Part shown: one piece after another, positions 1-64,000 of the stretch
Layout of the letters: every line of letters starts with the position of its first letter
How positions within the stretch are numbered: the first letter of the stretch is position 1
Assembly (NCBI RefSeq): GCF_024436055.1
Contig: NZ_JANFNH010000011.1
Span: 62,001-126,000, forward strand
DNA length: 64,000 nucleotides
Direction: 5' to 3'
DNA from: Streptantibioticus rubrisoli
Lineage (GTDB): Bacteria; Actinomycetota; Actinomycetes; Streptomycetales; Streptomycetaceae
The notes under the pieces: model-generated
Seen by the model: only the letters and a program-made list of their open reading frames with translations
What the model was told of the DNA's origin: nothing
Databases searched by the model: none
Position numbers and translations under genes: made by a program

Positions 1-1
1 T

Positions 2-178
2 CGCGAGCCATTGAGCGACGAACTTGCCCCCGAAGTGCCTGTACTGGCCCAGTCAATTGGGGAAGCCATGGCAGACAAGGGTCTTACGCCTGAGGAGATC
101 GCCTCAATCGCCGGGTTCTCGAACCCATCCAAGAACACGATCTTTGCTGCGCCAAAGCGCCGCCTCAGGGTGATCTAA
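2..178 (+). CDS. C-terminal end of an unidentified protein (cut by window edge)
   Basis: An open frame enters from the left edge and ends with TAA at 176-178, giving 58 residues. The tail contains a short helix-turn-helix-like stretch (GLTPEEIASIAGFSNPSKN), which suggests a DNA-binding or regulatory helix, but I do not recognise a family. It lies left of the tRNA-Ser-derived repeat, so it probably belongs to an older element abutting the AICE. The start lies outside the window, so size and function are unknown. Confidence 0.45.
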   Translation, partial: REPLSDELAPEVPVLAQSIGEAMADKGLTPEEIASIAGFSNPSKNTIFAAPKRRLRVI

Positions 179-254
179 AGCTGTTTCTGGGGTTTTCCTA
201 AAAATGGGGCTGTAACACTCTGGGTTGTTACAGCCCCATCGAGGAAGCAGGGAC

Positions 255-338
255 TGGGGGGCCTACAAGCAGCGCAACGCCGTGGAGCGGTGTACCAACC
301 GCCTGAAGCAGTGGCGCGGCATCGCGGGGTCGCTGTGA
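255..338 (+). pseudogene. IS5-family transposase C-terminal fragment
   Basis: The frame reads WGAYKQRNAVERCTNRLKQW, followed by RGIAGSL and a stop at 336-338. The block YKQRNxVERxxNRLKQWRGIA is the conserved end region of IS5-type transposases that are common in Streptomyces. Only about 27 residues remain and no 5' part is present upstream, so this is a dead insertion-sequence relic. It marks the left flank of the AICE as worn mobile DNA. Confidence 0.6.
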
Positions 339-340
339 AG

Positions 341-781
341 ATGGGCGTTCGCCTGATCAACGGTGTGAGCGCCTGCGACGATGTGAGCATGCCGACGCCT
401 GGAACGCCTCTCCCAGCTGCACTCATCCCCGACTGCACCAAACCGGAAGCTCACCACGCGGCCTATAGGAGCGCCAAGGCCAACGACGCGATCTTTGTGT
501 GCATCGCCCGCCAGGGCCAGCGCTGGAAGGTGGAGCTTGACGCTATGGCCAGTAGCGGGCCCACCATCCCGGACCAGGCAGTGACAGTCCTGCAGTCCGC
601 GGTTGAAGCATTGGTGTCTGCTGGCACAGCGACGCAAGCCAACATTGGGCCTGACTACATCTCCATGTGGGCGATCGAGAACGAGGAGAGGGCACGCGAG
701 ATCGCGGCTGCGTTCCATGCCGCTCTGCTCGGTCTCCAGCAGCTGTACACCGCGGTTCCGAGCCAGCGCGGGAGGGCCTAG
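341..781 (+). CDS. Hypothetical protein
   Basis: This 146-residue frame has normal Streptomyces codon bias from about residue 17 on. The second half looks like a folded alpha/beta protein (FVCIARQGQRWKVELDA, then long helices rich in Ala and Glu, such as ISMWAIENEERAREIAAAF). No family is recognised. ATG 341 was chosen because the frame upstream of it is the transposase relic; ATG 389 is an alternative. It stands alone with nothing supporting a partner. Confidence 0.4.
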   Translation: MGVRLINGVSACDDVSMPTPGTPLPAALIPDCTKPEAHHAAYRSAKANDAIFVCIARQGQRWKVELDAMASSGPTIPDQAVTVLQSAVEALVSAGTATQANIGPDYISMWAIENEERAREIAAAFHAALLGLQQLYTAVPSQRGRA

Positions 782-1434
782 CCTCCGAGTCCCCAGGCGC
801 TTCGTGGCGAGGCGGGCGGCGCGGCCAGCGGATCGCGGATTACGGACCGCACCCCGGCTCCTGCACCGCTGCCATTCGCGGCTTGAGGGTGGGGGCCTCT
901 CTGGGCCATCCACCCCTCCGGTCGATTCGCGGACGGATTTTCCATGACCAGGACGACACGTGGACGGGATCTGACTACCTCACTTCGCCCTCCGGTAAAT
1001 TGGCAGGTCAGACAGGGTGCAGAGGGGTGAAGATTCAAGCGCCGCCCCTGCGCACGCGCCAGTAAACCTTCGGCCCAGGTCTACTCTCCGCTGGAGTCGC
1101 TCAACGTCTCCCAGGTCTCGTTGTCCTCCCGAACCTGTGCAGCTGGCGCCACGCATGTGTGGTGGCCGACTAGCCTCTACGCGAGGACGAGCGCCAGCAC
1201 GTGACAGGGGCGACGCGGCGGAGTCGTTCTTGCTGGTTGCACGAAGGGTCTTCCAGTGCACCGGAGCGGATCGTAATTCTGCCCATGCATGGTGGCTGGT
1301 GCTCCCTCAGATGACTGCTGTCATGCCGGTTCAGCGGACCTCATGGGCCATCTGTGGGCCAGCAGGCGAGCTGAGAGCGACTAGGACGGCGTTCGAGCAG
1401 GTCACATGGGTTGTGGGCGCGGCTAGAGCGACGC
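782..1434. other. No gene seen
   Basis: Frames here are short, with poor third-position bias, and none resembles a known family. The stretch ends at the left att repeat. I searched it for the 5' half of a tRNA-Ser gene to match the repeat and found none. Confidence 0.5.
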
Positions 1435-1491
1435 TCTTGAAAACCGTCGTGGCAGCGATGTCACCGTGGGTTCAAATCCCACACTCTCCGC
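1435..1491 (+). repeat. attL: Left att site (3' part of tRNA-Ser(TGA))
   Basis: These 57 bases are identical to 12230-12286. They correspond to the anticodon loop (TTGAAAA), variable arm, T arm and acceptor 3' strand of a tRNA-Ser(UGA). The sequence upstream does not provide the matching 5' half (a GGAGAGTG-like acceptor strand is absent), so this is an att copy and not a working tRNA. A repeat pair of this kind is the usual footprint of AICE integration into the 3' end of a tRNA gene. Confidence 0.85.
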
Positions 1492-1507
1492 AGGTAAGGC
1501 GGTAGAT

Positions 1508-1542
1508 CCGGCCCCTGAGCAGCCAGTTTGCTCGGGGGCCGG
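1508..1542 (+). terminator. Hairpin after the left att copy
   Basis: A GC stem (CCGGCCCCTGAGCA paired with TGCTCGGGGGCCGG) encloses a small loop shortly after the tRNA fragment. There is no clear T tract, as is common in Streptomyces. It looks like an old tRNA terminator or an element-borne one. Confidence 0.5.
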
Positions 1543-1650
1543 TCCCGTGTGCGCTGTCCCTGACTGACCGTGATTCCCCGTCAGTTCCCGTCCGTTCGGG
1601 CACGGTGGGGGCACGCGCTCTGGCCTCCGGCAGGAACCACAGCGGTCCCC

Positions 1651-1801
1651 GCTGCCATCCCGTCTGCCGTCGACCCACACGCTAGTGGAGCGGGCTTGGC
1701 CCCTGGTGTCCAGGTGGAGCGCGCCACTGTACGAACGACCTGGACACCAGGGGCCAAGGCTGCTCGGCTCTGCCTGGGTCGATGGCAGGCGGGATGGCAG
1801 C
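1651..1801. repeat. Long imperfect inverted repeat (65/64-nt arms)
   Basis: The left arm 1651-1715 and right arm 1738-1801 are reverse complements with a few mismatches and one gap, separated by 22 nt. The inner 21 nt (cttggcccctggtgtccagg and one further base) and the outer 12 nt match perfectly. It lies inside the AICE just after the left att. Position and size suit a cis-acting site such as a transfer locus (clt), a single-strand origin, or a decayed IS with terminal repeats. None of these can be chosen from sequence alone. Confidence 0.7.
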
Positions 1802-2145
1802 CCCCTACGCACGCCACAGCGGACGTGCAGACGCACGTGGAGCCCCCGCCATCCCGGAGCCGGAGCGCCCCCGCCGGAGGCTTTCTTCTCATCTGCTGTC
1901 CACGTCGCTGGCCCGGCCTGGTCTTCGCCCCTTGTGGGCGCGGTCGGCGACGGCGCGCGGCCCCCGGCGGCGAAGACGAGGAGGGGAGCCGTGCGGCGGC
2001 GACGACCGGCGCCGCCGCGCTGTGCGCGGCACCTGAACCCCTGGTTCAACTGCTTGCAGTCCTCGGGAGGCCGGTCCACCGCGAGCGAAGCGAGCCTTGA
2101 TGAGGTAGAGAAACCTGTAACAGGTCCGCTCCGGGCTCCGGGCTC
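1802..2145. other. No gene seen between the inverted repeat and the HAD gene
   Basis: The stretch is GC-rich with no frame showing consistent coding bias. It probably holds cis sites of the AICE together with the inverted repeat, and a possible terminator for the leftward HAD gene (short GC inverted repeats near 2128-2160). Confidence 0.4.
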
Positions 2146-2844
2146 TTACCGGCTTCGCGGAGCCTGCATCGCGTCCGCGATGGTCTGCATGTGCTCCGTG
2201 ATTGCTTCGGCTCTGGCGTCGGCGAACGCACGTAGCTTGTGGGGCTTGTTGGCGTAGCCGATCGCGGTGCTTCCCGCCGCGTGGGCTGCCTCAATGTCCG
2301 TCACGGAGTCGCCGATGAGCACGCATTGGGTCGTGGCCGTGCCCAGTTGGTCAGCGGCGCGGATCAGCGAGTGCGGATCCGGCTTCATGAGGTCTGGGCG
2401 GTGTAGCGGGCGTCCCACGACTTCGTGGACGTGTTTGGTCAGCGAGTGCCGCGCTAGGAAGGCATGCACACAGTCCGAAGAGTTGTTACTGACCACGGCG
2501 ACGCGTCGCCCTGCTGTTTGAGCGGCTTCGAGCGCTGCAACAGCGCCGGGTGTGGGGTCGCCCGCCACTGCGACGGCTTCGATCTCGGCCGCGGTGAGAG
2601 CTTGTTCGATCTGCAAGCCCAGGGCCGTATCGGTCGCGTGGGTGAGACGTAGGACTTCGAGAGGATCGTCCGTGTCGGCGAGCTTTGCGCTTAGCACGGA
2701 ATCCGGCGGTGCCGCGAGCTGCGCCAATTGCCTGGCTACCTGCGGAGCAGGCAAGCCTGCGAACACGTCGCAGAGTGGACCGTCGAAGTCAAACAGGATG
2801 GCTGAGGCTTGGGCTAGTGTCCTGGCCACAGTGTCAGTGCCCAT
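2146..2844 (-). CDS. HAD-superfamily phosphatase (subfamily IA-like)
   Basis: This 232-residue protein has all four HAD motifs: the nucleophile motif ILFDFDG near the N terminus, VVSNNSS (motif II), the lysine in MKPDPHSL (motif III) and the acidic pair in LIGDSVTDIEAA (motif IV). HAD-IA enzymes cleave small phosphomonoesters; the substrate here is unknown. ATG 2844 starts just before the first HAD motif and overlaps the GntR stop by 11 bp, so the two are translationally coupled. The same GntR-HAD pair recurs in Streptomyces AICEs from general knowledge; its role in the element is not established. Confidence 0.85.
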   Translation of the reverse strand: MGTDTVARTLAQASAILFDFDGPLCDVFAGLPAPQVARQLAQLAAPPDSVLSAKLADTDDPLEVLRLTHATDTALGLQIEQALTAAEIEAVAVAGDPTPGAVAALEAAQTAGRRVAVVSNNSSDCVHAFLARHSLTKHVHEVVGRPLHRPDLMKPDPHSLIRAADQLGTATTQCVLIGDSVTDIEAAHAAGSTAIGYANKPHKLRAFADARAEAITEHMQTIADAMQAPRSR

Positions 2845-3700
2845 CAAGATCGATTTCCCTTGCGATGGTCTCCCACACGCTGTCAAACCACATGCGGGCC
2901 TGCTGAACTTGCTGGGCGCCGCCGGAGGAGTCGCCATCGTTGACCGAGTGGTGGAAGAGCACGGTGTCCCGGCCGACCAGATCGTAGATTTCGATGGTTT
3001 CGCCTTGAGCCACGACCTTGTTGGGCTTGATCGGGTAGTAGCCGAAGAACGTATCGGCCTTATTGATCACGTACAGCTTGAAGAACTGAGTACCGCTGTG
3101 AACGCGCACGTCAACTCGCGTTTCGGGCACCAAGCCGAGGTGGCCCAACTCGGCGACTGAGTCGCGGATGCTTCGCGTGTACCCAAGCATGATTTCGTGC
3201 ATGCGGCTACGTAGCCGCTCGTCGTCTGCGCAGTCCTCGCGGCGCACGGGCGCCGCCTGCGGCACAGACATGTCCGGTACCAGGATGCGCACGGTGATGC
3301 TCGACGGAGTGAGCCGTCCGATCCGGATCTTGTCCAACGGCTCTTGCAGTGCCCCGTGCAGCGTCTCACTGGAGAACCCTGCGAAGTCGATGGTGACTTC
3401 CTTGCTGGAGAACGCCTGTTCAACGTAGGGACGCAGCCCTGCGGGCCGTTCGGTCCGATTGCGGACGTAGACTCCGCTGCCCTTGCGGGAGACCACCAGG
3501 CCTTCGTCTTCCAGCTCCCGCAGTGCGCGTTGGATCGTCGCTCGTGCGAAGCCGTAGAGATCCGTCAGCTCTTTGTGGGACGGGAGTTTCTGCCCCGGCG
3601 CGAGCTTCCTTGTCCGGATCGCCGCGCCCAGACTGCTCGCCACCTGCTCATAAGGCGGCCGGTCGTCGTCGGGGTCCAGTGGGTCGGGGGCGAAGGTCAT
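2834..3700 (-). CDS. GntR-family transcriptional regulator of the AICE
   Basis: In this 288-residue protein, residues ~15-85 form a GntR winged helix (PPYEQVASSLGAAIRTRKL, LPSHKELTDLYGFARATIQR, GLVVSRKGSGVYV). A long C-terminal effector domain follows that I could not assign with confidence (UTRA-like at best). ATG 3700 was preferred to the upstream ATG because the winged helix then starts about 15 residues in. The gene is divergent from the transfer genes starting at 3834, so it very likely represses them and itself through sites in the 133-bp gap, like the KorSA regulator of pSAM2. Confidence 0.85.
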   Translation of the reverse strand: MTFAPDPLDPDDDRPPYEQVASSLGAAIRTRKLAPGQKLPSHKELTDLYGFARATIQRALRELEDEGLVVSRKGSGVYVRNRTERPAGLRPYVEQAFSSKEVTIDFAGFSSETLHGALQEPLDKIRIGRLTPSSITVRILVPDMSVPQAAPVRREDCADDERLRSRMHEIMLGYTRSIRDSVAELGHLGLVPETRVDVRVHSGTQFFKLYVINKADTFFGYYPIKPNKVVAQGETIEIYDLVGRDTVLFHHSVNDGDSSGGAQQVQQARMWFDSVWETIAREIDLDGH

Positions 3701-3751
3701 GCCTCGATCGTACGCGCGGACTCGCTCATCGGGACAGCCAGGACAGTCAGG

Positions 3752-3825
3752 TGTTGACATGACTAGCCAGGTTGCTTACGTTGGTCATGTACGGAGATGG
3801 CTAACCAGGCCAGTCACATGACAGG
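3752..3825. promoter_or_regulatory. Divergent promoter/operator region of the AICE
   Basis: Two near-identical 10-mers occur 28 bp apart in the same direction: actagccagg (3772-3781) and gctaaccagg (3800-3809). The flanking sequence repeats ttgacatgac and agtcacatgac. Repeats in the gap between a GntR gene and the first transfer gene suggest GntR operators. A TTGACA-like hexamer sits at 3754-3759. Binding is inferred, not shown. Confidence 0.5.
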
Positions 3826-3833
3826 AGAGAGCT

Positions 3834-4190
3834 ATGCCGTCCTTCAAGATCGACCTTTCGACCGCTGCGGTGTTCGTGGCGACCGCGCCCGCGCCGAAGC
3901 TGGTCAACCAGAAGACCGGTGAGCGGGCCGTGGACCGGGAGACCGGTGCGGGGCTGTCGACCGTGGGCCTTCTGGTCTCCGACGAGGGGGAGGGGAACCT
4001 GTACCAGGTGACCGTCCCGGAGACCGGGATCCCCGACGGGCTGGCCCCGGGTATGCCGGTCTCGGTGATCGGGCTGAAGGCTCGGGACTGGGAGAACGAG
4101 TTCAACGGCCAGAAGCGGCACGGGATCTCGTTCCGGGCCGTGGCTGTGACCTCGCTGGTCCCGGCTGTGGCTTCGAACGGTAAGGGCTGA
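3834..4190 (+). CDS. SCO3933-family small AICE protein
   Basis: This 118-residue soluble protein starts MPSFKIDLSTAAVFVA and carries the family's conserved pattern: a PAPKLVNQKTGERAVDRETG block, then LYQVTVPE and a final beta-rich part. Homologues are encoded immediately before the FtsK-type translocase in Streptomyces AICEs and are named SCO3933-family regulatory proteins; a role in element regulation is presumed. A GGAGAG ribosome site precedes the ATG. The next gene begins 4 bp after its stop. Confidence 0.8.
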   Translation: MPSFKIDLSTAAVFVATAPAPKLVNQKTGERAVDRETGAGLSTVGLLVSDEGEGNLYQVTVPETGIPDGLAPGMPVSVIGLKARDWENEFNGQKRHGISFRAVAVTSLVPAVASNGKG

Positions 4191-4194
4191 GCCG

Positions 4195-5550
4195 GTGTCC
4201 GCGCTGCTGGTGCTCGTGGCGCTGGGGTTAGGACTCGCCGGTGTGCTGGTGCTGCGGCATCAGCGTCCAGCCTGGTACTGGCTGGCCATCGGCGGCTGGT
4301 TGGCGGTGCTGCGGGTCAGCTTCGGCTACTCGTCGGTGATGGAAGCGTGCGGGTTGACGGTCCCGCCGTCGCGGATGCGGCTGATGCTGGCCCGCGCGGC
4401 GAATCGGGAAGTCCCGCCGAACCGTCCGCCGCGTCTGGTTCGGATGCGGATCACGCGTACCGGCCTGGTCATGCGGTTGAGGCTGTGCCCGGGGCAGGAT
4501 GCGTTCGACGTGGCCACGTCGACGGATCGGCTTCGGCATTCGTTCCTGATGCACGCGGTCACCTCCCGCGAGGTGAAGGCGGGTGTGGTGGAAGTGCGGA
4601 TGACCGGCTATGACGTGCTACGTCGGGTGCAGATACCCGCAAGGGCTGAGCGGTCGCTGTTGCGGGTGCCGGTCGCGCTGGTCGATGACGGCTCGGTCCA
4701 CTATCGGGACTTCCGCGAGGTGCCGCACCGGTTGGACTTGGGTGCCACGGTGTCGGGTAAGTCGGTGTCCTTGCGGAACTTGGTCACCGAACTCGCACCG
4801 CAACCGGTCGCCCTAGTGGGGATCGACTGTAAACAGGGTGTCGAGTTGGGGCCGTTGGCCCGCCGCCTGTCGGCCTTCGCCGACAATCCCGATAGCGCTG
4901 CCGATCTGCTGGAAGCGCTCGTTGAGCGGATGGCACAGATCTACCTGGTCATCCGTCGTGAGCAGCGGATCAGCGTGGACATCCCGGATGCGGAGATCAC
5001 CGCCGATATCTGGGGCCTTCCCGAAGCCATCCGCCCGACCCCCGTGGTGCTCATCGTTGATGAGGTCGCGGAACTGCTGCTGATCTCTAGCAACAGTGAG
5101 AAGAAGCGCCGCGAGCGCACCATGACCGCTCTGGTCCGGCTGGCCCAACTCGGTCGTGCAGCAGGCATCTACCTGGAGATCTGCGGGCAACGCTTCGGCG
5201 CCGAACTCGGTGAGGGCACAACGATGTTGCGTGCTCAGTTGACCGGCCGCATCTGCCATCGCGTCAACGACGAGGGCTCCGCGAAGATGGCCCTCGCCGA
5301 CATCTCCCCCGAAGCGGTCCTCGCCGCGACAACGATCGCGCCGAACCAACAGGGCGTAGCGGTCCTCGGCGACTCCTCCGGCGGCTGGGTCCGTGGCCGT
5401 GGCCCCTACGTCAGCCTGCGGCGCGCGGTCAATGTCTGCAACCGCTACGCCCACTTGACCCCTGACCTACCCGAACTCGCTCCATTCCGGCCCGCGTTGC
5501 CGGTGGCTGAGCCGGTCGACCTGGCCAAGCCCGTCCCGGCCTCCGCCTAG
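4195..5550 (+). CDS. FtsK/SpoIIIE-type DNA translocase (TraB/TraSA homologue)
   Basis: This 451-residue protein has two N-terminal membrane segments (residues ~1-20 and 25-45), then a RecA-fold motor. Walker A reads GATVSGKS (consensus fits, with Val where Gly is usual) and Walker B reads PVVLIVDEVAEL. A later LARLGRAAGIYLE-like segment and QLTGRICHRV also match TraB proteins. Such proteins move double-stranded plasmid or AICE DNA between mycelia in Streptomyces conjugation. It starts with GTG at 4195, 4 bp after the previous stop, so it is in one operon with the SCO3933-like gene. Confidence 0.9.
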   Translation: MSALLVLVALGLGLAGVLVLRHQRPAWYWLAIGGWLAVLRVSFGYSSVMEACGLTVPPSRMRLMLARAANREVPPNRPPRLVRMRITRTGLVMRLRLCPGQDAFDVATSTDRLRHSFLMHAVTSREVKAGVVEVRMTGYDVLRRVQIPARAERSLLRVPVALVDDGSVHYRDFREVPHRLDLGATVSGKSVSLRNLVTELAPQPVALVGIDCKQGVELGPLARRLSAFADNPDSAADLLEALVERMAQIYLVIRREQRISVDIPDAEITADIWGLPEAIRPTPVVLIVDEVAELLLISSNSEKKRRERTMTALVRLAQLGRAAGIYLEICGQRFGAELGEGTTMLRAQLTGRICHRVNDEGSAKMALADISPEAVLAATTIAPNQQGVAVLGDSSGGWVRGRGPYVSLRRAVNVCNRYAHLTPDLPELAPFRPALPVAEPVDLAKPVPASA

Positions 5551-5638
5551 CCCTTCCCTGCTCCATCGGTCGGCGTGACCGCCTTCACGCCAAGTCCCTA
5601 CCCGATCCATGCCCGAAACCAAGAAGGAGAGAGATCAC

Positions 5639-5848
5639 ATGTCGAACCGTGACCGTCGCACCAGCGCCGCGGCGGAGGACCGGCGGCGAACCGGCACTCT
5701 GGTCATGCACGCTATGCAGTACCTCAACGACCCTTCCGGCAAGCCGGATGGGAAGTTCGCGGACGTGATCATCACCGGCTGCACCGCGTCCAAGGGCAAC
5801 AAGAACTACCCGCCCAAGGGCCACGGCTACCCCCGCAAGGACCGGTGA
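5639..5848 (+). CDS. Small hypothetical AICE protein
   Basis: This 69-residue protein is basic and polar with no membrane segment. ATG 5639 was chosen over ATG 5609 because AAGGAGAGA lies 7 bp before it. The frame overlaps the next gene's GTG by 4 bp (GTGA). It resembles the small unnamed proteins that follow the translocase gene in Streptomyces AICEs. No function is known. Confidence 0.65.
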   Translation: MSNRDRRTSAAAEDRRRTGTLVMHAMQYLNDPSGKPDGKFADVIITGCTASKGNKNYPPKGHGYPRKDR

Positions 5849-6048
5849 TCGCCGTGTGCCTGCGCTGCCAGGACGGCATCGTGACCGGCGAACTGATCCA
5901 CGACCTCATCGCCTACGAGGAACGGCCGGACGCCGACAGCGAGTTCGTCCAGCTCCTGCGGGGCGCCTTCCGCGCGGAAGCCTTCGCCCGGATGACCGAC
6001 TCCTACCCGCCGATCGGCCACACCTTCCCCCGCTACGCGGGCGAGTGA
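5845..6048 (+). CDS. Small hypothetical AICE protein with a CxxC
   Basis: This 67-residue protein starts with GTG inside the previous stop (4-bp overlap). The N terminus has MIAVCLRCQDG, a single CxxC that could be half of a metal site, followed by a helical acidic part. It is part of the run of tiny, tightly packed genes after traB. The function is unknown. Confidence 0.6.
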   Translation: MIAVCLRCQDGIVTGELIHDLIAYEERPDADSEFVQLLRGAFRAEAFARMTDSYPPIGHTFPRYAGE

Positions 6049-6053
6049 CCACC

Positions 6054-6242
6054 ATGGCCACCACTCGACAGGCCACCCGCAGCAAGCCCGCCGAACCGCC
6101 CAAGTGCCCGGTCTGTAAGGGCACCGGCGAGACCACCATCACCGTCCGCGTCGGTCGCCGTCGCCGTGACACCGGCGCACAGCAACTGGGGCTCTGTCTG
6201 ACCTGCCTCGGGTCTGGCGAAGCCCCCGCAAGGGAGGAGTAG
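6054..6242 (+). CDS. Small zinc-finger-like AICE protein
   Basis: This 62-residue protein has CPVCKGTGETT and LCLTCLGSGEA, two CxxCxGxG-type units like the DnaJ central zinc repeats. They probably bind one zinc. It starts at ATG 6054, 5 bp after the previous stop. It shares this knuckle with the gene at 7972. The role in transfer is unknown. Confidence 0.65.
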   Translation: MATTRQATRSKPAEPPKCPVCKGTGETTITVRVGRRRRDTGAQQLGLCLTCLGSGEAPAREE

Positions 6243-6246
6243 CCCA

Positions 6247-6411
6247 GTGTTCGAGTTCCGCGTGATCTGTGACCAGGACGACGTGCCGTTCATCGTCCGT
6301 GACCTGTGCCGGACCTTCGTGGTCCGCAGCGTGAGGCGGTTCCCGGCCCGCACCGAAGGGCGCGAACGCCTCTACGTCGAAGCCGAACGCCAAGCCGAGC
6401 CCACCTTGTAG
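6247..6411 (+). CDS. Short AICE protein (54 aa)
   Basis: The frame GTG 6247 to TAG 6411 encodes MFEFRVICDQDDVPFIVRD and continues with an Arg-rich segment. It starts 4 bp after the previous gene and keeps strong third-position GC. It is similar in size and place to unnamed mobile-element proteins in this cluster, and it is too short for family assignment. Confidence 0.55.
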   Translation: MFEFRVICDQDDVPFIVRDLCRTFVVRSVRRFPARTEGRERLYVEAERQAEPTL

Positions 6412-6492
6412 CCCCTGCCCCCCGGGGCCGGACGGACCGACTCCCTGTCCGGCCCCGGACACCGCTTCCACTCCTGGAAGGGAGGATCCGAA

Positions 6493-7149
6493 ATGCGTCG
6501 ACTGCCCCGGCTGGATGCGGTCTTGGTGCAAGCGGTGATCGCCGCCGCGCTGTCCTTCGCCCACCTGCACGACATCGCTGAAGCAGCCGGGCAAGACGGC
6601 TGGAAGGCGTGGGCCTACCCGATCAGCGTCGACCTGCTGCTGGTCGCCGCCTGGCGCAAGCTGCGGGCCAAAACCGCGCCCCGGCTGGCCTGGTGCTGGT
6701 TCACCATCGCCCTCACCGCTTCCCTGGGCGCCAACGTCGCCACCGCCGGATTCCTCGATCTGCACCACGCCCCGGCCTGGCTGCGCATGGTCGTGGCCGG
6801 ATGGCCCGCCGCCGCCTTCCTCGGCGGCACCCTCCTCGCCCACACCACCAAAACCGAACCGGTCCCCGGCCCGGTCGAACCGGCGCCCGAAGCATCCCCT
6901 GCCGAACCACCCGCGACCGAAGCAGAGTTGCCCGCGCTCGTGTCGGCCGAACCGGACCCCGCCCCGGCGCCTGCCCTCCCGGCCTCGCCGGTGGCTGCCC
7001 CGGCGATCCCCGCCGCTCTGGTCGCACACGCCCGCAAGATCGCCGACACGCACCGCGCCACCACCGGACACCCGATCGACCCCGAAACCCTGCGCGCCCG
7101 GCTCGGCGTCCCCGCCGACCTGGCCAACGCCGTTGCCGCCGCCCTGTAA
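6493..7149 (+). CDS. DUF2637 membrane protein (spread-type)
   Basis: This 218-residue protein has an N-terminal part (~1-115) with several hydrophobic helices and the family signature AAALSFAHLHDIAEAAG and WAYPISVDLLLVAAWR. A Pro/Ala/Glu-rich linker (~120-175) follows, then a helical tail resembling a small DNA-binding domain (PIDPETLRARLGVPADLANA). DUF2637 proteins are encoded in the spread (spd) region of actinomycete conjugative plasmids and AICEs; I infer a membrane role in intra-mycelial spread. A GGGAGG ribosome site precedes ATG 6493. Confidence 0.8.
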   Translation: MRRLPRLDAVLVQAVIAAALSFAHLHDIAEAAGQDGWKAWAYPISVDLLLVAAWRKLRAKTAPRLAWCWFTIALTASLGANVATAGFLDLHHAPAWLRMVVAGWPAAAFLGGTLLAHTTKTEPVPGPVEPAPEASPAEPPATEAELPALVSAEPDPAPAPALPASPVAAPAIPAALVAHARKIADTHRATTGHPIDPETLRARLGVPADLANAVAAAL

Positions 7150-7173
7150 CCCACCCGCGAAAGGACATCTGTC

Positions 7174-7362
7174 ATGGCTGCTGCTCGCTTTTGGGACCTG
7201 TTCCGCATCGGCCCCGTAGAGATCGCCACCCACCGCGACCGGTACGGCCGCACCGCACACGTCGCCGCCTGCACCGCGCCCGGCTGCGACTGGTCCGCCG
7301 ACTACCTCAACCGCTTTGCCGCCGAACTCGCCGCCCGTACCCACCGCTGCGCCCCCCGCTGA
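7174..7362 (+). CDS. Mobile-element transfer protein (small)
   Basis: This 62-residue protein reads MAAARFWDLFRIGPVEIATH, with two Cys in CTAPGCDW and a final THRC. Proteins of this size and motif occur next to DUF2637 genes in AICEs and are listed as mobile element transfer proteins. The Cys/His set may bind a metal. AAAGGAC lies before the ATG. Confidence 0.7.
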   Translation: MAAARFWDLFRIGPVEIATHRDRYGRTAHVAACTAPGCDWSADYLNRFAAELAARTHRCAPR

Positions 7363-7377
7363 CCGAGGATCCCCGTC

Positions 7378-7566
7378 ATGACTGTGCCGTTGTGGTTCGT
7401 CGTCCTGGTCGTCAGTTGGCTCGCCGTTCGTCTGGTCCGCCCGCCGTGGTGGGTCGTCGCTCTGCTGCTCCTTGGCGGCTTCCTCCTCGCACACAGCTTC
7501 CTCGCCCCCGCGATCGAGTCTGGCACTCACACCGGCGTCGGCATCGTCAACGGCACCACCAAATAG
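7378..7566 (+). CDS. Small membrane protein, SpdD-like
   Basis: This 62-residue protein has two adjacent hydrophobic helices (VPLWFVVLVVSWLAVRLV and WVVALLLLGGFLLAHSFLA). It sits in the spread-gene run, and size and topology match SpdD-type plasmid spread proteins. Assignment by context is stronger than by sequence. Confidence 0.65.
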   Translation: MTVPLWFVVLVVSWLAVRLVRPPWWVVALLLLGGFLLAHSFLAPAIESGTHTGVGIVNGTTK

Positions 7567-7588
7567 TCCCGTTGAAAGGAGGAACCTC

Positions 7589-7876
7589 ATGGACGGGAAC
7601 CTAATCGCCGCCACCATCCTCTTCGGCCCCGGCGCGGTCGCCCTGCCCACCATCGCGGTTCTGTGGCACCGCACCAACAAGCAGCACGAGGTCGAGCGCG
7701 CGATCTTCGCCGAACACTGCGTCCGCACCACGCCGGGTGCACCGACCCCGCCGCCCGCCCGCGAACCGGCCCCCGTGATCACCACCCCGGCACCCGTGCT
7801 GGCCTTGGTCCCCGCCCCCGTGGCGGAGCCGTCCGCGCCCGTGATCGACCTGACCACGCGCAAACGCATCGCCTAA
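7589..7876 (+). CDS. Single-pass membrane AICE protein
   Basis: This 95-residue protein has one N-terminal hydrophobic helix (LIAATILFGPGAVALPTIAV), a short basic segment, and a Pro/Ala-rich tail. AAAGGAGG precedes ATG 7589. The layout (a short anchor plus a low-complexity cytoplasmic tail) fits a spread-locus protein, but no family is recognised. Confidence 0.6.
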   Translation: MDGNLIAATILFGPGAVALPTIAVLWHRTNKQHEVERAIFAEHCVRTTPGAPTPPPAREPAPVITTPAPVLALVPAPVAEPSAPVIDLTTRKRIA

Positions 7877-7971
7877 CCGGCCCCCGGGGCGGCCTCGATA
7901 CCGCCAAGCATCCGCCGCCCCGGGCGCCTTCACCCCTTCCAGATCCACCGGACCCGAAAGGAACCCTCATC

Positions 7972-8160
7972 ATGCCCGAGATCACCCCTGCCGCGATTCG
8001 CCGGTGCGGGTACTGCGACGGCTTCCCCGCCGTGGCCATCACCACCGGCCTACGCACCGCCGACGGTGACCGCGAGATCGTCACCGTGACCTGCCCCGCC
8101 TGCAAGGGCACCGGTACCGCCCCGTCCGGCCGCCCCCGCCTCGCGACGGCCGGAAGGTGA
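7972..8160 (+). CDS. Small zinc-knuckle AICE protein
   Basis: This 62-residue protein pairs RCGYCDGFPAV with CPACKGTGTAP, four cysteines in two CxxC units. It is a second, diverged version of the 6054 gene. It may be a nucleic-acid or protein adaptor; nothing else supports a function. Confidence 0.65.
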   Translation: MPEITPAAIRRCGYCDGFPAVAITTGLRTADGDREIVTVTCPACKGTGTAPSGRPRLATAGR

Positions 8161-8165
8161 TCGCA

Positions 8166-8336
8166 GTGAAGCTCTTGGACTGGCGCGACCGCAAGCACTT
8201 CGACCCCACCGGCGACAAGCCTTGCGTGATCTGCACCAAGCCCACCCCGCTGCGCTCGGACAACGGCAAGCCCGTGCACAAGGTGTGCGCGGAGGACTGG
8301 CTGGACACCCACCCGCGGAAGGTGGAACAGCGATGA
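8166..8336 (+). CDS. Short AICE protein (56 aa) with Cys pairs
   Basis: The frame GTG 8166 to TGA 8336 encodes MKLLDWRDRKHFDPTGDKPC, then VICTKPTPLR and KVCAEDW. Three Cys plus His suggest a zinc site. Its stop overlaps the ATG of the methyltransferase (ATGA), so the two are translationally coupled. Function is unknown. Confidence 0.55.
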   Translation: MKLLDWRDRKHFDPTGDKPCVICTKPTPLRSDNGKPVHKVCAEDWLDTHPRKVEQR

Positions 8337-9409
8337 CCAACTCCCCGGCCTGCCGCGTGCTCGACCTGTTCGCTGGCCCCGGTGGATGGTCTCAAGGACT
8401 GCGCCGCCTGGGCATAGCCGAAGTAGGCATGGAACTCGATGCTGTAGCCTGCGCCACCCGCACCGCCGCCGGACACACCACCATCCGCGCTGACGTGGCC
8501 ACCTACCCCACCGCTCACCTGCGCGGGAAGATCTCGGGGCTGATCGCCTCCCCACCCTGCCAGACCTTCTCCGCCGCCGGACTGCGCGCTGGCGAGGATG
8601 ACACAGACCTGTGTCACCAAGCCCTCGCAGACCTGGCCGCCGGGCGCGACACCCGCGCCGCTTTGCGCACCAGGTGCGTCGATCCTCGTTCGCTCCTGGT
8701 CGTGGAGCCTTTGCGCTACGCCCTCGACCTGCGACCCGACTGGATCGCACTGGAGGAAGTCCCCTTCGTCCAACCGCTGTTCGCCCATACTGCCGTGCAC
8801 TTGCGCGCTCTCGGGTACTCCACCTGGGTCGGCGTCCTGAATGCCGCCGACTACGGAGTTCCCCAAACCCGCCGCCGTTGCCTGCTCCTGGCATCCCGCA
8901 CCGACCCGGTCACCCCGCCGCATGCCACCCACGCACGAACGGCCGAGCCTGAAACGCTGTTCGGCCCCGGTCGCCTGCCGTGGGTCACCATGGCCGAAGC
9001 CATCGGCTGCCCCACCGGCGAAGTCGTGACTCGTGGAGACCGCCACACCGGCGGCACCCGCTTCTCCACCACCGGCCCCACCTGGACTATCACCGGCTGC
9101 GCTCGCGGGTGGACCCTGCGGGTCGGCAACCGCCAACGGGCAACCCGCCGCGGCATCGACGCACCCGCGCCCACCCTGCTGTTTGGCCACGCCCTCAACG
9201 ACGTGTCCTGGTACGACGATCAGGGCACTGCGGTACGCCGCCTCTCGGTCGCCGAAGCTTCTGTTCTCCAGGGCTTCTCCGTCAGCTACCCCTGGCGCGG
9301 GTCCCGCACCAAGCAGTTCGAACAGATCGGCAACGCCGTCCCCCCACCCCTGGCCACCGCGGCCCTGTCCGCGGTACTGCCCACCACCGCCTTGGGGGTG
9401 GCTGCGTGA
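8333..9409 (+). CDS. Cytosine-5 DNA methyltransferase
   Basis: This 358-residue protein has motif I DLFAGPGGWSQGL at residues 11-23 (SAM binding), motif IV PPCQTFS with the catalytic Cys at residue 76, an EEVP version of motif VI (ENV is usual), QTRRR of motif VIII, and motif X EQIGNAVPPPLA near the end. It transfers methyl groups to C5 of cytosine in double-stranded DNA; the target sequence cannot be read. No restriction endonuclease gene is adjacent, so it looks like an orphan enzyme of the AICE, possibly shielding it from host restriction. It overlaps the rep gene by 4 bp. Confidence 0.92.
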   Translation: MTNSPACRVLDLFAGPGGWSQGLRRLGIAEVGMELDAVACATRTAAGHTTIRADVATYPTAHLRGKISGLIASPPCQTFSAAGLRAGEDDTDLCHQALADLAAGRDTRAALRTRCVDPRSLLVVEPLRYALDLRPDWIALEEVPFVQPLFAHTAVHLRALGYSTWVGVLNAADYGVPQTRRRCLLLASRTDPVTPPHATHARTAEPETLFGPGRLPWVTMAEAIGCPTGEVVTRGDRHTGGTRFSTTGPTWTITGCARGWTLRVGNRQRATRRGIDAPAPTLLFGHALNDVSWYDDQGTAVRRLSVAEASVLQGFSVSYPWRGSRTKQFEQIGNAVPPPLATAALSAVLPTTALGVAA

Positions 9410-10800
9410 CCGACGCCGCCACCCTGGCGGGCCTGGACCCGACCACCCTGCAAGATCTCTTGCGGGTGGCCGGGCAACCGGGCTTCGACCGCTGGCAAGA
9501 GCAGATCCGCCGCACCGGCGGATGCGCCGACCCGATCCACCTGGTCGGCTACACCAAGACCCTGGACCCGGCCACCGGCACGGTCCTGCACACCTACTCC
9601 ACCGACGCCGAGCCGGGCGGGCGTCTGCGGGTCGCCTGCGGCAACCGCCGTGCCTCGCGCTGCCCGTCGTGCGCGTGGACCTACGCCGGGGATGCCTATC
9701 ACCTCATCCGCGGGGGCCTGGTCGGCGACGCTGGCATGGGCGTCCCGGATCGGGTCCGCGAGCACCCGGGCGTCTTCGCCACCCTGACCGCGCCTTCGTT
9801 CGGCCCGGTCCACAACCGTTCCGACTCGGGCCGTTGCCGCTGCGGGACCGCCCACCCGCAGGGCTCTGCCGAGTTGGGCACCGCGTTGGATCCAGAGCGG
9901 TACGACTACGCGGGCGCGGTGCTGTGGAACAACCACGCCTCCGACCTGTGGCGCTACTTCACCATCTACCTGCGTCGTGAACTGGCCGTGCGCTCGGGCC
10001 TGACACAAGCTCGGTTCCGTGAGGTGTGCCGGGTCTCCTTCGGGAAGGTGGCGGAGTTCCAAAAGCGCGGGGCGGTGCACTTCCATGCCGTCATCCGGCT
10101 CGATGGTCCCGAAGGTCCGCAGGATGCCCCGCCCCACTGGGCCAGCACCGACCTGTTGGAGGATGCGATTCGGGCTGCCGCCTATCGCGTGTCGGTGCCC
10201 GTGCCCGCTAGCGGTGACTACCCTGCCCGCGTCTTGCACTGGGGCGGTCAGGTGGACGTTCAGCCCATCGCCAGTACCGCGCTGGATGGTCGGGAGGTAA
10301 CGGAACAGGCCGTGGCCTCCTACGTGGCCAAGTACGCCACCAAAGCGGCCGAGACGACCGGCACCGTAGCCCGCCGCATCGGAGAACTGGCAGAGCTGGA
10401 CAAGCTCCCCGACCTGCCCGAGCACACCCGGCGTCTGATCCAAGCGTGCTGGGAGCTGGATGAGGACTACCCGGAGCGCAAGCTGTGGGCCTGGGCACAC
10501 ATGCTCGGCTTCCGCGGCCACTTCCTCACCAAATCCCGCCGTTACTCCTCCACCTTCGGCGAACGCCGACAGGTACGCGCTGACTACCGGGCCGCACAGG
10601 AACGTCAACGCCTCGGCCTGCCTGCTCTCGACGAAAACCCGGAAGGCACCACGCTGGTCCTTGCCCACTGGACCTACGCCGGACATGGACACACCCCGGG
10701 CGAATCCTGGCTCGCCGCCACCATCGCCCGCGACATCCAAGCCAACCGTGAGATCGCCCGCGAAGCCCTGGCGGACCTGGATGACGAGGGGGAGTGGTGA
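9406..10800 (+). CDS. RepSA-type replication initiator
   Basis: This 464-residue protein has a Cys-rich N-terminal zone (CGNRRASRCPSCAW, CRCGTAHP), then the rolling-circle HUH motif HFHAVIRLDG (His225 and His227). The motif with the catalytic Tyr reads YVAKYATK (Tyr306 or Tyr310). Length and motif order match RepSA of pSAM2-type AICEs, which nicks the double-strand origin. GTG 9406 sits in the methyltransferase stop. The double-strand origin in such elements often lies in or near rep; I could not locate it. Confidence 0.88.
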   Translation: MTDAATLAGLDPTTLQDLLRVAGQPGFDRWQEQIRRTGGCADPIHLVGYTKTLDPATGTVLHTYSTDAEPGGRLRVACGNRRASRCPSCAWTYAGDAYHLIRGGLVGDAGMGVPDRVREHPGVFATLTAPSFGPVHNRSDSGRCRCGTAHPQGSAELGTALDPERYDYAGAVLWNNHASDLWRYFTIYLRRELAVRSGLTQARFREVCRVSFGKVAEFQKRGAVHFHAVIRLDGPEGPQDAPPHWASTDLLEDAIRAAAYRVSVPVPASGDYPARVLHWGGQVDVQPIASTALDGREVTEQAVASYVAKYATKAAETTGTVARRIGELAELDKLPDLPEHTRRLIQACWELDEDYPERKLWAWAHMLGFRGHFLTKSRRYSSTFGERRQVRADYRAAQERQRLGLPALDENPEGTTLVLAHWTYAGHGHTPGESWLAATIARDIQANREIAREALADLDDEGEW

Positions 10801-10802
10801 CC

Positions 10803-11012
10803 ATGGCTGACCGACTCCTGGAGGTTACGGAGGTGGCCGAACGGCTGGGCACAGGCGTGCGCTTCCCTCGGAGGCTGATCGAGGAACGCCGGATTGCCTT
10901 CGTCAAGGTGGGCCGACATGTTCGCATCCGCGAAAGCGTTGTTGAGGCGTACATCGAAGCCAACACCGTATGCCCTGTCACCACGGTCCAGCGCCTGAAG
11001 GCGGTGGCCTGA
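10803..11012 (+). CDS. xis: Excisionase (Xis)
   Basis: This 69-residue winged-helix protein of the MerR/excisionase type reads LLEVTEVAERLGTGVRFPRR, then FVKVGRHVRIRESVVEAYIE. It binds att-site arms and steers the integrase toward excision. GTG 10797 is an alternative start. The stop overlaps the integrase ATG by one base (TGATG), the usual xis-int arrangement in AICEs. Confidence 0.88.
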   Translation: MADRLLEVTEVAERLGTGVRFPRRLIEERRIAFVKVGRHVRIRESVVEAYIEANTVCPVTTVQRLKAVA

Positions 11013-12190
11013 TGGCTGGCAAGCGCAAGTCCCGCCGCTCGTTCGGCCGCGTCCGCAAGCTCCCGTCCGGCCGCTTCCAAGCCAGGTACCCGGGGCCTGA
11101 TGGTGTGCTCCGACCAGCGGACCGAACGTTCGCAACATCAACGGACGCCGACCGGTGGCTCATGCGGAAGCGCATCGAGATCGAAGAGGGCCGCTGGCTT
11201 GATCCGGCTGAGGGGCAAACGACGGTACGGGACTGGGCCGCCCGCTGGCTCGCTGCCGTCTCGCCTCAGCTCAAGCACAAGACCCAAGCGTCGTACCGGT
11301 CCCTGATCAACTCGCTGATCAATCCGGCGATGGGAGATCGTGAGCTGTCGAGTCTCCGCCCGATCACGATCGCTGAGTGGGTCGGCGGGATGAAGACCAA
11401 GGGCCTCAGCGCTTCGCGCATCCGGCAGGCGTATCGCGTCCTGTCACAGATCATGCGGTCGGCTGTCGACAACGACATGATCTCGCAGACGCCTTGCCGG
11501 GGCGTGAAGCTGCCTCGAATGCCGCAGACCGAGCCGCACATCCTCACCCCGCTCGAAGCGTCCCGGATCGTGCGGAGCGCCGAGAGGCCGCATGACCTGT
11601 TGATCGCAGTCCTGGCGTACGCGGGCCTGCGGGTCGGCGAGGCGTTCGCCTTGCGCCGTGCGGACATCGACGTCTCCGGCGGCTTCGTCCTCGTGGACGA
11701 GAACCTTGCCGAAGCGAACGGCGCCTTGGTCTTCGACACACCCAAGTCACACCAGAAGAGGATCGTTCGCGTTGGCCCGTCTCTCGCGAAGCGGCTCGGG
11801 AAGCATCTGGAGACCCTGCCGGGTGGGGATGACGCGCTCCTGTTCACGACGCCCGGAGGGAAGCCGCTGCGCTACAACCAGTGGCGCAAGGCGTACTTCG
11901 ACCCCGCCGTATCGGCGGCCGGGCTGACGGACGTGACTCCGCACGATCTCCGCGCCTCGCACGGGACATGGGTCGCTGACCGGTATGGCGTGATGACCGC
12001 TGCTCACCGGCTTGGCCATGCGAACGCGAGCGTCACGACTCGGCACTACGCCCGGCCGGTGGCTGGTCGTGATGACCAGGTGGCCGAGGCGGCTGACTCC
12101 TGGCTCAGCGGACACGACCATGAGCCTGGGGCACGTAGCGGGCATGACGACGATGACGATGGCTCCTCCGGGGTGCTTGCGCCCCTCTGA
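11012..12190 (+). CDS. int: Tyrosine recombinase / integrase
   Basis: This 392-residue site-specific recombinase has an N-terminal arm-binding domain, a SAM-like core-binding domain (~75-160) and a catalytic domain. All key residues are present: Arg207 in AGLRVGEAF, His311 and Arg314 in PHDLRASHG, His336 in RLGHANAS, and Tyr346 in TRHYARP. It ends 40 bp before the right att copy, as expected for an enzyme acting there. It probably recombines within the 57-bp tRNA-Ser segment. It is intact, so the element may still be mobile. Confidence 0.93.
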   Translation: MAGKRKSRRSFGRVRKLPSGRFQARYPGPDGVLRPADRTFATSTDADRWLMRKRIEIEEGRWLDPAEGQTTVRDWAARWLAAVSPQLKHKTQASYRSLINSLINPAMGDRELSSLRPITIAEWVGGMKTKGLSASRIRQAYRVLSQIMRSAVDNDMISQTPCRGVKLPRMPQTEPHILTPLEASRIVRSAERPHDLLIAVLAYAGLRVGEAFALRRADIDVSGGFVLVDENLAEANGALVFDTPKSHQKRIVRVGPSLAKRLGKHLETLPGGDDALLFTTPGGKPLRYNQWRKAYFDPAVSAAGLTDVTPHDLRASHGTWVADRYGVMTAAHRLGHANASVTTRHYARPVAGRDDQVAEAADSWLSGHDHEPGARSGHDDDDDGSSGVLAPL

Positions 12191-12229
12191 CCTGCGGTGG
12201 AGCGCTCGGCCCGCGTGATCCTCAAAAGG

Positions 12230-12286
12230 TCTTGAAAACCGTCGTGGCAGCGATGTCACCGTGGGTTCAAATCCCACACTCTCCGC
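12230..12286 (+). repeat. attR: Right att site (3' part of tRNA-Ser(TGA))
   Basis: This is the perfect 57-bp copy of 1435-1491. The bases just upstream (aaaagg) do not form a proper anticodon stem, and the 5' half belongs to the integrase flank, so no functional tRNA is made here. It marks the boundary with the chromosome. Confidence 0.88.
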
Positions 12287-12305
12287 GCAGCTAGAAAAGG
12301 CGCGG

Positions 12306-12344
12306 GTCGGAGCGGGTTCCGGGTCATCCGGAGCCCGCTCCGAC
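12306..12344 (+). terminator. Hairpin terminator after the tRNA repeat
   Basis: A perfect 11-bp stem (GTCGGAGCGGG with CCCGCTCCGAC) encloses a short loop 20 bp after the tRNA-Ser fragment. It is the probable original terminator of the tRNA-Ser gene now displaced by the AICE. Confidence 0.65.
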
Positions 12345-12536
12345 CGCGTTGCCTGTCTCACCCCGTGCCCCTGCATCCCATTGTTGACCAGCGTGTGCGG
12401 CCAACCTGCTGCCAGGGTCGTATGACTTGCCGTTGTCCATCCAACCGGTGCCCACTTTCGGGCGGCTCTTGTTCAGGATGAGTTCGCCCCAGCCGGTCGC
12501 GGGCAACTCGCAGGCCCGCTCGGTGAGTTGCGCCAC
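12324..12536 (-). CDS. Doubtful small ORF
   Basis: A 70-residue frame from GTG 12536 has coding-like third positions in its first 40 codons (MAQLTERACELPATGWGELI), then runs into the terminator hairpin. No relative is recognised. It may be the relic of a gene cut by an old integration event. Confidence 0.2.
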   Translation of the reverse strand: MAQLTERACELPATGWGELILNKSRPKVGTGWMDNGKSYDPGSRLAAHAGQQWDAGARGETGNAVGAGSG

Positions 12537-12638
12537 TCCCCCTGCCGGGCGCCCCGCGCAGGCGAGGTGATCCGTACGTCGACGACCCGCAGCCCGGAGC
12601 CCGCGACGCCGTTCAGGCGCGTATGGCCAGCACGGTAG

Positions 12639-13154
12639 TCAGCTCCCGGTCGGTAGTACCGAGGAGTGGTGGTTGATGATGAGCCACCGGCCGCCACGAA
12701 GCGCGTAGACGAAGGTGTAGCGGGCGTCGACCTTGGACTTGGTGCCGTTCGCCTTGGTGAGCGTGAACTGGTAGAGGCCGGTGTCGACGGCCGCGGTGGG
12801 GCCGAGGATGTTGATAACCCGCCTCTGGATCCTGCCGACAGGCTTGCTTTCGAGGAAATGCCTGAAGTAGTCGACGATCTCGGCTCGGTTGGTGCGGATT
12901 CGGTCCGAGACTGTTGGCAGCAGCACGGCGTCGGGCGCGTAGAGGTCCGCGACGCGGCTCGGGTCACCGGTGGCGAGTGCCGCGTTCCACTGGTCGAACA
13001 ACGCCGCGATCTGTCCGCGTGAGGGCAGTTGGGTTGTGGCCGTCTGTGTGGCGCGGGGCTGGGCACGGATCGCGGTCGCGCAGGTGGGTCCCGCACCGGT
13101 GAGGAGTACGGCGGTGGCGGCAGCAGCGACCCCGGTGGTGTACATGCGCCTCAT
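12639..13154 (-). CDS. Secreted NTF2-like (CaMKII association / SgcJ-type) protein
   Basis: This 171-residue protein has a signal peptide at residues ~1-30 (MRRMYTTGVAAAATAVLLTG). It is followed by a cone-shaped NTF2-like domain: IAALFDQWNAALATGDPSRV, YAPDAVLLPTVSD, YFRHFLESKP, and a final YTFVYALRGGRWLIINHHSS. This matches the CaMKII association-domain/SgcJ-EcaC group (SnoaL-like fold); many have no proven activity. ATG 13154 follows GGGAGGT, so the upstream frame is not used. It stands alone. Confidence 0.75.
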   Translation of the reverse strand: MRRMYTTGVAAAATAVLLTGAGPTCATAIRAQPRATQTATTQLPSRGQIAALFDQWNAALATGDPSRVADLYAPDAVLLPTVSDRIRTNRAEIVDYFRHFLESKPVGRIQRRVINILGPTAAVDTGLYQFTLTKANGTKSKVDARYTFVYALRGGRWLIINHHSSVLPTGS

Positions 13155-13535
13155 GACGTACCTCCCGCGTTCTCCGGGTTTGCGCGTCTGTAACACCAGC
13201 CTCTCCCATCACGCACGATTCAGCACGCCCAGAGCTGCGAAGGCACGTATGACGGGCTCAGAGCCGGGGCCAGCCGATGGCGGCCCTTCGCTCCAGGTGG
13301 GGCTCCGCGTCTTCCCCCGGCGGTATGGAGCAGGCGGCCGTCCTCGGCGCCGGGTCGTGTGTCGAACCCGATGTTCATCGAGGTTTATCGAGAGGCCGTC
13401 ACGCGTGCGAGGTAAATGGAGCGCTCGGCGCGGTAGTTGGGCGTGCCCATGGGCAAGTCTGGATTCGCGGCGCCGCAGAGCTGGCGGAGCGGTTGGCCGG
13501 CCGTCCGCCCACACCGGTTCCTGGAGGGAATTGAA
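13155..13535. other. Intergenic, no gene seen
   Basis: This 381-bp gap lies between divergent genes. It should hold the promoters of the NTF2-like gene and of the small secreted protein. Frames lack coding bias and no clear operator was seen. Confidence 0.4.
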
Positions 13536-13793
13536 ATGAGCAAGATCCGTACCGCCCGTGTCCTGGCCGCGTTCGCCGCGCTGCCGCTCACCGCGGTTCT
13601 GTTCGCGGGCACCGCGTCGGCGGACAACGGTTCCTTCGCGAACGACCACTCGCAGTCGAGCGTCAACAGTACGGGGCAGGTGTCCTCGGGTGCGGGCGCC
13701 ACCAACCAGAGCAACACCGCCAGTGCGAACGGCTCCGGTGACACCCGTATCGAGCAGCGGAATGTGCGGGTGGTCTTCTGCAGGGGCTGGTGA
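13536..13793 (+). CDS. Small secreted protein
   Basis: This 85-residue protein starts at ATG 13536 after GGAGGGA. It has a Sec signal peptide (residues 1-29, ending GTASA), and a mature part of about 55 residues rich in Asn, Ser and Gly (SSVNSTGQVSSGAGATNQSN), ending in a short Arg/Cys tail. Composition resembles small extracytoplasmic Streptomyces proteins distantly reminiscent of chaplins, but no chaplin motif is present. Function is unknown. Confidence 0.7.
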   Translation: MSKIRTARVLAAFAALPLTAVLFAGTASADNGSFANDHSQSSVNSTGQVSSGAGATNQSNTASANGSGDTRIEQRNVRVVFCRGW

Positions 13794-13869
13794 ACACGGC
13801 GCGAGGGCCCGGCGCGCTGCCATAGGGGGCGTCGACGCGGGTTCCGCGCGGCAGGTGGGTGAGGTGGCT

Positions 13870-13907
13870 GTGCGACGGCGTGATCAATGCCGTCGCACGG
13901 CTTTTTT
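13870..13907 (+). terminator. Strong rho-independent terminator
   Basis: A 10-bp perfect stem (GTGCGACGGC / GCCGTCGCAC) is followed by GG and C then a T tract (cttttttgg). It ends the transcript of the small secreted protein. Confidence 0.85.
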
Positions 13908-13937
13908 GGTTCTTTGGCGCTGTTCCAGACGTCCCGC

Positions 13938-13960
13938 GTTGTCCACAGGGTGTGGACAAC
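13938..13960. promoter_or_regulatory. Pair of head-to-head DnaA-box-like sequences
   Basis: The palindrome gttgtccaca-ggg-tgtggacaac contains TTGTCCACA (13939-13947) and its reverse complement (13951-13959). Each matches the DnaA box consensus favoured in Streptomyces. It sits between a terminator and the ChsH2-like gene, away from any origin gene. It may titrate DnaA, regulate the promoter, or be an unrelated operator. Confidence 0.55.
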
Positions 13961-13989
13961 GCTCCCGCGTCTTGACGCCCTGGGATTAA

Positions 13990-14004
13990 CTGACGGACAG
14001 TCAG
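13990..14004. promoter_or_regulatory. Operator-like palindrome before the ChsH2-like gene
   Basis: CTGAC-N5-GTCAG ends 3 bp before ATG 14008, where a ribosome site would be expected. No Shine-Dalgarno is visible, so the mRNA may be leaderless, with the palindrome covering the transcription start. A TetR-type repressor is the usual reader of such sites. The same pattern occurs at 41020-41034. Confidence 0.5.
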
Positions 14005-14007
14005 AAG

Positions 14008-14904
14008 ATGTCGGATGCGGAGTTCCAAGAGCGGATCAAGGCGTACGAGGGACGGTCGGCCGTCGTCGGCGGGGTGGGCCGGGACCCCGTCAACTCCCCC
14101 ATGATCCGGCACTGGTGTGAGGCGCTGGGCCACCCCGTACCCGTCGACGGCACCGCGCCCGCCACCATGTTGCAGGTGTGGACCATGGCCGGACTCTCCG
14201 GCCACGGCGACCGGTCCGGGCCGTACGACGAACTGCTGGGGATCCTCGACGCCGCCGGGTTCACCGCTGTCGTCGCCACCGACTGTGAGCAGGAGTACCT
14301 GCGCCCGCTGCGTCCCGGCGACCGGATCGCCTTCGACGCCGTCATCGAGTCGGTCTCCCCGCGCAAGACCACCAAACTCGGCACCGGCTACTTCATCACC
14401 ACCAGGATGGATCTGCGCCGCGGAACCGAACCCGTCGGCAGCCACCGTTTCCGGATCCTCAAGTACGCGCCCGCGCCGCCGCAGAAGCCGCAGAAGACGG
14501 CCGCCAAACGGCCCCGCCCGGTCATCAACCGCGACAACTCCGGTTTCTGGGAGGGCGTTTCACGGCACGAACTGCTCATACAGCGCTGCACGGACTGCGC
14601 TACACCGCGCTTTCCCTGGCTGCCGGGCTGCGACCGGTGCGGTGGGCAGGGGTGGGACACCGTCAGGGCGAGCGGTTCCGGCACGGTCTACTCGTACGTC
14701 GTCATGCACCACCCCCCGTTCCCGGCCTTCGCTCCGCCGTACGCGGTGGCGCTGGTGGAACTGGCCGAAGGGGTGCGGATGGTGGCCAACGTGAGCGGTG
14801 TCCCGTACGACAAGGTGCGCATCGGCATGGCAGTGGAGCTTGAATTCACCGAGGTCGAACCAGGGTTGACGCTTCCGGTGTTCCGGGCGAAGGAGGAGGT
14901 TTAG
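14008..14904 (+). CDS. MaoC-like / DUF35 OB-fold fusion (ChsH2-like)
   Basis: This 298-residue protein has an N-terminal FAS1-type MaoC-like hydratase half (~1-155), a Pro/Lys linker, then a DUF35 part with a rubredoxin-like zinc site (CTDC at ~193-196, CDRC at ~207-210) and an OB fold (YSYVVMHHPPFPAFAPPYAV). The architecture matches ChsH2 of actinobacterial steroid degradation, whose MaoC half pairs with ChsH1 to hydrate a short-side-chain enoyl-CoA and whose DUF35 half docks Ltp2. The next two genes supply exactly those partners. The natural substrate here is inferred, not proven. Confidence 0.85.
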   Translation: MSDAEFQERIKAYEGRSAVVGGVGRDPVNSPMIRHWCEALGHPVPVDGTAPATMLQVWTMAGLSGHGDRSGPYDELLGILDAAGFTAVVATDCEQEYLRPLRPGDRIAFDAVIESVSPRKTTKLGTGYFITTRMDLRRGTEPVGSHRFRILKYAPAPPQKPQKTAAKRPRPVINRDNSGFWEGVSRHELLIQRCTDCATPRFPWLPGCDRCGGQGWDTVRASGSGTVYSYVVMHHPPFPAFAPPYAVALVELAEGVRMVANVSGVPYDKVRIGMAVELEFTEVEPGLTLPVFRAKEEV

Positions 14905-15327
14905 ATGCGTACCGGTGACGAACTGGCGCCGCTGCGCATACCGATCACCCGGACGTTGATCGTCGCCGGTGCCATCGCCACCCGTGACTACCAGGACGTG
15001 CACCACGACGCCGAGGCCGCCCGCGCCAAGGGCTCCCCCGACATCTTCATGAACATCCTCACCACCAACGGCCTGGTCGGCCGCTACGTCACCGAACACC
15101 TCGGACCGGCCGCCGAACTGCGCGAGGTAGCCATCCGCCTGGGCGCGCCCAACTACCCGGGCGACGAGATGGAGTTGACCGGACGCGTCACCTCCGTCGA
15201 GGCCGACGCCGACGGCGAGACCGCCGTCATCGAGGTGGTCGGCGCCAACGCGCTCGGCCAGCACGTCACCGGACGGGTCACCGTCCGACTGCCACGGGGA
15301 GGCGGCCATGAGCCTGCACGGCCCTGA
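14905..15327 (+). CDS. MaoC-family dehydratase subunit (ChsH1-like)
   Basis: This 140-residue single hotdog domain starts directly after the ChsH2-like stop (GGAGGTTTAG ATG). The hydratase motif is RDYQDVHHD, with Asp31 and His33/34 as candidate catalytic residues, followed by GSPDIFMNILTTNGLV. In known systems ChsH1 supplies the active site in a heteromer with ChsH2. Its stop lies 20 bp inside the ltp2-like gene, so the three genes are one translation-coupled operon. Confidence 0.85.
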   Translation: MRTGDELAPLRIPITRTLIVAGAIATRDYQDVHHDAEAARAKGSPDIFMNILTTNGLVGRYVTEHLGPAAELREVAIRLGAPNYPGDEMELTGRVTSVEADADGETAVIEVVGANALGQHVTGRVTVRLPRGGGHEPARP

Positions 15328-16492
15328 CGCCCTCGGCGGGCGCGCCGCGATCGTGGGGATCGGCGCCACGGCGTTCACCAAGGACTCCGGCCGCAGTGAG
15401 CTCGCCCTCGCCGCCGAGGCGGTGCGCTGCGCGCTGGACGACGCGGGACTGCGCCCCGGGGACGTCGACGGGCTGGTCACCTTCACCATGGACACCAGCC
15501 CGGAGATCACCGTCGCGCAGGCGACCGGCATGGGCGAGCTGTCCTTCTTCTCCCGTGTCCACTACGGCGGCGGCGCGGCCTGCGCCACCGTCCAGCAGGC
15601 GGCGCTCGCGGTCGCCACGGGGGTGGCCGAAGTGGTGGTCTGCTACCGGGCGTTCAACGAGCGCTCCGGCCGCCGGTTCGGCTCCGGCGTCCAGCACCGC
15701 GAACCGTCCGCCGAGGGAGTGGCACTGGGCTGGGTGCTGCCGTTCGGACTGCTGACGCCCGCCTCATGGGTGGCGATGGCCGCTCAGCGGTACCTGTTCA
15801 GGTACGGGCTGAGCCCCGACGCCTTCGGGCCGGTCGCGGTCGCCGACCGTCGGCACGCCGCCACGAATCCGGCCGCGTACTTCTACCGCAGGCCCATCAC
15901 GCTCGCCGATCACGCCGCCTCGCGCTGGATCGCCGAGCCGCTGCGGCTGCTCGACTGCTGCCAGGAGACCGACGGGGGTCAGGCACTCGTCGTCACCTCG
16001 CTGGAGCGCGCCCGTGACCTGCGGCAACGACCCGCGGTCATCGCCGCGGCGGCACAGGGCGCGGGCCGTGCGCAGCAGCAGATGACCAGCTTCTACCGTG
16101 ACGACCTCAGCGGGCTGCCGGAGATGGGGGTGGTCGCCCGCCAACTGTGGCGCTCCTCGGGGCTCGGGCCCGGCGATGTGGACACGGCCGTGCTGTACGA
16201 CCACTTCTCGCCGTTCGTACTGATGCAACTGGAGGAGTTCGGTTTCTGCGGGCGCGGCGAGGCGGCCGACTTCGCCGCCGACGGCGGGCTGGAGATCGAC
16301 GGGCGGCTGCCGGTCAACACCCACGGCGGCCAGCTCGGCGAAGCGTATCTGCACGGCATGAACGGCATCGCCGAGGCGGTACGGCAGGTGCGCGGCAGCA
16401 GCGTCAACCAGGTCCCCGGCGCGTCCTTGGCGCTGGTCACCGCGGGCACCGGTGTGCCGACATCCGGTCTGCTGCTGGGCCGCGACGGCTGA
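15308..16492 (+). CDS. Thiolase-fold lipid-transfer protein (Ltp2-like aldolase)
   Basis: This 394-residue thiolase-fold protein starts RAAIVGIGATAFTKDSGRSE. It has the Cys of GGGAACATVQQA near residue 92, YDHFSPF near 297, and Tyr347 in GEAYLHGMNG. Actinobacterial Ltp2 enzymes are not thiolases: with ChsH2's DUF35 domain they perform retro-aldol removal of the last three-carbon side chain of cholesterol, using a tyrosine. Gene order and fusion partner strongly support that role. Streptomyces genomes often keep this trio without a full cholesterol locus, so the true substrate may differ. Confidence 0.85.
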   Translation: MSLHGPDALGGRAAIVGIGATAFTKDSGRSELALAAEAVRCALDDAGLRPGDVDGLVTFTMDTSPEITVAQATGMGELSFFSRVHYGGGAACATVQQAALAVATGVAEVVVCYRAFNERSGRRFGSGVQHREPSAEGVALGWVLPFGLLTPASWVAMAAQRYLFRYGLSPDAFGPVAVADRRHAATNPAAYFYRRPITLADHAASRWIAEPLRLLDCCQETDGGQALVVTSLERARDLRQRPAVIAAAAQGAGRAQQQMTSFYRDDLSGLPEMGVVARQLWRSSGLGPGDVDTAVLYDHFSPFVLMQLEEFGFCGRGEAADFAADGGLEIDGRLPVNTHGGQLGEAYLHGMNGIAEAVRQVRGSSVNQVPGASLALVTAGTGVPTSGLLLGRDG

Positions 16493-16606
16493 CGGCCGCC
16501 GCGCGCACCACTCACGGGGGACCCGATGGGTGCAGACGGCTGAACCCGACGTTCCATGGGGCGCGCCTCCCGCGTACCGTGCCCGCCGCCCTTTTGACTC
16601 CCCGTC

Positions 16607-17863
16607 ATGCGCGATAACAACCGGATCATCCGACTTGTGCTTGTCATGCTGGCGTCCCTCGCCTGCGGGGCGGCGGGCGTCATGCCGGTCGCGGCGAAGG
16701 GCACGGCGCGGCCCGGCCCGCACCAGAGGGTCCTCTACGCCCACGCACGCCACACCGGCCGGGCACCGTCGCGTAGGCCCGGCGGCGCCCCCCGCACGCC
16801 GTCGCACAGACCCCGCGACCCAGGTCCCGCCTCCGGACCGTCGCCGCTCGGACCCGGCCCGGTGCCAGCACCCGGCCAGCCCCGCAACCCGTTCCCGCCT
16901 CCCGGCTGGCCCGGCGACCTACGGCTGCCCGACCTCGGCGACCTGCGGGACCTGGGCAACCTGGGAGACCTCGGGGACCTGGGCGGCGTCGGCATCGTCG
17001 GCGGCCTGGACACCCCTGGCGTGCCGGCGCCCACCCAGCCGCCCACCATGCCGACGCCCACCCCGCCCAGCACGCGCAACCCGCACCAGCGCGCCGGCCA
17101 GTCGCATGTGTGGCCCACCACCGACGACCCGCGCCACCACGGCGCCCAGATCTTCCAGGGCTGGGGGTTCGACATCTGCTCGGCACCCTCGCTGGACACC
17201 ATGCGGGCCTGGCGGGACTCCAAGTACGGCGCGATCGGCGTCTACATCGGCGGCAGGTCCCGCAGCTGCCCCCAGGACAACCTGACCGCCCACTGGGTGC
17301 GCAGGGTGACCAAGATGGGCTGGCGGTTGCTGCCGGTCTACGTCGGCTCCCAGTCCCCGTGCGCCACCGCCGAACGGCACCGGGTGAACGTGATCGACGA
17401 GGAGGACATCGACGGCCAGGCCGCGCACGAGGCCGACGACGCGGTCTACAACGCGGAGCGCCTCGGCATGGAGCGCAACAGCCCGATCTACCTCGACATG
17501 GAGTCCTACGACACGCAGTACCGGTTCTGCACCCGCCCGGTGCTGGAGTTCGTCCAGGCCTGGAGCAGGGAGCTGCGCGACCGCGGCTATCTGCCCGGCT
17601 TCTACAGCAACGTCAACGCCGGAATCGCGCAGATGGAGCGCGCCCGCCGACACGGCCACCCCGACCTGCCGGACCTGCTGTGGTTCGCGCATTGGGGCGT
17701 GGAGCCCGACGTGTACGACGAGCCGAAGCTGTCCAGCGGCGCCTGGCGCCCGCACCGCAGGGTCCACCAGTACGCCGGTGACAAGCGCGAGACGCACGGC
17801 GGCCGGACCATGGTCATCGACCGTGACCTGGTCGACGCACCGGTGGCGATCATCCGCAAGTAG
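16607..17863 (+). CDS. Secreted DUF1906 (glycoside-hydrolase-like) protein
   Basis: This 418-residue protein has an N-terminal signal peptide (~1-29). A long Pro/Arg/Gly-rich linker (~30-165) includes leucine-aspartate repeats (LGDLRDLGNLGDLGDLGG). A C-terminal domain (~175-415) begins with GAQIFQGWGFDICSAPSLDTM, then YGAIGVYIGG, PIYLDMESYD and PGFYSNVNAGI. This is the DUF1906/Rv2525c-like TIM-barrel family, related to GH25 lysozymes. Asp and Glu in LDMESYD occupy the catalytic region. A cell-envelope role is likely; activity is unproven. ATG 16607 has a weak ribosome site. Confidence 0.8.
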   Translation: MRDNNRIIRLVLVMLASLACGAAGVMPVAAKGTARPGPHQRVLYAHARHTGRAPSRRPGGAPRTPSHRPRDPGPASGPSPLGPGPVPAPGQPRNPFPPPGWPGDLRLPDLGDLRDLGNLGDLGDLGGVGIVGGLDTPGVPAPTQPPTMPTPTPPSTRNPHQRAGQSHVWPTTDDPRHHGAQIFQGWGFDICSAPSLDTMRAWRDSKYGAIGVYIGGRSRSCPQDNLTAHWVRRVTKMGWRLLPVYVGSQSPCATAERHRVNVIDEEDIDGQAAHEADDAVYNAERLGMERNSPIYLDMESYDTQYRFCTRPVLEFVQAWSRELRDRGYLPGFYSNVNAGIAQMERARRHGHPDLPDLLWFAHWGVEPDVYDEPKLSSGAWRPHRRVHQYAGDKRETHGGRTMVIDRDLVDAPVAIIRK

Positions 17864-18120
17864 GGCTGACGCGGCCACATCACACCCGGCGCGCGCGGCC
17901 GTCGCCCGGGGCAGCCGTCACCTGCTGTGGCGCCGCCCTGACGCGACCGGCACCGGGCGCGCGCCGTGGTCCGCGGCCGTGGCTGTGCACTCGGGTGGAA
18001 CCCCGAACCGTGTCCACCCTCGGGAGGTAGGAAGGGCCCGCCCCCTACGACTTCAGGGTGACCCCGCTTCGGGACCTGCGGCCGATCCCCGGCGCCGTCC
18101 GCGCTCATAGCGTTGAGTGC

Positions 18121-18633
18121 ATGACCACGCCTGTGTGCACCAGCGCTCAGCAGCAGTTCACCAGTTACGTCCAGGACAGGGGACCGGTGCTGCTGCGCAC
18201 CGCCCGTTCCCTGACCGCCAACCCGTGTGACGCCGAGGACCTGTTGCAGACGGCGCTGGCCAAGACCTATCTGGCGTGGGACCGGATCGCCGACCACGGC
18301 GCGCTGGACGGCTATGTACGGCGCACGCTGGTCAACACGCGCACCTCGCAGTGGCGCAAGCGCCGCCTGGACGAGTTCGTCTGCGAGGAGCTGCCGGAGA
18401 GCACCGAGCCCGGGCCCGACCCGGCCGAGCGCCAGGCGCAGCGCGACGCCCTGTGGACCGCGATAGCCCGGCTCCCCGCCCGGCAGCGCGCGATGGTCGT
18501 GCTGCGCTACTACGAGGACCTCACCGAGGTGCAGACCGCCCAGTTGCTCGGCGTCTCGGTGGGCACGGTCAAGAGCTCGGTCTCCCGGGCCCTGGTGAAG
18601 TTGCGCACCGACCCCGAACTCCTCGCCTGGTAA
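18121..18633 (+). CDS. SigE-family ECF RNA polymerase sigma factor
   Basis: This 170-residue protein has region 2 (FTSYVQDRGPVLLRTARSLT, then DAEDLLQTALAKTYLAWDRI) and region 4 (RLPARQRAMVVLRYYEDLTE, then AQLLGVSVGTVKSSVSRAL). This is the ECF group named SigE family. ATG 18121 was chosen because region 2 follows directly. No anti-sigma gene is next to it; the gene after it encodes an acyl-CoA ligase. Signal and targets are unknown. Confidence 0.88.
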   Translation: MTTPVCTSAQQQFTSYVQDRGPVLLRTARSLTANPCDAEDLLQTALAKTYLAWDRIADHGALDGYVRRTLVNTRTSQWRKRRLDEFVCEELPESTEPGPDPAERQAQRDALWTAIARLPARQRAMVVLRYYEDLTEVQTAQLLGVSVGTVKSSVSRALVKLRTDPELLAW

Positions 18634-18756
18634 CCGCGTCCGCCCCCTGGACGGAAACCACCGACCTCGTCGAAGACCGCCACACGGTAGTGACATACCG
18701 CTGGGTATGCCGCCACAATCGCCGGAGATACTCGCCCGTAACGTGGGAGGCTCCCG

Positions 18757-20403
18757 GTGCTCAGCACGATGCAGGACGTACCACTGACCGTCACGCGCAT
18801 CCTCGTCCACGGTGCGCTGGTCCACGGGCGGTCCCAGGTGACGACCTGGACCGGGGAGGGCGAGCCGCGGCGCCGCTCCTTCCGGGACATCGGGATCCGC
18901 GCCGTACAACTGGCCAACGCGCTCCGCGACGAACTCGGCGTCGCCCCCGACGACCGGGTGGCCACGCTGATGTGGAACAACGCCGAGCACGTCGAGGCGT
19001 ACTTCGCGATCCCGGCCATGGGCGCGGTGCTGCACACCCTCAACCTGCGGTTGCCCGCCGAGCAGTTGACGTGGATCGTCAACCACGCGGCGGACCGGGT
19101 CATCCTGGTCAACGGCACGCTGCTGCCGATGCTCGCACCGCTGCTGCCCCGGCTGGAGTCCGTCGAGCACCTGGTGGTCGTCGGGCCCGGCGACACCTCC
19201 GTACTCGACGGCTGCCGCCCCACCGTCCACGAGTACGAGTCGCTGCTCGCCGACCGCCCGCGCCGCTACGACTGGCCGGAGCTGGACGAACGGCAGGCCG
19301 CGGCGATGTGCTACACCTCGGGCACCACCGGCGACCCCAAGGGCGTGGTCTACAGCCACCGTTCCATCTACCTGCACTCGATGCAGGTCAACATGGGCGA
19401 GTCGTTCTCGCTGTCCGACCGGGACACCACCTTGCCCATCGTCCCGATGTTCCACGTCAACGCCTGGGGCATTCCGCACGCCGCGTTCATGACCGGCATC
19501 AACATGCTGATGACCGACCGGTTCCTGCAGCCCGCCGCCATCGCCGAGATGATCGAGGCCGAGCGGCCCACCCACGCCGCCGCCGTTCCCACCATCTGGC
19601 AGGGGCTGCTCGACGAACTCGACGCCCGGCCCCGGGACGTCTCCTCGGTGCGCCAGGTGATAATCGGCGGCTCGGCCTGCCCGCCCTCGCTGATGCGGGA
19701 CTTCCAGGAGCGGCACGGCATCGAGGTCTGCCACGCCTGGGGGATGACCGAGACCTCACCGCTGGGCACGACCTCCCACCCCCCGGCCGGTGCTGAGGGC
19801 GACGAGGCGTGGGCGTACCGGTTCACCCAGGGCCGGTTCCCGGCCTCCGTGGAGCCCAGGCTGATCGGGCCGTCCGGTGAGGTGATGCCGTGGGACGGTG
19901 AGAGCGCGGGCGAGCTGGAGGTGCGCGGGCCGTGGATCGCGGGCGCCTACTTCGGCGGCGCCGGGGCCGAACCCCTCACGCCCGAGGACAAGTTCCACGA
20001 CGGCTGGCTGCGCACCGGTGACGTCGGGGTGATCTCACCGGACGGCTATCTGACGTTGACCGACCGGGCGAAGGACGTCATCAAGTCGGGCGGGGAGTGG
20101 ATCTCCTCGGTGGAGTTGGAGAACCACCTGATGGCCCACCCCGATGTGGCGGAGGCGGCCGTGGTCGCGGTCCCCGACGAGAAGTGGGGCGAACGGCCCC
20201 TGGCCACCGTGGTGTTGCGGGAGGGCGCCTCGGTGGACTACGCCACGCTGCGCGTCTTCCTCAGCGAACGCGTCGCCCGCTGGCAGGTTCCGGAGCGCTG
20301 GACGATCGTGCCTGCCGTGCCCAAGACATCGGTGGGCAAGTTCGACAAGAAGGTGATCCGCCGACAGTACGCGGACGGCCAGTTGGACGTCACACTGCTC
20401 TGA
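18757..20403 (+). CDS. Long-chain fatty-acid (acyl)-CoA ligase
   Basis: This 548-residue ANL-superfamily enzyme has the P-loop YTSGTTGDPKG at ~184-195, the second core motif GWLRTGDVG at ~415, and the catalytic lysine near 528 in KTSVGKFDKK. It makes acyl-CoA from a carboxylic acid and ATP via an acyl-adenylate. GTG 18757 lies 7 bp after GGGAGG. It lies close to the ChsH2/ChsH1/Ltp2 operon and could activate the same class of acids, but it is separated from it by two genes, so linkage is only suggestive. Confidence 0.9.
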   Translation: MLSTMQDVPLTVTRILVHGALVHGRSQVTTWTGEGEPRRRSFRDIGIRAVQLANALRDELGVAPDDRVATLMWNNAEHVEAYFAIPAMGAVLHTLNLRLPAEQLTWIVNHAADRVILVNGTLLPMLAPLLPRLESVEHLVVVGPGDTSVLDGCRPTVHEYESLLADRPRRYDWPELDERQAAAMCYTSGTTGDPKGVVYSHRSIYLHSMQVNMGESFSLSDRDTTLPIVPMFHVNAWGIPHAAFMTGINMLMTDRFLQPAAIAEMIEAERPTHAAAVPTIWQGLLDELDARPRDVSSVRQVIIGGSACPPSLMRDFQERHGIEVCHAWGMTETSPLGTTSHPPAGAEGDEAWAYRFTQGRFPASVEPRLIGPSGEVMPWDGESAGELEVRGPWIAGAYFGGAGAEPLTPEDKFHDGWLRTGDVGVISPDGYLTLTDRAKDVIKSGGEWISSVELENHLMAHPDVAEAAVVAVPDEKWGERPLATVVLREGASVDYATLRVFLSERVARWQVPERWTIVPAVPKTSVGKFDKKVIRRQYADGQLDVTLL

Positions 20404-20433
20404 TCCGCCCTGCCCACCTGGCGGTTGGGATGG

Positions 20434-20459
20434 GTCCGGCGGTCGGCTGACCGCCGGAC
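20434..20459. terminator. Bidirectional hairpin between convergent genes
   Basis: A perfect 11-bp stem (GTCCGGCGGTC / GACCGCCGGAC) with a 4-base loop lies between the acyl-CoA ligase stop and the stop of the leftward PAS/kinase gene. It probably serves both transcripts. Confidence 0.7.
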
Positions 20460-20463
20460 CGTC

Positions 20464-23400
20464 CTACGCCTCGGCGCCGATCTTGCTCAGCAGGTCCACG
20501 ATCCGGCCCTGCACCTCGGCACTGGTGGAACGTTCCGCGAGGAACAGCACCGTCTCGCCGGAGCCCAGGCGCGGCAGTTCGGCCGGTTCGATGTCCACCG
20601 AGGTGTAGACGACGAGCGGGGTGCGGTTCAGCAGACCGTTGGCCCGCAGCCAGTCGACAATCCCCACCCGGCGCCGCCTGATCAGCATCAGATCCATCAC
20701 GACCAGGTTCGGTCGCATCTGTGCGGCGAGCGTTGCGGCGTCGCCCTCCGACGCCGCGTGCGCCACCTGCATGCCGCGCCGCTCCAACGTCGCGGTGAAC
20801 GCCGCCGCGATGTCCCGGTGGCTCTCCACCAGCAGCACCCGCGGCGGGTGCTGCTCACTGTCCCGCGGCGCCAGCGCCTTGAGCAGCACCGCCGGATCGG
20901 CGCCGTACGCCGCCTCCCGCGTCGCCTGCCCGAGCCCGGCCGTCACCAGCACCGGAACCTCAGCGGCCACCGCCGCCGCCCGCAACGACTGCAGCGCGGT
21001 CCGGGTGATCGGCCCGGTCAGCGGGTCCACGAACAGCGCCGCCGGATACTCGGCGACCTGCGCGTCCACCTCCTCCCGCGACCGCACCGTCACCGGACGG
21101 TAGCCGCGGTCGGTCAGCGCCTGCCGGGTCGACACATCGGGCTCCGGCCAGACCAGCAGCCGACGCGGACTGCTCAGCTCCACGCCCACGCCGTCCGCCT
21201 CCGCGGCGGGCGCCGCCGGGGCCGCGCTGACCTCCACCGCACCGTTCGGACCGTCCAGGTGCTCGGGTCCCTCGTCACCCTCGGCGGGCGCGCCTATGGC
21301 GAACGCCTGACCCTCACCCTGGCTGTCGCTGGCCTGGAACGCCGGATTCGACGCGCCCGCCCGCTCCGTCGGGTGCTGCCGGGCGGGCTCACCGGCCTGC
21401 GGCTGCGGGGGAGCCGTCAGCTTCCGCCGCCGCCCGGAACCGCCACCCACGGCGGGCTGCCCGGCCGGGGGCGTCTGCCCCGGCTGGACGTACGCCACGC
21501 CCTGCCCGAGCGTCCGCACACTGATCGCCCGGCCCTCCGACTGCGGCGACTGGGCGGCCTGCGGCGTGCCGTTGGCGTTGTGCCAACCGGACGGATTCTG
21601 CTGGCCGTTGGCCTGGTACGGGGCCGGACGTGCCGCCTGCGCCGGGCTCTGCGGCTCGCCCTGCGGCGGTCCTTGGTGCACCGGCTCGTCCACGGCGTCG
21701 GTGGCCGGGGGCAGCGAACCCGGCGACTCCGGCTCCGCGGCAGGCTTCCTGGCCCGGCGACCGGACGGTCGCGGCGCCTGCTCGGCGTCGGGCGACGGCA
21801 ACGCCGGTTCGATCGCCAGCGGTTCGGGTTGCTGCGGACCCGTGCCCTCCGGCAGCGCGCGCGCCCGGCGCCCACGGGGGGTGGCCGTCGCCTGTTCAGG
21901 CAGCGCGGGCAGGGCCGGGCGGCCGGGCTCGGGCTGCGGCGCGGCGGGCAGCCCCTCGGCCAACTCGGGCTCAGCCGACTGGGCGGGCGGCAACGCGTGT
22001 GCGGCTGGCCGCGCGGGCGGCAACTCGGGTTGCTGGCCCTCGGCCAGCGCGCGCCGAGCCCGGCGGCCGGTCGGCTTGGCCTGCGGCCCGGCCGCGTTGG
22101 AGCCGTTGGTTCCGTTCACCGCGACGTCGTCCGGGCCGGGCGGCTGCTCGATGCCGCCGGGCTCCGCACGGCGCAGCGCACGGCGGCGGCCAGTGGGCTG
22201 GTCCTGCGGGGCGGCGCTCGCCGAGGGGCCGGCCGGGAGCGCGATCGAGCCGCCGTTGCTCTCGTCGACCGGCCGCCGCGGGCGCGGCGTCCGACCGGCG
22301 CTCTGCCCGGCCGCCTCCTGCGGCTTCGGCCTGGCCGCCGTGCCCTGCGTGCCGCGCGCCGGGGCGGACGGCATCGGCAGTACCGTCGTCTCGGAGTCAC
22401 GCGCGACCGCCTTGCCGGGCGCCGCCTCACCGCCGCCCTCGCCGACCGGCACCTCAAGCACATAGGCGCTGCCGCCCTGCCCCGGAACCTCGTGTGTCTG
22501 CAGCACTCCGCCGTGCCGCTCCACGATGCCGCGGGTGATCGGCAGATGGACCGGGCTGCCGCCGCTGTGCGGGCCGCGCACCTCGATGCGGACCACCTCG
22601 CCGCGCTGCGCCGCCGCGACCACGATCGTGGAGTCACCGCCTCCGGCGACCACCGAGGTGCGTCCGGTGGCGTCCACCCCGGCCACGTCGGCGATCAGAT
22701 GGGCGAGCGCCTGCGACAGCCGCGGCCCGTCCACCACCGCCTGGATCGGCGGCGCGTGCACCGCGTACTGCGCGCGGCCGGGACCGATCAGGTCGATCGC
22801 CCCTTCCACGCCCGCCGCGACCACATCGTCGAGGCCGACCGCCGCCTTCTCCAGCTTGTCCTTGCCCGCGTCCAGCCGCTGGAACGCCAGCACGTTGTCG
22901 ATCAGCGCGGTCATCCGGGCGTATCCGGCGGCCAGATGGTGCAGCGTCTGGTTCGCCTCCGGCCACAACTGCCCGGCCGGATCCGCCGCCAGCCCCGACA
23001 GCTCGGTGCGCAGCTCGTCCAGCGGCGCGCGCAGCGAGGCGTCCAGCACCTCACGCAGTTGCGCGTGGCGGGCGGCCAGCGCGTCGAAGCGGCTGCGGTC
23101 GGTGAACGACATCACGGCGCCGACCAGTTGGTCGCCCTCGCGCACCGGCGCGGTGGTCAGGTCGACCGGCACCGGGCGCCCGTTCTTCGTCCACAGCACC
23201 TGCCCGCGCACCCGGTGCTTGCGCCCCGAGCGCAGCGTGTCGGCGAGCGGTGTCTCCTCCCACGGCAGCGCGCTGCCGTCCGCCCGCGAGTGGTGGATCA
23301 GCGGATGCAGCTCCTGACCGCCCAGATCGCTGGCCCGAAAGCCCAGGATCTGCGCGGCGGCCGGGTTGACCAGGACGACCTTGCCCTCGGTGTCCACGCC

Positions 23401-23886
23401 GACCACGCCCTCGCTGGCGGCGCGCAGGATCATCTCGGTCTGCCGCTGCTGGCGGGCGAGTTCGGCCTCGGTGTCCATGGTGCCGGTCAGGTCGCGCACC
23501 ACCAGCATCAGCAGTTCGTCACCGGTGTACAGATGGTGCGGATCGGCGTACGGGGTGCGCCCGTCCTCCAGGTTGGCGCTGGTCACCTCGACCGGGAACT
23601 CGCTGCCGTCAGTGCGCCGGGCGACCATCCGGGTCGGCTTGGTGCGCCGGTCCTCCTCCGAGTCCGGGCGGCGCATCGAACCAGGGATGCGCCGGGAGTC
23701 GAAGGCGGGCAGCAGATCGAGCAGACCCCGACCGACCAGGGCGGTGCCGGGCGCCTCGAACGTTTCCAGGGCTATGGCGTTGGCGTTGACGACCGTACCG
23801 TTGGCGTTCACCAGCAACAGCGCGTCGGGGAGGGCGTCGAGTATTGCCGCGAGGCGAGCAGCGCCTCGGGATGGCCTGCTGCTCAC
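20464..23886 (-). CDS. PAS-PAS hybrid histidine-kinase-like protein with receiver domains
   Basis: This 1140-residue protein has two PAS domains (~10-130 and ~145-270), a DHp-like helix near 275-305, and a HATPase domain (~330-465). A very long Pro/Ala/Arg/Gln-rich linker follows (~470-900), then two receiver-like domains (~905-1000, weak; ~1010-1135, with the phospho-Asp context VVMDLML). In the DHp helix the segment reads DASLRAPLDELR, with Ser (near residue 284) where the phosphoacceptor His of HELRxPL belongs. It may thus be a pseudokinase or sensor scaffold. GTG 23886 follows AGGGAGGA. No partner regulator is adjacent. Confidence 0.82.
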   Translation of the reverse strand: MSSRPSRGAARLAAILDALPDALLLVNANGTVVNANAIALETFEAPGTALVGRGLLDLLPAFDSRRIPGSMRRPDSEEDRRTKPTRMVARRTDGSEFPVEVTSANLEDGRTPYADPHHLYTGDELLMLVVRDLTGTMDTEAELARQQRQTEMILRAASEGVVGVDTEGKVVLVNPAAAQILGFRASDLGGQELHPLIHHSRADGSALPWEETPLADTLRSGRKHRVRGQVLWTKNGRPVPVDLTTAPVREGDQLVGAVMSFTDRSRFDALAARHAQLREVLDASLRAPLDELRTELSGLAADPAGQLWPEANQTLHHLAAGYARMTALIDNVLAFQRLDAGKDKLEKAAVGLDDVVAAGVEGAIDLIGPGRAQYAVHAPPIQAVVDGPRLSQALAHLIADVAGVDATGRTSVVAGGGDSTIVVAAAQRGEVVRIEVRGPHSGGSPVHLPITRGIVERHGGVLQTHEVPGQGGSAYVLEVPVGEGGGEAAPGKAVARDSETTVLPMPSAPARGTQGTAARPKPQEAAGQSAGRTPRPRRPVDESNGGSIALPAGPSASAAPQDQPTGRRRALRRAEPGGIEQPPGPDDVAVNGTNGSNAAGPQAKPTGRRARRALAEGQQPELPPARPAAHALPPAQSAEPELAEGLPAAPQPEPGRPALPALPEQATATPRGRRARALPEGTGPQQPEPLAIEPALPSPDAEQAPRPSGRRARKPAAEPESPGSLPPATDAVDEPVHQGPPQGEPQSPAQAARPAPYQANGQQNPSGWHNANGTPQAAQSPQSEGRAISVRTLGQGVAYVQPGQTPPAGQPAVGGGSGRRRKLTAPPQPQAGEPARQHPTERAGASNPAFQASDSQGEGQAFAIGAPAEGDEGPEHLDGPNGAVEVSAAPAAPAAEADGVGVELSSPRRLLVWPEPDVSTRQALTDRGYRPVTVRSREEVDAQVAEYPAALFVDPLTGPITRTALQSLRAAAVAAEVPVLVTAGLGQATREAAYGADPAVLLKALAPRDSEQHPPRVLLVESHRDIAAAFTATLERRGMQVAHAASEGDAATLAAQMRPNLVVMDLMLIRRRRVGIVDWLRANGLLNRTPLVVYTSVDIEPAELPRLGSGETVLFLAERSTSAEVQGRIVDLLSKIGAEA

Positions 23887-24236
23887 GAGACGCGTCCTCC
23901 CTGATACCGCACTTGCTGATACCGCTCTTTGTTCAGCTGGCTCGGCGATCGCGGGCTGCTATCACCGATGGCCCATCTTGCCCTTCCCCCCGTGGCATGT
24001 CACCACAGGAGTGTAAGGGGCGGGCTCCTGGGCACGGTGGCGGATGACGTAGAGCAAGGAGAGGTTCCGTGACGATCTTGTCCGGGTCCGACTAACCCCG
24101 ACTAATGCCGACCAAGCCGGACCGTTCCCGCCCGCGCCGGACCGTTCCTGCGCCTGGGTTGAGCGAGTGCGCCGAACGGTTGGCCGGGCGGGTGATTCCG
24201 GTACCGGTCCGGCGCGACGGGCGCGCCCAAGGCGGC
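23887..24236. other. Intergenic, no gene seen
   Basis: The 350-bp region upstream of the leftward PAS/kinase gene and at the end of the inhibitor gene holds no convincing frame. It contains the promoter of the kinase-like gene and probably the terminator of the protease inhibitor gene. A repeat of the form ccgac-taa-ccccgac-taa occurs near 24090. Confidence 0.4.
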
Positions 24237-24752
24237 TCACCGTACCGGGGCGCCGGACATCCGGCCCGGCGCCGGGAGTACGGGCTCCATCCGCTGCCAC
24301 CGCGCGGCCTGGCAGCCATCGTTCCGGTTGTAGGTGTCCTCGACGTGCCGCCCGTGCCAGGTTCCGGTGATCCGCGCGCTCTGCGGCCCGCCGTACAACT
24401 CCGTGCACATCTGACCGCGCGGTACGGGGCCGAGCGGACCGCCGAGCGCGTCGAGCCGGTCGCACGCCGCCTGCGCGCCCGGCAGCGAGCCGCCGGTGGG
24501 GTGGCAGCTGAGCGTGTTGGTGACGATGACGCCGCTGCCGTCGTCGTACGTGACGGTGAGCTGGTCGCCCGCCGCCTCGGGCAACGGCAGGGGCAGCGGC
24601 AACGGCACCGGCATCCGCGTGGCGGCCGAGGCCGGGACGGGCACGGCGGCCAGCGCCAGCACCACCGTGGCGGAGAGCGAGCGGCCGAGCGCCCGGGGCG
24701 AACGGGTTTCGGTGTGGCGCTTGGTGTGAGCACGGTCACGGAGACGGAACAT
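24237..24752 (-). CDS. Subtilisin-inhibitor-like (SSI) protein
   Basis: This 171-residue secreted protein has a basic N-terminus and hydrophobic core (RSLSATVVLALAAVPVPASA), with cleavage near residue 43. The mature part keeps the four cysteines of the SSI fold: LSCHPTGG and AAC, then QMC and DGC. SSIs are abundant extracellular serine-protease inhibitors of Streptomyces. At the reactive loop the canonical C-P-M-V-Y is here C-T-E-L-Y, placing Glu at P1, which should change protease specificity. ATG 24752 follows GGGAGCC. It is a single-gene unit. Confidence 0.85.
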   Translation of the reverse strand: MFRLRDRAHTKRHTETRSPRALGRSLSATVVLALAAVPVPASAATRMPVPLPLPLPLPEAAGDQLTVTYDDGSGVIVTNTLSCHPTGGSLPGAQAACDRLDALGGPLGPVPRGQMCTELYGGPQSARITGTWHGRHVEDTYNRNDGCQAARWQRMEPVLPAPGRMSGAPVR

Positions 24753-24984
24753 GGGGCGGCTCCCGGAGTCGGTGGTGCGCCGGAGTGAGGGGCGCGGACG
24801 CCCCTCCTTACCGCCCGCATCCGGCGCCGACCCGGCATTCCACTCGATCGTGGGCATGTCCCCCTTCCGGTTCGTAACGGCTTTGCCCTCCCGACCGGCG
24901 GCCTTGTACCGTAAGCTGCGATTGGTAACGCCCTCCGGGGATGTGCCATCATCTGCACACGCCTCGCGCTCGCGCGGGCGTGCT

Positions 24985-25074
24985 GGAGGCTTCGCCTAGT
25001 CTGGTCTATGGCGCCGCACTGCTAATGCGGTTTGGGTTAATCGCCCATCCCGGGTTCAAATCCCGGAGCCTCCG
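24985..25074 (+). tRNA. tRNA-Ser(GCT)
   Basis: The acceptor stem GGAGGCT pairs with AGCCTCC. The anticodon loop is CTGCTAA with anticodon GCT, which reads AGC/AGT codons. A long variable arm typical of class II tRNAs and a T arm (GGGTTCAAATCCC) are present. Discriminator G; CCA is not encoded. Promoter-like AT-richer sequence lies around 24905-24940. Confidence 0.95.
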
Positions 25075-25261
25075 CTCTCACCGACAGCCCCGTCCGGTTC
25101 CCCCGGCCGGGGCTGTCGTGCTTCCCGACTCCGCCCGCCCAGCCACCGCGACGGCGTTTCCGCAGGTCAGCACGGGTTCGGGGAATGGATTTCGTCTGAC
25201 GGCGGGGTTCATGTAATGTTGTTCCCGCAACGCCGACCGGCAAGAAAAACCGGAAAGCCAA

Positions 25262-25334
25262 GCACTCGTAGCTCAACGGATAGAGCATCTGACTACGGAT
25301 CAGAAGGTTGCAGGTTCGAATCCTGCCGAGTGCA
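25262..25334 (+). tRNA. tRNA-Arg(ACG)
   Basis: Acceptor GCACTCG pairs with CGAGTGC; the anticodon loop has ACG; the T arm is GGTTCGAATCC. The A at position 34 must be edited to inosine by TadA (gene at 44535) to read CGC and CGA. The 3' end is flanked by a terminator and by an integrase relic, marking it as an old integration site. Confidence 0.95.
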
Positions 25335-25346
25335 CAACAGGTAGGA

Positions 25347-25376
25347 GACCCTCTCGAATGATCGAGAGGGTCTTTT
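25347..25376 (+). terminator. Terminator after tRNA-Arg
   Basis: The perfect stem GACCCTCTCGA / TCGAGAGGGTC encloses ATGA, followed by tttt. It ends the tRNA-Arg transcript. Confidence 0.88.
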
Positions 25377-25439
25377 GCGTTGAGCGTGACGGCAGTGGTT
25401 GACGGCAACCGTTCCTAGATCGCGAGGACCACTCGCCCG

Positions 25440-25625
25440 AACCGTCTTCGTCATCCGGCTCGTTGCCGTCACCGCCGTCACCCCGCGCAGGGCATCACCG
25501 ACGCGATCGAAGGCCGCCCGCTGAGTGTCGAGCCGCACGAAGGTGTAGATGTCCATCGTCACGCGGATGAAACTGCGACCGAGACTCTCCGTGATCACGC
25601 GGGCGGCGGCCCCCGCTCATGGAGC
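25440..25625 (-). pseudogene. Integrase C-terminal relic at tRNA-Arg
   Basis: On the minus strand one frame gives LLHERGPPPA and then a stop. A shifted frame continues VITESLGRSFIRVTMDIYTF and VRLDTQRAAFDRVGDAL. This is the end of a tyrosine recombinase: LLxERGxxPRVIMExLGHSxIxxTMDIY with the catalytic Tyr. The conserved second His (LGHS) has become Arg, and a frameshift splits the piece. The gene would have pointed at tRNA-Arg(ACG), so an element once sat there. Confidence 0.7.
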
Positions 25626-25886
25626 AGGGACGCGCGGGAGTGAAGCAGACCGTGGAAGTGAACCTTCCGGCCGCTGGCACGCGCGCCTTCGTCGCCCTCC
25701 CCGGCCCCGGATGCCGCACCGCGCGCGAGCGCAGCAGTTACTTGAGGCTCAACAGGGATACGACTTGGCTGGGGCGGTCGGTTCCGCCCGTATGGGCATC
25801 TACGAAGCGCGATGGGCAGCCATTGGAGTCGCCCAACTCCCGTGACTGCTCGGGTAGTTGTCAGTCCGGCCGACTAATCTGACGCC

Positions 25887-26156
25887 ATGGATGAGCGATG
25901 TATACATGGCATGATCACCCAGTGGTGCCCGGAGTGCGCTCCCGCGCCCCAAGGCATGCCCAAGTTCGTCTACACCACAGCCGGGGGTCAGGTCTTCCAT
26001 CGTTCTTCGACCTGCAAGGCCCTACAGGAAGGGCAGGAGTACGCCATCCGTTTGGGTATGGAGACTCACACTCCGCGCCGTGTCTCGCTCGCCGTGGCGA
26101 GGGCGGAGGGACGTGGCGAGTGCGCCTACTGTTTCTGGGACTACCAGCCCTCGTGA
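25887..26156 (+). CDS. Hypothetical protein with Cys/His sites
   Basis: This 89-residue protein reads MDERCIHGMITQWCPECAPA, with Cys-Ile-His near residue 5 and CPEC near 14, then HRSSTCKALQEGQ and GECAYCFWDY. The spacing suggests a small zinc-binding protein; no family is recognised. Codon bias is good. It lies beside the integrase relic and may be left-over cargo. Confidence 0.55.
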   Translation: MDERCIHGMITQWCPECAPAPQGMPKFVYTTAGGQVFHRSSTCKALQEGQEYAIRLGMETHTPRRVSLAVARAEGRGECAYCFWDYQPS

Positions 26157-26445
26157 GGCTGTGGTCAGCGCCCGCGCGGTGACACCACCGTCTTCTACTT
26201 CACCGCCGTACCCGGCCATGAGCGGCCGCAGCTCCTGTGAGCAGGGGCGGGAAATGACATCCACGGCTGACCCCAACGACCGGTGAACAACGGCGGATTC
26301 AGGCACACAGCCACAACCGCCTGTCCTCCGGAGACTGGAGAAGAACTGACGGCCTACAGCGACCCCGCAACGGCCCGCGAAAGTATGGAGGGTGTCCGAG
26401 GGATTCGGCTGGCGCGCGCGGCCGCGTTGCCTGCAGGGTGTGCGT

Positions 26446-27196
26446 ATGGTCTCCCGGTACTCACAGTGGCAGCCATCGGCGGCACCGGGACGTTACGTGG
26501 CGTGTGTGTGGGTGCGAGAGAACGCCGACGGCGCCGCGCACCGCCAGGCCATCGTCCCGGGACGGCTGCGTCGATCTCATCTGGCGTGATGGCGAGGCCG
26601 AGGTCGTCGGACCGGATCGCGGTCCGCGGGCGGTGCCGGTGTGCGGCGGTGCGAGCATCGCGGGGGTGCGGTTGCGGCCCGGAGCGGCAGGGCTGCTGCT
26701 GGGGCGTGTTCCCACGTGGGAGATCTGCGACCTGCAGGTGCCGCTGCGGGACCTCTTCCCGGCCCGGGCACGGCGACTGGAGGACTGCCTCGCCCAAGCC
26801 GAGAGCCCGCGCACCGCCGCCGCAGTGCTGGACGGCTTCGCGGCCTCGCTGGTGCACGGCTACGCGCCGGACCCCGCCGTGGAGCATGCTGTGGCGGCAC
26901 TCGGTCGCCCCAGGCCGGTGCGGTTGCCGATCCTGGCGGACGAAGTCGGACTATCTGAGCGGCAGCTGCGGCGACGGGTCACCGACGCGGTGGGATACGG
27001 GCCGAAGACCCTGCACGGAGTGCTGCGCTTCCAGCGGGCGCTGGCCTGGGTTCGCTCGGACGACTTCGCGCTGGCCGAGGTGGCACTGCGCGCGGGATAC
27101 GCGGACCAGGCGCATCTCACCCGCGAGGTCAGCCGCCTCGCTGGCCTGCCGCCGACGCGCTTGGCGGAGCGGGGCCGGAGAACTCAGGACGCCTGA
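26446..27196 (+). pseudogene. AraC-family regulator broken by a one-base frameshift
   Basis: The start frame (ATG 26446) encodes a typical AraC N-terminal module (MVSRYSQWQPSAAPGRYVAC, VWVRENADG, HRQAIVP). The rest lies in another frame, beginning DGCVDLIWRDGE and ending with a two-helix AraC DNA-binding domain (LPILADEVGLSERQLRRRV, VALRAGYADQAHLTREV). Removing one G from the ggg at 26559-26561 restores the whole 250-residue protein. It is either a true frameshift or a sequence error. Its end overlaps the convergent gene by 13 bp. The family reads DNA upstream of stress or detoxification genes. Confidence 0.75.
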
Positions 27197-28098
27197 TCGT
27201 AGGCGCGCAGGGTGAGCGAGGCGGCGAGCGTGACGCTTGGGCGGGCCTCGACTTCGGTGGTGGGAGACCAGCGTGCCCAGCGGATCGGCCAGCCCCCGTC
27301 CTGCTGCTGCTGAGCGGCCAGGTGGCTCAGGCCGCGGTTGATCTCCGCCTCGGTGAACCACGCCCGCGCCAGGCTGTCCGGGCGCGGGGCGAAGTCGTGC
27401 GGCAGGTGGTACTCGCCGGGCGCGTAGCCGGGCGCGAGGTGCGCCTGCTCGGGGTGGTCGGGATCGAGGAGCACAAGGCGCTGCTCGCGTACCAGTTCGC
27501 CCAGGCGTTCAGACTGCTGCCGCGCCCAGAGCGGGTCGGGCGCCGCGTCGAGGAAGGTGATGGCCGCCTCGGCCTCGTAGGGGTGGGTGTGCTGAAGGCT
27601 CTCGATGGCGCGGCGGCAGAAGTCCATCGCCGTCTTCAGCCAGGGGTGGTCGATCCCGTGACGGAGCAGCGGCCCTGCGATCTGTCCGGTGGCCAGCAGT
27701 TCACCAACTGGCTCATCGGCGATCGGCAGCCACGGCGGGCGCGGATAGGGGCGCAGGGTCGGCAGCACAGCTGGCACGTCACCATCCGGGGCGGCGACCT
27801 TCGCCAGCCAGTCGCACAAGTGCCGTCCCCGGGTGGCGTCCAGGGCCCTGGCCTCCTCCAACACCCGCAGGGCAGCGGGCAAGGAGATGGGCTGTGCCAC
27901 CGGGCCTCTCACATCAGGTTCGAGACCGAAGGCGTAGCCCCCGTCCGCCCTGCGGTAGGCATCCAGAGCGGCCAGCACGCCCGCCGGATCGGTTTCGCCG
28001 CCGAGCAGGAACGCGAAGCGGCGCTGTTCCAGCACACGACCGGAAGTCCACAAGAAGCGCCCGGCTCGCTTGACCATGACGTCGTCAACCCATGCCAT
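27184..28098 (-). CDS. Terpene-cyclase-like alpha/alpha-barrel protein (unknown role)
   Basis: This 304-residue protein has repeats of the prenyltransferase/squalene-cyclase toroid type, e.g. YRRADGGYAFGLEPDVRGP, LAAQQQQDGGWPIRWARWSP and SVTLAASLTLRAY. These QxxDGGW/YxxADGGY repeats form an alpha/alpha barrel, but no DxDD or other catalytic acid motif was seen. ATG 28098 places the first helix directly after the start. It is convergent with the broken AraC gene; both may belong to one accessory patch. No substrate can be named. Confidence 0.65.
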   Translation of the reverse strand: MAWVDDVMVKRAGRFLWTSGRVLEQRRFAFLLGGETDPAGVLAALDAYRRADGGYAFGLEPDVRGPVAQPISLPAALRVLEEARALDATRGRHLCDWLAKVAAPDGDVPAVLPTLRPYPRPPWLPIADEPVGELLATGQIAGPLLRHGIDHPWLKTAMDFCRRAIESLQHTHPYEAEAAITFLDAAPDPLWARQQSERLGELVREQRLVLLDPDHPEQAHLAPGYAPGEYHLPHDFAPRPDSLARAWFTEAEINRGLSHLAAQQQQDGGWPIRWARWSPTTEVEARPSVTLAASLTLRAYDQAS

Positions 28099-28125
28099 AC
28101 AACGACGGTAGGCGGGGACGCGCGG

Positions 28126-28335
28126 ATGGTCTTGAACGAATCGGCCGCCCATGCCGTGGACGCTGGGCTACACGTCGGTTGGTTCGCCGCAGCCGCCACA
28201 GCCGCGCGGGTCCTGGATCTGAGCGCCGACGTGGTCGGCGAGCGCACTGCGGGACGCACGCGCGTCGTCCTGGCGAGGCTGGAAGGCTTCCGGGGCGTGC
28301 CCGAGGTGAAAGAGGTGCTGCAGCGAGCTTCGTAG
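28126..28335 (+). CDS. Small hypothetical ORF
   Basis: This 69-residue frame (ATG 28126) has strong G/C third positions and a helical amphipathic sequence (AAATAARVLDLSADVVGERT). It is divergent from the 28098 gene and starts 28 bp away. No Shine-Dalgarno or relatives were seen. It may be real or a remnant. Confidence 0.3.
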   Translation: MVLNESAAHAVDAGLHVGWFAAAATAARVLDLSADVVGERTAGRTRVVLARLEGFRGVPEVKEVLQRAS

Positions 28336-28508
28336 GGCGGAGCGGTGACAGCAAACCGTGTCAGCAACGCCCACACGCACGCACAGTGTCTGCCCACGGC
28401 CTGCCCCGGGGCCCAAGGAAACAGCGTCACGCCTCCGGTGACGCGTGCCCCGCGGGATGCGGTGGCGTGGAGGTCCTGTGGGCGTCGGCGGGGTGTGGTT
28501 CTCGGTGG

Positions 28509-28709
28509 TTACAGGCCCTCGTGGCGTTCCGCGCGGTCCAGGACGTCGATGAAGCGTTGCCACTGCTGGGCCGACTCCTCACCGTCGGCGACCGTGAACT
28601 CCTCGGGCGACAGGAACGGCACGCGCTCGCGCGTCTCGGGGTCCAGGGCCTCCCAGGCGGCCCTGGCCTGCTGTGACCGCTGCGCACTTGTTGCACTGCC
28701 AGTTTCCAT
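28509..28709 (-). CDS. Small hypothetical protein (helical)
   Basis: This 66-residue frame has coding-like bias and sequence such as ARAAWEALDPETRERVPFLS and EEFTVADGEESAQQWQRF. It overlaps the zinc-ribbon frame at 28579-28755 in a different phase. A single-base shift would join them into one protein in which CNKC is followed by QRSQQARAAW. The joined form looks more natural than either alone, so the locus may carry an indel. Confidence 0.5.
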   Translation of the reverse strand: METGSATSAQRSQQARAAWEALDPETRERVPFLSPEEFTVADGEESAQQWQRFIDVLDRAERHEGL

Positions 28710-28755
28710 TGTTGAGTTGCCTGCCGTCCGTCGAGCCGCACATGGGACAGGTCAC
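28579..28755 (-). CDS. Zinc-ribbon ORF (front part)
   Basis: GTG 28755 lies 7 bp after a perfect AGGAGG. The first 25 residues form a zinc ribbon (TCPMCGSTDGRQLNNGNWQC then NKC, two CxxC pairs). The remainder of this frame is Arg/Gly-rich and looks like out-of-frame reading of the 28509-28709 sequence. This supports one zinc-ribbon gene broken or shifted near 28690. Confidence 0.45.
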   Translation of the reverse strand: MTCPMCGSTDGRQLNNGNWQCNKCAAVTAGQGRLGGPGPRDARARAVPVARGVHGRRR

Positions 28756-28955
28756 GTCGCCTCCTGAGGGTGAATGATGACAGGGCCTTGCGGCTGTCGG
28801 TAGAGCACTGGGCATACCCCAACGGCCTGTTCACGCACGCCCGCGCGTTGGGGGAGGGGCGTGCGCCTCCCTTGTGCCTCGTGCGCCCCTGCGGTGCCCC
28901 GGCGGTAGTGTGGTGCTCCGGCGGGTGCCGGTACCTGTAGGATGGTGCTCAACGA

Positions 28956-29032
28956 CGCGGGGTGGAGCAGCTCGGTAGCTCGCTGGGCTCATAACCCAGA
29001 GGTCGCAGGTTCAAATCCTGTCCCCGCTACCA
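28956..29032 (+). tRNA. Initiator tRNA-fMet(CAT)
   Basis: The sequence starts CGCGGGGTGGAGCAG and ends CCCCGCTACCA. There is a mismatch at the first acceptor position (C1 opposite U72) and a G-C-rich anticodon stem (CTGGG CTCATAA CCCAG), as in initiator tRNAs. The CCA end is encoded. It is transcribed rightward and followed by a hairpin terminator. Confidence 0.95.
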
Positions 29033-29034
29033 CT

Positions 29035-29072
29035 GCCAAGGTCCCGGTACTCACGAGTGCCGGGACCTTGGC
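29035..29072 (+). terminator. Terminator after tRNA-fMet
   Basis: A long stem (GCCAAGGTCCCGGTACT with AGTGCCGGGACCTTGGC) and a small loop directly follow the CCA end. No T run; typical of Streptomyces. Confidence 0.75.
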
Positions 29073-29180
29073 GTTCGCGTCCTCACTTCGGCCAGGCACG
29101 CACGGCCGGTTCCGCCAGGGCTTCGAGCTGTCCGCGGGCCGCGCCGTCGCGCGCCTGGCCCGGCGCCGGGTCGACGGGGA

Positions 29181-29738
29181 TCAGACCGCCGTCGTGCTCG
29201 CGGGCCGCACGGCCGCCCGCAGCGCGCCGAGCGCCCGGCGCAGCGCCTCGCGGAGGGCGTCATCGGTGATGTCACCGGTCGCCTGGTCGACCTTGGCGGC
29301 GATGCCGGGAACGGTGAGGCACGCCTCCTCCACGACCGTGGCCGTCATCATCCGCAACGTCTCTCGCAACTGCGCGTTGGCGTACTCGCCGCCGCTCGCC
29401 GAAGCGGTGATCACCGCCACCGGCTTGTCCACGAACTCCGCACTGCTCACCAGCCAGTCCAGCGCGTTCTTGAGCGCACCAGGAACACCATGCGCGTACT
29501 CCGGGCTGACGACCACCACCGCGTCGGCCTGGCCGACCGCCTGGCGCAGCGCACCCACGGGCTTGGCCGGGGTGGCACCTTCACCGTCCAGGTCCGGGTT
29601 GAACAGCGGCAGTTCCCCGATCCGGGCCACCGCCGTCTCGTCCCAGCCGCCAGCCCGAGCCAGTTCGAGTACCGCGCCCATCAGCACACCGTTGGAAGAG
29701 GCCGCCCGCAGGCTGCCGGATATCGCCAGGAGCATCAT
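29181..29738 (-). CDS. NADPH-dependent FMN reductase
   Basis: This 185-residue flavodoxin-like protein has the phosphate-binding loop ISGSLRAASSN near the N terminus and SPEYAHGVPGALKNALDWL, hallmark of the NADPH-dependent FMN reductase/ArsH-type family. It reduces FMN or quinone-type substrates using NADPH. ATG 29738 overlaps the stop of the glyoxalase gene by 4 bp (ATGA), so the two are coupled. It forms the end of a three-gene leftward operon with the glyoxalase and F420-type oxidoreductase. Confidence 0.88.
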   Translation of the reverse strand: MMLLAISGSLRAASSNGVLMGAVLELARAGGWDETAVARIGELPLFNPDLDGEGATPAKPVGALRQAVGQADAVVVVSPEYAHGVPGALKNALDWLVSSAEFVDKPVAVITASASGGEYANAQLRETLRMMTATVVEEACLTVPGIAAKVDQATGDITDDALREALRRALGALRAAVRPASTTAV

Positions 29739-30148
29739 GAGGGATCCGCGTTCTCCCCGTCCCCCGCCTGCGGATACCAGCGCAGTTCCACCGTGTTGCC
29801 GTCCGGGTCGCGGACGTAGAGGGACTGGGCGGTACCGCGGGCGCCGAACCGTGGCCCGGGCCCGTCCAGGACCGTGAACTCACCGGAGTCGACCACCTGT
29901 TGCCAGTCGAGGGGCTCCACGACCAGGCAGATGTGGTCGACGTTGGAGCCCTGGGCGGTGTCGCCCGGGGGCTGGACGAGGTCGATGATGGTCGTCGGAC
30001 TCACCCGTACCGAGGGGAAGGGCGCCTTGCCCGCGCGCCATTCGTCCACCCGGACCGGCGCCAGGCCGAGCTTGTCGCGGTAGAAGGCCAACGAGCGCTC
30101 GATATCGGTGACGTTGAGGACGAGATGGTCGAAGTCGATCACACGCAT
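29735..30148 (-). CDS. Glyoxalase/bleomycin-resistance-fold (VOC) protein
   Basis: This 137-residue VOC protein has FDHLVLNVTDIERSLAFYRD at the N terminus, DHICLVVEPLD in the middle, and YVRDPDGNTVELRWYP at the end. The metal-ligand pattern (His, His, Glu) matches a VOC dioxygenase or isomerase-type enzyme. Start ATG 30148 follows a GGAGGC-type ribosome site. It is coupled with the flanking flavin reductase and F420-dependent gene, which suggests a small aromatic- or electrophile-modifying unit. Substrate is unknown. Confidence 0.85.
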   Translation of the reverse strand: MRVIDFDHLVLNVTDIERSLAFYRDKLGLAPVRVDEWRAGKAPFPSVRVSPTTIIDLVQPPGDTAQGSNVDHICLVVEPLDWQQVVDSGEFTVLDGPGPRFGARGTAQSLYVRDPDGNTVELRWYPQAGDGENADPS

Positions 30149-30186
30149 GGTGCCTCCAGGGGGAGTTGGGCGGCCGGACCAACCGG

Positions 30187-31086
30187 TCAGGTCTGAGGGT
30201 AGGTTGCCAGAGCCTGTCGGCCCTTGATCCGCAGCACCTCGGCCAGGTGGCGGTAACCCTCCCTCGGCAGGCCCTTGGCGTCGGAGGACTCGACCACCTG
30301 CAGGGCGAGGTGGTCGGCGCCCGCCGCCAGGAACTCGTCGGTCCGTGCGCGCACCCGCTCCGCGTCGCCCCAGGCGAAGACCGCGTCCACCAGGCGGTCG
30401 CTGCCGCCGCCCGCGAAGTCGTCCTCGGTGAAGCCGAGGCGGAGGAAGTTGTTGGTGTAGTTGGGCAGGGCGAGGAAACGGGCGAGGTAGTCGCGGGCGA
30501 TGGTGCGGGCGCGCTGCGGGTCGGTCTCCAGGATGACCTTCAACTCCGGTGCGAGCAGGGCGGTTTCGCCGAGGGTGGCGCGGGCCTCGGCGGTGTGCTC
30601 GGCGGTGACCAGATAGGGGTGGGCGCCGACCGCCCGGTCGGCGGCGAGCTTGAGCATCTTCGGGCCGAGGGCCGCCAGTACCCGTTCGCTGGCGGGCACC
30701 GGGCGCTCGGCCGCGTCGAGCGCGTCGAGGTAGCTGACCATCGTCGAGTACGGCCGCTGGTAGGCGGCTGCCAGTTGGGCATGGCTGGCACCGAGGCCCA
30801 GGAGGAAGCGGCCGGGGTGCGCGGCGGTCAGCGCGGTGTGGCGGGCCGCGACGTCGGCGGGGTCGTGCTGCCAGATGCTGAGGATGCCGGTGGCCAGGAC
30901 GATCGATGAGGTGGCCTCGACCAGCGGGGCGGCGTGGGAGACATCGCTGCTGCCGCCGATCCACAGCGCGCCGTAGCCCAGTTCCTCCAGCTCCCGCACG
31001 GCCTCGATGACCTCGCCGTTGTCGGCGTTACCCTCCGCCCGTAGGGCGCCGCTCCAGATTCCGTACCGTCCCAGTGCCGTGCTCAT
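30187..31086 (-). CDS. LLM-class F420-dependent oxidoreductase
   Basis: This 299-residue luciferase-like monooxygenase-fold enzyme has YGIWSGALRAE, ELGYGALWIGGS and GRFLLGLGASHAQ. Sequence fits the TIGR03620-type, probably F420-dependent, group of actinobacteria. These reduce or oxidise unsaturated substrates; the substrate is unknown. ATG 31086 was chosen because the barrel begins about 5 residues later; the longer frame has no support. A ribosome site AGGGAACGGGG lies before it. It is the first gene of the leftward set. Confidence 0.85.
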   Translation of the reverse strand: MSTALGRYGIWSGALRAEGNADNGEVIEAVRELEELGYGALWIGGSSDVSHAAPLVEATSSIVLATGILSIWQHDPADVAARHTALTAAHPGRFLLGLGASHAQLAAAYQRPYSTMVSYLDALDAAERPVPASERVLAALGPKMLKLAADRAVGAHPYLVTAEHTAEARATLGETALLAPELKVILETDPQRARTIARDYLARFLALPNYTNNFLRLGFTEDDFAGGGSDRLVDAVFAWGDAERVRARTDEFLAAGADHLALQVVESSDAKGLPREGYRHLAEVLRIKGRQALATYPQT

Positions 31087-31254
31087 GTCCCCGTTCCCTC
31101 CGTTGCGGTGTGGCTGTTGGTGCCTTGGCGGCGACAACCGGCGATAACCGGAGTTGGCCTCCGGGTATTCCATGACGCGGCGGCCGGAAATTTCTCAGAC
31201 AACTCACAGATTGCGGAAAGGATGCTCTCACCGGCGCGGTCGAAGGTGTTGGCC

Positions 31255-32073
31255 ATGCCTGCCACTCCTTCTTCCACGCAGAGCGGTCGGACCGCCATGG
31301 GCGCTAGCCGGACCGCCACCAGCCAGACCGCGGCCGCACCCGTGGCCGCGGGCCGCGCCGAACTCCTGCGTCCCGACGGGTCGCCGGTCAGGGTGCTCGT
31401 CGTGGACGACGAGTCGGCGCTCGCCGACCTGCTCTCCATGGCGTTGCGCTACGAGGGCTGGGAGGTGCGCACCGAGGCCGACGGCGGCGCCGCGCTGCGG
31501 GCCGCTCGTGACTTCCTGCCGGACGCGGTGGTGCTCGACATCGCGCTGCCGGACGCCGACGGGCTGGAGGTGCTCTCCCGGCTGCGCCGTGAACTGCCCG
31601 ATGTGCCGGTGCTGTTCCTGACCGCCAAGGACGCCGTGGAGGACCGGATCGCCGGACTCACCGCGGGCGGCGACGACTATGTGACCAAGCCGTTCAGCCT
31701 GGAGGAGGTCGTGGCCCGGCTGCGCGGGCTGCTGCGCCGGTCCGGCGTGGCGGCCATCCGCTCGGAGTCGCTGCTGGTGGTGGGGGACCTCACGCTGGAT
31801 GAGGACAGCCATGAGGTGAGCCGTGCCGGTCGCTCCATCCATCTCACCGCCACCGAGTTCGAGTTGCTGCGGTATCTGATGCGCAACCCGCGCCGGGTGC
31901 TCAGCAAGGCCCAGATCCTGGACCGGGTGTGGAGCTATGACTTCGGCGGTCAGGCCAATGTGGTCGAGCTCTACATCTCGTACCTGCGGCGCAAGATCGA
32001 TGCCGGACGGGCGCCGATGATTCACACCCGGCGTGGCGCCGGATATCTGATCAAGCCCGCCGAAGCCGGGTGA
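31255..32073 (+). CDS. OmpR-family response regulator (orphan)
   Basis: This is a 272-residue protein from ATG 31255; ATG 31222 and 31297 are alternatives, since the first ~40 residues are low-complexity (Ala/Thr-rich). The receiver domain has VLVVDDES, phospho-Asp in VVLDIALPDADG, LTAKDA and KPFSLEE. The C-terminal winged helix has LTATEFELLRYLMRNPRRVL and YLRRKIDAGR. No sensor kinase follows, although such regulators normally have one next door. It is divergent from the F420 gene. Confidence 0.88.
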   Translation: MPATPSSTQSGRTAMGASRTATSQTAAAPVAAGRAELLRPDGSPVRVLVVDDESALADLLSMALRYEGWEVRTEADGGAALRAARDFLPDAVVLDIALPDADGLEVLSRLRRELPDVPVLFLTAKDAVEDRIAGLTAGGDDYVTKPFSLEEVVARLRGLLRRSGVAAIRSESLLVVGDLTLDEDSHEVSRAGRSIHLTATEFELLRYLMRNPRRVLSKAQILDRVWSYDFGGQANVVELYISYLRRKIDAGRAPMIHTRRGAGYLIKPAEAG

Positions 32074-32151
32074 TCGACGCGACGGCCAACTCTCCCGCAG
32101 CGGAGGCTGGTTCGCCCCGGGGTGGGTTACCACCCGGCCGTAAGAAAACGC

Positions 32152-32215
32152 CTTGTACGGTGTACGTGAGCCTTCTACGGTGTATGACGCCGCATGGTCC
32201 CGTACACCGTACAAG
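32152..32215. promoter_or_regulatory. Triple operator for the MFS-TetR unit
   Basis: The 15-mer CTTGTACGGTGTACG (32152-32166) and its perfect reverse complement (32201-32215) flank a third half-match, TTCTACGGTGTATG (32174-32187). The right copy ends 8 bp before the TTG start and covers the AAGGAG site. The TetR gene two places downstream is the natural reader. The site covers both transcription start and ribosome site, fitting tight repression. Confidence 0.75.
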
Positions 32216-32223
32216 GAGCTGCC

Positions 32224-33735
32224 TTGACCACGCCTCCTCAGATCCAGCCACACCCCCGACGCTGGCTGATCCTCGGCGTCATCTGCCTCGCCCACCTCAC
32301 CGTCCTGCTGGACAACACGGTGTTGAACGTCGCCGTCCCCTCCCTCACCGAGGGCATGGGCGCGAGCACCGCGGACATACAGTGGATGATCAGCGCCTAC
32401 TCGCTGGCGCAGTCCGGACTGCTGCTCTCCGTCGGCAGCGCCGCCGACCGGTACGGTCGAAAGCGCGCGCTGCTGACCGGACTTGGACTCTTCGGTACCG
32501 GATCGCTGATCGCCTCGATGGCGGGTAACCCCGGTGAACTGATCGCGGCCCGGGCCGGAATGGGCGTCGGTGGCGCGATCCTGATGACCAGTACGCTCGC
32601 GGTGATCGTCCAGGTCTTCGACGCCGAGGAACGGGTGAAGGCCATCGGCCTGTGGAGCACCGTCCTCACCTTCGGCTTCGCCGCCGGGCCGCTGATCGGC
32701 GGCGTACTGCTCAACCACTTCTGGTGGGGGTCGGTCTTCCTGATCAATGTGCCGGTGGCGCTGCTCGGACTGACCGCCGTCGCCCTGTACGTACCCGAGT
32801 CCAGGGATCCGCTGGGCGACCGGCCCGACCTGCCCGGCGCGGGCCTGTCCTTCATCGGCATGCTCGGCATCGTCTACGCGATCATCTCCGGCCCGGTGCA
32901 CGGCTGGACCTCCGGCGACGTGCTGCTCCCGGCCTGCATCGGCGCCGCGGGGATGACCGGCTTCGCGCTCTGGGAGCGGCACACCCCGCATCCGATGCTC
33001 GACATGCGGTTCTTCCGTGACCGGCGGTTCGTCGGCGCGGTCGCGGGCGGGATCCTGGTGGCGTTCGGCATGGGCGGGTCCCTCTTCCTGCTCACCCAGC
33101 ACCTCCAATTCGTGTTCGGCTACGGGCCGTTGAAGGCCGGTTTGTGCACGGTTCCGCTCGCTTTGAGCATCGCCTTGCTCAACATCCTGGGCGTCGGCGC
33201 CCGGTTGCTGCGCAAGCTCGGTACGCCGGGCGTGGTGGTGCTCGGTATGACCCTGATCGCGCTGGGCCTCGCGCTGGTCTCCGTGCTGGGCCGCCACGGC
33301 TACGGCGGCATGCTGATCGGCCTGGTCACAATGGGCGTGGGCATCGCGATGGCGTCGCCCGCGATGGCCGCGGCGATCATGGGTGCCATTCCGCCGGAGC
33401 GGGCGGGCATCGGCGCGGGGGTCAACGGCACACTGACCGAGTTCGGCAACGGACTTGGCAACGCGGTGCTCGGCGCGGTGCTCAACTCCCGTTTCGCCGC
33501 GCTGCTTCCGGCCACGATCAGCGCCAGCTCGCTGCCCGCGGCGCTGGCCGCCGCACACGGTCAGCGGCAACGCGCCGCCGTGGCCGACGCGTTCGCCTCG
33601 GGCGTCAGCGTCAGCCAACTCGTCGGCGCGGCGGCGGTGCTCGCCGGTGGACTGCTCGCCGCGTTCCTGCTGCACCGCGCGGACCGCGAGGACTCCTCTC
33701 GCCGCAGTCCGGTCCCCGCCGAGGCGGCGGCTTAG
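32224..33735 (+). CDS. DHA2-family MFS drug exporter
   Basis: This ~503-residue protein has 14 predicted membrane helices, motif A-like GSAADRYGRKRALLTGLG, motif C-like GPLIGGVLLNHFWW, and LDNTVLNVAVPSL in helix 1. It belongs to the EmrB/QacA group of proton-driven multidrug exporters. TTG 32224 lies 7 bp after AAGGAG; ATG 32194 would start inside the operator with no ribosome site. It shares a control region with the downstream TetR gene, so efflux is probably induced by its own substrate. Confidence 0.88.
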   Translation: MTTPPQIQPHPRRWLILGVICLAHLTVLLDNTVLNVAVPSLTEGMGASTADIQWMISAYSLAQSGLLLSVGSAADRYGRKRALLTGLGLFGTGSLIASMAGNPGELIAARAGMGVGGAILMTSTLAVIVQVFDAEERVKAIGLWSTVLTFGFAAGPLIGGVLLNHFWWGSVFLINVPVALLGLTAVALYVPESRDPLGDRPDLPGAGLSFIGMLGIVYAIISGPVHGWTSGDVLLPACIGAAGMTGFALWERHTPHPMLDMRFFRDRRFVGAVAGGILVAFGMGGSLFLLTQHLQFVFGYGPLKAGLCTVPLALSIALLNILGVGARLLRKLGTPGVVVLGMTLIALGLALVSVLGRHGYGGMLIGLVTMGVGIAMASPAMAAAIMGAIPPERAGIGAGVNGTLTEFGNGLGNAVLGAVLNSRFAALLPATISASSLPAALAAAHGQRQRAAVADAFASGVSVSQLVGAAAVLAGGLLAAFLLHRADREDSSRRSPVPAEAAA

Positions 33736-33785
33736 CATCACATCACCAGCGCACCGCTGAACAGGTTCGACCGAGGAGAACGCCG

Positions 33786-34544
33786 ATGGCCCCCGCCGCC
33801 CCCCGCGCCAGCAAGCCCACAGCGAGCGTGTGGCTGAACAGCGGCGCACAGGGCGGCAGGCGCAGGAGGTCGGCACAGCAGCCGGCCGGGCTCGACCACC
33901 GCAAGATCGTGCTGACCACGGTCCGGCTGCTGGACGAACACGGCCTGCAGGACTTCTCGATGCGCCGCCTCGCCGCCGAACTCGGGGTGACGCCGATGTC
34001 CGTCTACTGGTACGTGGACAACAAGGACGACCTGCTCGAATACGCCCTGGACGAGGTGTTCGGCGAGATTCCGCTCCAGGTCGCGGAGGAGGTGGACGAC
34101 TGGCGGGACGCGGTACGGGAGTTCGCGTCCAGCTACCGCAGAACGCTGACCACGCACCCGTGGGCGCCCCGGCTGATGGGGGAGTACGCCAACATCGGCC
34201 CGAACGCGGTGGCGTTCAGCACCGCGGCGCACAAGGTCATGCGGCGCTCGGGCCTGGCGCCGGAGTGGATCACCGGCGCCCTCGCCGCCGTCTACCAGTT
34301 CGTGCACGGGTACGGCACGGTGGAGGGCCGCTGGATCGAACTGGGCCGCGCCACCGGTGCCACCGAGGACGACCTGTTCCGCGAGATGGCGCGGGCGGTA
34401 CGCGATCGGCCCGAGTTCTCGGAACTCGCGCCGATCATCGATGAGCGCACCAAGGGCCCTGGGGCCCGGTTGCGTGACCGCGACTTCGCGTTCGCGCTGG
34501 AGTGCCTGATCGCCGGGATCGAAGCGATGCGGGATCGCGCTTGA
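33786..34544 (+). CDS. TetR-family regulator of the MFS exporter
   Basis: This 252-residue protein has a TetR helix-turn-helix (IVLTTVRLLDEHGLQDFSMR, RLAAELGVTPMSVYWYVDNK), then a C-terminal TetR_C-type ligand-binding domain (TTHPWAPRLMGEYANIGPNA). The N-terminal 40 residues are basic and disordered. ATG 33786 has a GAGGAGAA ribosome site. It lies 50 bp after the exporter stop in the same direction, so it is cotranscribed and probably represses the operon through the 32152-32215 site. Confidence 0.9.
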   Translation: MAPAAPRASKPTASVWLNSGAQGGRRRRSAQQPAGLDHRKIVLTTVRLLDEHGLQDFSMRRLAAELGVTPMSVYWYVDNKDDLLEYALDEVFGEIPLQVAEEVDDWRDAVREFASSYRRTLTTHPWAPRLMGEYANIGPNAVAFSTAAHKVMRRSGLAPEWITGALAAVYQFVHGYGTVEGRWIELGRATGATEDDLFREMARAVRDRPEFSELAPIIDERTKGPGARLRDRDFAFALECLIAGIEAMRDRA

Positions 34545-34644
34545 GCGCTTCGCTGGGGGTTGCGGCGGTCTGCTGTCGATTGGCCGCGGCGTCGTTGTGG
34601 CTGGTCGCGCCCACGCGGCGGAGCCGCACATGAACACAGCCCCG

Positions 34645-34660
34645 CGCCCCTTTCGGGGCG
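34645..34660. terminator. Short hairpin between convergent genes
   Basis: A 6-bp GC stem (CGCCCC / GGGGCG) with a TTTC loop lies between the TetR stop and the YceI stop. It is weak in size but placed where a shared terminator is expected. Confidence 0.5.
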
Positions 34661-34670
34661 TTGGCGTGCC

Positions 34671-35516
34671 TCACGCCATCGGCAGTGTCTCCCCCTGGAC
34701 CGCCTGGATGTCCAGCTCCACCCGCAGCGTCGTGCCGATGGCGGCGATGCCCGCCTGGAGGACCTGGTTGTAGTTCATCGCGAAGTCCTCCCGCCGCAGT
34801 TCCGCCGTGGCGCGGAACGCGGCCCGGGTGCCGCCCCACGGGTCCGGGCCGGTGCCCAGGTAGGTCAGGTCCAGGTCGACCGGGCGGGTCAGCGCGTTCA
34901 TCGTCAGCTCGCCGTGCACCGTCCAGCGGTCAGGACCGGCCGGGGTGACCCCGCCGGTGCCGCGGTAGGTGATCTCCGGGTGGACGTCCACGTTGAGGAA
35001 GTCCGGCGAGCGCAGGTGGTCGTCGCGCATCTTGTTGCCGGTGTCGATGCTCGCCGAGCTGATCGTCGCGACCACCGAGGACCGTTCGACGTTCTCCGCG
35101 ATCTCTATCCGGCCGCGGAACTCGGTGAAGTGCCCGCGCACGCTGGAGATGCCGAGGTGCTGTGCGACCGCGCCCACCGAGGAGTGGGCCGGGTCGATGG
35201 TCCACGGCCCCGGCGGCGGCAGCTCCACCCCGCCCTGCCGGGCCAGCACCAGGTTGCCCAGGTCCGCCCGCCCCGCGGCGCCGACGATCGCCGTCGAGGC
35301 GGTGGGCTGGTAGCCGACGGCCGTCACGATCACCGTGTACGCCCCCGGCGGCAGCGGTTCGGTGCGCACCACACCGTCGTCATCCGCACCCGCCCGCTGG
35401 ATCTGACGTCCCGTCATATCCGTTACGGTCAGCACCGCGTGCTGCACCGCCCAGCCGTCCTTGGTCCGGATCCGGGCCCTGAGTCCGGTGTTGCCCTCAC
35501 CCGCATGCGTGGTCAT
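34671..35516 (-). CDS. YceI-family protein with a Cna_B-like N-terminal domain
   Basis: This 281-residue protein has residues ~10-85 as a carboxypeptidase-regulatory-like beta sandwich (AVQHAVLTVTDMTGRQI, PPGAYTVIVTAVGYQP). Residues ~100-280 are a YceI lipocalin-like domain (WTIDPAHSSVGAVAQHLGIS, DHLRSPDFLNVDVHPEITY). YceI proteins bind isoprenoid-type lipids or act in stress; no signal peptide is visible. ATG 35516 follows AGGAGAAG. The same sandwich fold occurs at the C terminus of the next upstream MFS gene, suggesting they work together. Confidence 0.85.
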   Translation of the reverse strand: MTTHAGEGNTGLRARIRTKDGWAVQHAVLTVTDMTGRQIQRAGADDDGVVRTEPLPPGAYTVIVTAVGYQPTASTAIVGAAGRADLGNLVLARQGGVELPPPGPWTIDPAHSSVGAVAQHLGISSVRGHFTEFRGRIEIAENVERSSVVATISSASIDTGNKMRDDHLRSPDFLNVDVHPEITYRGTGGVTPAGPDRWTVHGELTMNALTRPVDLDLTYLGTGPDPWGGTRAAFRATAELRREDFAMNYNQVLQAGIAAIGTTLRVELDIQAVQGETLPMA

Positions 35517-35654
35517 CGCTTCTCCTGTTGGTCTGGTCACGGGTTCCGGTCGAACGGCCTCGGCCGTCCCCTGCTCCGGCCGCCGACCGGAACCCGTCTC
35601 CCCCGAACTGGCGGTACGCGTCTCCGCAGTGCGCGTCCGCCAGTCGCTTGAAGT

Positions 35655-38231
35655 TCACTCGGCCGGGTGGCCGAGCTCCACGTCGAAGGCGTCCTCGCCC
35701 CGACCGTCCACCATCAGCGTGCGGGCGACCGGCGGGTAGCCGCTGGCGATCAACGTGTAGTCGCCCGCGTCCAGGTCGGTGAAGGCGTACGAGCCGTCGT
35801 CACCGGTGGTCGCCGTGCCCGCGACGTTGCCCGCCGCGTCGATCAGCGTGACCCGCGCGTCGGCCAGCGGCCGCTGGTCCGCACCGACCCGTACCCTGCC
35901 CTGCAGGTGCGCGCCGGAGGCGAGTTGGACCTCGACCCGTGTGACGCCCTGGGCGCCGACCTCCACCGGCTGAGCCGCCGGGCGGTACCCGGCCGCGCTG
36001 ACCGCCAGCGTGAAGACGCCCGCGGGCAGTTCCTCGAAGGTGAACGCGCCGGACTCGGCGGTCTTCGCGGTGGCCAGCACCTCACCCCGTACGTCGGTGA
36101 CCACCACCATCGCGCCGTCCACCGGCGACCCCTCGGCCGCGCCGCGCACCACACCGGCCAGGCCGCTGGTACCGGCGAGCACGATGTCGTGGCTGAGCGG
36201 CGCGTCACCCACCACCACGGTGGCCGCCTGCGGCTGGTGGCCGTCGGCGGCCGCGATGAGCACATAGGAGCCCGCCCCGGGCGCGGCCAGCCAGTAGCCG
36301 CCGTCGGTACCGGCCTGGGCGCGGCCCAACTGCCGCCCCTGGAGGGATATCAGGGTCAGGTGGGCGGAACCGACGCCCACTCCCTCGGAGTTGCGGACGC
36401 AACCGTGGATGGTGATGCCGTTCATGGGAACCTCCTCGCCGGACGGGCCACTACCCGCCGAGGCGTACACGGTGACCGGCTGAGCATCGGCGGCTGCGGC
36501 CACTGCGGCCAGCTCGGACTCCGGAGCCGGCGCTGGGATGGTGACGGGGGCGTCCGCCGCCGCCCTGTCGTGCGCGGGCACTCCCGCGGTCTGCTGGAGA
36601 CCGCTCGCGGTCCTCAGCGGCACCTCCTTGATGAACAGCACCAGGAGGAAGGCGACGAACGCGAACGGCGCGGCGTAGAGGAAGACATCCGCGATGCCGT
36701 GCCCGTAGGAGCTCTCGACGATCGTACGGATCACGGGCGGAAGCTTCTTGAGATCCGGAATGTTGGCCTCGCCACCTTGCGACGCGGGCATCGGCACGCC
36801 CAGCGCCGCGAAGCCCTCGGCGGCGTAGTGGGTGATGCGGTTGCTGAGCGCCGCGCCGAGCGCGGCCACACCGACCGCACCGCCGAGTGACCGGAAGAAC
36901 GTCACCAGCGAGCTGGCCGAGCCGAGGTCCTCGGGCGCCACCTGGTTCTGTACGGCGAGCACCAGGTTCTGCATCATCAGACCGATGCCCAGGCCCAGCA
37001 GCGCCATGTAGACGGCGACCTGCCAGTACGGGGTGTCGTACCGCATCAGGCTGAGCAGCCCGGCGCCCGCGGTCAGGAAGACGCCGCCGGAGACCAGGAA
37101 CGCCTTCCAGCGCCCGGTACGGGTGATGATCTGGCCGGAGGCCATGGAGGCCAGGAACAGCCCGAGCACCAGCGGAATGGTCAGCACACCGGACATCGCG
37201 GGCGTCCTGCCGCGGGCCAACTGGAAGTACTGGCTCAGGAACACCGTTCCGGCGAACATCGCCACGCCGACGAAGACGCTCGACAGCGAGGTGAGCGTGA
37301 TCGTGCCGTTGCGGAACAGCCGCAGCGGGATGATCGGTTCGCCCGCCCTGGACTCGACGAGCAGGAAGACCAGGCCGAGCACCACCGAGCCCGGCACCAT
37401 CACGTACGTCTGCCAGGACAGCCAGGGGTACTTGTCACCGGCGAGGGTGACCCAGACCATCAGCAGGCAGACCGCGGCGGTGACGAAGAACGCCCCCAGC
37501 CAGTCGACCTTGACCTGCCGCTTGACCACCGGAAGGTGGATGGTCTTCTGCAGCACCACCAGCGCGATCAGCGCGAAGGGCACCACCACGTAGAAGCACC
37601 AGCGCCAGCCGAGCCAGCTGGTGTCGGTGATGACACCGCCGATCAGCGGGCCGCCGACGGTGGCCACCGCGAAGGTGGCGCCGAGGTAGCCGCTGTAACG
37701 GCCGCGCTCCCGCGGCGAGATCATCGCCGCCATGATCACCTGGGAGAGGGCGGACAGACCGCCCGCGCCTATGCCCTGTACGACCCGGCAGGCGATCAGC
37801 GTCCCGGCGTTCTGCGAGAAACCGGCGACGACGGAGGCCACGATGTAGAGCACCAGGGCGAGTTGGACCAGGAGCTTCTTGCTCACCAGGTCCGACATCT
37901 TGCCCCACAGCGGGGTGGTGGCGGTGACCGCGAGCAGCGCCGCGGTGACGATCCAGGTGTACGCCTCCTGGCCGCCGCCGATGTCGGCGAGGATGGTGGG
38001 CAGCGCGGTGGAGACGATCGTGGACGACAGGATCGCCACGAACAGCCCGAGCATCAGCCCGGAGAGCGCCTCCATGATCTGCCGGTGGGTCATCGGGGCC
38101 GTGTGGTCCCGACCCTTGCCGTGGTTGCCGTGGTTGCCGTGGTTGCCGTGCGTGCCGTGGGACCCGTGGGCCCGATGGGCGCCGCGTTTCGGATCCGCCT
38201 CCCGCACACCGGCCGGTGTGGTTGAAGCCAT
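35655..38231 (-). CDS. DHA2 MFS exporter with His-rich N-end and C-terminal sandwich domains
   Basis: This 858-residue protein has a His-rich N-terminus (His 19-43, HG-S/T/N-HG repeats). A 14-helix DHA2-type transporter follows (~47-565; ITRTGRWKAF and other MFS signatures). A Pro/Ala linker leads to three carboxypeptidase-regulatory-like beta sandwiches (~602-858), each with a G-x-V-x-x-x-x-G-P-V-x-G-A-x-V pattern. Such fusion is unusual. ATG 38231 has an AAAGGA ribosome site and begins 2 bp after the MarR stop. The MarR-MFS-YceI order points to self-regulated efflux of a lipid-like or aromatic compound. Confidence 0.85.
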   Translation of the reverse strand: MASTTPAGVREADPKRGAHRAHGSHGTHGNHGNHGNHGKGRDHTAPMTHRQIMEALSGLMLGLFVAILSSTIVSTALPTILADIGGGQEAYTWIVTAALLAVTATTPLWGKMSDLVSKKLLVQLALVLYIVASVVAGFSQNAGTLIACRVVQGIGAGGLSALSQVIMAAMISPRERGRYSGYLGATFAVATVGGPLIGGVITDTSWLGWRWCFYVVVPFALIALVVLQKTIHLPVVKRQVKVDWLGAFFVTAAVCLLMVWVTLAGDKYPWLSWQTYVMVPGSVVLGLVFLLVESRAGEPIIPLRLFRNGTITLTSLSSVFVGVAMFAGTVFLSQYFQLARGRTPAMSGVLTIPLVLGLFLASMASGQIITRTGRWKAFLVSGGVFLTAGAGLLSLMRYDTPYWQVAVYMALLGLGIGLMMQNLVLAVQNQVAPEDLGSASSLVTFFRSLGGAVGVAALGAALSNRITHYAAEGFAALGVPMPASQGGEANIPDLKKLPPVIRTIVESSYGHGIADVFLYAAPFAFVAFLLVLFIKEVPLRTASGLQQTAGVPAHDRAAADAPVTIPAPAPESELAAVAAAADAQPVTVYASAGSGPSGEEVPMNGITIHGCVRNSEGVGVGSAHLTLISLQGRQLGRAQAGTDGGYWLAAPGAGSYVLIAAADGHQPQAATVVVGDAPLSHDIVLAGTSGLAGVVRGAAEGSPVDGAMVVVTDVRGEVLATAKTAESGAFTFEELPAGVFTLAVSAAGYRPAAQPVEVGAQGVTRVEVQLASGAHLQGRVRVGADQRPLADARVTLIDAAGNVAGTATTGDDGSYAFTDLDAGDYTLIASGYPPVARTLMVDGRGEDAFDVELGHPAE

Positions 38232-38233
38232 CG

Positions 38234-38743
38234 TCATCCTTTGCTCGTCCCGGCCACCTGTGGGGCGGGGCCGGGAAAGTTCTGCGTGTGCACGGCAGTT
38301 GTGCGGTGCCCCGGTCTGCAGTCGTCGAAGCTCGCGCGCAACCGGGCCAACAGCACGGTGAGCTGCGTCACTTCGTCGTCCGTCCAGTCCCGGAGGAAGT
38401 CGCTCAGCTCCTCGGCGATGCGGTCCGACGCGTCGCGCAGGACCCGTTCGCCGAGTGGGGTGAGGCGCAGCAGCCGTGATCTCTTGTCTTGTGGGTCGGG
38501 GTGGCGGTCCAGCCACCCCCGGGCCGCCAGATGTGCGACATGGCGGCTGGTCACCGACATGTCGACGTCCAGGAGCTCGGTCAGGCGGCTGATCCGCATC
38601 TCGCCGTGGCGGCTGAGCATCCGGAGCACCGCGACCGAGGCGGCCGGGCAGTCGGGCGGCAACGCGCGGCCGAGCCCTCGGCTGACCGCGGTCAGCGCGC
38701 TGAGTTGCTGTACGAGTTCCGCGCACCGCGTCCGCGTCACCAT
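38234..38743 (-). CDS. MarR-family regulator of the exporter operon
   Basis: This 169-residue protein has a winged helix (ISRLTELLDVDMSVTSRHVA, LAARGWLDRHPDPQDKRSRL), typical MarR length, and an unusual Pro-rich tail. Its stop is 2 bp before the exporter start, so the two are co-translated. Two operator-like repeats sit upstream (38766-38808), and one or both are likely its own sites. MarR proteins are usually released by phenolic or drug ligands. Confidence 0.88.
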   Translation of the reverse strand: MVTRTRCAELVQQLSALTAVSRGLGRALPPDCPAASVAVLRMLSRHGEMRISRLTELLDVDMSVTSRHVAHLAARGWLDRHPDPQDKRSRLLRLTPLGERVLRDASDRIAEELSDFLRDWTDDEVTQLTVLLARLRASFDDCRPGHRTTAVHTQNFPGPAPQVAGTSKG

Positions 38744-38765
38744 CGAGCACCCCCAGCCAGCACTA

Positions 38766-38808
38766 GTTGCCTAAAGCAACCGTAACCCAGTTAGTTGCTA
38801 CAGGCAAA
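38766..38808. promoter_or_regulatory. Two MarR operators
   Basis: Site 1 is GTTGC-CTAAA-GCAAC (38766-38780), a perfect inverted repeat. Site 2 is GTTGC-TACAG-GCAAA (38794-38808), one mismatch. They have 28-bp centre spacing and lie 22 bp and more upstream of the MarR start. The GTTGCxxxxxGCAAC form is a classic MarR target. Confidence 0.75.
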
Positions 38809-38845
38809 TGAATCCGGCCGTTGATACGTAAAGACGACGTAAAGA

Positions 38846-38877
38846 TGCCGCCCGCTTCCCTCGGGGAACGGGCGGCA
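38846..38877 (-). terminator. Hairpin terminator after the aldo-keto reductase
   Basis: The stem tgccgcccg / cgggcggca with a short AT-containing loop lies beyond the stop of the leftward aldo-keto reductase. A run of A on the upstream plus-strand side (gtaaagacgacgtaaag) supplies T-like residues in the minus transcript. Confidence 0.65.
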
Positions 38878-38894
38878 CCGCGGTATCGCCCCGC

Positions 38895-39836
38895 TCAGGC
38901 CGAAGCGGCGTTCAGCTTCGCCAGCTCGTCGGCGGTCAGTGTGAGGTCCGCCATGGCCAACAGCGCGGGCAGCTGCGCGAGGGTACGGGCGCTGGCGATC
39001 GGCGCCACCACCGTCGGCTGGGCCGCCAGCCAGGCCAGCGCCACCGTCGCCACCTCGGCGCCGTGCGCCTGCGCCACCTCGTCCAGGGCCACCAGGACGC
39101 GCTGGCCGCGCTCGCTGTCCAGGTACTTGCCCGCGCTCCCGGCACGGGCGCTGTCCACCGCCGCCCCCGGCCGGTACTTACCGGTCAGGAAGCCGGACGC
39201 CAGCGCGTAGTACGGGACCGAGGACAGTCCGTGCGCGCTGACCACCTCGGCCAGCGGGCCCTCGTACCCGTCGCGCTCCACCAGGTTGTAGTGCTGCTGA
39301 AGGGCCACGTAGCTGGCCAGGCCCTCGCGCTCGGAGGCGGCCAGCGCCTCGCTGAGCCGCTCGGCGCTGATGTTGGAGGCGCCGATCTGCCGTACCTTGC
39401 CCTCCTTGACCAGCTGGTCGAGGGCGCCGAGGAACTCCTCGACCGGAGTGTCCGGATCGTCGCGGTGCGTGTAGTACAGGTCGATGTGGTCGGTCCGCAG
39501 CCGCCGCAGCGACTCCTCCACCGCGCTCTTGATGGTCCCGGCCCTCAGACCCTTGAAGTCCGGGTGCATGCCGACCTTGGTGGCCAGCACCACCTGGTCC
39601 CGCTTGCTCTTGCCGCGCGCGGCGAACCAGCGGCCGATGATGGCCTCCGACTCGCCGCCGGAATTGCCCGGTGCCCACGCGGAGTAGACGTCCGCGGTGT
39701 CGATGAAGTTGCCGCCCGCGGCCGTGTAGGCGTCCAGCAGTTCGAAGGACTCCTTCTCGTCGGCGGTCCAGCCGAAGACGTTCCCGCCGAAGGCGAGCGG
39801 GAAGACGTCGAGTTCAGAACTTCCGATGCGTGCCAT
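38895..39836 (-). CDS. Aldo-keto reductase
   Basis: This 313-residue AKR (beta/alpha barrel) has an N-terminal RIGSSELDVFPLAFGGNVFG. Catalytic Asp46 and Tyr51 lie in DTADVYSAW. Lys in VVLATKVGM and His in YYTHRDD complete the tetrad. C-terminal APIASARTLAQL binds NADPH. It reduces aldehydes or ketones; the closest group is the Tas/YajO-like AKRs that sit by themselves. ATG 39836 is preferred over the TTG at 39842. It stands alone. Confidence 0.9.
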   Translation of the reverse strand: MARIGSSELDVFPLAFGGNVFGWTADEKESFELLDAYTAAGGNFIDTADVYSAWAPGNSGGESEAIIGRWFAARGKSKRDQVVLATKVGMHPDFKGLRAGTIKSAVEESLRRLRTDHIDLYYTHRDDPDTPVEEFLGALDQLVKEGKVRQIGASNISAERLSEALAASEREGLASYVALQQHYNLVERDGYEGPLAEVVSAHGLSSVPYYALASGFLTGKYRPGAAVDSARAGSAGKYLDSERGQRVLVALDEVAQAHGAEVATVALAWLAAQPTVVAPIASARTLAQLPALLAMADLTLTADELAKLNAASA

Positions 39837-39901
39837 GGCCAATTACAGCGCCCCGGGGGTCTCTGGTATTCCGCTTCCCGACTTCGCTAGGGTCCTGCCT
39901 C

Positions 39902-40120
39902 ATGGCTGACTACCAGAACCCCGACCAGAACCACGACCCCGCGGGCAGCACCCAGATGTTCCGCGCCTTCGTGGACGAGGGCGCCACCGAGCGACCGGCC
40001 GCGGGCGCCACCACGACGTACGGCCGCTCGCGCGGCGGCGGCTCCCGGACCGGAGTGGTGGTGGGCGTCGTCGTGGCGGTGCTGGTCATCGCCGCGATCG
40101 CCTACTTCGCCCTCGGATGA
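39902..40120 (+). CDS. Small single-pass membrane protein
   Basis: This 72-residue protein has a polar N-terminal half (MADYQNPDQNHDPAGSTQMF) and a C-terminal membrane helix (TGVVVGVVVAVLVIAAIAYF). It looks like a tail-anchored small protein conserved by layout in Streptomyces. Divergent from the aldo-keto reductase; 65 bp separate the two starts. Function is unknown. Confidence 0.65.
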   Translation: MADYQNPDQNHDPAGSTQMFRAFVDEGATERPAAGATTTYGRSRGGGSRTGVVVGVVVAVLVIAAIAYFALG

Positions 40121-40200
40121 TCCGCACCGGGGCGGACCCCGGATAACTGCGGCTATTGCGGCTGTACGGCTAACTCCCCTGACGCCGCGCGGATTTCGCC

Positions 40201-41028
40201 TCAGGCCTGGAGCGTGACGCTCCGGGTCTCGATGTGCATGCCCAGCGGCACCCGCCAGGAGTCCAGGCAGATCTGCCAGGTTCCGCTCACCCGCTGGCCC
40301 CCGGCGATCGGCACCGGGACCTTCTCGGTGGTGTCGACCGTCGCCCAGTCGACGCCCAGCAGGCCGATGACATGGGTGGCGAACGTCACCGTTCCCGAAG
40401 TGACCGGCAGGTCACCGGAGTTGGTGAAGTCCACGGTGACGTCCTGGCACCAGCGCTGCCCGGTTGCGGCCTGGCGTACCCCGCTGATCTGCAGGTGCGC
40501 CGGACGGTGGCCGGGTGCGCTCGGAGAGCCCGGTGCACTCGGTGTACCGGGTGCGGGCGGCACCGAAGGCTCGGGGGCCTGGCCGCTGCCGCTCCGGGCG
40601 CCGCTCGGCGTGTTGCCGCCCGACGTGTTGCCGGTCGGTGCGCCGCCGGTCGGTGCGCCGACCGCCGGATGCGCGGTGCCGTCGTTCGCACTGGGCGTTG
40701 TGCGGCCGGTCGGTGCGGTGCCCGGAGGCGGTACCGGGGTGCCGTTCAGCGGGACCAGGGTGACCTTGCCGTCGGGGGGTACGGGGTGGGCGGGGTCGGC
40801 GGAGGCGCCCGCCGCGCCGACCGCCAGCCGACTGGCGCTGCCCGTACCGGCGGTGCCCCAAGTCAGGAGCAGCGCCAGCGTCGCCAGACCAAGCGCGACC
40901 GCCGAGGCTGCCAGGAGGACCCGTCCGCTGCCCCCTCCTGGCTTGCGGTGCGCGGAACCCCTTGGGCTCCGCCTTCGCTTTCCCCGGCGACCGGCTGTCC
41001 GAAGCACCGCTCCAGAATACTGACGCAT
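40201..41028 (-). CDS. Membrane-anchored extracytoplasmic protein
   Basis: This 275-residue protein has a basic N-terminus, one membrane helix (~37-58), a long Pro/Thr/Gly/Ser-rich linker (~75-170), and a globular beta domain (QISGVRQAATGQRWCQDVTV ... SWRVPLGMHIETRSVTLQA). The linker and domain face outward. No family recognised. The ATG lies inside a CTGAC-N5-GTCAG palindrome and no Shine-Dalgarno is visible, so it could be leaderless and repressor-controlled. Confidence 0.65.
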   Translation of the reverse strand: MRQYSGAVLRTAGRRGKRRRSPRGSAHRKPGGGSGRVLLAASAVALGLATLALLLTWGTAGTGSASRLAVGAAGASADPAHPVPPDGKVTLVPLNGTPVPPPGTAPTGRTTPSANDGTAHPAVGAPTGGAPTGNTSGGNTPSGARSGSGQAPEPSVPPAPGTPSAPGSPSAPGHRPAHLQISGVRQAATGQRWCQDVTVDFTNSGDLPVTSGTVTFATHVIGLLGVDWATVDTTEKVPVPIAGGQRVSGTWQICLDSWRVPLGMHIETRSVTLQA

Positions 41029-41034
41029 CGTCAG
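41020..41034. promoter_or_regulatory. CTGAC-N5-GTCAG palindrome covering a start codon
   Basis: CTGAC-GCATC-GTCAG includes the start codon of the leftward 40201-41028 gene. It has the same 15-bp form as the site at 13990-14004, which also overlaps a start region. Confidence 0.5.
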
Positions 41035-41051
41035 CTATGCCTAGGTCGCGG

Positions 41052-41960
41052 TCACTCGGCCGTCAGCCCCTCCCGCAACTGCGCCAACGTCCGGGTCAGC
41101 AAACGTGAGACGTGCATCTGCGAGATACCGACCTCTTCGCCGATCTGCGACTGCGTCATGTTGGCGAAGAACCTCAGCATGATGATCCGCCGCTCGCGGG
41201 GCGGGAGTTGGGCCAGCAGCGGCTTCAGCGACTCACGGTACTCGACGCCTTCGAGCGCGGCGTCCTCGTAGCCGAGACGGTCCGCCAGCGAGCCCTCGCC
41301 GCCGTCCTCCTCGGGCGGCGGGGAGTCCAGCGAGGAGGCGGTGTAGGCGTTGCCGACCGCCAGCCCGTCGACCACGTCCTCCTCCGACACGCCCAGGGCG
41401 CCCGCGAGTTCGGAGACGGTGGGGGAGCGGTCGAGCCGCTGGGACAGCTCGTCGCTCGCCTTGGTCAGCGCCAGCCGCAGCTCCTGGAGCCTGCGCGGCA
41501 CCCGGACCGACCACGAGGTGTCCCGGAAGAAGCGCTTGATCTCGCCCACCACGGTGGGCATCGCGAAGGTCGGGAACTCCACCCCGCGGTTGCAGTCGAA
41601 ACGGTCAATCGCCTTGATCAGACCGATTGTTCCGACCTGGACGATGTCTTCCATCGGTTCGTTGCGGCTGCGGAAGCGCGCGGACGCGTACCGGACCAGG
41701 GGGAGGTTGAGTTCGATCAGCGTGTCGCGCACATAGCCGCGCTCCGGGCTGTCCGGCGGCAGTTCGGCGAGCCGCAGGAACAGGGAGCGGGACAGCGTGC
41801 GGGTGTTGATGGCCTCACCGGTGTTGATGGCCTCGCCGGTGTCGGCGCCGAGCGCGCTGTCGGTGCCGAGCGCGCTGTCGGCGCTGAGCGGCGCCGCGTT
41901 GTCGGCGTCGAACGGCGCCTCGGCTTCCAGCACCTTCGGACTGCCCACTTCTACGGACAT
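41052..41960 (-). CDS. sigN: SigB-family (stress/development) sigma factor, SigN-like
   Basis: This 302-residue sigma-70 group-3 factor has region 2 ([40 protein letters not shown]), region 3 and region 4 ([36 protein letters not shown]). This is the SigB/F/G group that governs stress and sporulation in Streptomyces. ATG 41960 follows AAGGGGGT and excludes the upstream frame. With the paralogue at 42133 and tadA/upp beyond, the order matches what I recall of sigN-sigF in S. coelicolor, hence the name. A SigB-type promoter lies upstream. Confidence 0.85.
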   Translation of the reverse strand: MSVEVGSPKVLEAEAPFDADNAAPLSADSALGTDSALGADTGEAINTGEAINTRTLSRSLFLRLAELPPDSPERGYVRDTLIELNLPLVRYASARFRSRNEPMEDIVQVGTIGLIKAIDRFDCNRGVEFPTFAMPTVVGEIKRFFRDTSWSVRVPRRLQELRLALTKASDELSQRLDRSPTVSELAGALGVSEEDVVDGLAVGNAYTASSLDSPPPEEDGGEGSLADRLGYEDAALEGVEYRESLKPLLAQLPPRERRIIMLRFFANMTQSQIGEEVGISQMHVSRLLTRTLAQLREGLTAE

Positions 41961-42012
41961 GCCACCCCCTTGAGGTCGCGGACGGGTCGCGAGCAACGGT
42001 TCCTCCACCTGC

Positions 42013-42038
42013 ATACCGGAGGCCGGGCCGCGACAAAC
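42013..42038 (-). promoter_or_regulatory. SigB-type promoter for the sigN-like gene
   Basis: On the minus strand GTTTG, a 15-base spacer and CGGTAT fit the GTTT-N14/16-GGGTA consensus of SigB-family promoters, 53 bp upstream of ATG 41960. It would permit autoregulation or control by the neighbouring SigF-like factor. Confidence 0.5.
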
Positions 42039-42132
42039 GCGGTTCAAGCAGAATGTCACATGTCGGCAACACGCTGTAGCGTCATGTCGACTTATTTGTC
42101 AGGTGACAGCGTGTGGTGTTAGTCCTCGTCAG

Positions 42133-43254
42133 CTACGCTTCGAGCTGATTTGCGGATCGCAGCCTGGCGAAGCTACGCGAGAGTAGCCGCGACACATGCA
42201 TCTGGGAGACACCGAGCTCCGCGCTGATCTGTGACTGGGTCAGATTCCCGAAATAGCGCAGCAGCAGAATGCGGCGCTCCCGTTCCGGCAACTGCACCAG
42301 CAGGTGCCGGACCAGCTCGCGGTGTTCCACCCCGGCCAGCTCGGGGTCCTCGTAGCCGAGCCGGTCCAGCAGGCCCGGGGCGCCGTCGCCCTCCTGAGCC
42401 GCCTCCAGCGACGTCGCGTGGTAGGCCCGGCCCGCCTCCAGGCAGGCCAGCACCTCCTCCTCGGACAGCCCGAGCCGCTCGGCGATCTCGGCGGTGGTTG
42501 GCGACCGCCCGTGCAGCACCGTCAGGTCCTCGATCGCGCCGCTGACCTGCACCCACAGCTCGTGCAGCCGTCTGGGCACGTGGACGGTGCGGACGTTGTC
42601 CCTGAAGTAACGTTTGATCTCCCCGACCACGGTGGGCATCGCGAAGGTCGGGAACTGCACTCCGCGCTCCGGGTCGAACCGGTCGATCGCGTTGATCAGC
42701 CCGATCGTGCCGACCTGCACCACGTCTTCCATCGGCTCGTTGCGGCTGCGGAACCGGGCCGCCGCGTAGCGCACCAGCGGCAGGTTGATCTCGATCAGCG
42801 CGGCCCGCACCCTCGCGTGCTCGGGGCTGCCCGGCTCCAGCTTCGACAGCTCGTCGAACAGCACCTGCGTCAGGGCCCGCGCGTCGGCGGCCCGACTACT
42901 GCGGGGCCGGGGGTTTGACGGGGCGTCCGGTGGGGTGGGCGCTGGGTCGGACGGTTCTGTATGGACGGGTGCTGGGTCGGGCGGTTGCGTATGGGCGGGT
43001 GCTGGGTCGGTCGGTTCTGTACGGGGGGCGGTCGATTCCGTCAGTGAATCGACCTGATGGTCGGTCGGATCAGCGTGCGGATCGGTCGGGTCAGCGTGCG
43101 GATCGGTCGAATCCGCAGGTTGGTCGGGCGGATCCACGGGAGGCGTGGGCGGCTCCGAAGTGCGGGGTGCGGCGGTACGGGGCTTGGCCGCGCGCGGGTC
43201 GGTGGATGTCGTGGACGGCGAAGGCACGGTTCGAGCGGCCAGGACTCTCACCAC
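42133..43254 (-). CDS. sigF: SigF-like sigma factor with a repetitive N-terminal extension
   Basis: This 373-residue protein has a C-terminal ~255 residues that form a SigB-family factor ([51 protein letters not shown]). The first ~115 residues are an extension of Pro/Asp/Thr repeats ([33 protein letters not shown]). The start is uncertain: GTG 43254 and the next codon GTG both have weak ribosome sites. In S. coelicolor the late-sporulation factor SigF lies at this place; the extension may be strain-specific. It is a paralogue of the 41052 gene. Confidence 0.8.
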
Positions 43255-43394
43255 CCATCGACGGTCACTGATCCGGCAAAAGCGGTCATAGCATCACAAG
43301 ACATGTCCACTGTGTGCAAGCACCGTAAAGTGCCGTGTTGGTGGGCAGTTGGGTGACTCTCGCCGCTGCCCAAGCGTCAGGTGCCCGCTCCAGG

Positions 43395-43435
43395 AAAGCG
43401 CGCGGCCCCCGCCACTGGGCGAGGGCCGCGCGTTT
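43395..43435 (-). terminator. Terminator after the Dabb gene
   Basis: A long stem (aaagcgcgcggccc with gggccgcgcgttt) lies just beyond the stop of the leftward Dabb-family gene. Strong and T-flanked. Confidence 0.8.
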
Positions 43436-43455
43436 GGGAAGGCCGCGGCGATCCG

Positions 43456-43749
43456 TCAGATCTCGTAATCCGCGATCACCCAGGTGGAGATGGGCTGCCA
43501 GAGGGCGACACCCGCCTGGTGGGTGGGGTGCTCCAGATAGCGGACCAGCGCCTCGCGGTCGGCGACGGTGCAGTTGATCGCGTAGTCGTAGGCGATCGGT
43601 CGGTCCGTGATGTTCCAGGCGCACTCCCAGGAGGCCAGCTCGGGGATCTGGGAGCCGAGCTGCTCGAAGGCGCGTACACCCTCGATCACCCGGGGGTCGT
43701 CGCGCTTGACGCCCTCGTTGAGCTTGAACAGGACCAGGTGACGGATCAT
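43456..43749 (-). CDS. Dabb (stress-responsive alpha/beta barrel) protein
   Basis: This 97-residue ferredoxin-like protein reads MIRHLVLFKLNEGVKRDDPR, then SWECAWNITDRPIAYDYAIN, and ends HPTHQAGVALWQPIST, which is the Dabb family pattern. Members are dimeric barrels with varied roles such as hydrocarbon or polyketide modification; no specific role is known for this one. The start ATG 43749 follows GGAGCGCC. Confidence 0.85.
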   Translation of the reverse strand: MIRHLVLFKLNEGVKRDDPRVIEGVRAFEQLGSQIPELASWECAWNITDRPIAYDYAINCTVADREALVRYLEHPTHQAGVALWQPISTWVIADYEI

Positions 43750-43851
43750 GGCGCTCCTTAGGGGGCCGCGCGCCGACAGCCTGCCGTCAGCCGCGGATCG
43801 GCGCGTGGAATCGGTTCTCTCCGGCGATCGTCCCTGCCGCTGGCCGCGTTG

Positions 43852-44016
43852 TCAGCTGACGAGCGAGGTCATGAACTTCCCGACGCCCTTGGCAGCGGTT
43901 GAAATGCCCTCGAACCCTACCTGGACCAGTTGGGCGGCGCGCACGGGGGAGGTGATGATCGTGTACATCACGAAGACGATGAGGATGCCCATCACTATCT
44001 TCTTCGCCTGTGCCAT
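43852..44016 (-). CDS. Small membrane protein
   Basis: This 54-residue protein, MAQAKKIVMGILIVFVMYTI, has one central membrane helix then an Ala/Gly-rich helix. ATG 44016 follows AGGGCAGGGA; the longer frame from 44055 is not supported. A small single-pass membrane protein of unknown role. Confidence 0.6.
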   Translation of the reverse strand: MAQAKKIVMGILIVFVMYTIITSPVRAAQLVQVGFEGISTAAKGVGKFMTSLVS

Positions 44017-44391
44017 TCCCTGCCCTGCCTCCTCAGCCGTGGCGCGCCCGACCACGGTTTCGCCGCACCGTGCAGTGGCGAGAGTCTAGCCACCTGGTGA
44101 TCGAGCCTGTCATTTAGCGCGCTTTCATGGTCCAAGGTCCCTTGGTTCCAGGCCAGTTGTCGAGCGGGAAAGCGATCGGAACTACTCAGAACTCTTCGCG
44201 AACCCGTCCGGTACGGCAGGGAACCGGCGGGCGTCGGGTCCTCCCAGCCGAAGGCCCCTCGGCCGGAGGGAGGGGAGAGAGCGGGCGTGTTCCCTCCAGC
44301 GCCGCCTCGCCACTGACCGCCCGACCGCGCAGCCGGGAGCCTGGCCAGTCCGCCTGCCGCTGCCGCCGAGGGCAGGGGGCCGTGCACAAGC

Positions 44392-44431
44392 AAAACCCCC
44401 TCCGGTACGTGCTTCCACGTCCCGGAGGGGG
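44392..44431 (-). terminator. Terminator after tRNA-Ser(CGA)
   Basis: A GC stem (CACCCCCTCCGGGAC paired with a CCGGAGGGGGTT-type strand) followed by TTTTG on the minus strand, immediately downstream of the tRNA 3' end. Confidence 0.8.
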
Positions 44432-44437
44432 TGCTGG

Positions 44438-44524
44438 CGGTAGCGGTGGGATTTGAACCCACGGAGGAGTTGCCCCCTCACACGCTTTCGAGGCGTGCTC
44501 CTTAGGCCGCTCGGACACGCTACC
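44438..44524 (-). tRNA. tRNA-Ser(CGA)
   Basis: On the minus strand GGTAGCG starts the acceptor, pairing with CGCTACC. The anticodon loop CTCGAAA holds CGA (reads UCG). Long variable arm; T arm TGGGTTCAAATCCCA. CCA is not encoded. It lies 10 bp after the tadA stop and is transcribed in the same direction. Confidence 0.95.
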
Positions 44525-44534
44525 GAGAGAGAGC

Positions 44535-45035
44535 TTAGCGGACGCCGGGCCGTGCGCTGAAATCGGTTCCTTCCCCGGTCCCCTCGGCGGGCCCCGAACG
44601 GGGGGTGGCGCCACCGCGGAAGAAGTCGGTGAGCAGTCGGCCGCACTCCTCGGGCAGCACGCCGGAGATCACCTCGGGGCGGTGGTTGAGCCGACGGTCG
44701 CGTACCACGTCCCACAGGGAGCCCACCGCACCGGCCTTGTCGTCGCGCGCGCCGTACACCACCCGGTCGAGCCGGGACAGCACGATCGCGCCGGCGCACA
44801 TGGTGCACGGCTCCAGGGTGACCACGAGCGTGCAGCCGGACAGCCGCCACTCGCCGACCGCCCGGGCGGCCTCGCGGATCGCCAGCACCTCGGCGTGCGC
44901 GGTCGGGTCCCCGGTAGCCTCGCGCTCGTTGTGCCCCCGGCCGATGACACCGCCGTCCGGGTCGAGCACGACCGCGCCCACCGGCACGTCACCGGTACGG
45001 GGGGCCAGCGCGGCCTCGTCCAGGGCGAGACGCAT
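44535..45035 (-). CDS. tadA: tRNA adenosine-34 deaminase TadA
   Basis: This 166-residue zinc deaminase has the catalytic HAE at residues 47-49 (TAHAEVLAIREA) and PCTMC at 76-80 holding zinc and proton-shuttle residues. It converts A34 to inosine in tRNA-Arg(ACG), which is encoded at 25262 in this window. ATG 45035 gives the usual start. The next gene downstream on the same strand is tRNA-Ser(CGA), and the tadA-associated gene is upstream; this is the conserved actinobacterial order. Confidence 0.92.
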   Translation of the reverse strand: MRLALDEAALAPRTGDVPVGAVVLDPDGGVIGRGHNEREATGDPTAHAEVLAIREAARAVGEWRLSGCTLVVTLEPCTMCAGAIVLSRLDRVVYGARDDKAGAVGSLWDVVRDRRLNHRPEVISGVLPEECGRLLTDFFRGGATPRSGPAEGTGEGTDFSARPGVR

Positions 45036-45100
45036 GGGCGCGGACCACGGTCCCCGTAGCGGATCGCCGTGGGGGCCGGGCCGCGCCGGTGGTTCGGTGC

Positions 45101-45625
45101 TCAGCGGACGGCCTCCAGCAGTTCAGAGCACCCGAGCATGTCGGCGATCTCACTGAGCGCGTCGCCGTTGAGGGACTTCAACTCCTTCTCGTCCATGCCG
45201 AGGTCGGACAGCAACTTGGCGTCACCCAGCGGGCCGACCGGAACCGGCTCGCTCTCGGCGGAGGTCTCCTCGTCCTCCGCGTCCTCGTCCTCGCCGTCCT
45301 CGGTGCCGTCCAGATCGAGGGCGTCGAGCTCATCCACCTCGTCCGCGTCACGCCCCAGCAGCTCGTCCGTGAGCATGGCTCCGTACGAGCTGCGGGACGC
45401 GGTGGACGCGTCCGAAACGAAGATCCGTGGGTCGTCCTCGCCGTCCACCCGGACGATGCCGAACCACGCGTCTTCCTGCTCGATCAAGACGAGCACTGTG
45501 TCCTCGTCGATCGCGGCCTCGCGTGCGAGATCCACTAGATCGGTGAGGGCTTCCACATCGTCAAGCTCCGTATCGCTCGCTTCCCACCCGTCCTCGGTGC
45601 GCGCGAGCAGTGCGGCGAAGTACAC
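45101..45625 (-). CDS. tRNA adenosine deaminase-associated protein
   Basis: This 174-residue acidic protein starts with GTG 45625 after GGGAGAG: MYFAALLARTEDGWEASDTE. The middle has WFGIVRVDGEDDPRIFV; the C-terminal part has a long acidic Glu/Asp run and ends with SDLGMDEKELKSLNGDALSE. It is the partner gene always found next to tadA in actinobacteria. Its biochemical role is unclear; an accessory for editing is presumed. Confidence 0.82.
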   Translation of the reverse strand: MYFAALLARTEDGWEASDTELDDVEALTDLVDLAREAAIDEDTVLVLIEQEDAWFGIVRVDGEDDPRIFVSDASTASRSSYGAMLTDELLGRDADEVDELDALDLDGTEDGEDEDAEDEETSAESEPVPVGPLGDAKLLSDLGMDEKELKSLNGDALSEIADMLGCSELLEAVR

Positions 45626-45849
45626 CGTGACTCTCCCACTGGTCCTAGGTGTGCCGGGACGGACGAGACGTCGGCAGTTCAGTCCCGCCCACTCGGCATC
45701 GTGGCAGAAACCTAAGCGTTGGGAAGGGTCTTCCGCACTGCGTCGTGCCAGGCCGTGCACGTTTTTTCGGGCTTTTTAGGGCGCTCGGGTGGCTGGATGG
45801 CGGTGTTACCGGCGGACACTCCGGAAGATTGGACAGGATGTGACCACCG

Positions 45850-46107
45850 TCACCAGCGGAATGTCCGCATCCGCATCTGTTCGCGGGCCCGCGCCGCGCG
45901 GGCCCTCCTGGGCTGCACCCTGGCCCGTAGCTCCTTGGCCTCGTGCAACTCGCGCAGGAACATCGCGCGCCGCCGTCTGCGCTCCTCGGTGGTGTCCCGT
46001 GGTTCCTGGGGCGGGGCGGAGGGCGCGGCCGGATCGGCCGGGAAGCGTTCGGCGCCGATGTCCACCGGCGCCCGCTGTTCCTCGCGCCTTCCTTGCCGGT
46101 CAGTCAT
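45850..46107 (-). CDS. Small basic protein
   Basis: This 85-residue protein starts with ATG 46107, [20 protein letters not shown], followed by a very Arg-rich helix ([36 protein letters not shown]). It is conserved by position between the tadA cluster and upp. Function is unknown; a nucleic acid-binding helix is possible. Confidence 0.6.
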
Positions 46108-46245
46108 GGCCACCACCTCGACGTACGGTCATGTACGGCCGTACCGTCACACTTTCCCGGGGTGGCGCATTTGATGCCCGTCGGGGGATGGAGGGCCCTG
46201 CCTGAGTGGCGTCTGCGCCCCCGAACCTCGGTTAATGTCGAGGGC

Positions 46246-46881
46246 ATGCGGATCCACGTCGTCGACCACCCGCTGGTGGCGCACAAACTCACCACGCTGC
46301 GCGACCAGCGCACCGACTCGCCCACCTTCCGTAGGCTCGCCGACGAGTTGGTCACCCTGCTCGCCTACGAGGCCACCCGTGACGTGCGCACCGATTCCGT
46401 CGACATCACCACGCCGGTCTGCCGCACCACGGGCGTCCGGCTGGCCCGTCCGCGCCCGCTGGTCGTGCCGATCCTGCGCGCCGGGCTCGGCATGCTCGAC
46501 GGCATGGTCCGGCTGCTGCCGACCGCCGAGGTCGGCTTCCTCGGCATGGTCCGCGACGAGGACACGCTCAAGGCGTCCACCTACGCCACTCGGATGCCGG
46601 ATGACCTGTCCGGCCGCCAGGTTTACGTGCTCGACCCGATGCTCGCCACCGGCGGCACGCTGGTCGCCGCGATCAACACGCTCATCGAGCGCGGTGCGGA
46701 CGACGTGACCGCCCTGTGCCTGCTGGCCGCCCCCGAGGGCGTGGCGGTCATGGAGCGTGAGCTGGCCGGTCAGCCGGTCACCGTGGTGACCGCCTCGATC
46801 GACGAGCGGCTCAACGAGCACGGCTACATCGTCCCGGGCCTCGGCGACGCGGGCGACCGGATGTACGGCACGGCGGGGTAA
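46246..46881 (+). CDS. upp: Uracil phosphoribosyltransferase
   Basis: This 211-residue enzyme joins uracil and PRPP to UMP in pyrimidine salvage. The PRPP-binding loop is [11 protein letters not shown] (residues ~127-137). Other UPRTase features are [18 protein letters not shown] and [13 protein letters not shown] 46246 gives the known length. It is divergent from the small basic gene. It is a core housekeeping gene in the expected Streptomyces place. Confidence 0.95.
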
Positions 46882-46936
46882 CGCCCGGGGGGCGGGCCCC
46901 GGGGGGCGGCTTGTTTGGGGTGACGCCCCGGGGGCG

Positions 46937-46984
46937 GCTTGCTCGTGTGCCCGCGTGACGGCTTGCTCGCGTGCCCGCGTGACG
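46937..46984. repeat. 24-bp tandem repeat, two copies
   Basis: Two head-to-tail copies (46937-46960, 46961-46984) of gcttgctcgcgtgcccgcgt plus gacg, differing at one base, with partial copies on both sides (e.g. gcttgtgcgac). It lies just after upp in a non-coding zone. It could be a transcript-end structure or slippage repeat. Confidence 0.6.
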
Positions 46985-47022
46985 GCTTGTGCGACGGCCA
47001 CCGGAAGGTTCCGGCGGCCGTT

Positions 47023-47664
47023 TCAGCACGCCTTGGCGGAGGCCGACGGCTTGGGCACCCCCTGGGAAGACAGCCGGGCCAGCGCCTGATTCGAGCTGTT
47101 TTGCGGATCGAGCGAGCCGAACCCATCACCGATGATCAGGTCCACATCGGAAGCGCCGTTCCGCGACGGATCCGTCTTCACGTCGGCCGCCGCGAGCTGG
47201 GTGCCCAGCACCTTGAGCGCGTCCTGTGCCCTGGGGCCGCCGAGCAGTATGGCGGCGCCCTTGACCTTCTTGTCGTAGGCGGACGGGGCGTTGCCGACCT
47301 TCCCGACCGTGAAGCCGCGCTTCCTCAGCTCGTCCGCGGTGCTCTTGGCGAGCCCGCCGCGCTGCGTTGCGTTGTACACGTTGACGGTGACGGCGCCGGG
47401 CTTCGGCACGCTGGCCGGTACGCCGCCTGCCCTGGCGCCGCCGGTGCAGTGCGCGGCGCTGGCGGTGCTGTGCGAGCGCCCGAACTTCCCGCCGAAGACA
47501 TGGATGAGCTGCATCGTCCCCCAGCTGATCAGCCCGACCACGGCAACGGCGGCGACGGCGGACAGCACGATCCGGCGGTTGTTGCGGGGGCGCCGCATGC
47601 GCGGGTACTGGTTCCCGGTGATCCGGTACTTCCCGCCCATGCCTGGGGGTGTGAGCATGCTCAT
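47023..47664 (-). CDS. LytR C-terminal-domain membrane protein
   Basis: This 213-residue protein has a short N-terminal cytoplasmic part, one membrane helix (~35-55, VLSAVAAVAVVGLISWGTM), and an outside LytR_C domain (TVNVYNATQRGGLAKSTADE, LRKRGFTVGKVGNAP). These domains often sit beside envelope-polymer enzymes. Start ATG 47664 was chosen since the longer frame adds no domain. Conserved in Streptomyces near upp. Confidence 0.8.
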   Translation of the reverse strand: MSMLTPPGMGGKYRITGNQYPRMRRPRNNRRIVLSAVAAVAVVGLISWGTMQLIHVFGGKFGRSHSTASAAHCTGGARAGGVPASVPKPGAVTVNVYNATQRGGLAKSTADELRKRGFTVGKVGNAPSAYDKKVKGAAILLGGPRAQDALKVLGTQLAAADVKTDPSRNGASDVDLIIGDGFGSLDPQNSSNQALARLSSQGVPKPSASAKAC

Positions 47665-47766
47665 AGCCGCAGCGTAGTGCGCGATTCCACCGGGGCCTAC
47701 TAAATGATCAACGATCGCCGCGTCCGTCAACCCGAAAGGATCAATTCCCCCTTGCGGGAAAGCCCG

Positions 47767-48063
47767 TCAGTCCATCTCCAGGACGCGCGCGTGCAGTACC
47801 TGGCGTTGCTGGAGCGCTGCCCGCACGGCCCGGTGTAGACCGTCCTCCAGATAGAGGTCGCCCTGCCACTTCACCACATGGGCGAAGAGGTCCCCGTAGA
47901 ACGTGGAGTCCTCGGCCAGGAGCGTCTCCAGGTCGAGCTGGCCTTTCGTGGTGACCAACTGGTCGAGGCGTACCGGGCGCGGCGCGACGTCCGCCCACTC
48001 GCGGGTGCTCGTGCGGCCGTGGTCGGGATACGGCCGCGTGCTTCCGATGCGCTTGAAGATCAC
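47767..48063 (-). CDS. Conserved hypothetical protein
   Basis: This 98-residue soluble protein reads MIFKRIGSTRPYPDHGRTST, then LVTTKGQLDLETLLAEDSTF, and ends YLEDGLHRAVRAALQQRQVL. The end resembles a ParB-like DG-H-R segment, which hints at a ParB/nuclease-type fold, but the match is loose. It is found in the same place in related chromosomes from memory. Function is unknown. Confidence 0.65.
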   Translation of the reverse strand: MIFKRIGSTRPYPDHGRTSTREWADVAPRPVRLDQLVTTKGQLDLETLLAEDSTFYGDLFAHVVKWQGDLYLEDGLHRAVRAALQQRQVLHARVLEMD

Positions 48064-48214
48064 ACGGAAAGCCTACCGGCCAAGCCTGTGCGGGCGCAGC
48101 CTCGCCGCGGCGGTGCGGCCATGTGCCGGGAGCGCACGGGCCGTGGACTACGGGGCTTCGGACAGCGTCCGGACGGCGTCCGAGCAGCATTCGGGCAGCA
48201 TTCGGGCAGCAAAA

Positions 48215-48303
48215 GACCCCTCACGCACCCGCCAGAGCCCACCTACCCTTGCTGCCTTCCGGCCCTGGGGGGGTTCAGCGAGATAGCGCCACGCGAGGGG
48301 CTC
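48215..48303 (-). ncRNA. ffs: Signal recognition particle RNA (4.5S-type)
   Basis: The minus strand reads GAGCCCCTCGCGTGGCGC at the 5' end and contains the universal SRP RNA apical loop CAGGGCCGGAAGGCAGCAAG near the middle. The 3' end pairs with the 5' end (CGTGAGGGGTC) and is followed by TTTT. It binds Ffh and guides membrane-protein targeting. Next to tRNA-Ser(GGA), as in other actinobacteria from memory. Confidence 0.9.
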
Positions 48304-48377
48304 CGCCCAGAGTACCCGATCGGCCCACTTGGGATCGAGTTCGCTAGCACCCCCTCCGGTCTTGTAATGTTTGCGGC

Positions 48378-48462
48378 GGAGGATTCGCCTAGAGGCCTAG
48401 GGCGCACGCTTGGAAAGCGTGTTGGGGGCAACCCCTCACGAGTTCGAATCTCGTATCCTCCG
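48378..48462 (+). tRNA. tRNA-Ser(GGA)
   Basis: Acceptor GGAGGAT pairs with ATCCTCC; the anticodon loop TTGGAAA gives GGA, reading UCC and UCU; a long variable arm is present. It is intact and its 3' part (from the anticodon loop) is the left att of the 48.4-53.8 kb element. The copy at 53721 has no 5' half. Confidence 0.95.
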
Positions 48463-48463
48463 C
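48410..48463 (+). repeat. attL: Left att site in tRNA-Ser(GGA)
   Basis: 54 bp identical to 53721-53774, from the anticodon loop to the first base after the acceptor. Since the native tRNA is intact here, this end keeps the working gene, as expected of integration into the 3' half. Confidence 0.88.
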
Positions 48464-48483
48464 CTTTGCCTAGCAAGGCAGTT

Positions 48484-48517
48484 GAAGGCCCCGGCCGGGT
48501 TCCCGGTCGGGGCCTTC
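48484..48517 (+). terminator. Terminator after tRNA-Ser(GGA)
   Basis: The stem GAAGGCCCCGGCCGGG / CCGGTCGGGGCCTTC with a 3-4 base loop is followed by tTCg. It ends the tRNA transcript and also lies at the end of the leftward integrase gene. Confidence 0.8.
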
Positions 48518-48550
48518 TTCGTGTCGTGGTCTCAGTTTGGGTTCTGGGCC

Positions 48551-49728
48551 TCAGGCGGCGTCTTCGCCGGGCTCCTCTGGGCCAGATCCGACGTCACCCC
48601 ACAGAGCCGAACCGATCTTCCTGCCGACGTCGTTCAGCATCGGCTCGGTGACGTGCTGGTAACGCTGGGCCATCGAGGTCGAGGACCAGCCCGTGATCGC
48701 CATCACGATCCGCTCCGGCACTCCGAGCAGGAGCAGGACGGTCGAGGCGGTGTGACGGGCGTCGTGGAGGCGACCATCACGGATGCCGGCCTCGCGCAGG
48801 AGCCGCTTCCAGTGGTGGTAGTCAGTGCTGGGGTTGAGCGGCTCGCCGGTCTCCGAGGTGAAGACGTAGCCCTTGTCCGACCAGAGATCCCGGGCGAGGG
48901 CCCGCTCGCGGTCCTGCTCGTCCTTGTGCTGCCGGAGGATCACGACGAGCTGCTCGGGCAGCGGCACCGCGCGTCGCCCGGCCCGGGACTTGGTGTCCTT
49001 GGTCTCGCGTCGGATCGGCTCCTTCTGCGGGCAGAAGCCGGGCTTGCGCCCGCAGCGGTCGCCACAGCCGTGCCGGTACTTGGGCCGTAGCCGACCGCGC
49101 TTGACCCAGGCGACATCGCGCTTGAAGTCGACGTCCTTCCACCGGAGCCCGAGCACCTCGCCCTGGCGCAGGCCGAGGGCGAGTGCGAAGATCCATCGGG
49201 CGGAGTTGCGGCGCTTGCGCGCCGTCTCCATGAGCGCCTGGACCTCCTCGATCTCGAACGGCTCGACCTCCTCCTCTTCGAGCTTCGGGGCCTTGGCGAT
49301 CGTGGCCACATTGCGGGTGAGGTGGTCGCGCCGCAGGGCCTCGCCGAGGGCGACACGGATGGTGCGGTGGGCCTGGTGAGCGGTTCCGGCGGCGCTGCCA
49401 GCGGCCTGCATCTTCTTGTAGAAGCGCTCCAGGTGCTCGGGCTCCAGCTTCTCCAGGCGGTGCGCGCCAAGGCCCGGGACGAGGTGCACGCGGACGGCGA
49501 CCTCGTATCCGGCGTACGTGTTCTCGCCGGCCTTGGGCACGGTGCCGTTGTCGCGCAGCTTCTCCAGCTTGCGGACCTTGGCCGTGACCTCGGGACGGGT
49601 CTTGGCGCTGACGTGGCGGCGGTCGGGAGTGCCGTCGTCCTTAACCCCGACCATGACCGGCCGTGCCAGCGGCCGTCGCTGCCCTCGTAGATCGAGGAGT
49701 CGCCGTTGGGCTTGCGGGTGTTCGCCAT
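48551..49728 (-). pseudogene. Integrase of the second element, frameshifted near its N-terminus
   Basis: A tyrosine recombinase of ~392 residues is split. The start frame from ATG 49728 reads MANTRKPNGDSSIYEGSDGR then WHGR; the remainder (MVGVKDDGTPDRRHVSAKTR ...) lies in the next frame, from 49654. Adding one G near 49656-49662 fuses them. The catalytic parts are intact: Arg in LGLRQGEVLGL, His/Arg in LHDARHTAS, Trp in ITGWSSTSMAQRY for the second His position, and the Tyr. It may be inactive or a sequence error. It points to the tRNA-Ser end, as expected. Confidence 0.8.
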
Positions 49729-49741
49729 TCGGTTCCCCCTC

Positions 49742-49828
49742 TCAGGCCGCGAGCGCGACGGTCGAAGGGGCAGCCTGCGTACGGGCGGCCACGTACTCCT
49801 TGAGCGCCTCGGCGGGCACCCGGCGGCA
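49742..49828 (-). pseudogene. Excisionase C-terminal remnant
   Basis: On the minus strand RRVPAEALKEYVAARTQ and APSTVALAA end at TGA 49742-49744, 13 bp before the integrase start. The pattern matches the end of an excisionase-type wHTH protein. Upstream in the same frame is a stop, and the expected N-terminal half is missing. The element thus lacks a complete xis. Confidence 0.5.
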
Positions 49829-50132
49829 CGGGCTTCGCCCAGGCCCTCACCGAACTCTCGGCGCAGGTCGAGATCGCAACCGGGATCAAGCTTCGGCCCG
49901 AGCCGACGTTGGTCGGCGCTTGGCTATGAGGCCCGGGACTGGTTGCAGTTTTGGTTGCATTCACCCCCCGTCCGGGGGCGTTCAGCGCCCGATCAGAGAG
50001 GCGATCCAATAGAGGATGACCCGGCCGAGCAGGCTCCCGCAGAACCCGTCGACTTGAAGAGTGAAGCGGGTTTCTCTGAGGGAAACCCGCTGATCGCGCT
50101 GGTCCTCGGTTACGGGAATACGGGCAAGAGCC
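49829..50132. other. No gene seen inside the second element
   Basis: Frames here show no steady bias. A perfect stem (AGCGGGTTTC / GAAACCCGCT, near 50065-50092) may end transcripts. The phrase ttgcagttttggttgcattc is similar to a repeat near 53600 (ttggtctcagttttggtctc), which may be degraded element-end sequence. Confidence 0.4.
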
Positions 50133-50513
50133 TCAGACCTTCTTGCTCCGCCGCTTGCGGGTCCTGCTAATCACCGCGAGCCGGTTGACAGCCGGCAGCG
50201 CAAGGATGGCCAGCGCGAGGCTGAACGTGGACCACCACGGCATCACGTTGTGACCTTCGTTGACCATGAGCAACGCACCTCCGGTGGGGACGACCACGTA
50301 GCCAATCATCTCGATCAGCCGACGGGTGCTACGGGCAGGAACCTGCATCCGTCCGTGGATGTCCGGTGAAACCCTGATCTCGACCGATGCTCCGCCCGTC
50401 GGCGCGTCGGTAAGACTGGGGGCTACCTGGGTAGCCCAGATCTTCACCGTCGCATCCGCGGAAGGGGCGTCGAGGGTGGAACCGCCGACCATCTCGGGAT
50501 GGGGATTCGTCAC
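50133..50513 (-). CDS. Two-helix membrane protein of the second element
   Basis: This 126-residue protein has a polar N-terminus (MTNPHPEMVGGSTLDAPSAD), a linker with RMQVPARSTRRLIEMI, then two hydrophobic helices (IGYVVVPTGGALLM; FSLALAILALPAVNRLAV) and a basic tail. No family recognised. In defence loci, small membrane proteins often act as effectors, but here the link is only positional. Confidence 0.5.
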   Translation of the reverse strand: MTNPHPEMVGGSTLDAPSADATVKIWATQVAPSLTDAPTGGASVEIRVSPDIHGRMQVPARSTRRLIEMIGYVVVPTGGALLMVNEGHNVMPWWSTFSLALAILALPAVNRLAVISRTRKRRSKKV

Positions 50514-50637
50514 TTGGAGTCCTTCTCGGATGCATCAGCTGGAGATCGGCGATCTCCGACAGGCTGGCGCATCCCGTTGAGCTCCAGACGTCGTGCAGAC
50601 CGGGTTATGAGACCCCGGTCTCCACGACGCCTAGGAC

Positions 50638-50666
50638 CCGTACTTCGCGGGTCCCGCGAAGTACGG
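50638..50666. repeat. Perfect 13-bp inverted repeat
   Basis: ccgtacttcgcgg-gtc-ccgcgaagtacgg is a perfect palindrome in the 384-bp gap between the 50513 and 50898 genes. It may be a hairpin or a protein-binding site. The gap itself (50514-50897) contains no gene but this palindrome and the one at 50782. Confidence 0.65.
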
Positions 50667-50781
50667 TCCTCGGAGCTGTCCGGCCGGGAGCGGCCATCGC
50701 GTCCTCCTCTGGTGGTTGGTGGTGACCGCCTCGGGCGCGTTGCCCTACGCCCACTGAAGCGGTGGTGGCACTGTAGCGGAC

Positions 50782-50820
50782 AGCACCAGAGTTGCACCAA
50801 TTTGGTGCACGTCTGGTGCT
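50782..50820. promoter_or_regulatory. Four-half-site operator upstream of the RHH-like gene
   Basis: agcaccaga-gttgcaccaa-tttggtgcac-gtctggtgct is a two-layer palindrome: inner GCACCAA-T-TTGGTGC, outer AGCACCAGA with TCTGGTGCT. It lies 78 bp before GTG 50898. Multiple symmetric half-sites in front of a small ribbon-helix-helix-type gene suggest cooperative autoregulation. Confidence 0.65.
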
Positions 50821-50897
50821 GTATGGGTGAGGCGTGGGATGCTGGGCTCCTTCGGCGAGCACAAGAGCACGCCAGCGTTGAGTGAAAGGTGGTCTCA

Positions 50898-51128
50898 GTG
50901 GGCGACCCAACAGCCTCGGGAGCGGCTAGCGAGCGCTTCAGCATCACGTTGATCGGTGCTGCGGTCCGCGCACTGGCCGCACTCACAGCCGCTACTGGAC
51001 TTTCGAAGACCGATGCGATCAACCGGTCGGTCCAGGTATATGGGTTCCTTGCGCAGCAAATGGCCGACGGCAAGGAACTGCTGCTGCGCGACAAGGACGG
51101 CACGACCGAGCGAGTCCACATCGTGTAG
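50898..51128 (+). CDS. Small ribbon-helix-helix-like regulator
   Basis: This 76-residue protein begins at GTG 50898, with GAAAGG upstream. The sequence ERFSITLIGAAVRALAALTA, TGLSKTDAINRSVQVYGFLA gives strand-helix-helix, as in Arc/MetJ-type antitoxins and plasmid regulators. The end (DGKELLLRDKDGTTERVHIV) is like RHH family tails. It sits downstream of a symmetric operator and upstream of the HEPN-like genes, so it might control the element's cargo. Confidence 0.6.
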   Translation: MGDPTASGAASERFSITLIGAAVRALAALTAATGLSKTDAINRSVQVYGFLAQQMADGKELLLRDKDGTTERVHIV

Positions 51129-51156
51129 CAGTAGCCGTGGAACACCGACATGAAGA

Positions 51157-51188
51157 AGGCCCAAGATCTCCGGGGTGATCTTGGGCCT
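51157..51188 (+). terminator. Terminator after the RHH-like gene
   Basis: Stem AGGCCCAAGATC / GATCTTGGGCCT with an 8-base loop lies 29 bp after the RHH stop. No long T tract. It separates the gene from the convergent HEPN-like genes. Confidence 0.75.
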
Positions 51189-51368
51189 CAAGGGCAATCG
51201 AGCGATCGGCGATCTCCGTCAATGCGGATCAAGCCCAAAGGCGCATCCTGGGCGGTCAGCTCAGCGGGCCCCGGACTGCCAGTTGGACCGGGAGTTGGAA
51301 CGTAGCTCGCTCGTTCGCGGTAGGTGGGCCAGCAGTGGACGTTGGCTCGGGTGTAAGACGCTAATCCG

Positions 51369-52286
51369 TTAGCCGAGCCAGTCCATGGCCCTCATCGCAG
51401 CGACAACCAGCAGTCTCGCGTCAACGTGCGTCGGTGTCTTCAGCCCATGAGCCATCTTGTTTCGAGCGCTGAAGAGCGATCCGAGGTCCGCCCAGAGCGC
51501 GGGATCGTCGTCTTCAAGAGATCGGCCGATCACCACTTTGGCGACCGGGCCATAGAGCTCAACGGCCTTGCCGTGTTTGTCCTGGAGTGACCGCAGACTC
51601 GGCGCAGAGCCCACAGGCCAGCGAGACTTGAGTGACTCCTTGGCATAGGTCTCGGCCGCCACTGCTCCCATCAGGATCGCCATTCCCGGCTGCGGGCTGT
51701 TTGTCGACTGCGTCAGGTATCGCGCCTGCGAGAGTAGCGCTCGCGCTGGCGGGAGACCATTGTGCAGCGCGCTCGTGGCCACATCGACGGTCAGCGCCGG
51801 CAAGCCCACAACGATGGGGTATCCGGGAGTGAGCGGTTCTGGCACTGTCAGCTTCAGCCCTTGGGTTATGTCCATTGCCGTGAGCGACTGCATCTTCGGG
51901 ATATCTCCCACCATGCCCACGCTCGGCTGCTCGACCCGCAGGGCGTCAGACAGGCGTGCGGCAGCAAATCTGATGGCCGCAACAGCAGCCTTGAGTTCTG
52001 TGTTGACGGACTGTTCATCAAGATCGGGGGCAACGGCGAACACAGTGTGCGTAGTGAAATATGCTGGGCTCAGTGCCACTGGTGCGCTGACGTCAGTACC
52101 CGACCAGCCGACGTACCCCTCGGCAAGGAACTGGCCTTCGAACTTCGGGAACTCAAGTACCACATCGAAGGCACCCACCGTGGTCTGCAGAGGCTTAGCT
52201 GCGAGGGCAGGATCGATGACGCCCATGCGGCCCCGGGTCGGCTCGCTGGACGCCAGGAACACTGCTTCGACTCGGATTTCATTCAT
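51369..52286 (-). CDS. HEPN-domain-like protein A (unknown)
   Basis: This 305-residue protein starts at ATG 52286 (MNEIRVEAVFLASSEPTRGR). The N-terminal ~150 residues are beta-rich and unlike any family I know. The C-terminal ~130 residues are helical and end ALWADLGSLFSARNKMAHGL then a short helix; R275-N-K-M-A-H280 is an Rx4H motif of the HEPN superfamily, many of which are RNases. Protein B downstream shares this architecture but not N-terminal sequence. Start is chosen because the longer frame includes no domain. Role: probably a nuclease/effector of a defence or toxin-like pair. Confidence 0.6.
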   Translation of the reverse strand: MNEIRVEAVFLASSEPTRGRMGVIDPALAAKPLQTTVGAFDVVLEFPKFEGQFLAEGYVGWSGTDVSAPVALSPAYFTTHTVFAVAPDLDEQSVNTELKAAVAAIRFAAARLSDALRVEQPSVGMVGDIPKMQSLTAMDITQGLKLTVPEPLTPGYPIVVGLPALTVDVATSALHNGLPPARALLSQARYLTQSTNSPQPGMAILMGAVAAETYAKESLKSRWPVGSAPSLRSLQDKHGKAVELYGPVAKVVIGRSLEDDDPALWADLGSLFSARNKMAHGLKTPTHVDARLLVVAAMRAMDWLG

Positions 52287-52426
52287 TGGGAACCGATCTT
52301 CCTTAGCGTGACCGATGTTACGCAGCGGGATTTCAGGGCTATCGACGCCTTCCGAAATTCCCGCAGTGAATCCGCTGGCGGCACCGAGCCAGAAGCCAAA
52401 CCTGCTGCCAAGTGACCCGGTCGGTG

Positions 52427-53443
52427 TCACAACGAAGTGATCCAGTCGACCGCGCGGCCGGCGGCCCCAAGGAACGCGTAGACCGTCCGCTGCCGCTCGC
52501 GGGAGTCCAGGTCTGCCAGACGAGCGGTTGTCCGGCCGGTATGCACCAGCTTGTTTCGCTCCCGGTACATCTCCTCGATCAGAGAGAACGCGGATGGGTC
52601 GTCGCTGCGAAGTGACCGGCCCGACAGGCCGCTCGGAGCCTGCTCGTAGTACTTGGCGGCAAAGCTTCCGCTCAGGCTTCCCATGTAGCTCTCGGCGCCA
52701 CCCCCGACCCGGGTGGCGATGTAGGTATGCGCCGCGACCTCGCAAGCGGAAGCCATGGCGAGGATGGCCTCACGCAGGGCGAGGGACTGGACAGCAGTCT
52801 CGGCGTCGACGAGCAGAACGTTGTGAAGCGGGGGCTCGGCCCCGGCTTGCAGGGAAGCCGTCAGTTCGCTGACTGGGACCGCTCCGGTCCCCGGGCTGCG
52901 CACGGCCCCAGTCGAAAACTGAGCGTTGACGCCGGCGAAGATCGGTAGCCCGGCTTCCGTGTCGGCATCGAGGAAAGTCGCCGTCCACGGCGACAGCAGG
53001 TAGAAGCGGCCGTCATCGGGCCGCCAGGCCCTTCTCACCCGGGGCATCCAAGCGACCCGGCCTGCACTCCGTAGGTGTTCGACCAGGACGTTGGCTGCGT
53101 CGACGCCCCGGTCTTGGGCCAGGTCGAAGTCGATGTGCGGCGCGTCGCCGGGGGCGAGATCCTGTTCCCATCGCAGGACTACCTGGATTCGGTCGACCAC
53201 CGTGTCGGCGACCGTTCTGGTGATCGCGCCACCGCGCATCCCGAGCGGAACGATGGACAGTGACGTACCGGCGAGTGAGTTGTCGATCTCATTGGGGAAG
53301 AGCGGCTGCGTGGACGGTTCCCACGCACGGACCTCCGCACTGAATGCCGGAGCCTGCAGGTTGAGCCCTCCCCACGACGCCCAGCTCGGATCCCGCGGGA
53401 GCTGGGCGTCGAAGTAGTACTGCATCACTGCGGCGATGCGCAT
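52427..53443 (-). CDS. HEPN-domain-like protein B (unknown)
   Basis: This 338-residue protein starts at ATG 53443 (MRIAAVMQYYFDAQLPRDPS). A beta-rich N-terminal half is followed by helices (ALREAILAMASACEVAAHTY), ending YRERNKLVHTGRTTARLADL, where R296-N-K-L-V-H301 is the Rx4H HEPN motif. It matches protein A in domain order and final DW-I/L ending (AGRAVDWITSL vs MRAMDWLG). Protein B is upstream of A in the same leftward direction, 140 bp apart, so they are probably cotranscribed. No other gene with a known partner (nucleotidyltransferase) is next to them. Confidence 0.6.
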   Translation of the reverse strand: MRIAAVMQYYFDAQLPRDPSWASWGGLNLQAPAFSAEVRAWEPSTQPLFPNEIDNSLAGTSLSIVPLGMRGGAITRTVADTVVDRIQVVLRWEQDLAPGDAPHIDFDLAQDRGVDAANVLVEHLRSAGRVAWMPRVRRAWRPDDGRFYLLSPWTATFLDADTEAGLPIFAGVNAQFSTGAVRSPGTGAVPVSELTASLQAGAEPPLHNVLLVDAETAVQSLALREAILAMASACEVAAHTYIATRVGGGAESYMGSLSGSFAAKYYEQAPSGLSGRSLRSDDPSAFSLIEEMYRERNKLVHTGRTTARLADLDSRERQRTVYAFLGAAGRAVDWITSL

Positions 53444-53720
53444 GGAGCCCCCTGAAGTGGTTGCTGGTTCTCAAACTCGGCACAGCCTGGTGCCGTACGT
53501 GCGACCGACTGCCACACATTTTCTGCCTGCTGGTGAGGCAGGGGCACCCAGTAAGGCTGCACGGGCGGGGCTTGGTGTCGCCGAGGGCCTTTCGGGGTCG
53601 CGGTTGGTCTCAGTTTTGGTCTCGTTCGCCCTCGACCGGCCGGGTTCAGCCGCCGCCCAGCGGTTCGCTCCGCCGCAGGTCAGGACAGGTGCGAACCTCG
53701 GCGGACACCGTTCGGGAGAA

Positions 53721-53774
53721 TTGGAAAGCGTGTTGGGGGCAACCCCTCACGAGTTCGAATCTCGTATCCTCCGC
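53721..53774 (+). repeat. attR: Right att site (tRNA-Ser(GGA) 3' copy)
   Basis: A perfect 54-bp copy of 48410-48463 without the tRNA 5' half (the base before it is a, not the paired stem). Chromosome-like or older mobile DNA continues after it. Confidence 0.88.
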
Positions 53775-53797
53775 AGTCGCCCACCAGGGCAAACGAT

Positions 53798-53824
53798 GGA
53801 CCCGACCGCTCAGCGGCCGGGTCC
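53798..53824 (+). terminator. Hairpin after the right att copy
   Basis: Stem GGACCCG / CGGGTCC with inner pairing (ACCGCT / AGCGGC) lies 24 bp after the repeat. It may be the original tRNA terminator carried to this end. Confidence 0.55.
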
Positions 53825-53989
53825 TTCGTCGTTCGAGGGTTGCAGTTGCCGCGATCGGGGTGGACTGTTCGCTGTCGTTCGAGACAGCGCGAAGGAGCTC
53901 TTGGCTGGCCCGTCGAGCGAAGCTGCGCCCCTCGCGCCCTCCACCGGACTGAGCCCCTCTGGCGGAGTGCCGTCCATGGCTGTCTCCGA

Positions 53990-54489
53990 GAAGACGCGCA
54001 AGATCGACTGCTCGTTGATGTAGCGGAACTGGGCGTCACGGTACGGGTGCTGCTTGCCCTCGATGGTGTTGGCACCGGCCTGCAGGCTGAAGTCCTCCTC
54101 ACGGAGCAAGTCCCCGACGGTGTCCGCGCTCACCTTGTGCCCCTGACGGGTGAGCTCGGCCGCTAGGGTCCTGGTCGATTTCACCGTCCAACGCAGTGGC
54201 GACATGGGATCGCCGCGCTCGTCAGGTTCCACCAGTGCCAGCAGCGCGCGCCGCAGTCCCGGATCAAGGTCCGCGACCTTCTTGCGGCCACCACCGGGCC
54301 TGCGTACCCGGCCCAGAGGCTCCTCGCCAGCCTCCAGCTCGTCCATGCCTTTGCGGACTGTCGTCTCGCTGACCTGGGCCGCCGTGCGACCGCCCGGATA
54401 CCGCCGTGCCCCAGGATGCGGGCCTCGGCTCCCAACAGCAGACGCCGCTGCCGCTCATCCAGGTGTGGAAACAACACTCCGAACTTCAC
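53990..54489 (-). pseudogene. ISAzo13-family transposase fragment with frameshift
   Basis: Start frame MKFGVLFPHLDERQRRLLLG, AEARILGHGGIRAVA is followed, in a shifted frame (one G missing near 54384), by VSETTVRKGMDELEAGEEPL, GRVRRPGGGRKKVADLDPGL, TLAAELTRQGHKVSADTVGD and GKQHPYRDAQFRYIN. This is the N-terminal 60% of an ISAzo13-like transposase. The catalytic end is absent and the frame runs into unrelated sequence. Degraded insertion sequence beside the element boundary. Confidence 0.75.
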
Positions 54490-54829
54490 AGCGAGTTGTC
54501 CACGGACCTCATCGGAGACGCTCCTATCACAACAACGAGCCGTATTACGCGAAGCAACACCTTGATTCTCTGCAAGCCCTAACGACTGGGTACGCGATTG
54601 ACGTCGGGACGTGCTGGCCTGGCGGTCCGGCTGGCGGGTGATCAGCAGGTGGCCGTCCAGACGGGCACGAGCTCGGCGCCCGTGCGCTGCCGGTGGGCCG
54701 GCGGGCGGCGCGGTCGGAGTTCAGTCCGGCGATTGCGTCACAACATCACCAACCCGTGCGGCCGCCATATCACGGTCAAGCTGCCACCACGGCGTACGAG
54801 TCGTTGGCGGACCGGGCACAATTGCGATC
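54490..54829. other. No gene seen
   Basis: This 340-bp stretch upstream of the membrane-protein gene has only non-biased frames. It probably contains that gene's promoter and leftover insertion-sequence ends. Confidence 0.4.
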
Positions 54830-55414
54830 ATGAGCCTGCGTCGTGAAACGGCGAGCTCCCCGGCCCGATGGCCTGGGTATGCCGCCGCCGTGTGGGGGTT
54901 CGCGTTCGCCGTTCCCAGCTTCTACTGGGCGATGGGCGGTCTGGCCGGGGCCGCGTCCACGATCTCGCCGTCACTGGTCGAGCTGGCACGAGAGCGAAAT
55001 CCCGGCTTCATCACAGTGCTTTGGGTGACCGGAGTGTTCAAAGTCGTCGGCGGAATGCTTGGCCTGGCTCTGGTGCGCCGCCGCACGTGGGGACGCGGTA
55101 TGAACCGCCTCCTGCAGTTGACCGCGGGGGGCGCGGGGGTGCTGCTCGTCTGGCACGGAGCATTGTTCGTTGGGCAGGGACTGCTCGTACAGGCACATGT
55201 CATCGACCTCGCCCCGGAGCTGCTGCCGGTCAGCCGTTGGTACACCTACCTATGGGGACCCTGGTTCGTGGCCGGGGGGCTCACCTTCATATTCGCCGCA
55301 CGGATGCACCTGAGCAGAGCGGCTGACCGCCGGGATGCCATGATCGCGGGCATCGTCGGCGGCCTTGGCGCGCTGCTGCTGTCCGTCACAGCCCTGATAG
55401 CAGGAATCGGATAG
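54830..55414 (+). CDS. Membrane protein, DUF3995-like
   Basis: This 194-residue protein has four to five hydrophobic helices: WPGYAAAVWGFAFAVPSFYW, ITVLWVTGVFKVVGGMLGLA, GAGVLLVWHGALFVGQGLLV, and a C-terminal helix. The start WGFAFAVPSFYWAMGG resembles DUF3995 family members. ATG 54830 was chosen since the upstream frame is non-coding. Function is unknown. Confidence 0.65.
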   Translation: MSLRRETASSPARWPGYAAAVWGFAFAVPSFYWAMGGLAGAASTISPSLVELARERNPGFITVLWVTGVFKVVGGMLGLALVRRRTWGRGMNRLLQLTAGGAGVLLVWHGALFVGQGLLVQAHVIDLAPELLPVSRWYTYLWGPWFVAGGLTFIFAARMHLSRAADRRDAMIAGIVGGLGALLLSVTALIAGIG

Positions 55415-55489
55415 CCGCCCCGGAACCGCAACTCGGCCGCCTACGGCCGATCTCCGCTATCGCGTACCTCGTTGTAACGGGTGCCACAT

Positions 55490-56110
55490 GGTGACCGCGG
55501 GCGGCACGCCCCCGGACCGGCCGCGACCGGCGGGCCGCCTCCTTTCCCTCCCGCGCCGCAGTGGAAAAGATCGGCTCCGGCCGGGCGACCCGCCGCACCA
55601 CCGTTCCCCGCGAGGGAACCCGCAGGCCCGCGTCCGGCACTGACGCGCGATCTCCCGGTGGACGGCCGCAACGGTCCGGCGCTCCCGCGTCAGGTACCGC
55701 CTGCGCAGCACCTGCGCAGGCGGTCGTCTCGGCCTCATCCGGCAGCGGCCCGCCCCCGCGGCTGCCGCTGGAGCGGCCCGGCAGTAGATCCGACACCATC
55801 CCCTCACCCGCGCGCCACAGAGCGAGCAGCACGTACACCTGGCGCCGGGATATCCCCAGCGTCGCGGCGGCCTCGTCCGCGTCCGCCGGCCCCACCCTGG
55901 CCTTCTCGGCAAGAGGCCCGATCACCTCGGCCTGCCGCACCGCGGTATCCCAGACCTCGTCGTGCGCGGTCAGGACCCCGCGCTCGGCCACCGGTCCCTT
56001 CGCCGCCCGGGCCCCCTCCGCAACGCGCACACGAGTACGGACCAACTCGACGGTAGTGCAGGCGACTTCGTGACATGGGAGAGTTCGCAGTTCCCTGCGC
56101 TCCGCGATGA
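55490..56110 (-). pseudogene. Mu-type transposase N-terminal relic
   Basis: The frame reads VWDTAVRQAEVIGPLAEKAR, then LGISRRQVYVLLALWRAGEG and MVSDLLPGRSSGSRGGGPLP; a second frame continues VLRRRYLTRERRTVAAVHRE; then the first resumes GLRVPSRGTVVRRVARPEP. This is the HTH and linker part of a Mu/IS481-like DDE transposase broken by two frameshifts. The catalytic core is missing. Confidence 0.7.
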
Positions 56111-56230
56111 AACCACCGTTCTTGAAGGCCGGAGCCCGGTCAGCGGCGGCCGGCACGCGTGTGCCTCTGCGGCGCGGATTCGGTGCGCCTCCCCGACCGC
56201 GGATGGGGTTCAGGGCGGTTTGACGCCCAT

Positions 56231-56256
56231 TTAGTTAACCGCTATCTATTGAGGGC
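56231..56256 (+). promoter_or_regulatory. AT-rich promoter/operator before the PadR-ABC operon
   Basis: ttagttaaccgctatctatt is an AT-rich island (including the GTTAAC palindrome) 21-46 bp before GTG 56277, in a very GC-rich region. It fits a -10 region or PadR binding site. Only weak support. Confidence 0.35.
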
Positions 56257-56276
56257 TCGCAGAGGAGGGTGGGTCC

Positions 56277-56819
56277 GTGCAGGACGTGGCGCTGGCATTG
56301 CTGGCCAAGGAGCCGTCGCACGGGTACGACCTGCGCAGGCGGTTGGTAGCAGCCCTCGGGCCGTTGGGGGAGACGCTGAACGCGGGGCAGGTCTATGTGA
56401 CGCTCACCCGGCTCGAAAAGGCGGGCCTGGTCGTCCAGGAGCGTGAGGACGCGCCGGTGCGGGGCCCACGGCGCAAGGTGTACGCGCTGACCGCGGCCGG
56501 GCAGGAAAGGGTAGCCGCGTGGATGGCCGAGGGCGCCGGGGCAAGAGCGGACGTGACGGAGTTCCACCTGAAGCTGGTGGCCGCCGCCGAGTCGGGCCTG
56601 GCCGATCCGCTCGCGCTCGTGGACGCGCGGCGGCGGGAGCTGATACGCAGCCTCGCCGAGGCCCAGCACGCCGCCCTTGCTCACGACACGAACTCGGAGG
56701 CCGGACTGCTCCTGGAGGGCATCGCCCTCCGGTTGCAGGCCGATCTGCGCTGGCTGGAGGCGTGCGAGCGGACCTGGTCCGCCCGCGCCCCGCGTGGGAA
56801 AGGCGGAGGAAAAGGATGA
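56277..56819 (+). CDS. PadR-family regulator
   Basis: This 180-residue protein has a winged helix of the PadR type (MQDVALALLAKEPSHGYDLR, LNAGQVYVTLTRLEKAGLVV, RRKVYALTAAGQERVAAWM), and a C-terminal helical PadR_C domain. GTG 56277 has GAGGAGGG before it. Its stop overlaps the ABC ATPase start (ATGA), so it is cotranslated and probably represses the exporter operon. Confidence 0.88.
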   Translation: MQDVALALLAKEPSHGYDLRRRLVAALGPLGETLNAGQVYVTLTRLEKAGLVVQEREDAPVRGPRRKVYALTAAGQERVAAWMAEGAGARADVTEFHLKLVAAAESGLADPLALVDARRRELIRSLAEAQHAALAHDTNSEAGLLLEGIALRLQADLRWLEACERTWSARAPRGKGGGKG

Positions 56820-57646
56820 GCAGAGACAGCCGGCGGATCAGGGGGCGGTCGCAGAGGAGGGGTACGGACGACAGCCCCCTCGCGGGACCGTCCAGCCGCC
56901 AACCCGGTGAGGCGTCCGGGCCGGTACTGCGGGCGGTCGGCCTGTCGCGGGCGTACGGGCAGGACGAGAGCCTAGTGCGGGCTGTCGACGGGGTCGATCT
57001 CGACGTTCCGGCCGGGCAGGCGCTCGCCGTGACCGGGCCCAGCGGCTGCGGCAAGTCGACGCTGCTGCAACTCCTCGGCGGTCTCGACCGGCCCACCGAC
57101 GGCGAGGTGTGGCTCGGCGGGCGGCGCATGGACCACCTCGGCGAACGGGCGCTGGCCAGGTTGCGGCGCCGCGCCATCGGCTTCGTCTTTCAGTCCTTCC
57201 ACCTGATGGACGAGCTGACCGCGGCGGAGAATGTCGAGCTGCCCGCGCTGCTCGCCGGCGCCTCACCGCGCACCGCCCGCAACCGTGCCGCCGGACTCCT
57301 CGACCGGGTCGGGCTCGCCGACCGGGCCCGGCACCTGCCCTCGGAGCTGTCCGGCGGGCAGCGGCAGCGGGTCGCCATCGCCCGCGCCCTGGTCAACGAG
57401 CCGCTGGTGGTCCTCGCGGACGAGCCCACCGGAAACCTCGACAGTGCCGCGACCCACGACATTCTCCGCCTCTTCGACGAGCTGCGCGCCGCCGGCCAGA
57501 CCCTGGTCATGGTCACCCATGACGAGCGCGTCGCCGCCACCGCGGACCGCGTCGTCTCCCTGCGTGACGGAACGCTGGCCGATGACACCCGCCTTGACGG
57601 CGGCGGCACCACACGGCTCGGTTCGCTGCTGAACTGGGAAGGCTGA
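56816..57646 (+). CDS. ABC transporter ATP-binding protein (MacB/LolD type)
   Basis: This 276-residue ATPase has an N-terminal polar extension of ~40 residues, Walker A GPSGCGKST (~74-82), a Q-loop, signature LSGGQRQRVAIARAL, and Walker B VVLADEPTGNLDS. The DEPTGNLDS form is typical of MacB/LolD-type exporters. Its partner permease starts 3 bp after its stop. Confidence 0.92.
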   Translation: MSRDSRRIRGRSQRRGTDDSPLAGPSSRQPGEASGPVLRAVGLSRAYGQDESLVRAVDGVDLDVPAGQALAVTGPSGCGKSTLLQLLGGLDRPTDGEVWLGGRRMDHLGERALARLRRRAIGFVFQSFHLMDELTAAENVELPALLAGASPRTARNRAAGLLDRVGLADRARHLPSELSGGQRQRVAIARALVNEPLVVLADEPTGNLDSAATHDILRLFDELRAAGQTLVMVTHDERVAATADRVVSLRDGTLADDTRLDGGGTTRLGSLLNWEG

Positions 57647-57648
57647 CC

Positions 57649-59427
57649 GTGGGACACCTGCTGCTGATGTGGCGCCTGGTCCTGCGCGACATGCGCCGGC
57701 ACCCCGGCGAGGCCGTCATGTTCCTGCTCGCCGTCACCGCCGCCACCGCCACCCTGACCCTCGGACTCGCGACCACCGACGCCGTGTCCACCGCGTACGC
57801 GAAGACCCGTGCGGCCACCGGCGGCCCCGACGTCACCGCCACGACGACAGACCCGGACCCATCCGGCCTGGCCGCGCGCCTCGCGCACGCGCCCGGTGTG
57901 GCTGCGCACGCCGGCCCATACGTCGCGTTCAATACCACCATCCGGGCGCACGGCCGTACCGCGTACTCCGCGGTCGAGGGGCGCGACAGCTCACCGGCCG
58001 CCGTGGACCGGCCGCTGGTGACCTCCGGTACCTGGGTTCGTCCCGGCGGTGCGGTGGTCGAGCGCGGCTTCGCGCAAGCACTCGGCGTGCGCGTCGGCGA
58101 CAGCATCACCGTCAACGGGCGCAGCATTCCGGTTGCCGGGACCGCAATCAGCGCGGCCACCTCGGTGTATCCGTGGGGCGACCCGGCGCAGGGGCCCGGG
58201 CCGTCCGACTTGGGCGGCATGGTCTGGCTCACCACAGCCGACGCCCGCGCAGCGGCAGGTGACGCGCCCGGCGTTCACGTGATCCACCTGAAGCTGTCCG
58301 ACCCCGCTGCCACTGGCCGGTTCACCGCCTCCGTATCCACCCCGGCCATCACCGGCGACAGCTGGGTCAACTACCGCACCTGGCAGGACACTGTCCGCAC
58401 GGACGCGAACATGATCAAGTTCACCCGGCCCACGCTGGTCATCGGCGGCTGGCTGCTCGCCATCGCCGCGATCGTCACCCTCGCCGCACTCGCCGCCGTA
58501 CGTTCCACCCGTGACAACCGGCGTGCCGGACTGCTCAAGGCCGTCGGCGCCGGCCCCGGCACCGTCGCCGCCGTACTGCTGGCGCAGCAGCTGCTGCTGA
58601 CCGTCCTGGCCACCGCACTCGGACTGGGCGCCGGGACTCTGGTCGCACCCGAACTGGTCGATCCCAGTGCCGGGCTGCTCAACACCGTCAGCCCTCCGGT
58701 CTCCGACACCGTCACCGCCGCCGTCTTCCTCGCCATCGTGGTCGCCCTGGCCGGCACGCTCGGCCCCGCCCTGCGCGCCGCCCGCACCAGCACCGTCCAG
58801 ACCCTGGCTGACCCGGCGCACATGCTCACGTATCACCCGCGGCTGACCGCCCTGACGGCGTATCTGCCCACGTCGCTGCTCGTCGGCGTCCGGCTGCTCG
58901 CCCGCCGACCCGGCCGCGCCGCCCTGACTTCCGTCGGCACGGCGGCCACCAGCCTCATGGTCACCGCGGTGCTCACCTTCCGTGCCGCACCCGGCACGGG
59001 CCCCGCCTCCGGTGCGTCCACCCCCCTTGAGGTGCGCAACATCCAAACCGGCCAGGTGCTGCTCGCCGTCACCCTCGCGCTGGTGGCACTGTCCGCGCTC
59101 AACACCGTGTTCCTCGGCTGGAGCGCCGCGGTGCAGGCCCGGCGCGCCCTGACCATCGTCCGTACCCTCGGCGCCACACCCGGCCAGGTCGTCACAGCGC
59201 TCTGCGTCGCGCAACTCCTACCCGCTGTGCCCGGGTTGGTGACGGGTATTCCGGCCGGACTGGGCCTGTACTGGGCGTTCAGCATCACGATGGTCACGCC
59301 CCCGGGATCGCGGCTGCTCACCGCCGCACTCGTCATCCTGCTGGCAGTCGGAGCGCTGACCGCCCTGCCCGCGTGGGTTCACACCCGCAGCCCCGCCGGG
59401 CGCGCTCTCAACGCCGAACCTGCCTGA
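57649..59427 (+). CDS. FtsX-like ABC permease
   Basis: This 592-residue protein has two FtsX modules, each with membrane helices around a soluble outside domain: N-terminal helix (~20-40), large periplasm-like domain (~45-250), then helices [40 protein letters not shown], and a second bundle near the end. MacB-type pairing with the preceding ATPase. The operon PadR-ATPase-permease suggests export of a peptide or antibiotic. GTG 57649 gives the usual N-terminal helix. Confidence 0.88.
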
Positions 59428-59496
59428 GGGACCCATTACCGGGGCCGCCGGTCGGGTACGCCAGGGCGTCAGTCCTGCCGCCCGGCCAGCGTCCCG

Positions 59497-59640
59497 CGGG
59501 CCTCACCTCCGACCAGGCCGCACAGGCACTCTTCAGTTTCGGCAGCGGAGGCGTTCTCGGCACCGGGCTCGGCCAGGGGCACCCCTGGCTGATCGGCTTC
59601 GCCGGGCGGACCGACTTCATCCTCACCACTGTCGGCGAAG
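59497..59640 (+). pseudogene. FtsW/RodA-family fragment
   Basis: [47 protein letters not shown] is a middle segment of a SEDS (FtsW/RodA/SpoVE) protein, where GTGLGQG and F-AxxDFIxxxxGE are conserved. About 48 residues are present with neither end. Source gene is not in the window; it was probably carried here by insertion sequences. Confidence 0.6.
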
Positions 59641-59652
59641 GGAGAAGGCCGT

Positions 59653-59815
59653 TGAACGCTGTGCCGGGCTGGATATCCATCGCGACACCGTGGTGGCCAA
59701 TGTCCGTGCCCCGGAGGAACCGGCCGAGGGGGTCACCCAGACCTTCGGCACCACTTGGCCTGACCTGCTCGCGTTGCGGGACTGGCTGACGGCCTTTCAG
59801 GTCAACTTGACAGGG
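59653..59815 (+). pseudogene. IS110-family transposase N-terminal fragment
   Basis: The frame reads [20 protein letters not shown], then [20 protein letters not shown] and FQVN: the first ~50 residues of an IS110 (DEDD) transposase, with the first catalytic Asp in GLDIHRD. It ends before the second motif. Confidence 0.7.
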
Positions 59816-59829
59816 ACGGTATCGACCGC

Positions 59830-60036
59830 GGCATGTCCGGCCCGCTCGGCCATCGTCCTGCCGTTCTTCCGGCCCAGGTCCGACAGCAGGCCCTCGATCA
59901 GGTCAGCGAACACCTCGCGCGGCTCCGCCCGCGCGACAAGTGCCCCAACCCCGCAGTGAGCGAGGCCAGTTCCTCCGCCCGCCTGTCCAAGTGCTCCGGT
60001 GCCACATCGACCAGCATGGCCAGACAACGACGTCAC
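59830..60036 (-). pseudogene. IS701-like transposase N-terminal fragment
   Basis: On the minus strand AEPREVFADLIEGLLSDLGR, KNGRTMAERAGHA matches the start region of IS701-type transposases (RRxEPRxxALAYLxGLLSxxERKNGWxLAExAG). Only ~60 residues remain. Confidence 0.65.
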
Positions 60037-60219
60037 CGATCAGCAGTCACAAGATCTGAGGCTGTAGTGCTGGTCCTGGGTGGTGAGAGGCGAAGGCTGT
60101 GAACGCGACAGCCACCATGACCGAGGCGGTCAGCGCCGAGGCGACAGCTCGTCGGGCTGGATGGCCGACGGCGAGAGTTCAATCGATCACGTTGTCGCTG
60201 CATCCCAAATAGATCGGTT

Positions 60220-60248
60220 GACGTTATATCGCAGCACGATATAACGTC
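60220..60248. promoter_or_regulatory. Perfect PadR-type operator
   Basis: GACGTTATATCG-cagca-CGATATAACGTC is a perfect 12-bp inverted repeat, AT-rich in an otherwise GC-rich region, 35 bp before GTG 60283. It very probably overlaps the promoter and is bound by the PadR protein encoded just downstream. Confidence 0.8.
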
Positions 60249-60282
60249 GGGCGACCATCCGTCCGTAGGAAAGGGAGCCGCT

Positions 60283-60591
60283 GTGGCCGCTGAGGCAGAT
60301 CCGGCTGTGTTGGTGCTGACCAGCCTGGCCGAGGGGGACAAGCACGGGTACGCGATCACGCGCGACATCGCCGAGCAGGTTGGCGTCCAACTCGGGCCCG
60401 GCACCTTGTACGGCGTACTCGCTCGGCTGGAGGACGACGGGTTGATCGAGGCTTTGCCGGCGGAGGGCCGGCGCCGACCGTACCGGATCACCGCAACCGG
60501 ACAGCGGGCGCTGGCCGACCAGGTCCAGCAGATGCGTCGGGTCGCCGAACTGGGGCTGCGGCGTCTTGGGCTGGCCGGGGGCCGGGCGTGA
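60283..60591 (+). CDS. Small PadR-family regulator
   Basis: This 102-residue protein is a PadR winged helix only (LVLTSLAEGDKHGYAITRDI, LGPGTLYGVLARLEDDGLIE, RRRPYRITATGQRALADQV) with a short C-terminal helix. GTG 60283 follows AAAGGGAG. Its stop overlaps the next gene's GTG (GTGA), so it is in an operon and likely autoregulates through the 60220-60248 site. Confidence 0.9.
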   Translation: MAAEADPAVLVLTSLAEGDKHGYAITRDIAEQVGVQLGPGTLYGVLARLEDDGLIEALPAEGRRRPYRITATGQRALADQVQQMRRVAELGLRRLGLAGGRA

Positions 60592-61439
60592 GCGCCACGG
60601 ACGGCTGGCGGATTCGCATGCTGGTCGCGCTGTACCCGCCGGCCTGGCGGGCTCGATACGCCGACGAGTTCAGCGCGCTGCTTGCCGATACCGGGGTGCG
60701 CCTGGCCACCGAGCTTGACGTCGTGGCCGCCGCGGTGCGCGTCTGGCTGCATCCGCCGGTCCGGCTGCATGACCATGCCGGTCGGATGCGCACTACCGTT
60801 GGGGTGACCTTGTGCGCATGGGCCGCGCTGGCCGCCGGCACGATCGTGTTCGCCAAGCTGACCACCGACGGTGCCGTGTTCGCACACGGTCGGGGCGCCG
60901 ACTGGTACGACGTGTTCACGTTCGCCGCGTTCGGGTCGGTGCTGGCGATGGCGGCCGCCTGGCTGCCCCTGTCGGTCGCGATGGTGCGCCGGTCCCGGTA
61001 CCGTGCGCGCGTTGTCGCGCCGCTAGGTGCGCCGACCGTACTGGTGCTGGGATTCCTGGCCGCCGCCGCGGCGCTGGCGGGGCTGCTGCGGCCCCACACG
61101 CGAACCGGTGCGGGGATCGGGATGGCCGGATTCCTGCTGCTGGCCGTTCTCGGGGTGGTGACCGCGGCCGGCTGCGCCGCCTGCCCGGCGCTCGCGCTGA
61201 TGCGGTCGCGGCCCGACGGTCCCGCATTGACCGTGGCCGTGGTGGCCGGGTTGGTCGCGACCGCCGCAATGGTGATCGCGACCATCGCCGCCGTCGGCTA
61301 CACGATGGCCCGGGCCCGATCCGCCGGAGTCGCAGTGTTCGCGCTTGTCATGGCCGCCGCGCTGACGGTCGCTGCGGTTTCGGGAGTTCGCGGACTGCGG
61401 GCCGTCACGGCAGCGGGGAGCAACAACCATGCGGGCTGA
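60588..61439 (+). CDS. Multi-pass membrane protein (PadR partner)
   Basis: This 283-residue protein has a short cytoplasmic start (RMLVALYPPAWRARYADEFS), then about six hydrophobic helices. The N-terminal LYPPAWRxRYxxE motif is typical of membrane proteins encoded directly after PadR genes in actinobacteria. Role unknown; likely a sensor or transporter-like partner. It overlaps the hydrolase gene by 11 bp. Confidence 0.8.
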   Translation: MSATDGWRIRMLVALYPPAWRARYADEFSALLADTGVRLATELDVVAAAVRVWLHPPVRLHDHAGRMRTTVGVTLCAWAALAAGTIVFAKLTTDGAVFAHGRGADWYDVFTFAAFGSVLAMAAAWLPLSVAMVRRSRYRARVVAPLGAPTVLVLGFLAAAAALAGLLRPHTRTGAGIGMAGFLLLAVLGVVTAAGCAACPALALMRSRPDGPALTVAVVAGLVATAAMVIATIAAVGYTMARARSAGVAVFALVMAAALTVAAVSGVRGLRAVTAAGSNNHAG

Positions 61440-62667
61440 CCGCGCCAGGCGCAGGTGGCTGCGCCGGACGCTGAGGGCAATCCTGGCGCTGGTACTGGCG
61501 ATCCTCGTCGCCGTCGGCGGGTACGTCGGCTACGTGACGATCCGCCACACCCGCCCGGTGACGTTGCCTGCCACGACCGGGCCGTACCGCGTCGGGCGGA
61601 CCATGTTCGACTGGATCGACCACAGCCGGACTGATCCGCTCGCCCCGCGCGCTGGCAGCCTTCGCGAGCTGTCAGTCTGGCTGTGGTACCCGGCGCCGCC
61701 AAACACCACCGGCCGCCCCGCGCCCTACGCGCCGGGCGCCTGGGGCGAGTTACACCTGGCCAGCCTGCCGGCACTGGGCGAAACCGAATTCGGCGCTGTG
61801 CGCAACCACGCCCTCGACGGCGTACCGGCGGCCACCGGCCAGTTCCCGATCGTCGTACTGGAGCCGGGCATGGGCTTCGCAGCGCCGCAATACACCACAA
61901 TCGCCGAAAACTTGGCCAGTCATGGCTACCTCGTCGCCGGTGTCACCCCCACCTACAGCGCCAACCTCACGGTGCTGCACGGTCACGCCGTGCACGCCAG
62001 CCCAGCCGGCGACCCCGCCGACTTCGACGGCACCGACCTGCACGCCGGCGCCGCACAGGAGGCCGGCGACCGCCTCGTACCGGTATGGGCCGCCGACGCG
62101 CGGTTCACCGCGGCCCAGGTGGCCGACCTCGATCGGGTTGGACCACTCGCCGGGCACATCGACGCCACCCACACCGTCTACATCGGACACTCGTTCGGCG
62201 GAGCTGCGGCACTGCAAGCCTGCCACGCCGACCCGCACTGCGCCGCCGCCGCCAACCTCGACGGCACCCAGTACGGCCCGGTGGTCCACACCGGTCTCAA
62301 CCGGCCTAGCCTCACTATCGAAAGCGACTCATGCGTCACCGGCATCTGCCGGCCCACCAGCCCCGCCGACCGGTCCGACCAGGCCACCGCCCGCGCCCTG
62401 CTGGCCGCCAGCACCGGACCAGCCTTCTGCTACCAGATCATCGGCATGCGCCACTTTAACTTCACCGACTACGCCACGTACTACCTCGCTGCGCCGTTGC
62501 GATCCCAGCTCGCGCTGGGCAGCATCGACGGCCGCCGCGGACTGACCCTCGCCAACAGCTACCTGACCGCCTTCGTCGACCACATCGTCAAACACCGACC
62601 CGAGCCGCAGCTCATCAACCCAGACCCCCAGGATCGAGAGGTACGTGCGCAACATGTCCCACGCTGA
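61429..62667 (+). CDS. Membrane-anchored alpha/beta hydrolase
   Basis: This 412-residue protein has a basic N-terminus and one membrane helix (~17-38), then an alpha/beta hydrolase domain of the PAF-acetylhydrolase-like type. The nucleophile is Ser255 in YIGHSFGGAAAL; the oxyanion region is VVLEPGMGF; a late GMRHFNFTDY holds the catalytic His. It probably acts outside the membrane on an ester or lipid. ATG 61429 overlaps the previous gene. Confidence 0.85.
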   Translation: MRADRARRRWLRRTLRAILALVLAILVAVGGYVGYVTIRHTRPVTLPATTGPYRVGRTMFDWIDHSRTDPLAPRAGSLRELSVWLWYPAPPNTTGRPAPYAPGAWGELHLASLPALGETEFGAVRNHALDGVPAATGQFPIVVLEPGMGFAAPQYTTIAENLASHGYLVAGVTPTYSANLTVLHGHAVHASPAGDPADFDGTDLHAGAAQEAGDRLVPVWAADARFTAAQVADLDRVGPLAGHIDATHTVYIGHSFGGAAALQACHADPHCAAAANLDGTQYGPVVHTGLNRPSLTIESDSCVTGICRPTSPADRSDQATARALLAASTGPAFCYQIIGMRHFNFTDYATYYLAAPLRSQLALGSIDGRRGLTLANSYLTAFVDHIVKHRPEPQLINPDPQDREVRAQHVPR

Positions 62668-63388
62668 TACCGCGACGGCGGCTACGACGACGTGTTCGGC
62701 TCGGGCAACTCCCTACGCTGGCACGGTGGACGTCTACGATGCGGTACGGACACGACAGTCCATCCGCAGGTTCACCGATCGGCCCGTGCCCCGCGAAGTA
62801 CTCGAACGGGTGCTGGCGGCAGCCGCTGGCGCGCCGTCGGGGAGCAACCTGCAGCCATGGCACATCTACGTCCTGTCCGGTGCCCGGTTGGCAGAGCTGA
62901 AGAAACGAGTGGCCGAGCTGGTGGCCGCGGGTCACCGCGGCGACGACCCCGAGTTCGCGATATACCCGCCCGAGATCCGCTCACCCTACCGAGAACGAAT
63001 GGCGGTCTTGGGGGAACGCCGGTACAGCGCGCTCGGTATCGCCCGCGACGACGAGCCGGCCCGAGCCCGGGCCCGATCCGAGAACTGGAACTGCTTCGGC
63101 GCCCACACGGCGTTGTTCTGCTACCTCGATCGGGACATGCCAGCACCGCAATGGGCCGATGCGGGCATCTACCTGCAGACCGTGATGTTGCTGCTGCGCG
63201 CCGAGGGACTGCACAGCTGCGCACAACTGGCGTGGGCGGAGTACCACCGTAGTGTCGCCGAGGTGATCTCGCCGCCGCCGGAACGAGTCCTGTTCTGTGG
63301 CATGTCCATCGGCTTCGCCGACCCGGATGCGGTGCATCCCCGCATCCCCCGCGCTGCGCTGTCCGAGACCGTGACGTTCCTGGATTGA
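62645..63388 (+). CDS. Nitroreductase-family protein
   Basis: This 247-residue FMN enzyme has VYDAVRTRQSIRRFTDRPVP (FMN phosphate site), APSGSNLQPWHIYVLSG and LRAEGLHSCAQLAW, then FCGMSIGFADPD. It reduces nitro, quinone or enoyl substrates with NAD(P)H. GTG 62645 follows GAGAGG and overlaps the hydrolase end; the family core begins only at residue ~28, so GTG 62726 is an alternative start. Last gene of the PadR operon. Confidence 0.85.
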   Translation: MRNMSHADTATAATTTCSARATPYAGTVDVYDAVRTRQSIRRFTDRPVPREVLERVLAAAAGAPSGSNLQPWHIYVLSGARLAELKKRVAELVAAGHRGDDPEFAIYPPEIRSPYRERMAVLGERRYSALGIARDDEPARARARSENWNCFGAHTALFCYLDRDMPAPQWADAGIYLQTVMLLLRAEGLHSCAQLAWAEYHRSVAEVISPPPERVLFCGMSIGFADPDAVHPRIPRAALSETVTFLD

Positions 63389-63579
63389 GCGGCCGAGCCC
63401 TCGACCGCGGGACGCGGTCGAGACCACCGTCCCGTGGTGGCGGTGCCGGATTGTCAACGGCAAGTTCGTTCGGTTCTGATCCACTTGATGTGGTCCCATC
63501 GCAGAGGGGCAGGATGCTCAGTCTGCGAGGAGGATTTGTTGGCGGAGGAGGTCGAATCCGGCCCGACCATGCCCATCCC

Positions 63580-63912
63580 TTCGGCCCCATCAGCACCAGC
63601 GAGCTGGCAGCCAGTGAGTACATGCGGACGCAGTCGATGGCCCAGACCTTCCCCGAGTTGGAGAAGGGCGGCCTGGTGCAACGCACCCCCGACCCCAGGG
63701 ACGGCCGAAGGATGCTGATCTCGGCTTAGTTGGTCGGCGGCCTACTGGCCTTGCGCGGACGCTGGTTGCGCCAGGCGATCAGCGAGGAACTGGACTACCA
63801 AGAGCAGCACACCCTGGACGCAGCGGTGAAGCTGATCAACCGCCTTGCTGACAGTGCGGTCGCCCATCTGGCTGCCCCCGCGTGGCCAGCGCATGCGAGA
63901 GGGATCCAACAA
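63580..63912 (+). pseudogene. Broken MarR-family regulator
   Basis: One frame gives ISTSELAASEYMRTQSMAQT, FPELEKGGLVQRTPDPRDGR and RMLISA, then stop TAG (63727-63729). The same frame continues LVGGLLALRGRWLRQAISEE, LDYQEQHTLDAAVKLINRLA, which is the usual MarR end. The N-terminal helices are lost and a stop splits the wing from the last helix. The frame has no stop before the MFS gene. Confidence 0.7.
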
Positions 63913-64000
63913 GTGAAGAGCGACACGGTGGTCGCCACAGCAACCGCTACACGCACACCAGGATGGCGCCTGGTCACTCCCCTACTGGTGGGGGCGGCGC
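63913..64000 (+). CDS. MFS transporter, N-terminal start (cut by window edge)
   Basis: GTG 63913 begins MKSDTVVATATATRTPGWRL, then VTPLLVGAA: the basic tail and first helix start of an MFS exporter of the kind commonly paired with MarR genes. It reads on past the window end. It lies in frame with the broken MarR. Only 29 codons are visible. Confidence 0.6.
   Translation, partial: MKSDTVVATATATRTPGWRLVTPLLVGAA

Follow-up and report, generated by a model that had tools for sequence, protein, structure and literature searches.

Among the AICEs, mobile elements that are widespread in antibiotic-producing actinobacteria, many replicate by rolling circle. The single-strand (minus) origins (sso) of Gram-positive rolling-circle plasmids belong to several unrelated types. 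According to the cited passages of PMC4595007, an sso usually lies 5' of the double-strand origin (dso), because it is thereby exposed last. The origin of pC194 and pUB110 terminates in CTTGATA, as stated in the portion of PMC5031790 used here. RepSA is a rolling-circle initiator; the relevant section of PMC3218068 cites te Poele et al. for assigning pSAM2 to the pC194 family on the basis of motifs and the nick site, and also likens the RepSA motifs to the phiX174 group, a likeness that weakens the pC194 analogy. We analyzed a 64,000-nucleotide stretch of the Streptantibioticus rubrisoli genome (the window), in which a RepSA-type AICE carries a hairpin, here called type A, at positions 1651–1801 of the + strand. 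The inverted repeat, its fold, and covariation and a strand test on 91 copies indicate that this hairpin is probably the sso of the element, used in its rolling-circle replication.

The AICE is delimited by a 57-bp exact direct repeat, comprising attL (1435–1491, +), the 3' part of a tRNA gene that is Ser-like by eye, and attR (12230–12286, +). The genes identified include a GntR-family regulator (2834–3760, −; Pfam PF00392), a TraB/FtsK-like transfer protein (4195–5550, +; PF01580), a C-5 cytosine DNA methylase between the transfer genes and rep (8327–9409; PF00145), the RepSA-family rolling-circle replication initiator (9406–10800, +; PF20199, 495.5 bits) and a tyrosine integrase (10970–12190, +; PF00589). 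The type A element starts 154 nt to the inside of the attL repeat. Of 63 loci that have both rep and int, 41 yielded an att repeat of at least 30 nt, 135–3,860 nt from the element; the stretch searched began 4 kb 5' of the hairpin and ended just within it, which presets the order att–hairpin, and in some loci without an att repeat the right end may fall outside the fetched DNA. A third att copy is located 18 kb 5' of attL (G000:C7:45179–45227). This arrangement points to a tandem pair of elements at a single tRNA site, with positions 1–1434 of the window belonging to the upstream one.

The repeat search recovered the structure given in the preliminary description, with arms of 65 and 64 nt (1651–1715 and 1738–1801) separated by a 22-nt spacer. 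The hairpin consists of an outer stem of 27 nt (1651–1677/1775–1801) and an inner stem of 28 nt (1688–1715/1738–1765), each 93% complementary, joined by a less regular junction of about 10 and 9 nt and closed by an apical loop (1716–1737). Among the 13 inverted repeats of at least 24 nt in the window (arms no more than 200 nt apart), only its two stems reach 93%, the others being 70%–82% complementary. Folded as single-stranded DNA, positions 1640–1810 reach −76.1 kcal/mol; 200 dinucleotide shuffles average −38.2 (sd 3.2; z −11.7), and none of them folded equally well. The repeat was thus correctly located, but the conserved unit is larger than first described: the hairpin is the core of a non-coding type A element of about 235 bp (1647–1881), followed by a second conserved block that contains a 27-nt site (1912–2122). 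Column conservation defines a 3' tail of the element (CCATCCCGGAGCC...GCCCCCGCCGGAGGC; 1849–1881, +). The sequence CCATCCCG of the left arm (1649–1662) recurs in the conserved tail (1843–1856). The right arm could therefore pair with either copy, and a pairing switch between the left arm and the tail is possible.

The element recurs in many genomes of the family. Matches with E ≤ 0.001, including short ones near that threshold, occur in at least 157 of 297 genomes of the family, and the genome of the window itself holds a second full copy. A covariance model built from 30 copies found the element in at least 155 of 293 genomes in a sample of the order. In the phylum sample it matched 14 of 396; eight of the latter belong to the same family, two to the same class and four lie beyond it, the best of these six having an E value of 3.5e-9. 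Among plasmid records, 21 match positions 1500–2160, and 18 of the 20 listed overlap the element, while phage records gave no match to it. The Micromonospora AICE pMR2 carries the element just beyond the integrase on the circle. Conservation in related AICEs, the absence of which had been named as a refutation of the initial idea, is therefore the observed outcome. The comparison of arms and spacer proposed at the same time showed the highest mean column conservation across 91 copies in the apical loop (97%), against 94% and 89% for the two sides of the outer stem and 80% and 84% for those of the inner stem. The junctions are conserved at 78% and 88%, the linker 3' of the hairpin at 58%, and the tail at 83%.

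The fold is under selection, on the + strand, which is the sense strand of rep and int. In an alignment of 91 distinct copies of the element, 36 of the 64 consensus pairs, 61 of which are in the hairpin, change on both sides with pairing kept. Paired cells amount to 98.9%, compared with 92.2% in column shuffles and 29.5%–43.3% in slid controls, and double changes occupy 320 cells, where shuffles give a mean of 71 and slid controls 15–38. The imperfect cells in the 61 hairpin pairs comprise 585 G·T in 32 pair columns and 11 A·C in 8 pair columns; since cells share ancestry, the column counts are the safer figure (32 versus 8, sign test p 0.0002). Under drift on duplex DNA, G·T and A·C would arise alike, and the excess of G·T therefore identifies the + strand as the folding strand. 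Damage to exposed cytosines could add to this excess, which would likewise mark + as the single strand. Model R1 was derived from the + strand, so its higher score on that strand is not independent evidence.

The association of the element with replication genes was analyzed in 50 genomes picked from the family matches for few contigs, plus the genome of the window (103 contigs), which were searched for RepSA, the element, Prim-Pol and RepAM. With 45 of the 50 genomes having an element match and five lacking one by this choice, the share of genomes has no meaning here. The copies counted were 75 forward element matches with E ≤ 1e-25 among the matches listed. Self-matches of the palindrome in reverse were omitted, as were forward matches that were weaker or short, including a full-length one at 67% (G065). 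Two full-length divergent relatives (67% identity; G065:C1:4989709–4989958 and G065:C1:4498725–4498974) stand outside the counts. The RepSA set comprised 135 entries among the matches listed, second pieces of broken genes having been dropped. Within these lists, a RepSA match lies no more than 12 kb from 45 of the 75 copies, where 0.6 would be expected; each of the 45 has the same strand as RepSA and is 5' of rep, at a distance of 1.5–9.5 kb. The other 30 have no RepSA within 12 kb. Counted from the side of the initiator, again among the matches listed, 41 of the 112 full-length RepSA genes are closer than any other RepSA to one of these copies, and 71 have no type A within 12 kb. In the genome of the window, seven of nine RepSA genes among the matches listed lack both type A and the 27-nt site (three mismatches allowed). 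None of the 75 copies is within 15 kb of RepAM, for which the best 45 of 55 matches were used, the ten omitted being weaker or broken. Some Prim-Pol genes have a RepSA gene or a hairpin copy no more than about 15 kb away. A second set consisted of the best 80 of 501 RepSA loci, which are close to the RepSA of the window; a full-length type A was present in 40 of these 80, in every case upstream and on the + strand.

The conserved block 3' of the element (1912–2122, +), which follows both type A and the type B hairpins described below, is a candidate dso region. It contains an inverted repeat of 31 nt (1912–1942/1956–1986, 74%) and ends in a 27-nt site conserved in RepSA loci, CTTGATGAGGTAGAGAAACCTGTAACA (2096–2122, +), the proposed nick site of RepSA. 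The cut is presumably made after CTTG within 2096–2122, by analogy with pC194. With up to six substitutions allowed, 66 of the 80 RepSA loci (best 80 of 501) carry the site on the + strand, and no locus carries it on the − strand. In 12 of the 14 loci without it, the DNA begins within 3.3 kb 5' of rep; the other two (L084 and L114) have good RepSA genes. In the set of 50 genomes, the site (no more than three mismatches) occurs 34 times in 22 genomes, the reversed control giving no occurrence. Of these 34 sites, 28 follow a type A copy among the matches listed, 127–637 nt from the end of the element match and always on the same strand (28/28). Conversely, 27 of the 75 copies among the matches listed have the site within 1.5 kb, the difference in number being due to one G289 copy with two sites. 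The core CTTGAn(3-5)GTAG(A/G)GAA is present no more than 900 nt 3' of the element in 35 of the 40 element-centred type A loci and in 36 of the 40 centred on RepSA (the latter from the best 80 of 501), with no occurrence on the opposite strand or in the 900 nt on the 5' side of the same loci; in the window, 2096–2122 is its only match. The hairpin is present but the core absent in pMR2 (L007), whose RepSA is divergent (330 versus 495 bits), and in a Nonomuraea copy (L011), so the pairing of hairpin and dso is not universal. By analogy, the CTTGA site at 2096 is likely the dso nick site. A nick at this position would make + the displaced strand, in agreement with the strand test.

In the RepSA loci lacking a full type A, other hairpins take its place. 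Type B, which has no significant sequence likeness to type A (E 0.34 with the B profile), is present in 17 of these 40 loci (best 80 of 501), on the + strand and 5' of rep in all 17; examples are L076:4253–4454, L057:7890–8086 and L119:7480–7663, with 14 more loci. In type B, 27 of 54 pairs show two or more Watson-Crick types, as raw counts without a shuffle control, and there are 102 G·T and 3 A·C cells over 19 sequences. The 27-nt site follows 114–668 nt after type B in 16 of the 17 loci. The type B set contains 20 loci and was assembled partly by BLAST with type B itself. L056, L134 and L166 hold both types, type B being 5' of the left att repeat in L056 and L166. A third hairpin type was found 5' of rep in L048 (7546–7753) and L122 (3086–3246) only. 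The rest of the 40 loci comprise two with a broken type A (L050 and L059), 15 cut by a contig end before the region, and L054, L084, L104 and L113, which cover the region and represent the only four of the 80 RepSA loci (best 80 of 501) with no recognised hairpin there. If minus origins were interchangeable, unrelated hairpins would be expected to replace one another in front of a single conserved origin site, as they do here.

Some copies are found apart from RepSA. In 11 of 40 element-centred loci, no RepSA was present in the fetched 20 kb; for one of these 11, L139, a RepSA is 12.5 kb away. Eight of the 11 loci without RepSA (L129, L130, L135, L142, L147, L155, L159 and L162) keep the core 128–171 nt 3' of the element. 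The eight copies without RepSA in the alignment, some of them under another locus number, have between none and two broken pairs of 61. Some of these loci retain pieces of an integrase or a GntR/UTRA regulator. A Pfam scan of ten proteins beside copies without rep identified GntR/UTRA regulators in two loci and one transposase-type integrase, the others being host-like or unassigned. These copies may be decaying elements or satellites replicated in trans. The copies on linear or large plasmids (L008, L009, L010 and L012) have one to seven broken pairs and no dso core nearby, and no match to RepSA, an integrase or TraB was found near them.

The preliminary description had offered three guesses, of which the sso is supported, clt is unlikely and a vanished insertion sequence (IS) is rejected. 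Support for the sso comes from the strand-specific covarying fold, the association with RepSA in one orientation, the place 5' of a pC194-like site, and the replacement of type A by type B. Several features expected of an sso can be recognized at this locus. The replicon is of the rolling-circle kind, with PF20199 in the window and RepSA near 45 of the 75 copies among the matches listed; a strong structure would be formed in the displaced strand, provided that the CTTGA site is the nick; the orientation is fixed relative to both RepSA (45/45) and the 27-nt site (28/28), given the presumed direction of synthesis; and the distance of 127–637 nt agrees with a place close 5' of the dso, which is usual, though not universal. 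After excision and circularisation, the CTTGA site near 2096 would be where RepSA nicks the + strand, which would then be displaced by leading-strand synthesis. Lying about 300 nt 5' of the nick, the hairpin would be among the last parts displaced and, once single-stranded, could fold into a 61-pair stem. Host enzymes would then recognise it, probably via the very conserved apical loop, and the lagging strand would be primed at the hairpin, making the circle double-stranded again.

The hairpin could instead be a part of the dso, a structure for RepSA binding or termination and not a priming site. It would be suitably placed, 127–637 nt 5' of the CTTGA site on the same strand, and it goes with RepSA and not with RepAM. 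However, hairpins of two unrelated types stand before this one site, which is hard to reconcile with a structure bound specifically by Rep, and pMR2 with its divergent RepSA retains type A without the CTTGA core, making this role unlikely. A structured non-coding RNA, or a 3' element of a rep-xis-int transcript read through attP in the circle, would also fold on the + strand with G-U pairs and yield the same strand signal, and the hairpin is co-directional with int on the circle. Against a transcript, Rfam gave no matches above the gathering score in positions 1–14000 of the window, no T-run was found 3' of the hairpin in the window, a replication-type site follows the hairpin in most loci, and an unrelated hairpin replaces type A in other RepSA loci; we regard this explanation as distinctly improbable.

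A clt function, that is, a site recognised by TraB for double-stranded transfer, has very little probability. TraB moves double-stranded DNA, whereas the fold belongs to one strand, and the hairpin is kept in loci without traB, both of which argue against clt. No traB match was obtained by tblastn or an iterated profile, which does detect the traB of pMR2, in 13 of the 40 type A RepSA loci (best 80 of 501), where only 1.2–2.9 kb separates the element from rep; 7 of 29 element-centred loci with rep likewise lack a traB match. The element is thus not confined to loci with traB. Among repeats of 8 nt or more, the sizes searched for, none in positions 1495–2150 has over two copies. The position at the left end would suit a clt, the cited part of PMC9513070 states that no clt motif has been described for pSAM2, and the pIJ101 clt includes an imperfect inverted repeat besides 5-bp direct repeats, according to the excerpt from PMC3583192. 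A MITE, or the joined ends of a vanished IS, would explain a long inverted repeat and the presence of copies on linear plasmids (L008–L010 and L012). Such a remnant was rejected as practically impossible, since place and orientation are fixed, all 45 copies near RepSA lying on one side of it and in one orientation, and the loop is conserved more than the arms (97% versus 80%–94%), with compensatory changes in the latter.

If the sso assignment is true, it provides a 151-nt minus origin and a 27-nt dso site that can be tested, a model with matches in roughly half of the order sample, and an example of minus origins being replaced as modules; it could also aid the construction of stable AICE-based vectors. 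A wider and rather doubtful possibility is that types A and B are unrelated interchangeable minus origins that carry an undescribed host priming signal, the apical loop, and are swapped as modules before one conserved RepSA dso. In the same scheme, the modules of hairpin plus dso without rep would be satellites, replicated and mobilised in trans by the RepSA of other elements.

The literature searched, as far as the consulted sections of its sources extend, names no sequence as an AICE single-strand origin; the 1993–94 papers on pSAM2 replication, outside the scope of this search, may hold an earlier description. The clt loci of pJV1, pIJ101, pSVH1 and pWTY27 are, like type A, cis-acting and non-coding parts of conjugative Streptomyces elements, but in the cited passages of PMC3583192 and PMC4170104 they contain short direct repeats that TraB recognises, accompanied in some cases by inverted repeats. 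On the side of the dso, the CTTGAT core of the pC194/pUB110 origin (PMC5031790, in the part cited) is common to the 27-nt site, whereas the remainder of the site was seen here only with RepSA elements, and RepSA belongs to PF20199, unlike the Rep of pC194, which the cited portion of PMC5714925 assigns to Rep_1. The sso types of Gram-positive plasmids and sso1 of ICEBs1 resemble the proposed type A origin in being orientation-bound, active only when single-stranded, and usually located 5' of the dso (PMC4595007, cited passages); they function in a different host, and the likeness drawn here is one of description. The sso1 of ICEBs1, unlike type A, lies downstream of its own origin according to the same passages. 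Closest in kind is sti/sso of pIJ101, likewise a non-coding minus origin of a Streptomyces rolling-circle replicon (PMC4170104, in the section used); in the same source, priming in pSN22 is reported to be independent of RNA polymerase. As for sti/sso of pIJ101, it has no sequence likeness to the type A profile (best E 0.92), and a relation in sequence to a characterised sso, which is not required of a minus origin, was thus not seen in this sole comparison. We therefore call type A a putative minus-origin family without likeness to pIJ101, the only Streptomyces sso plasmid compared.
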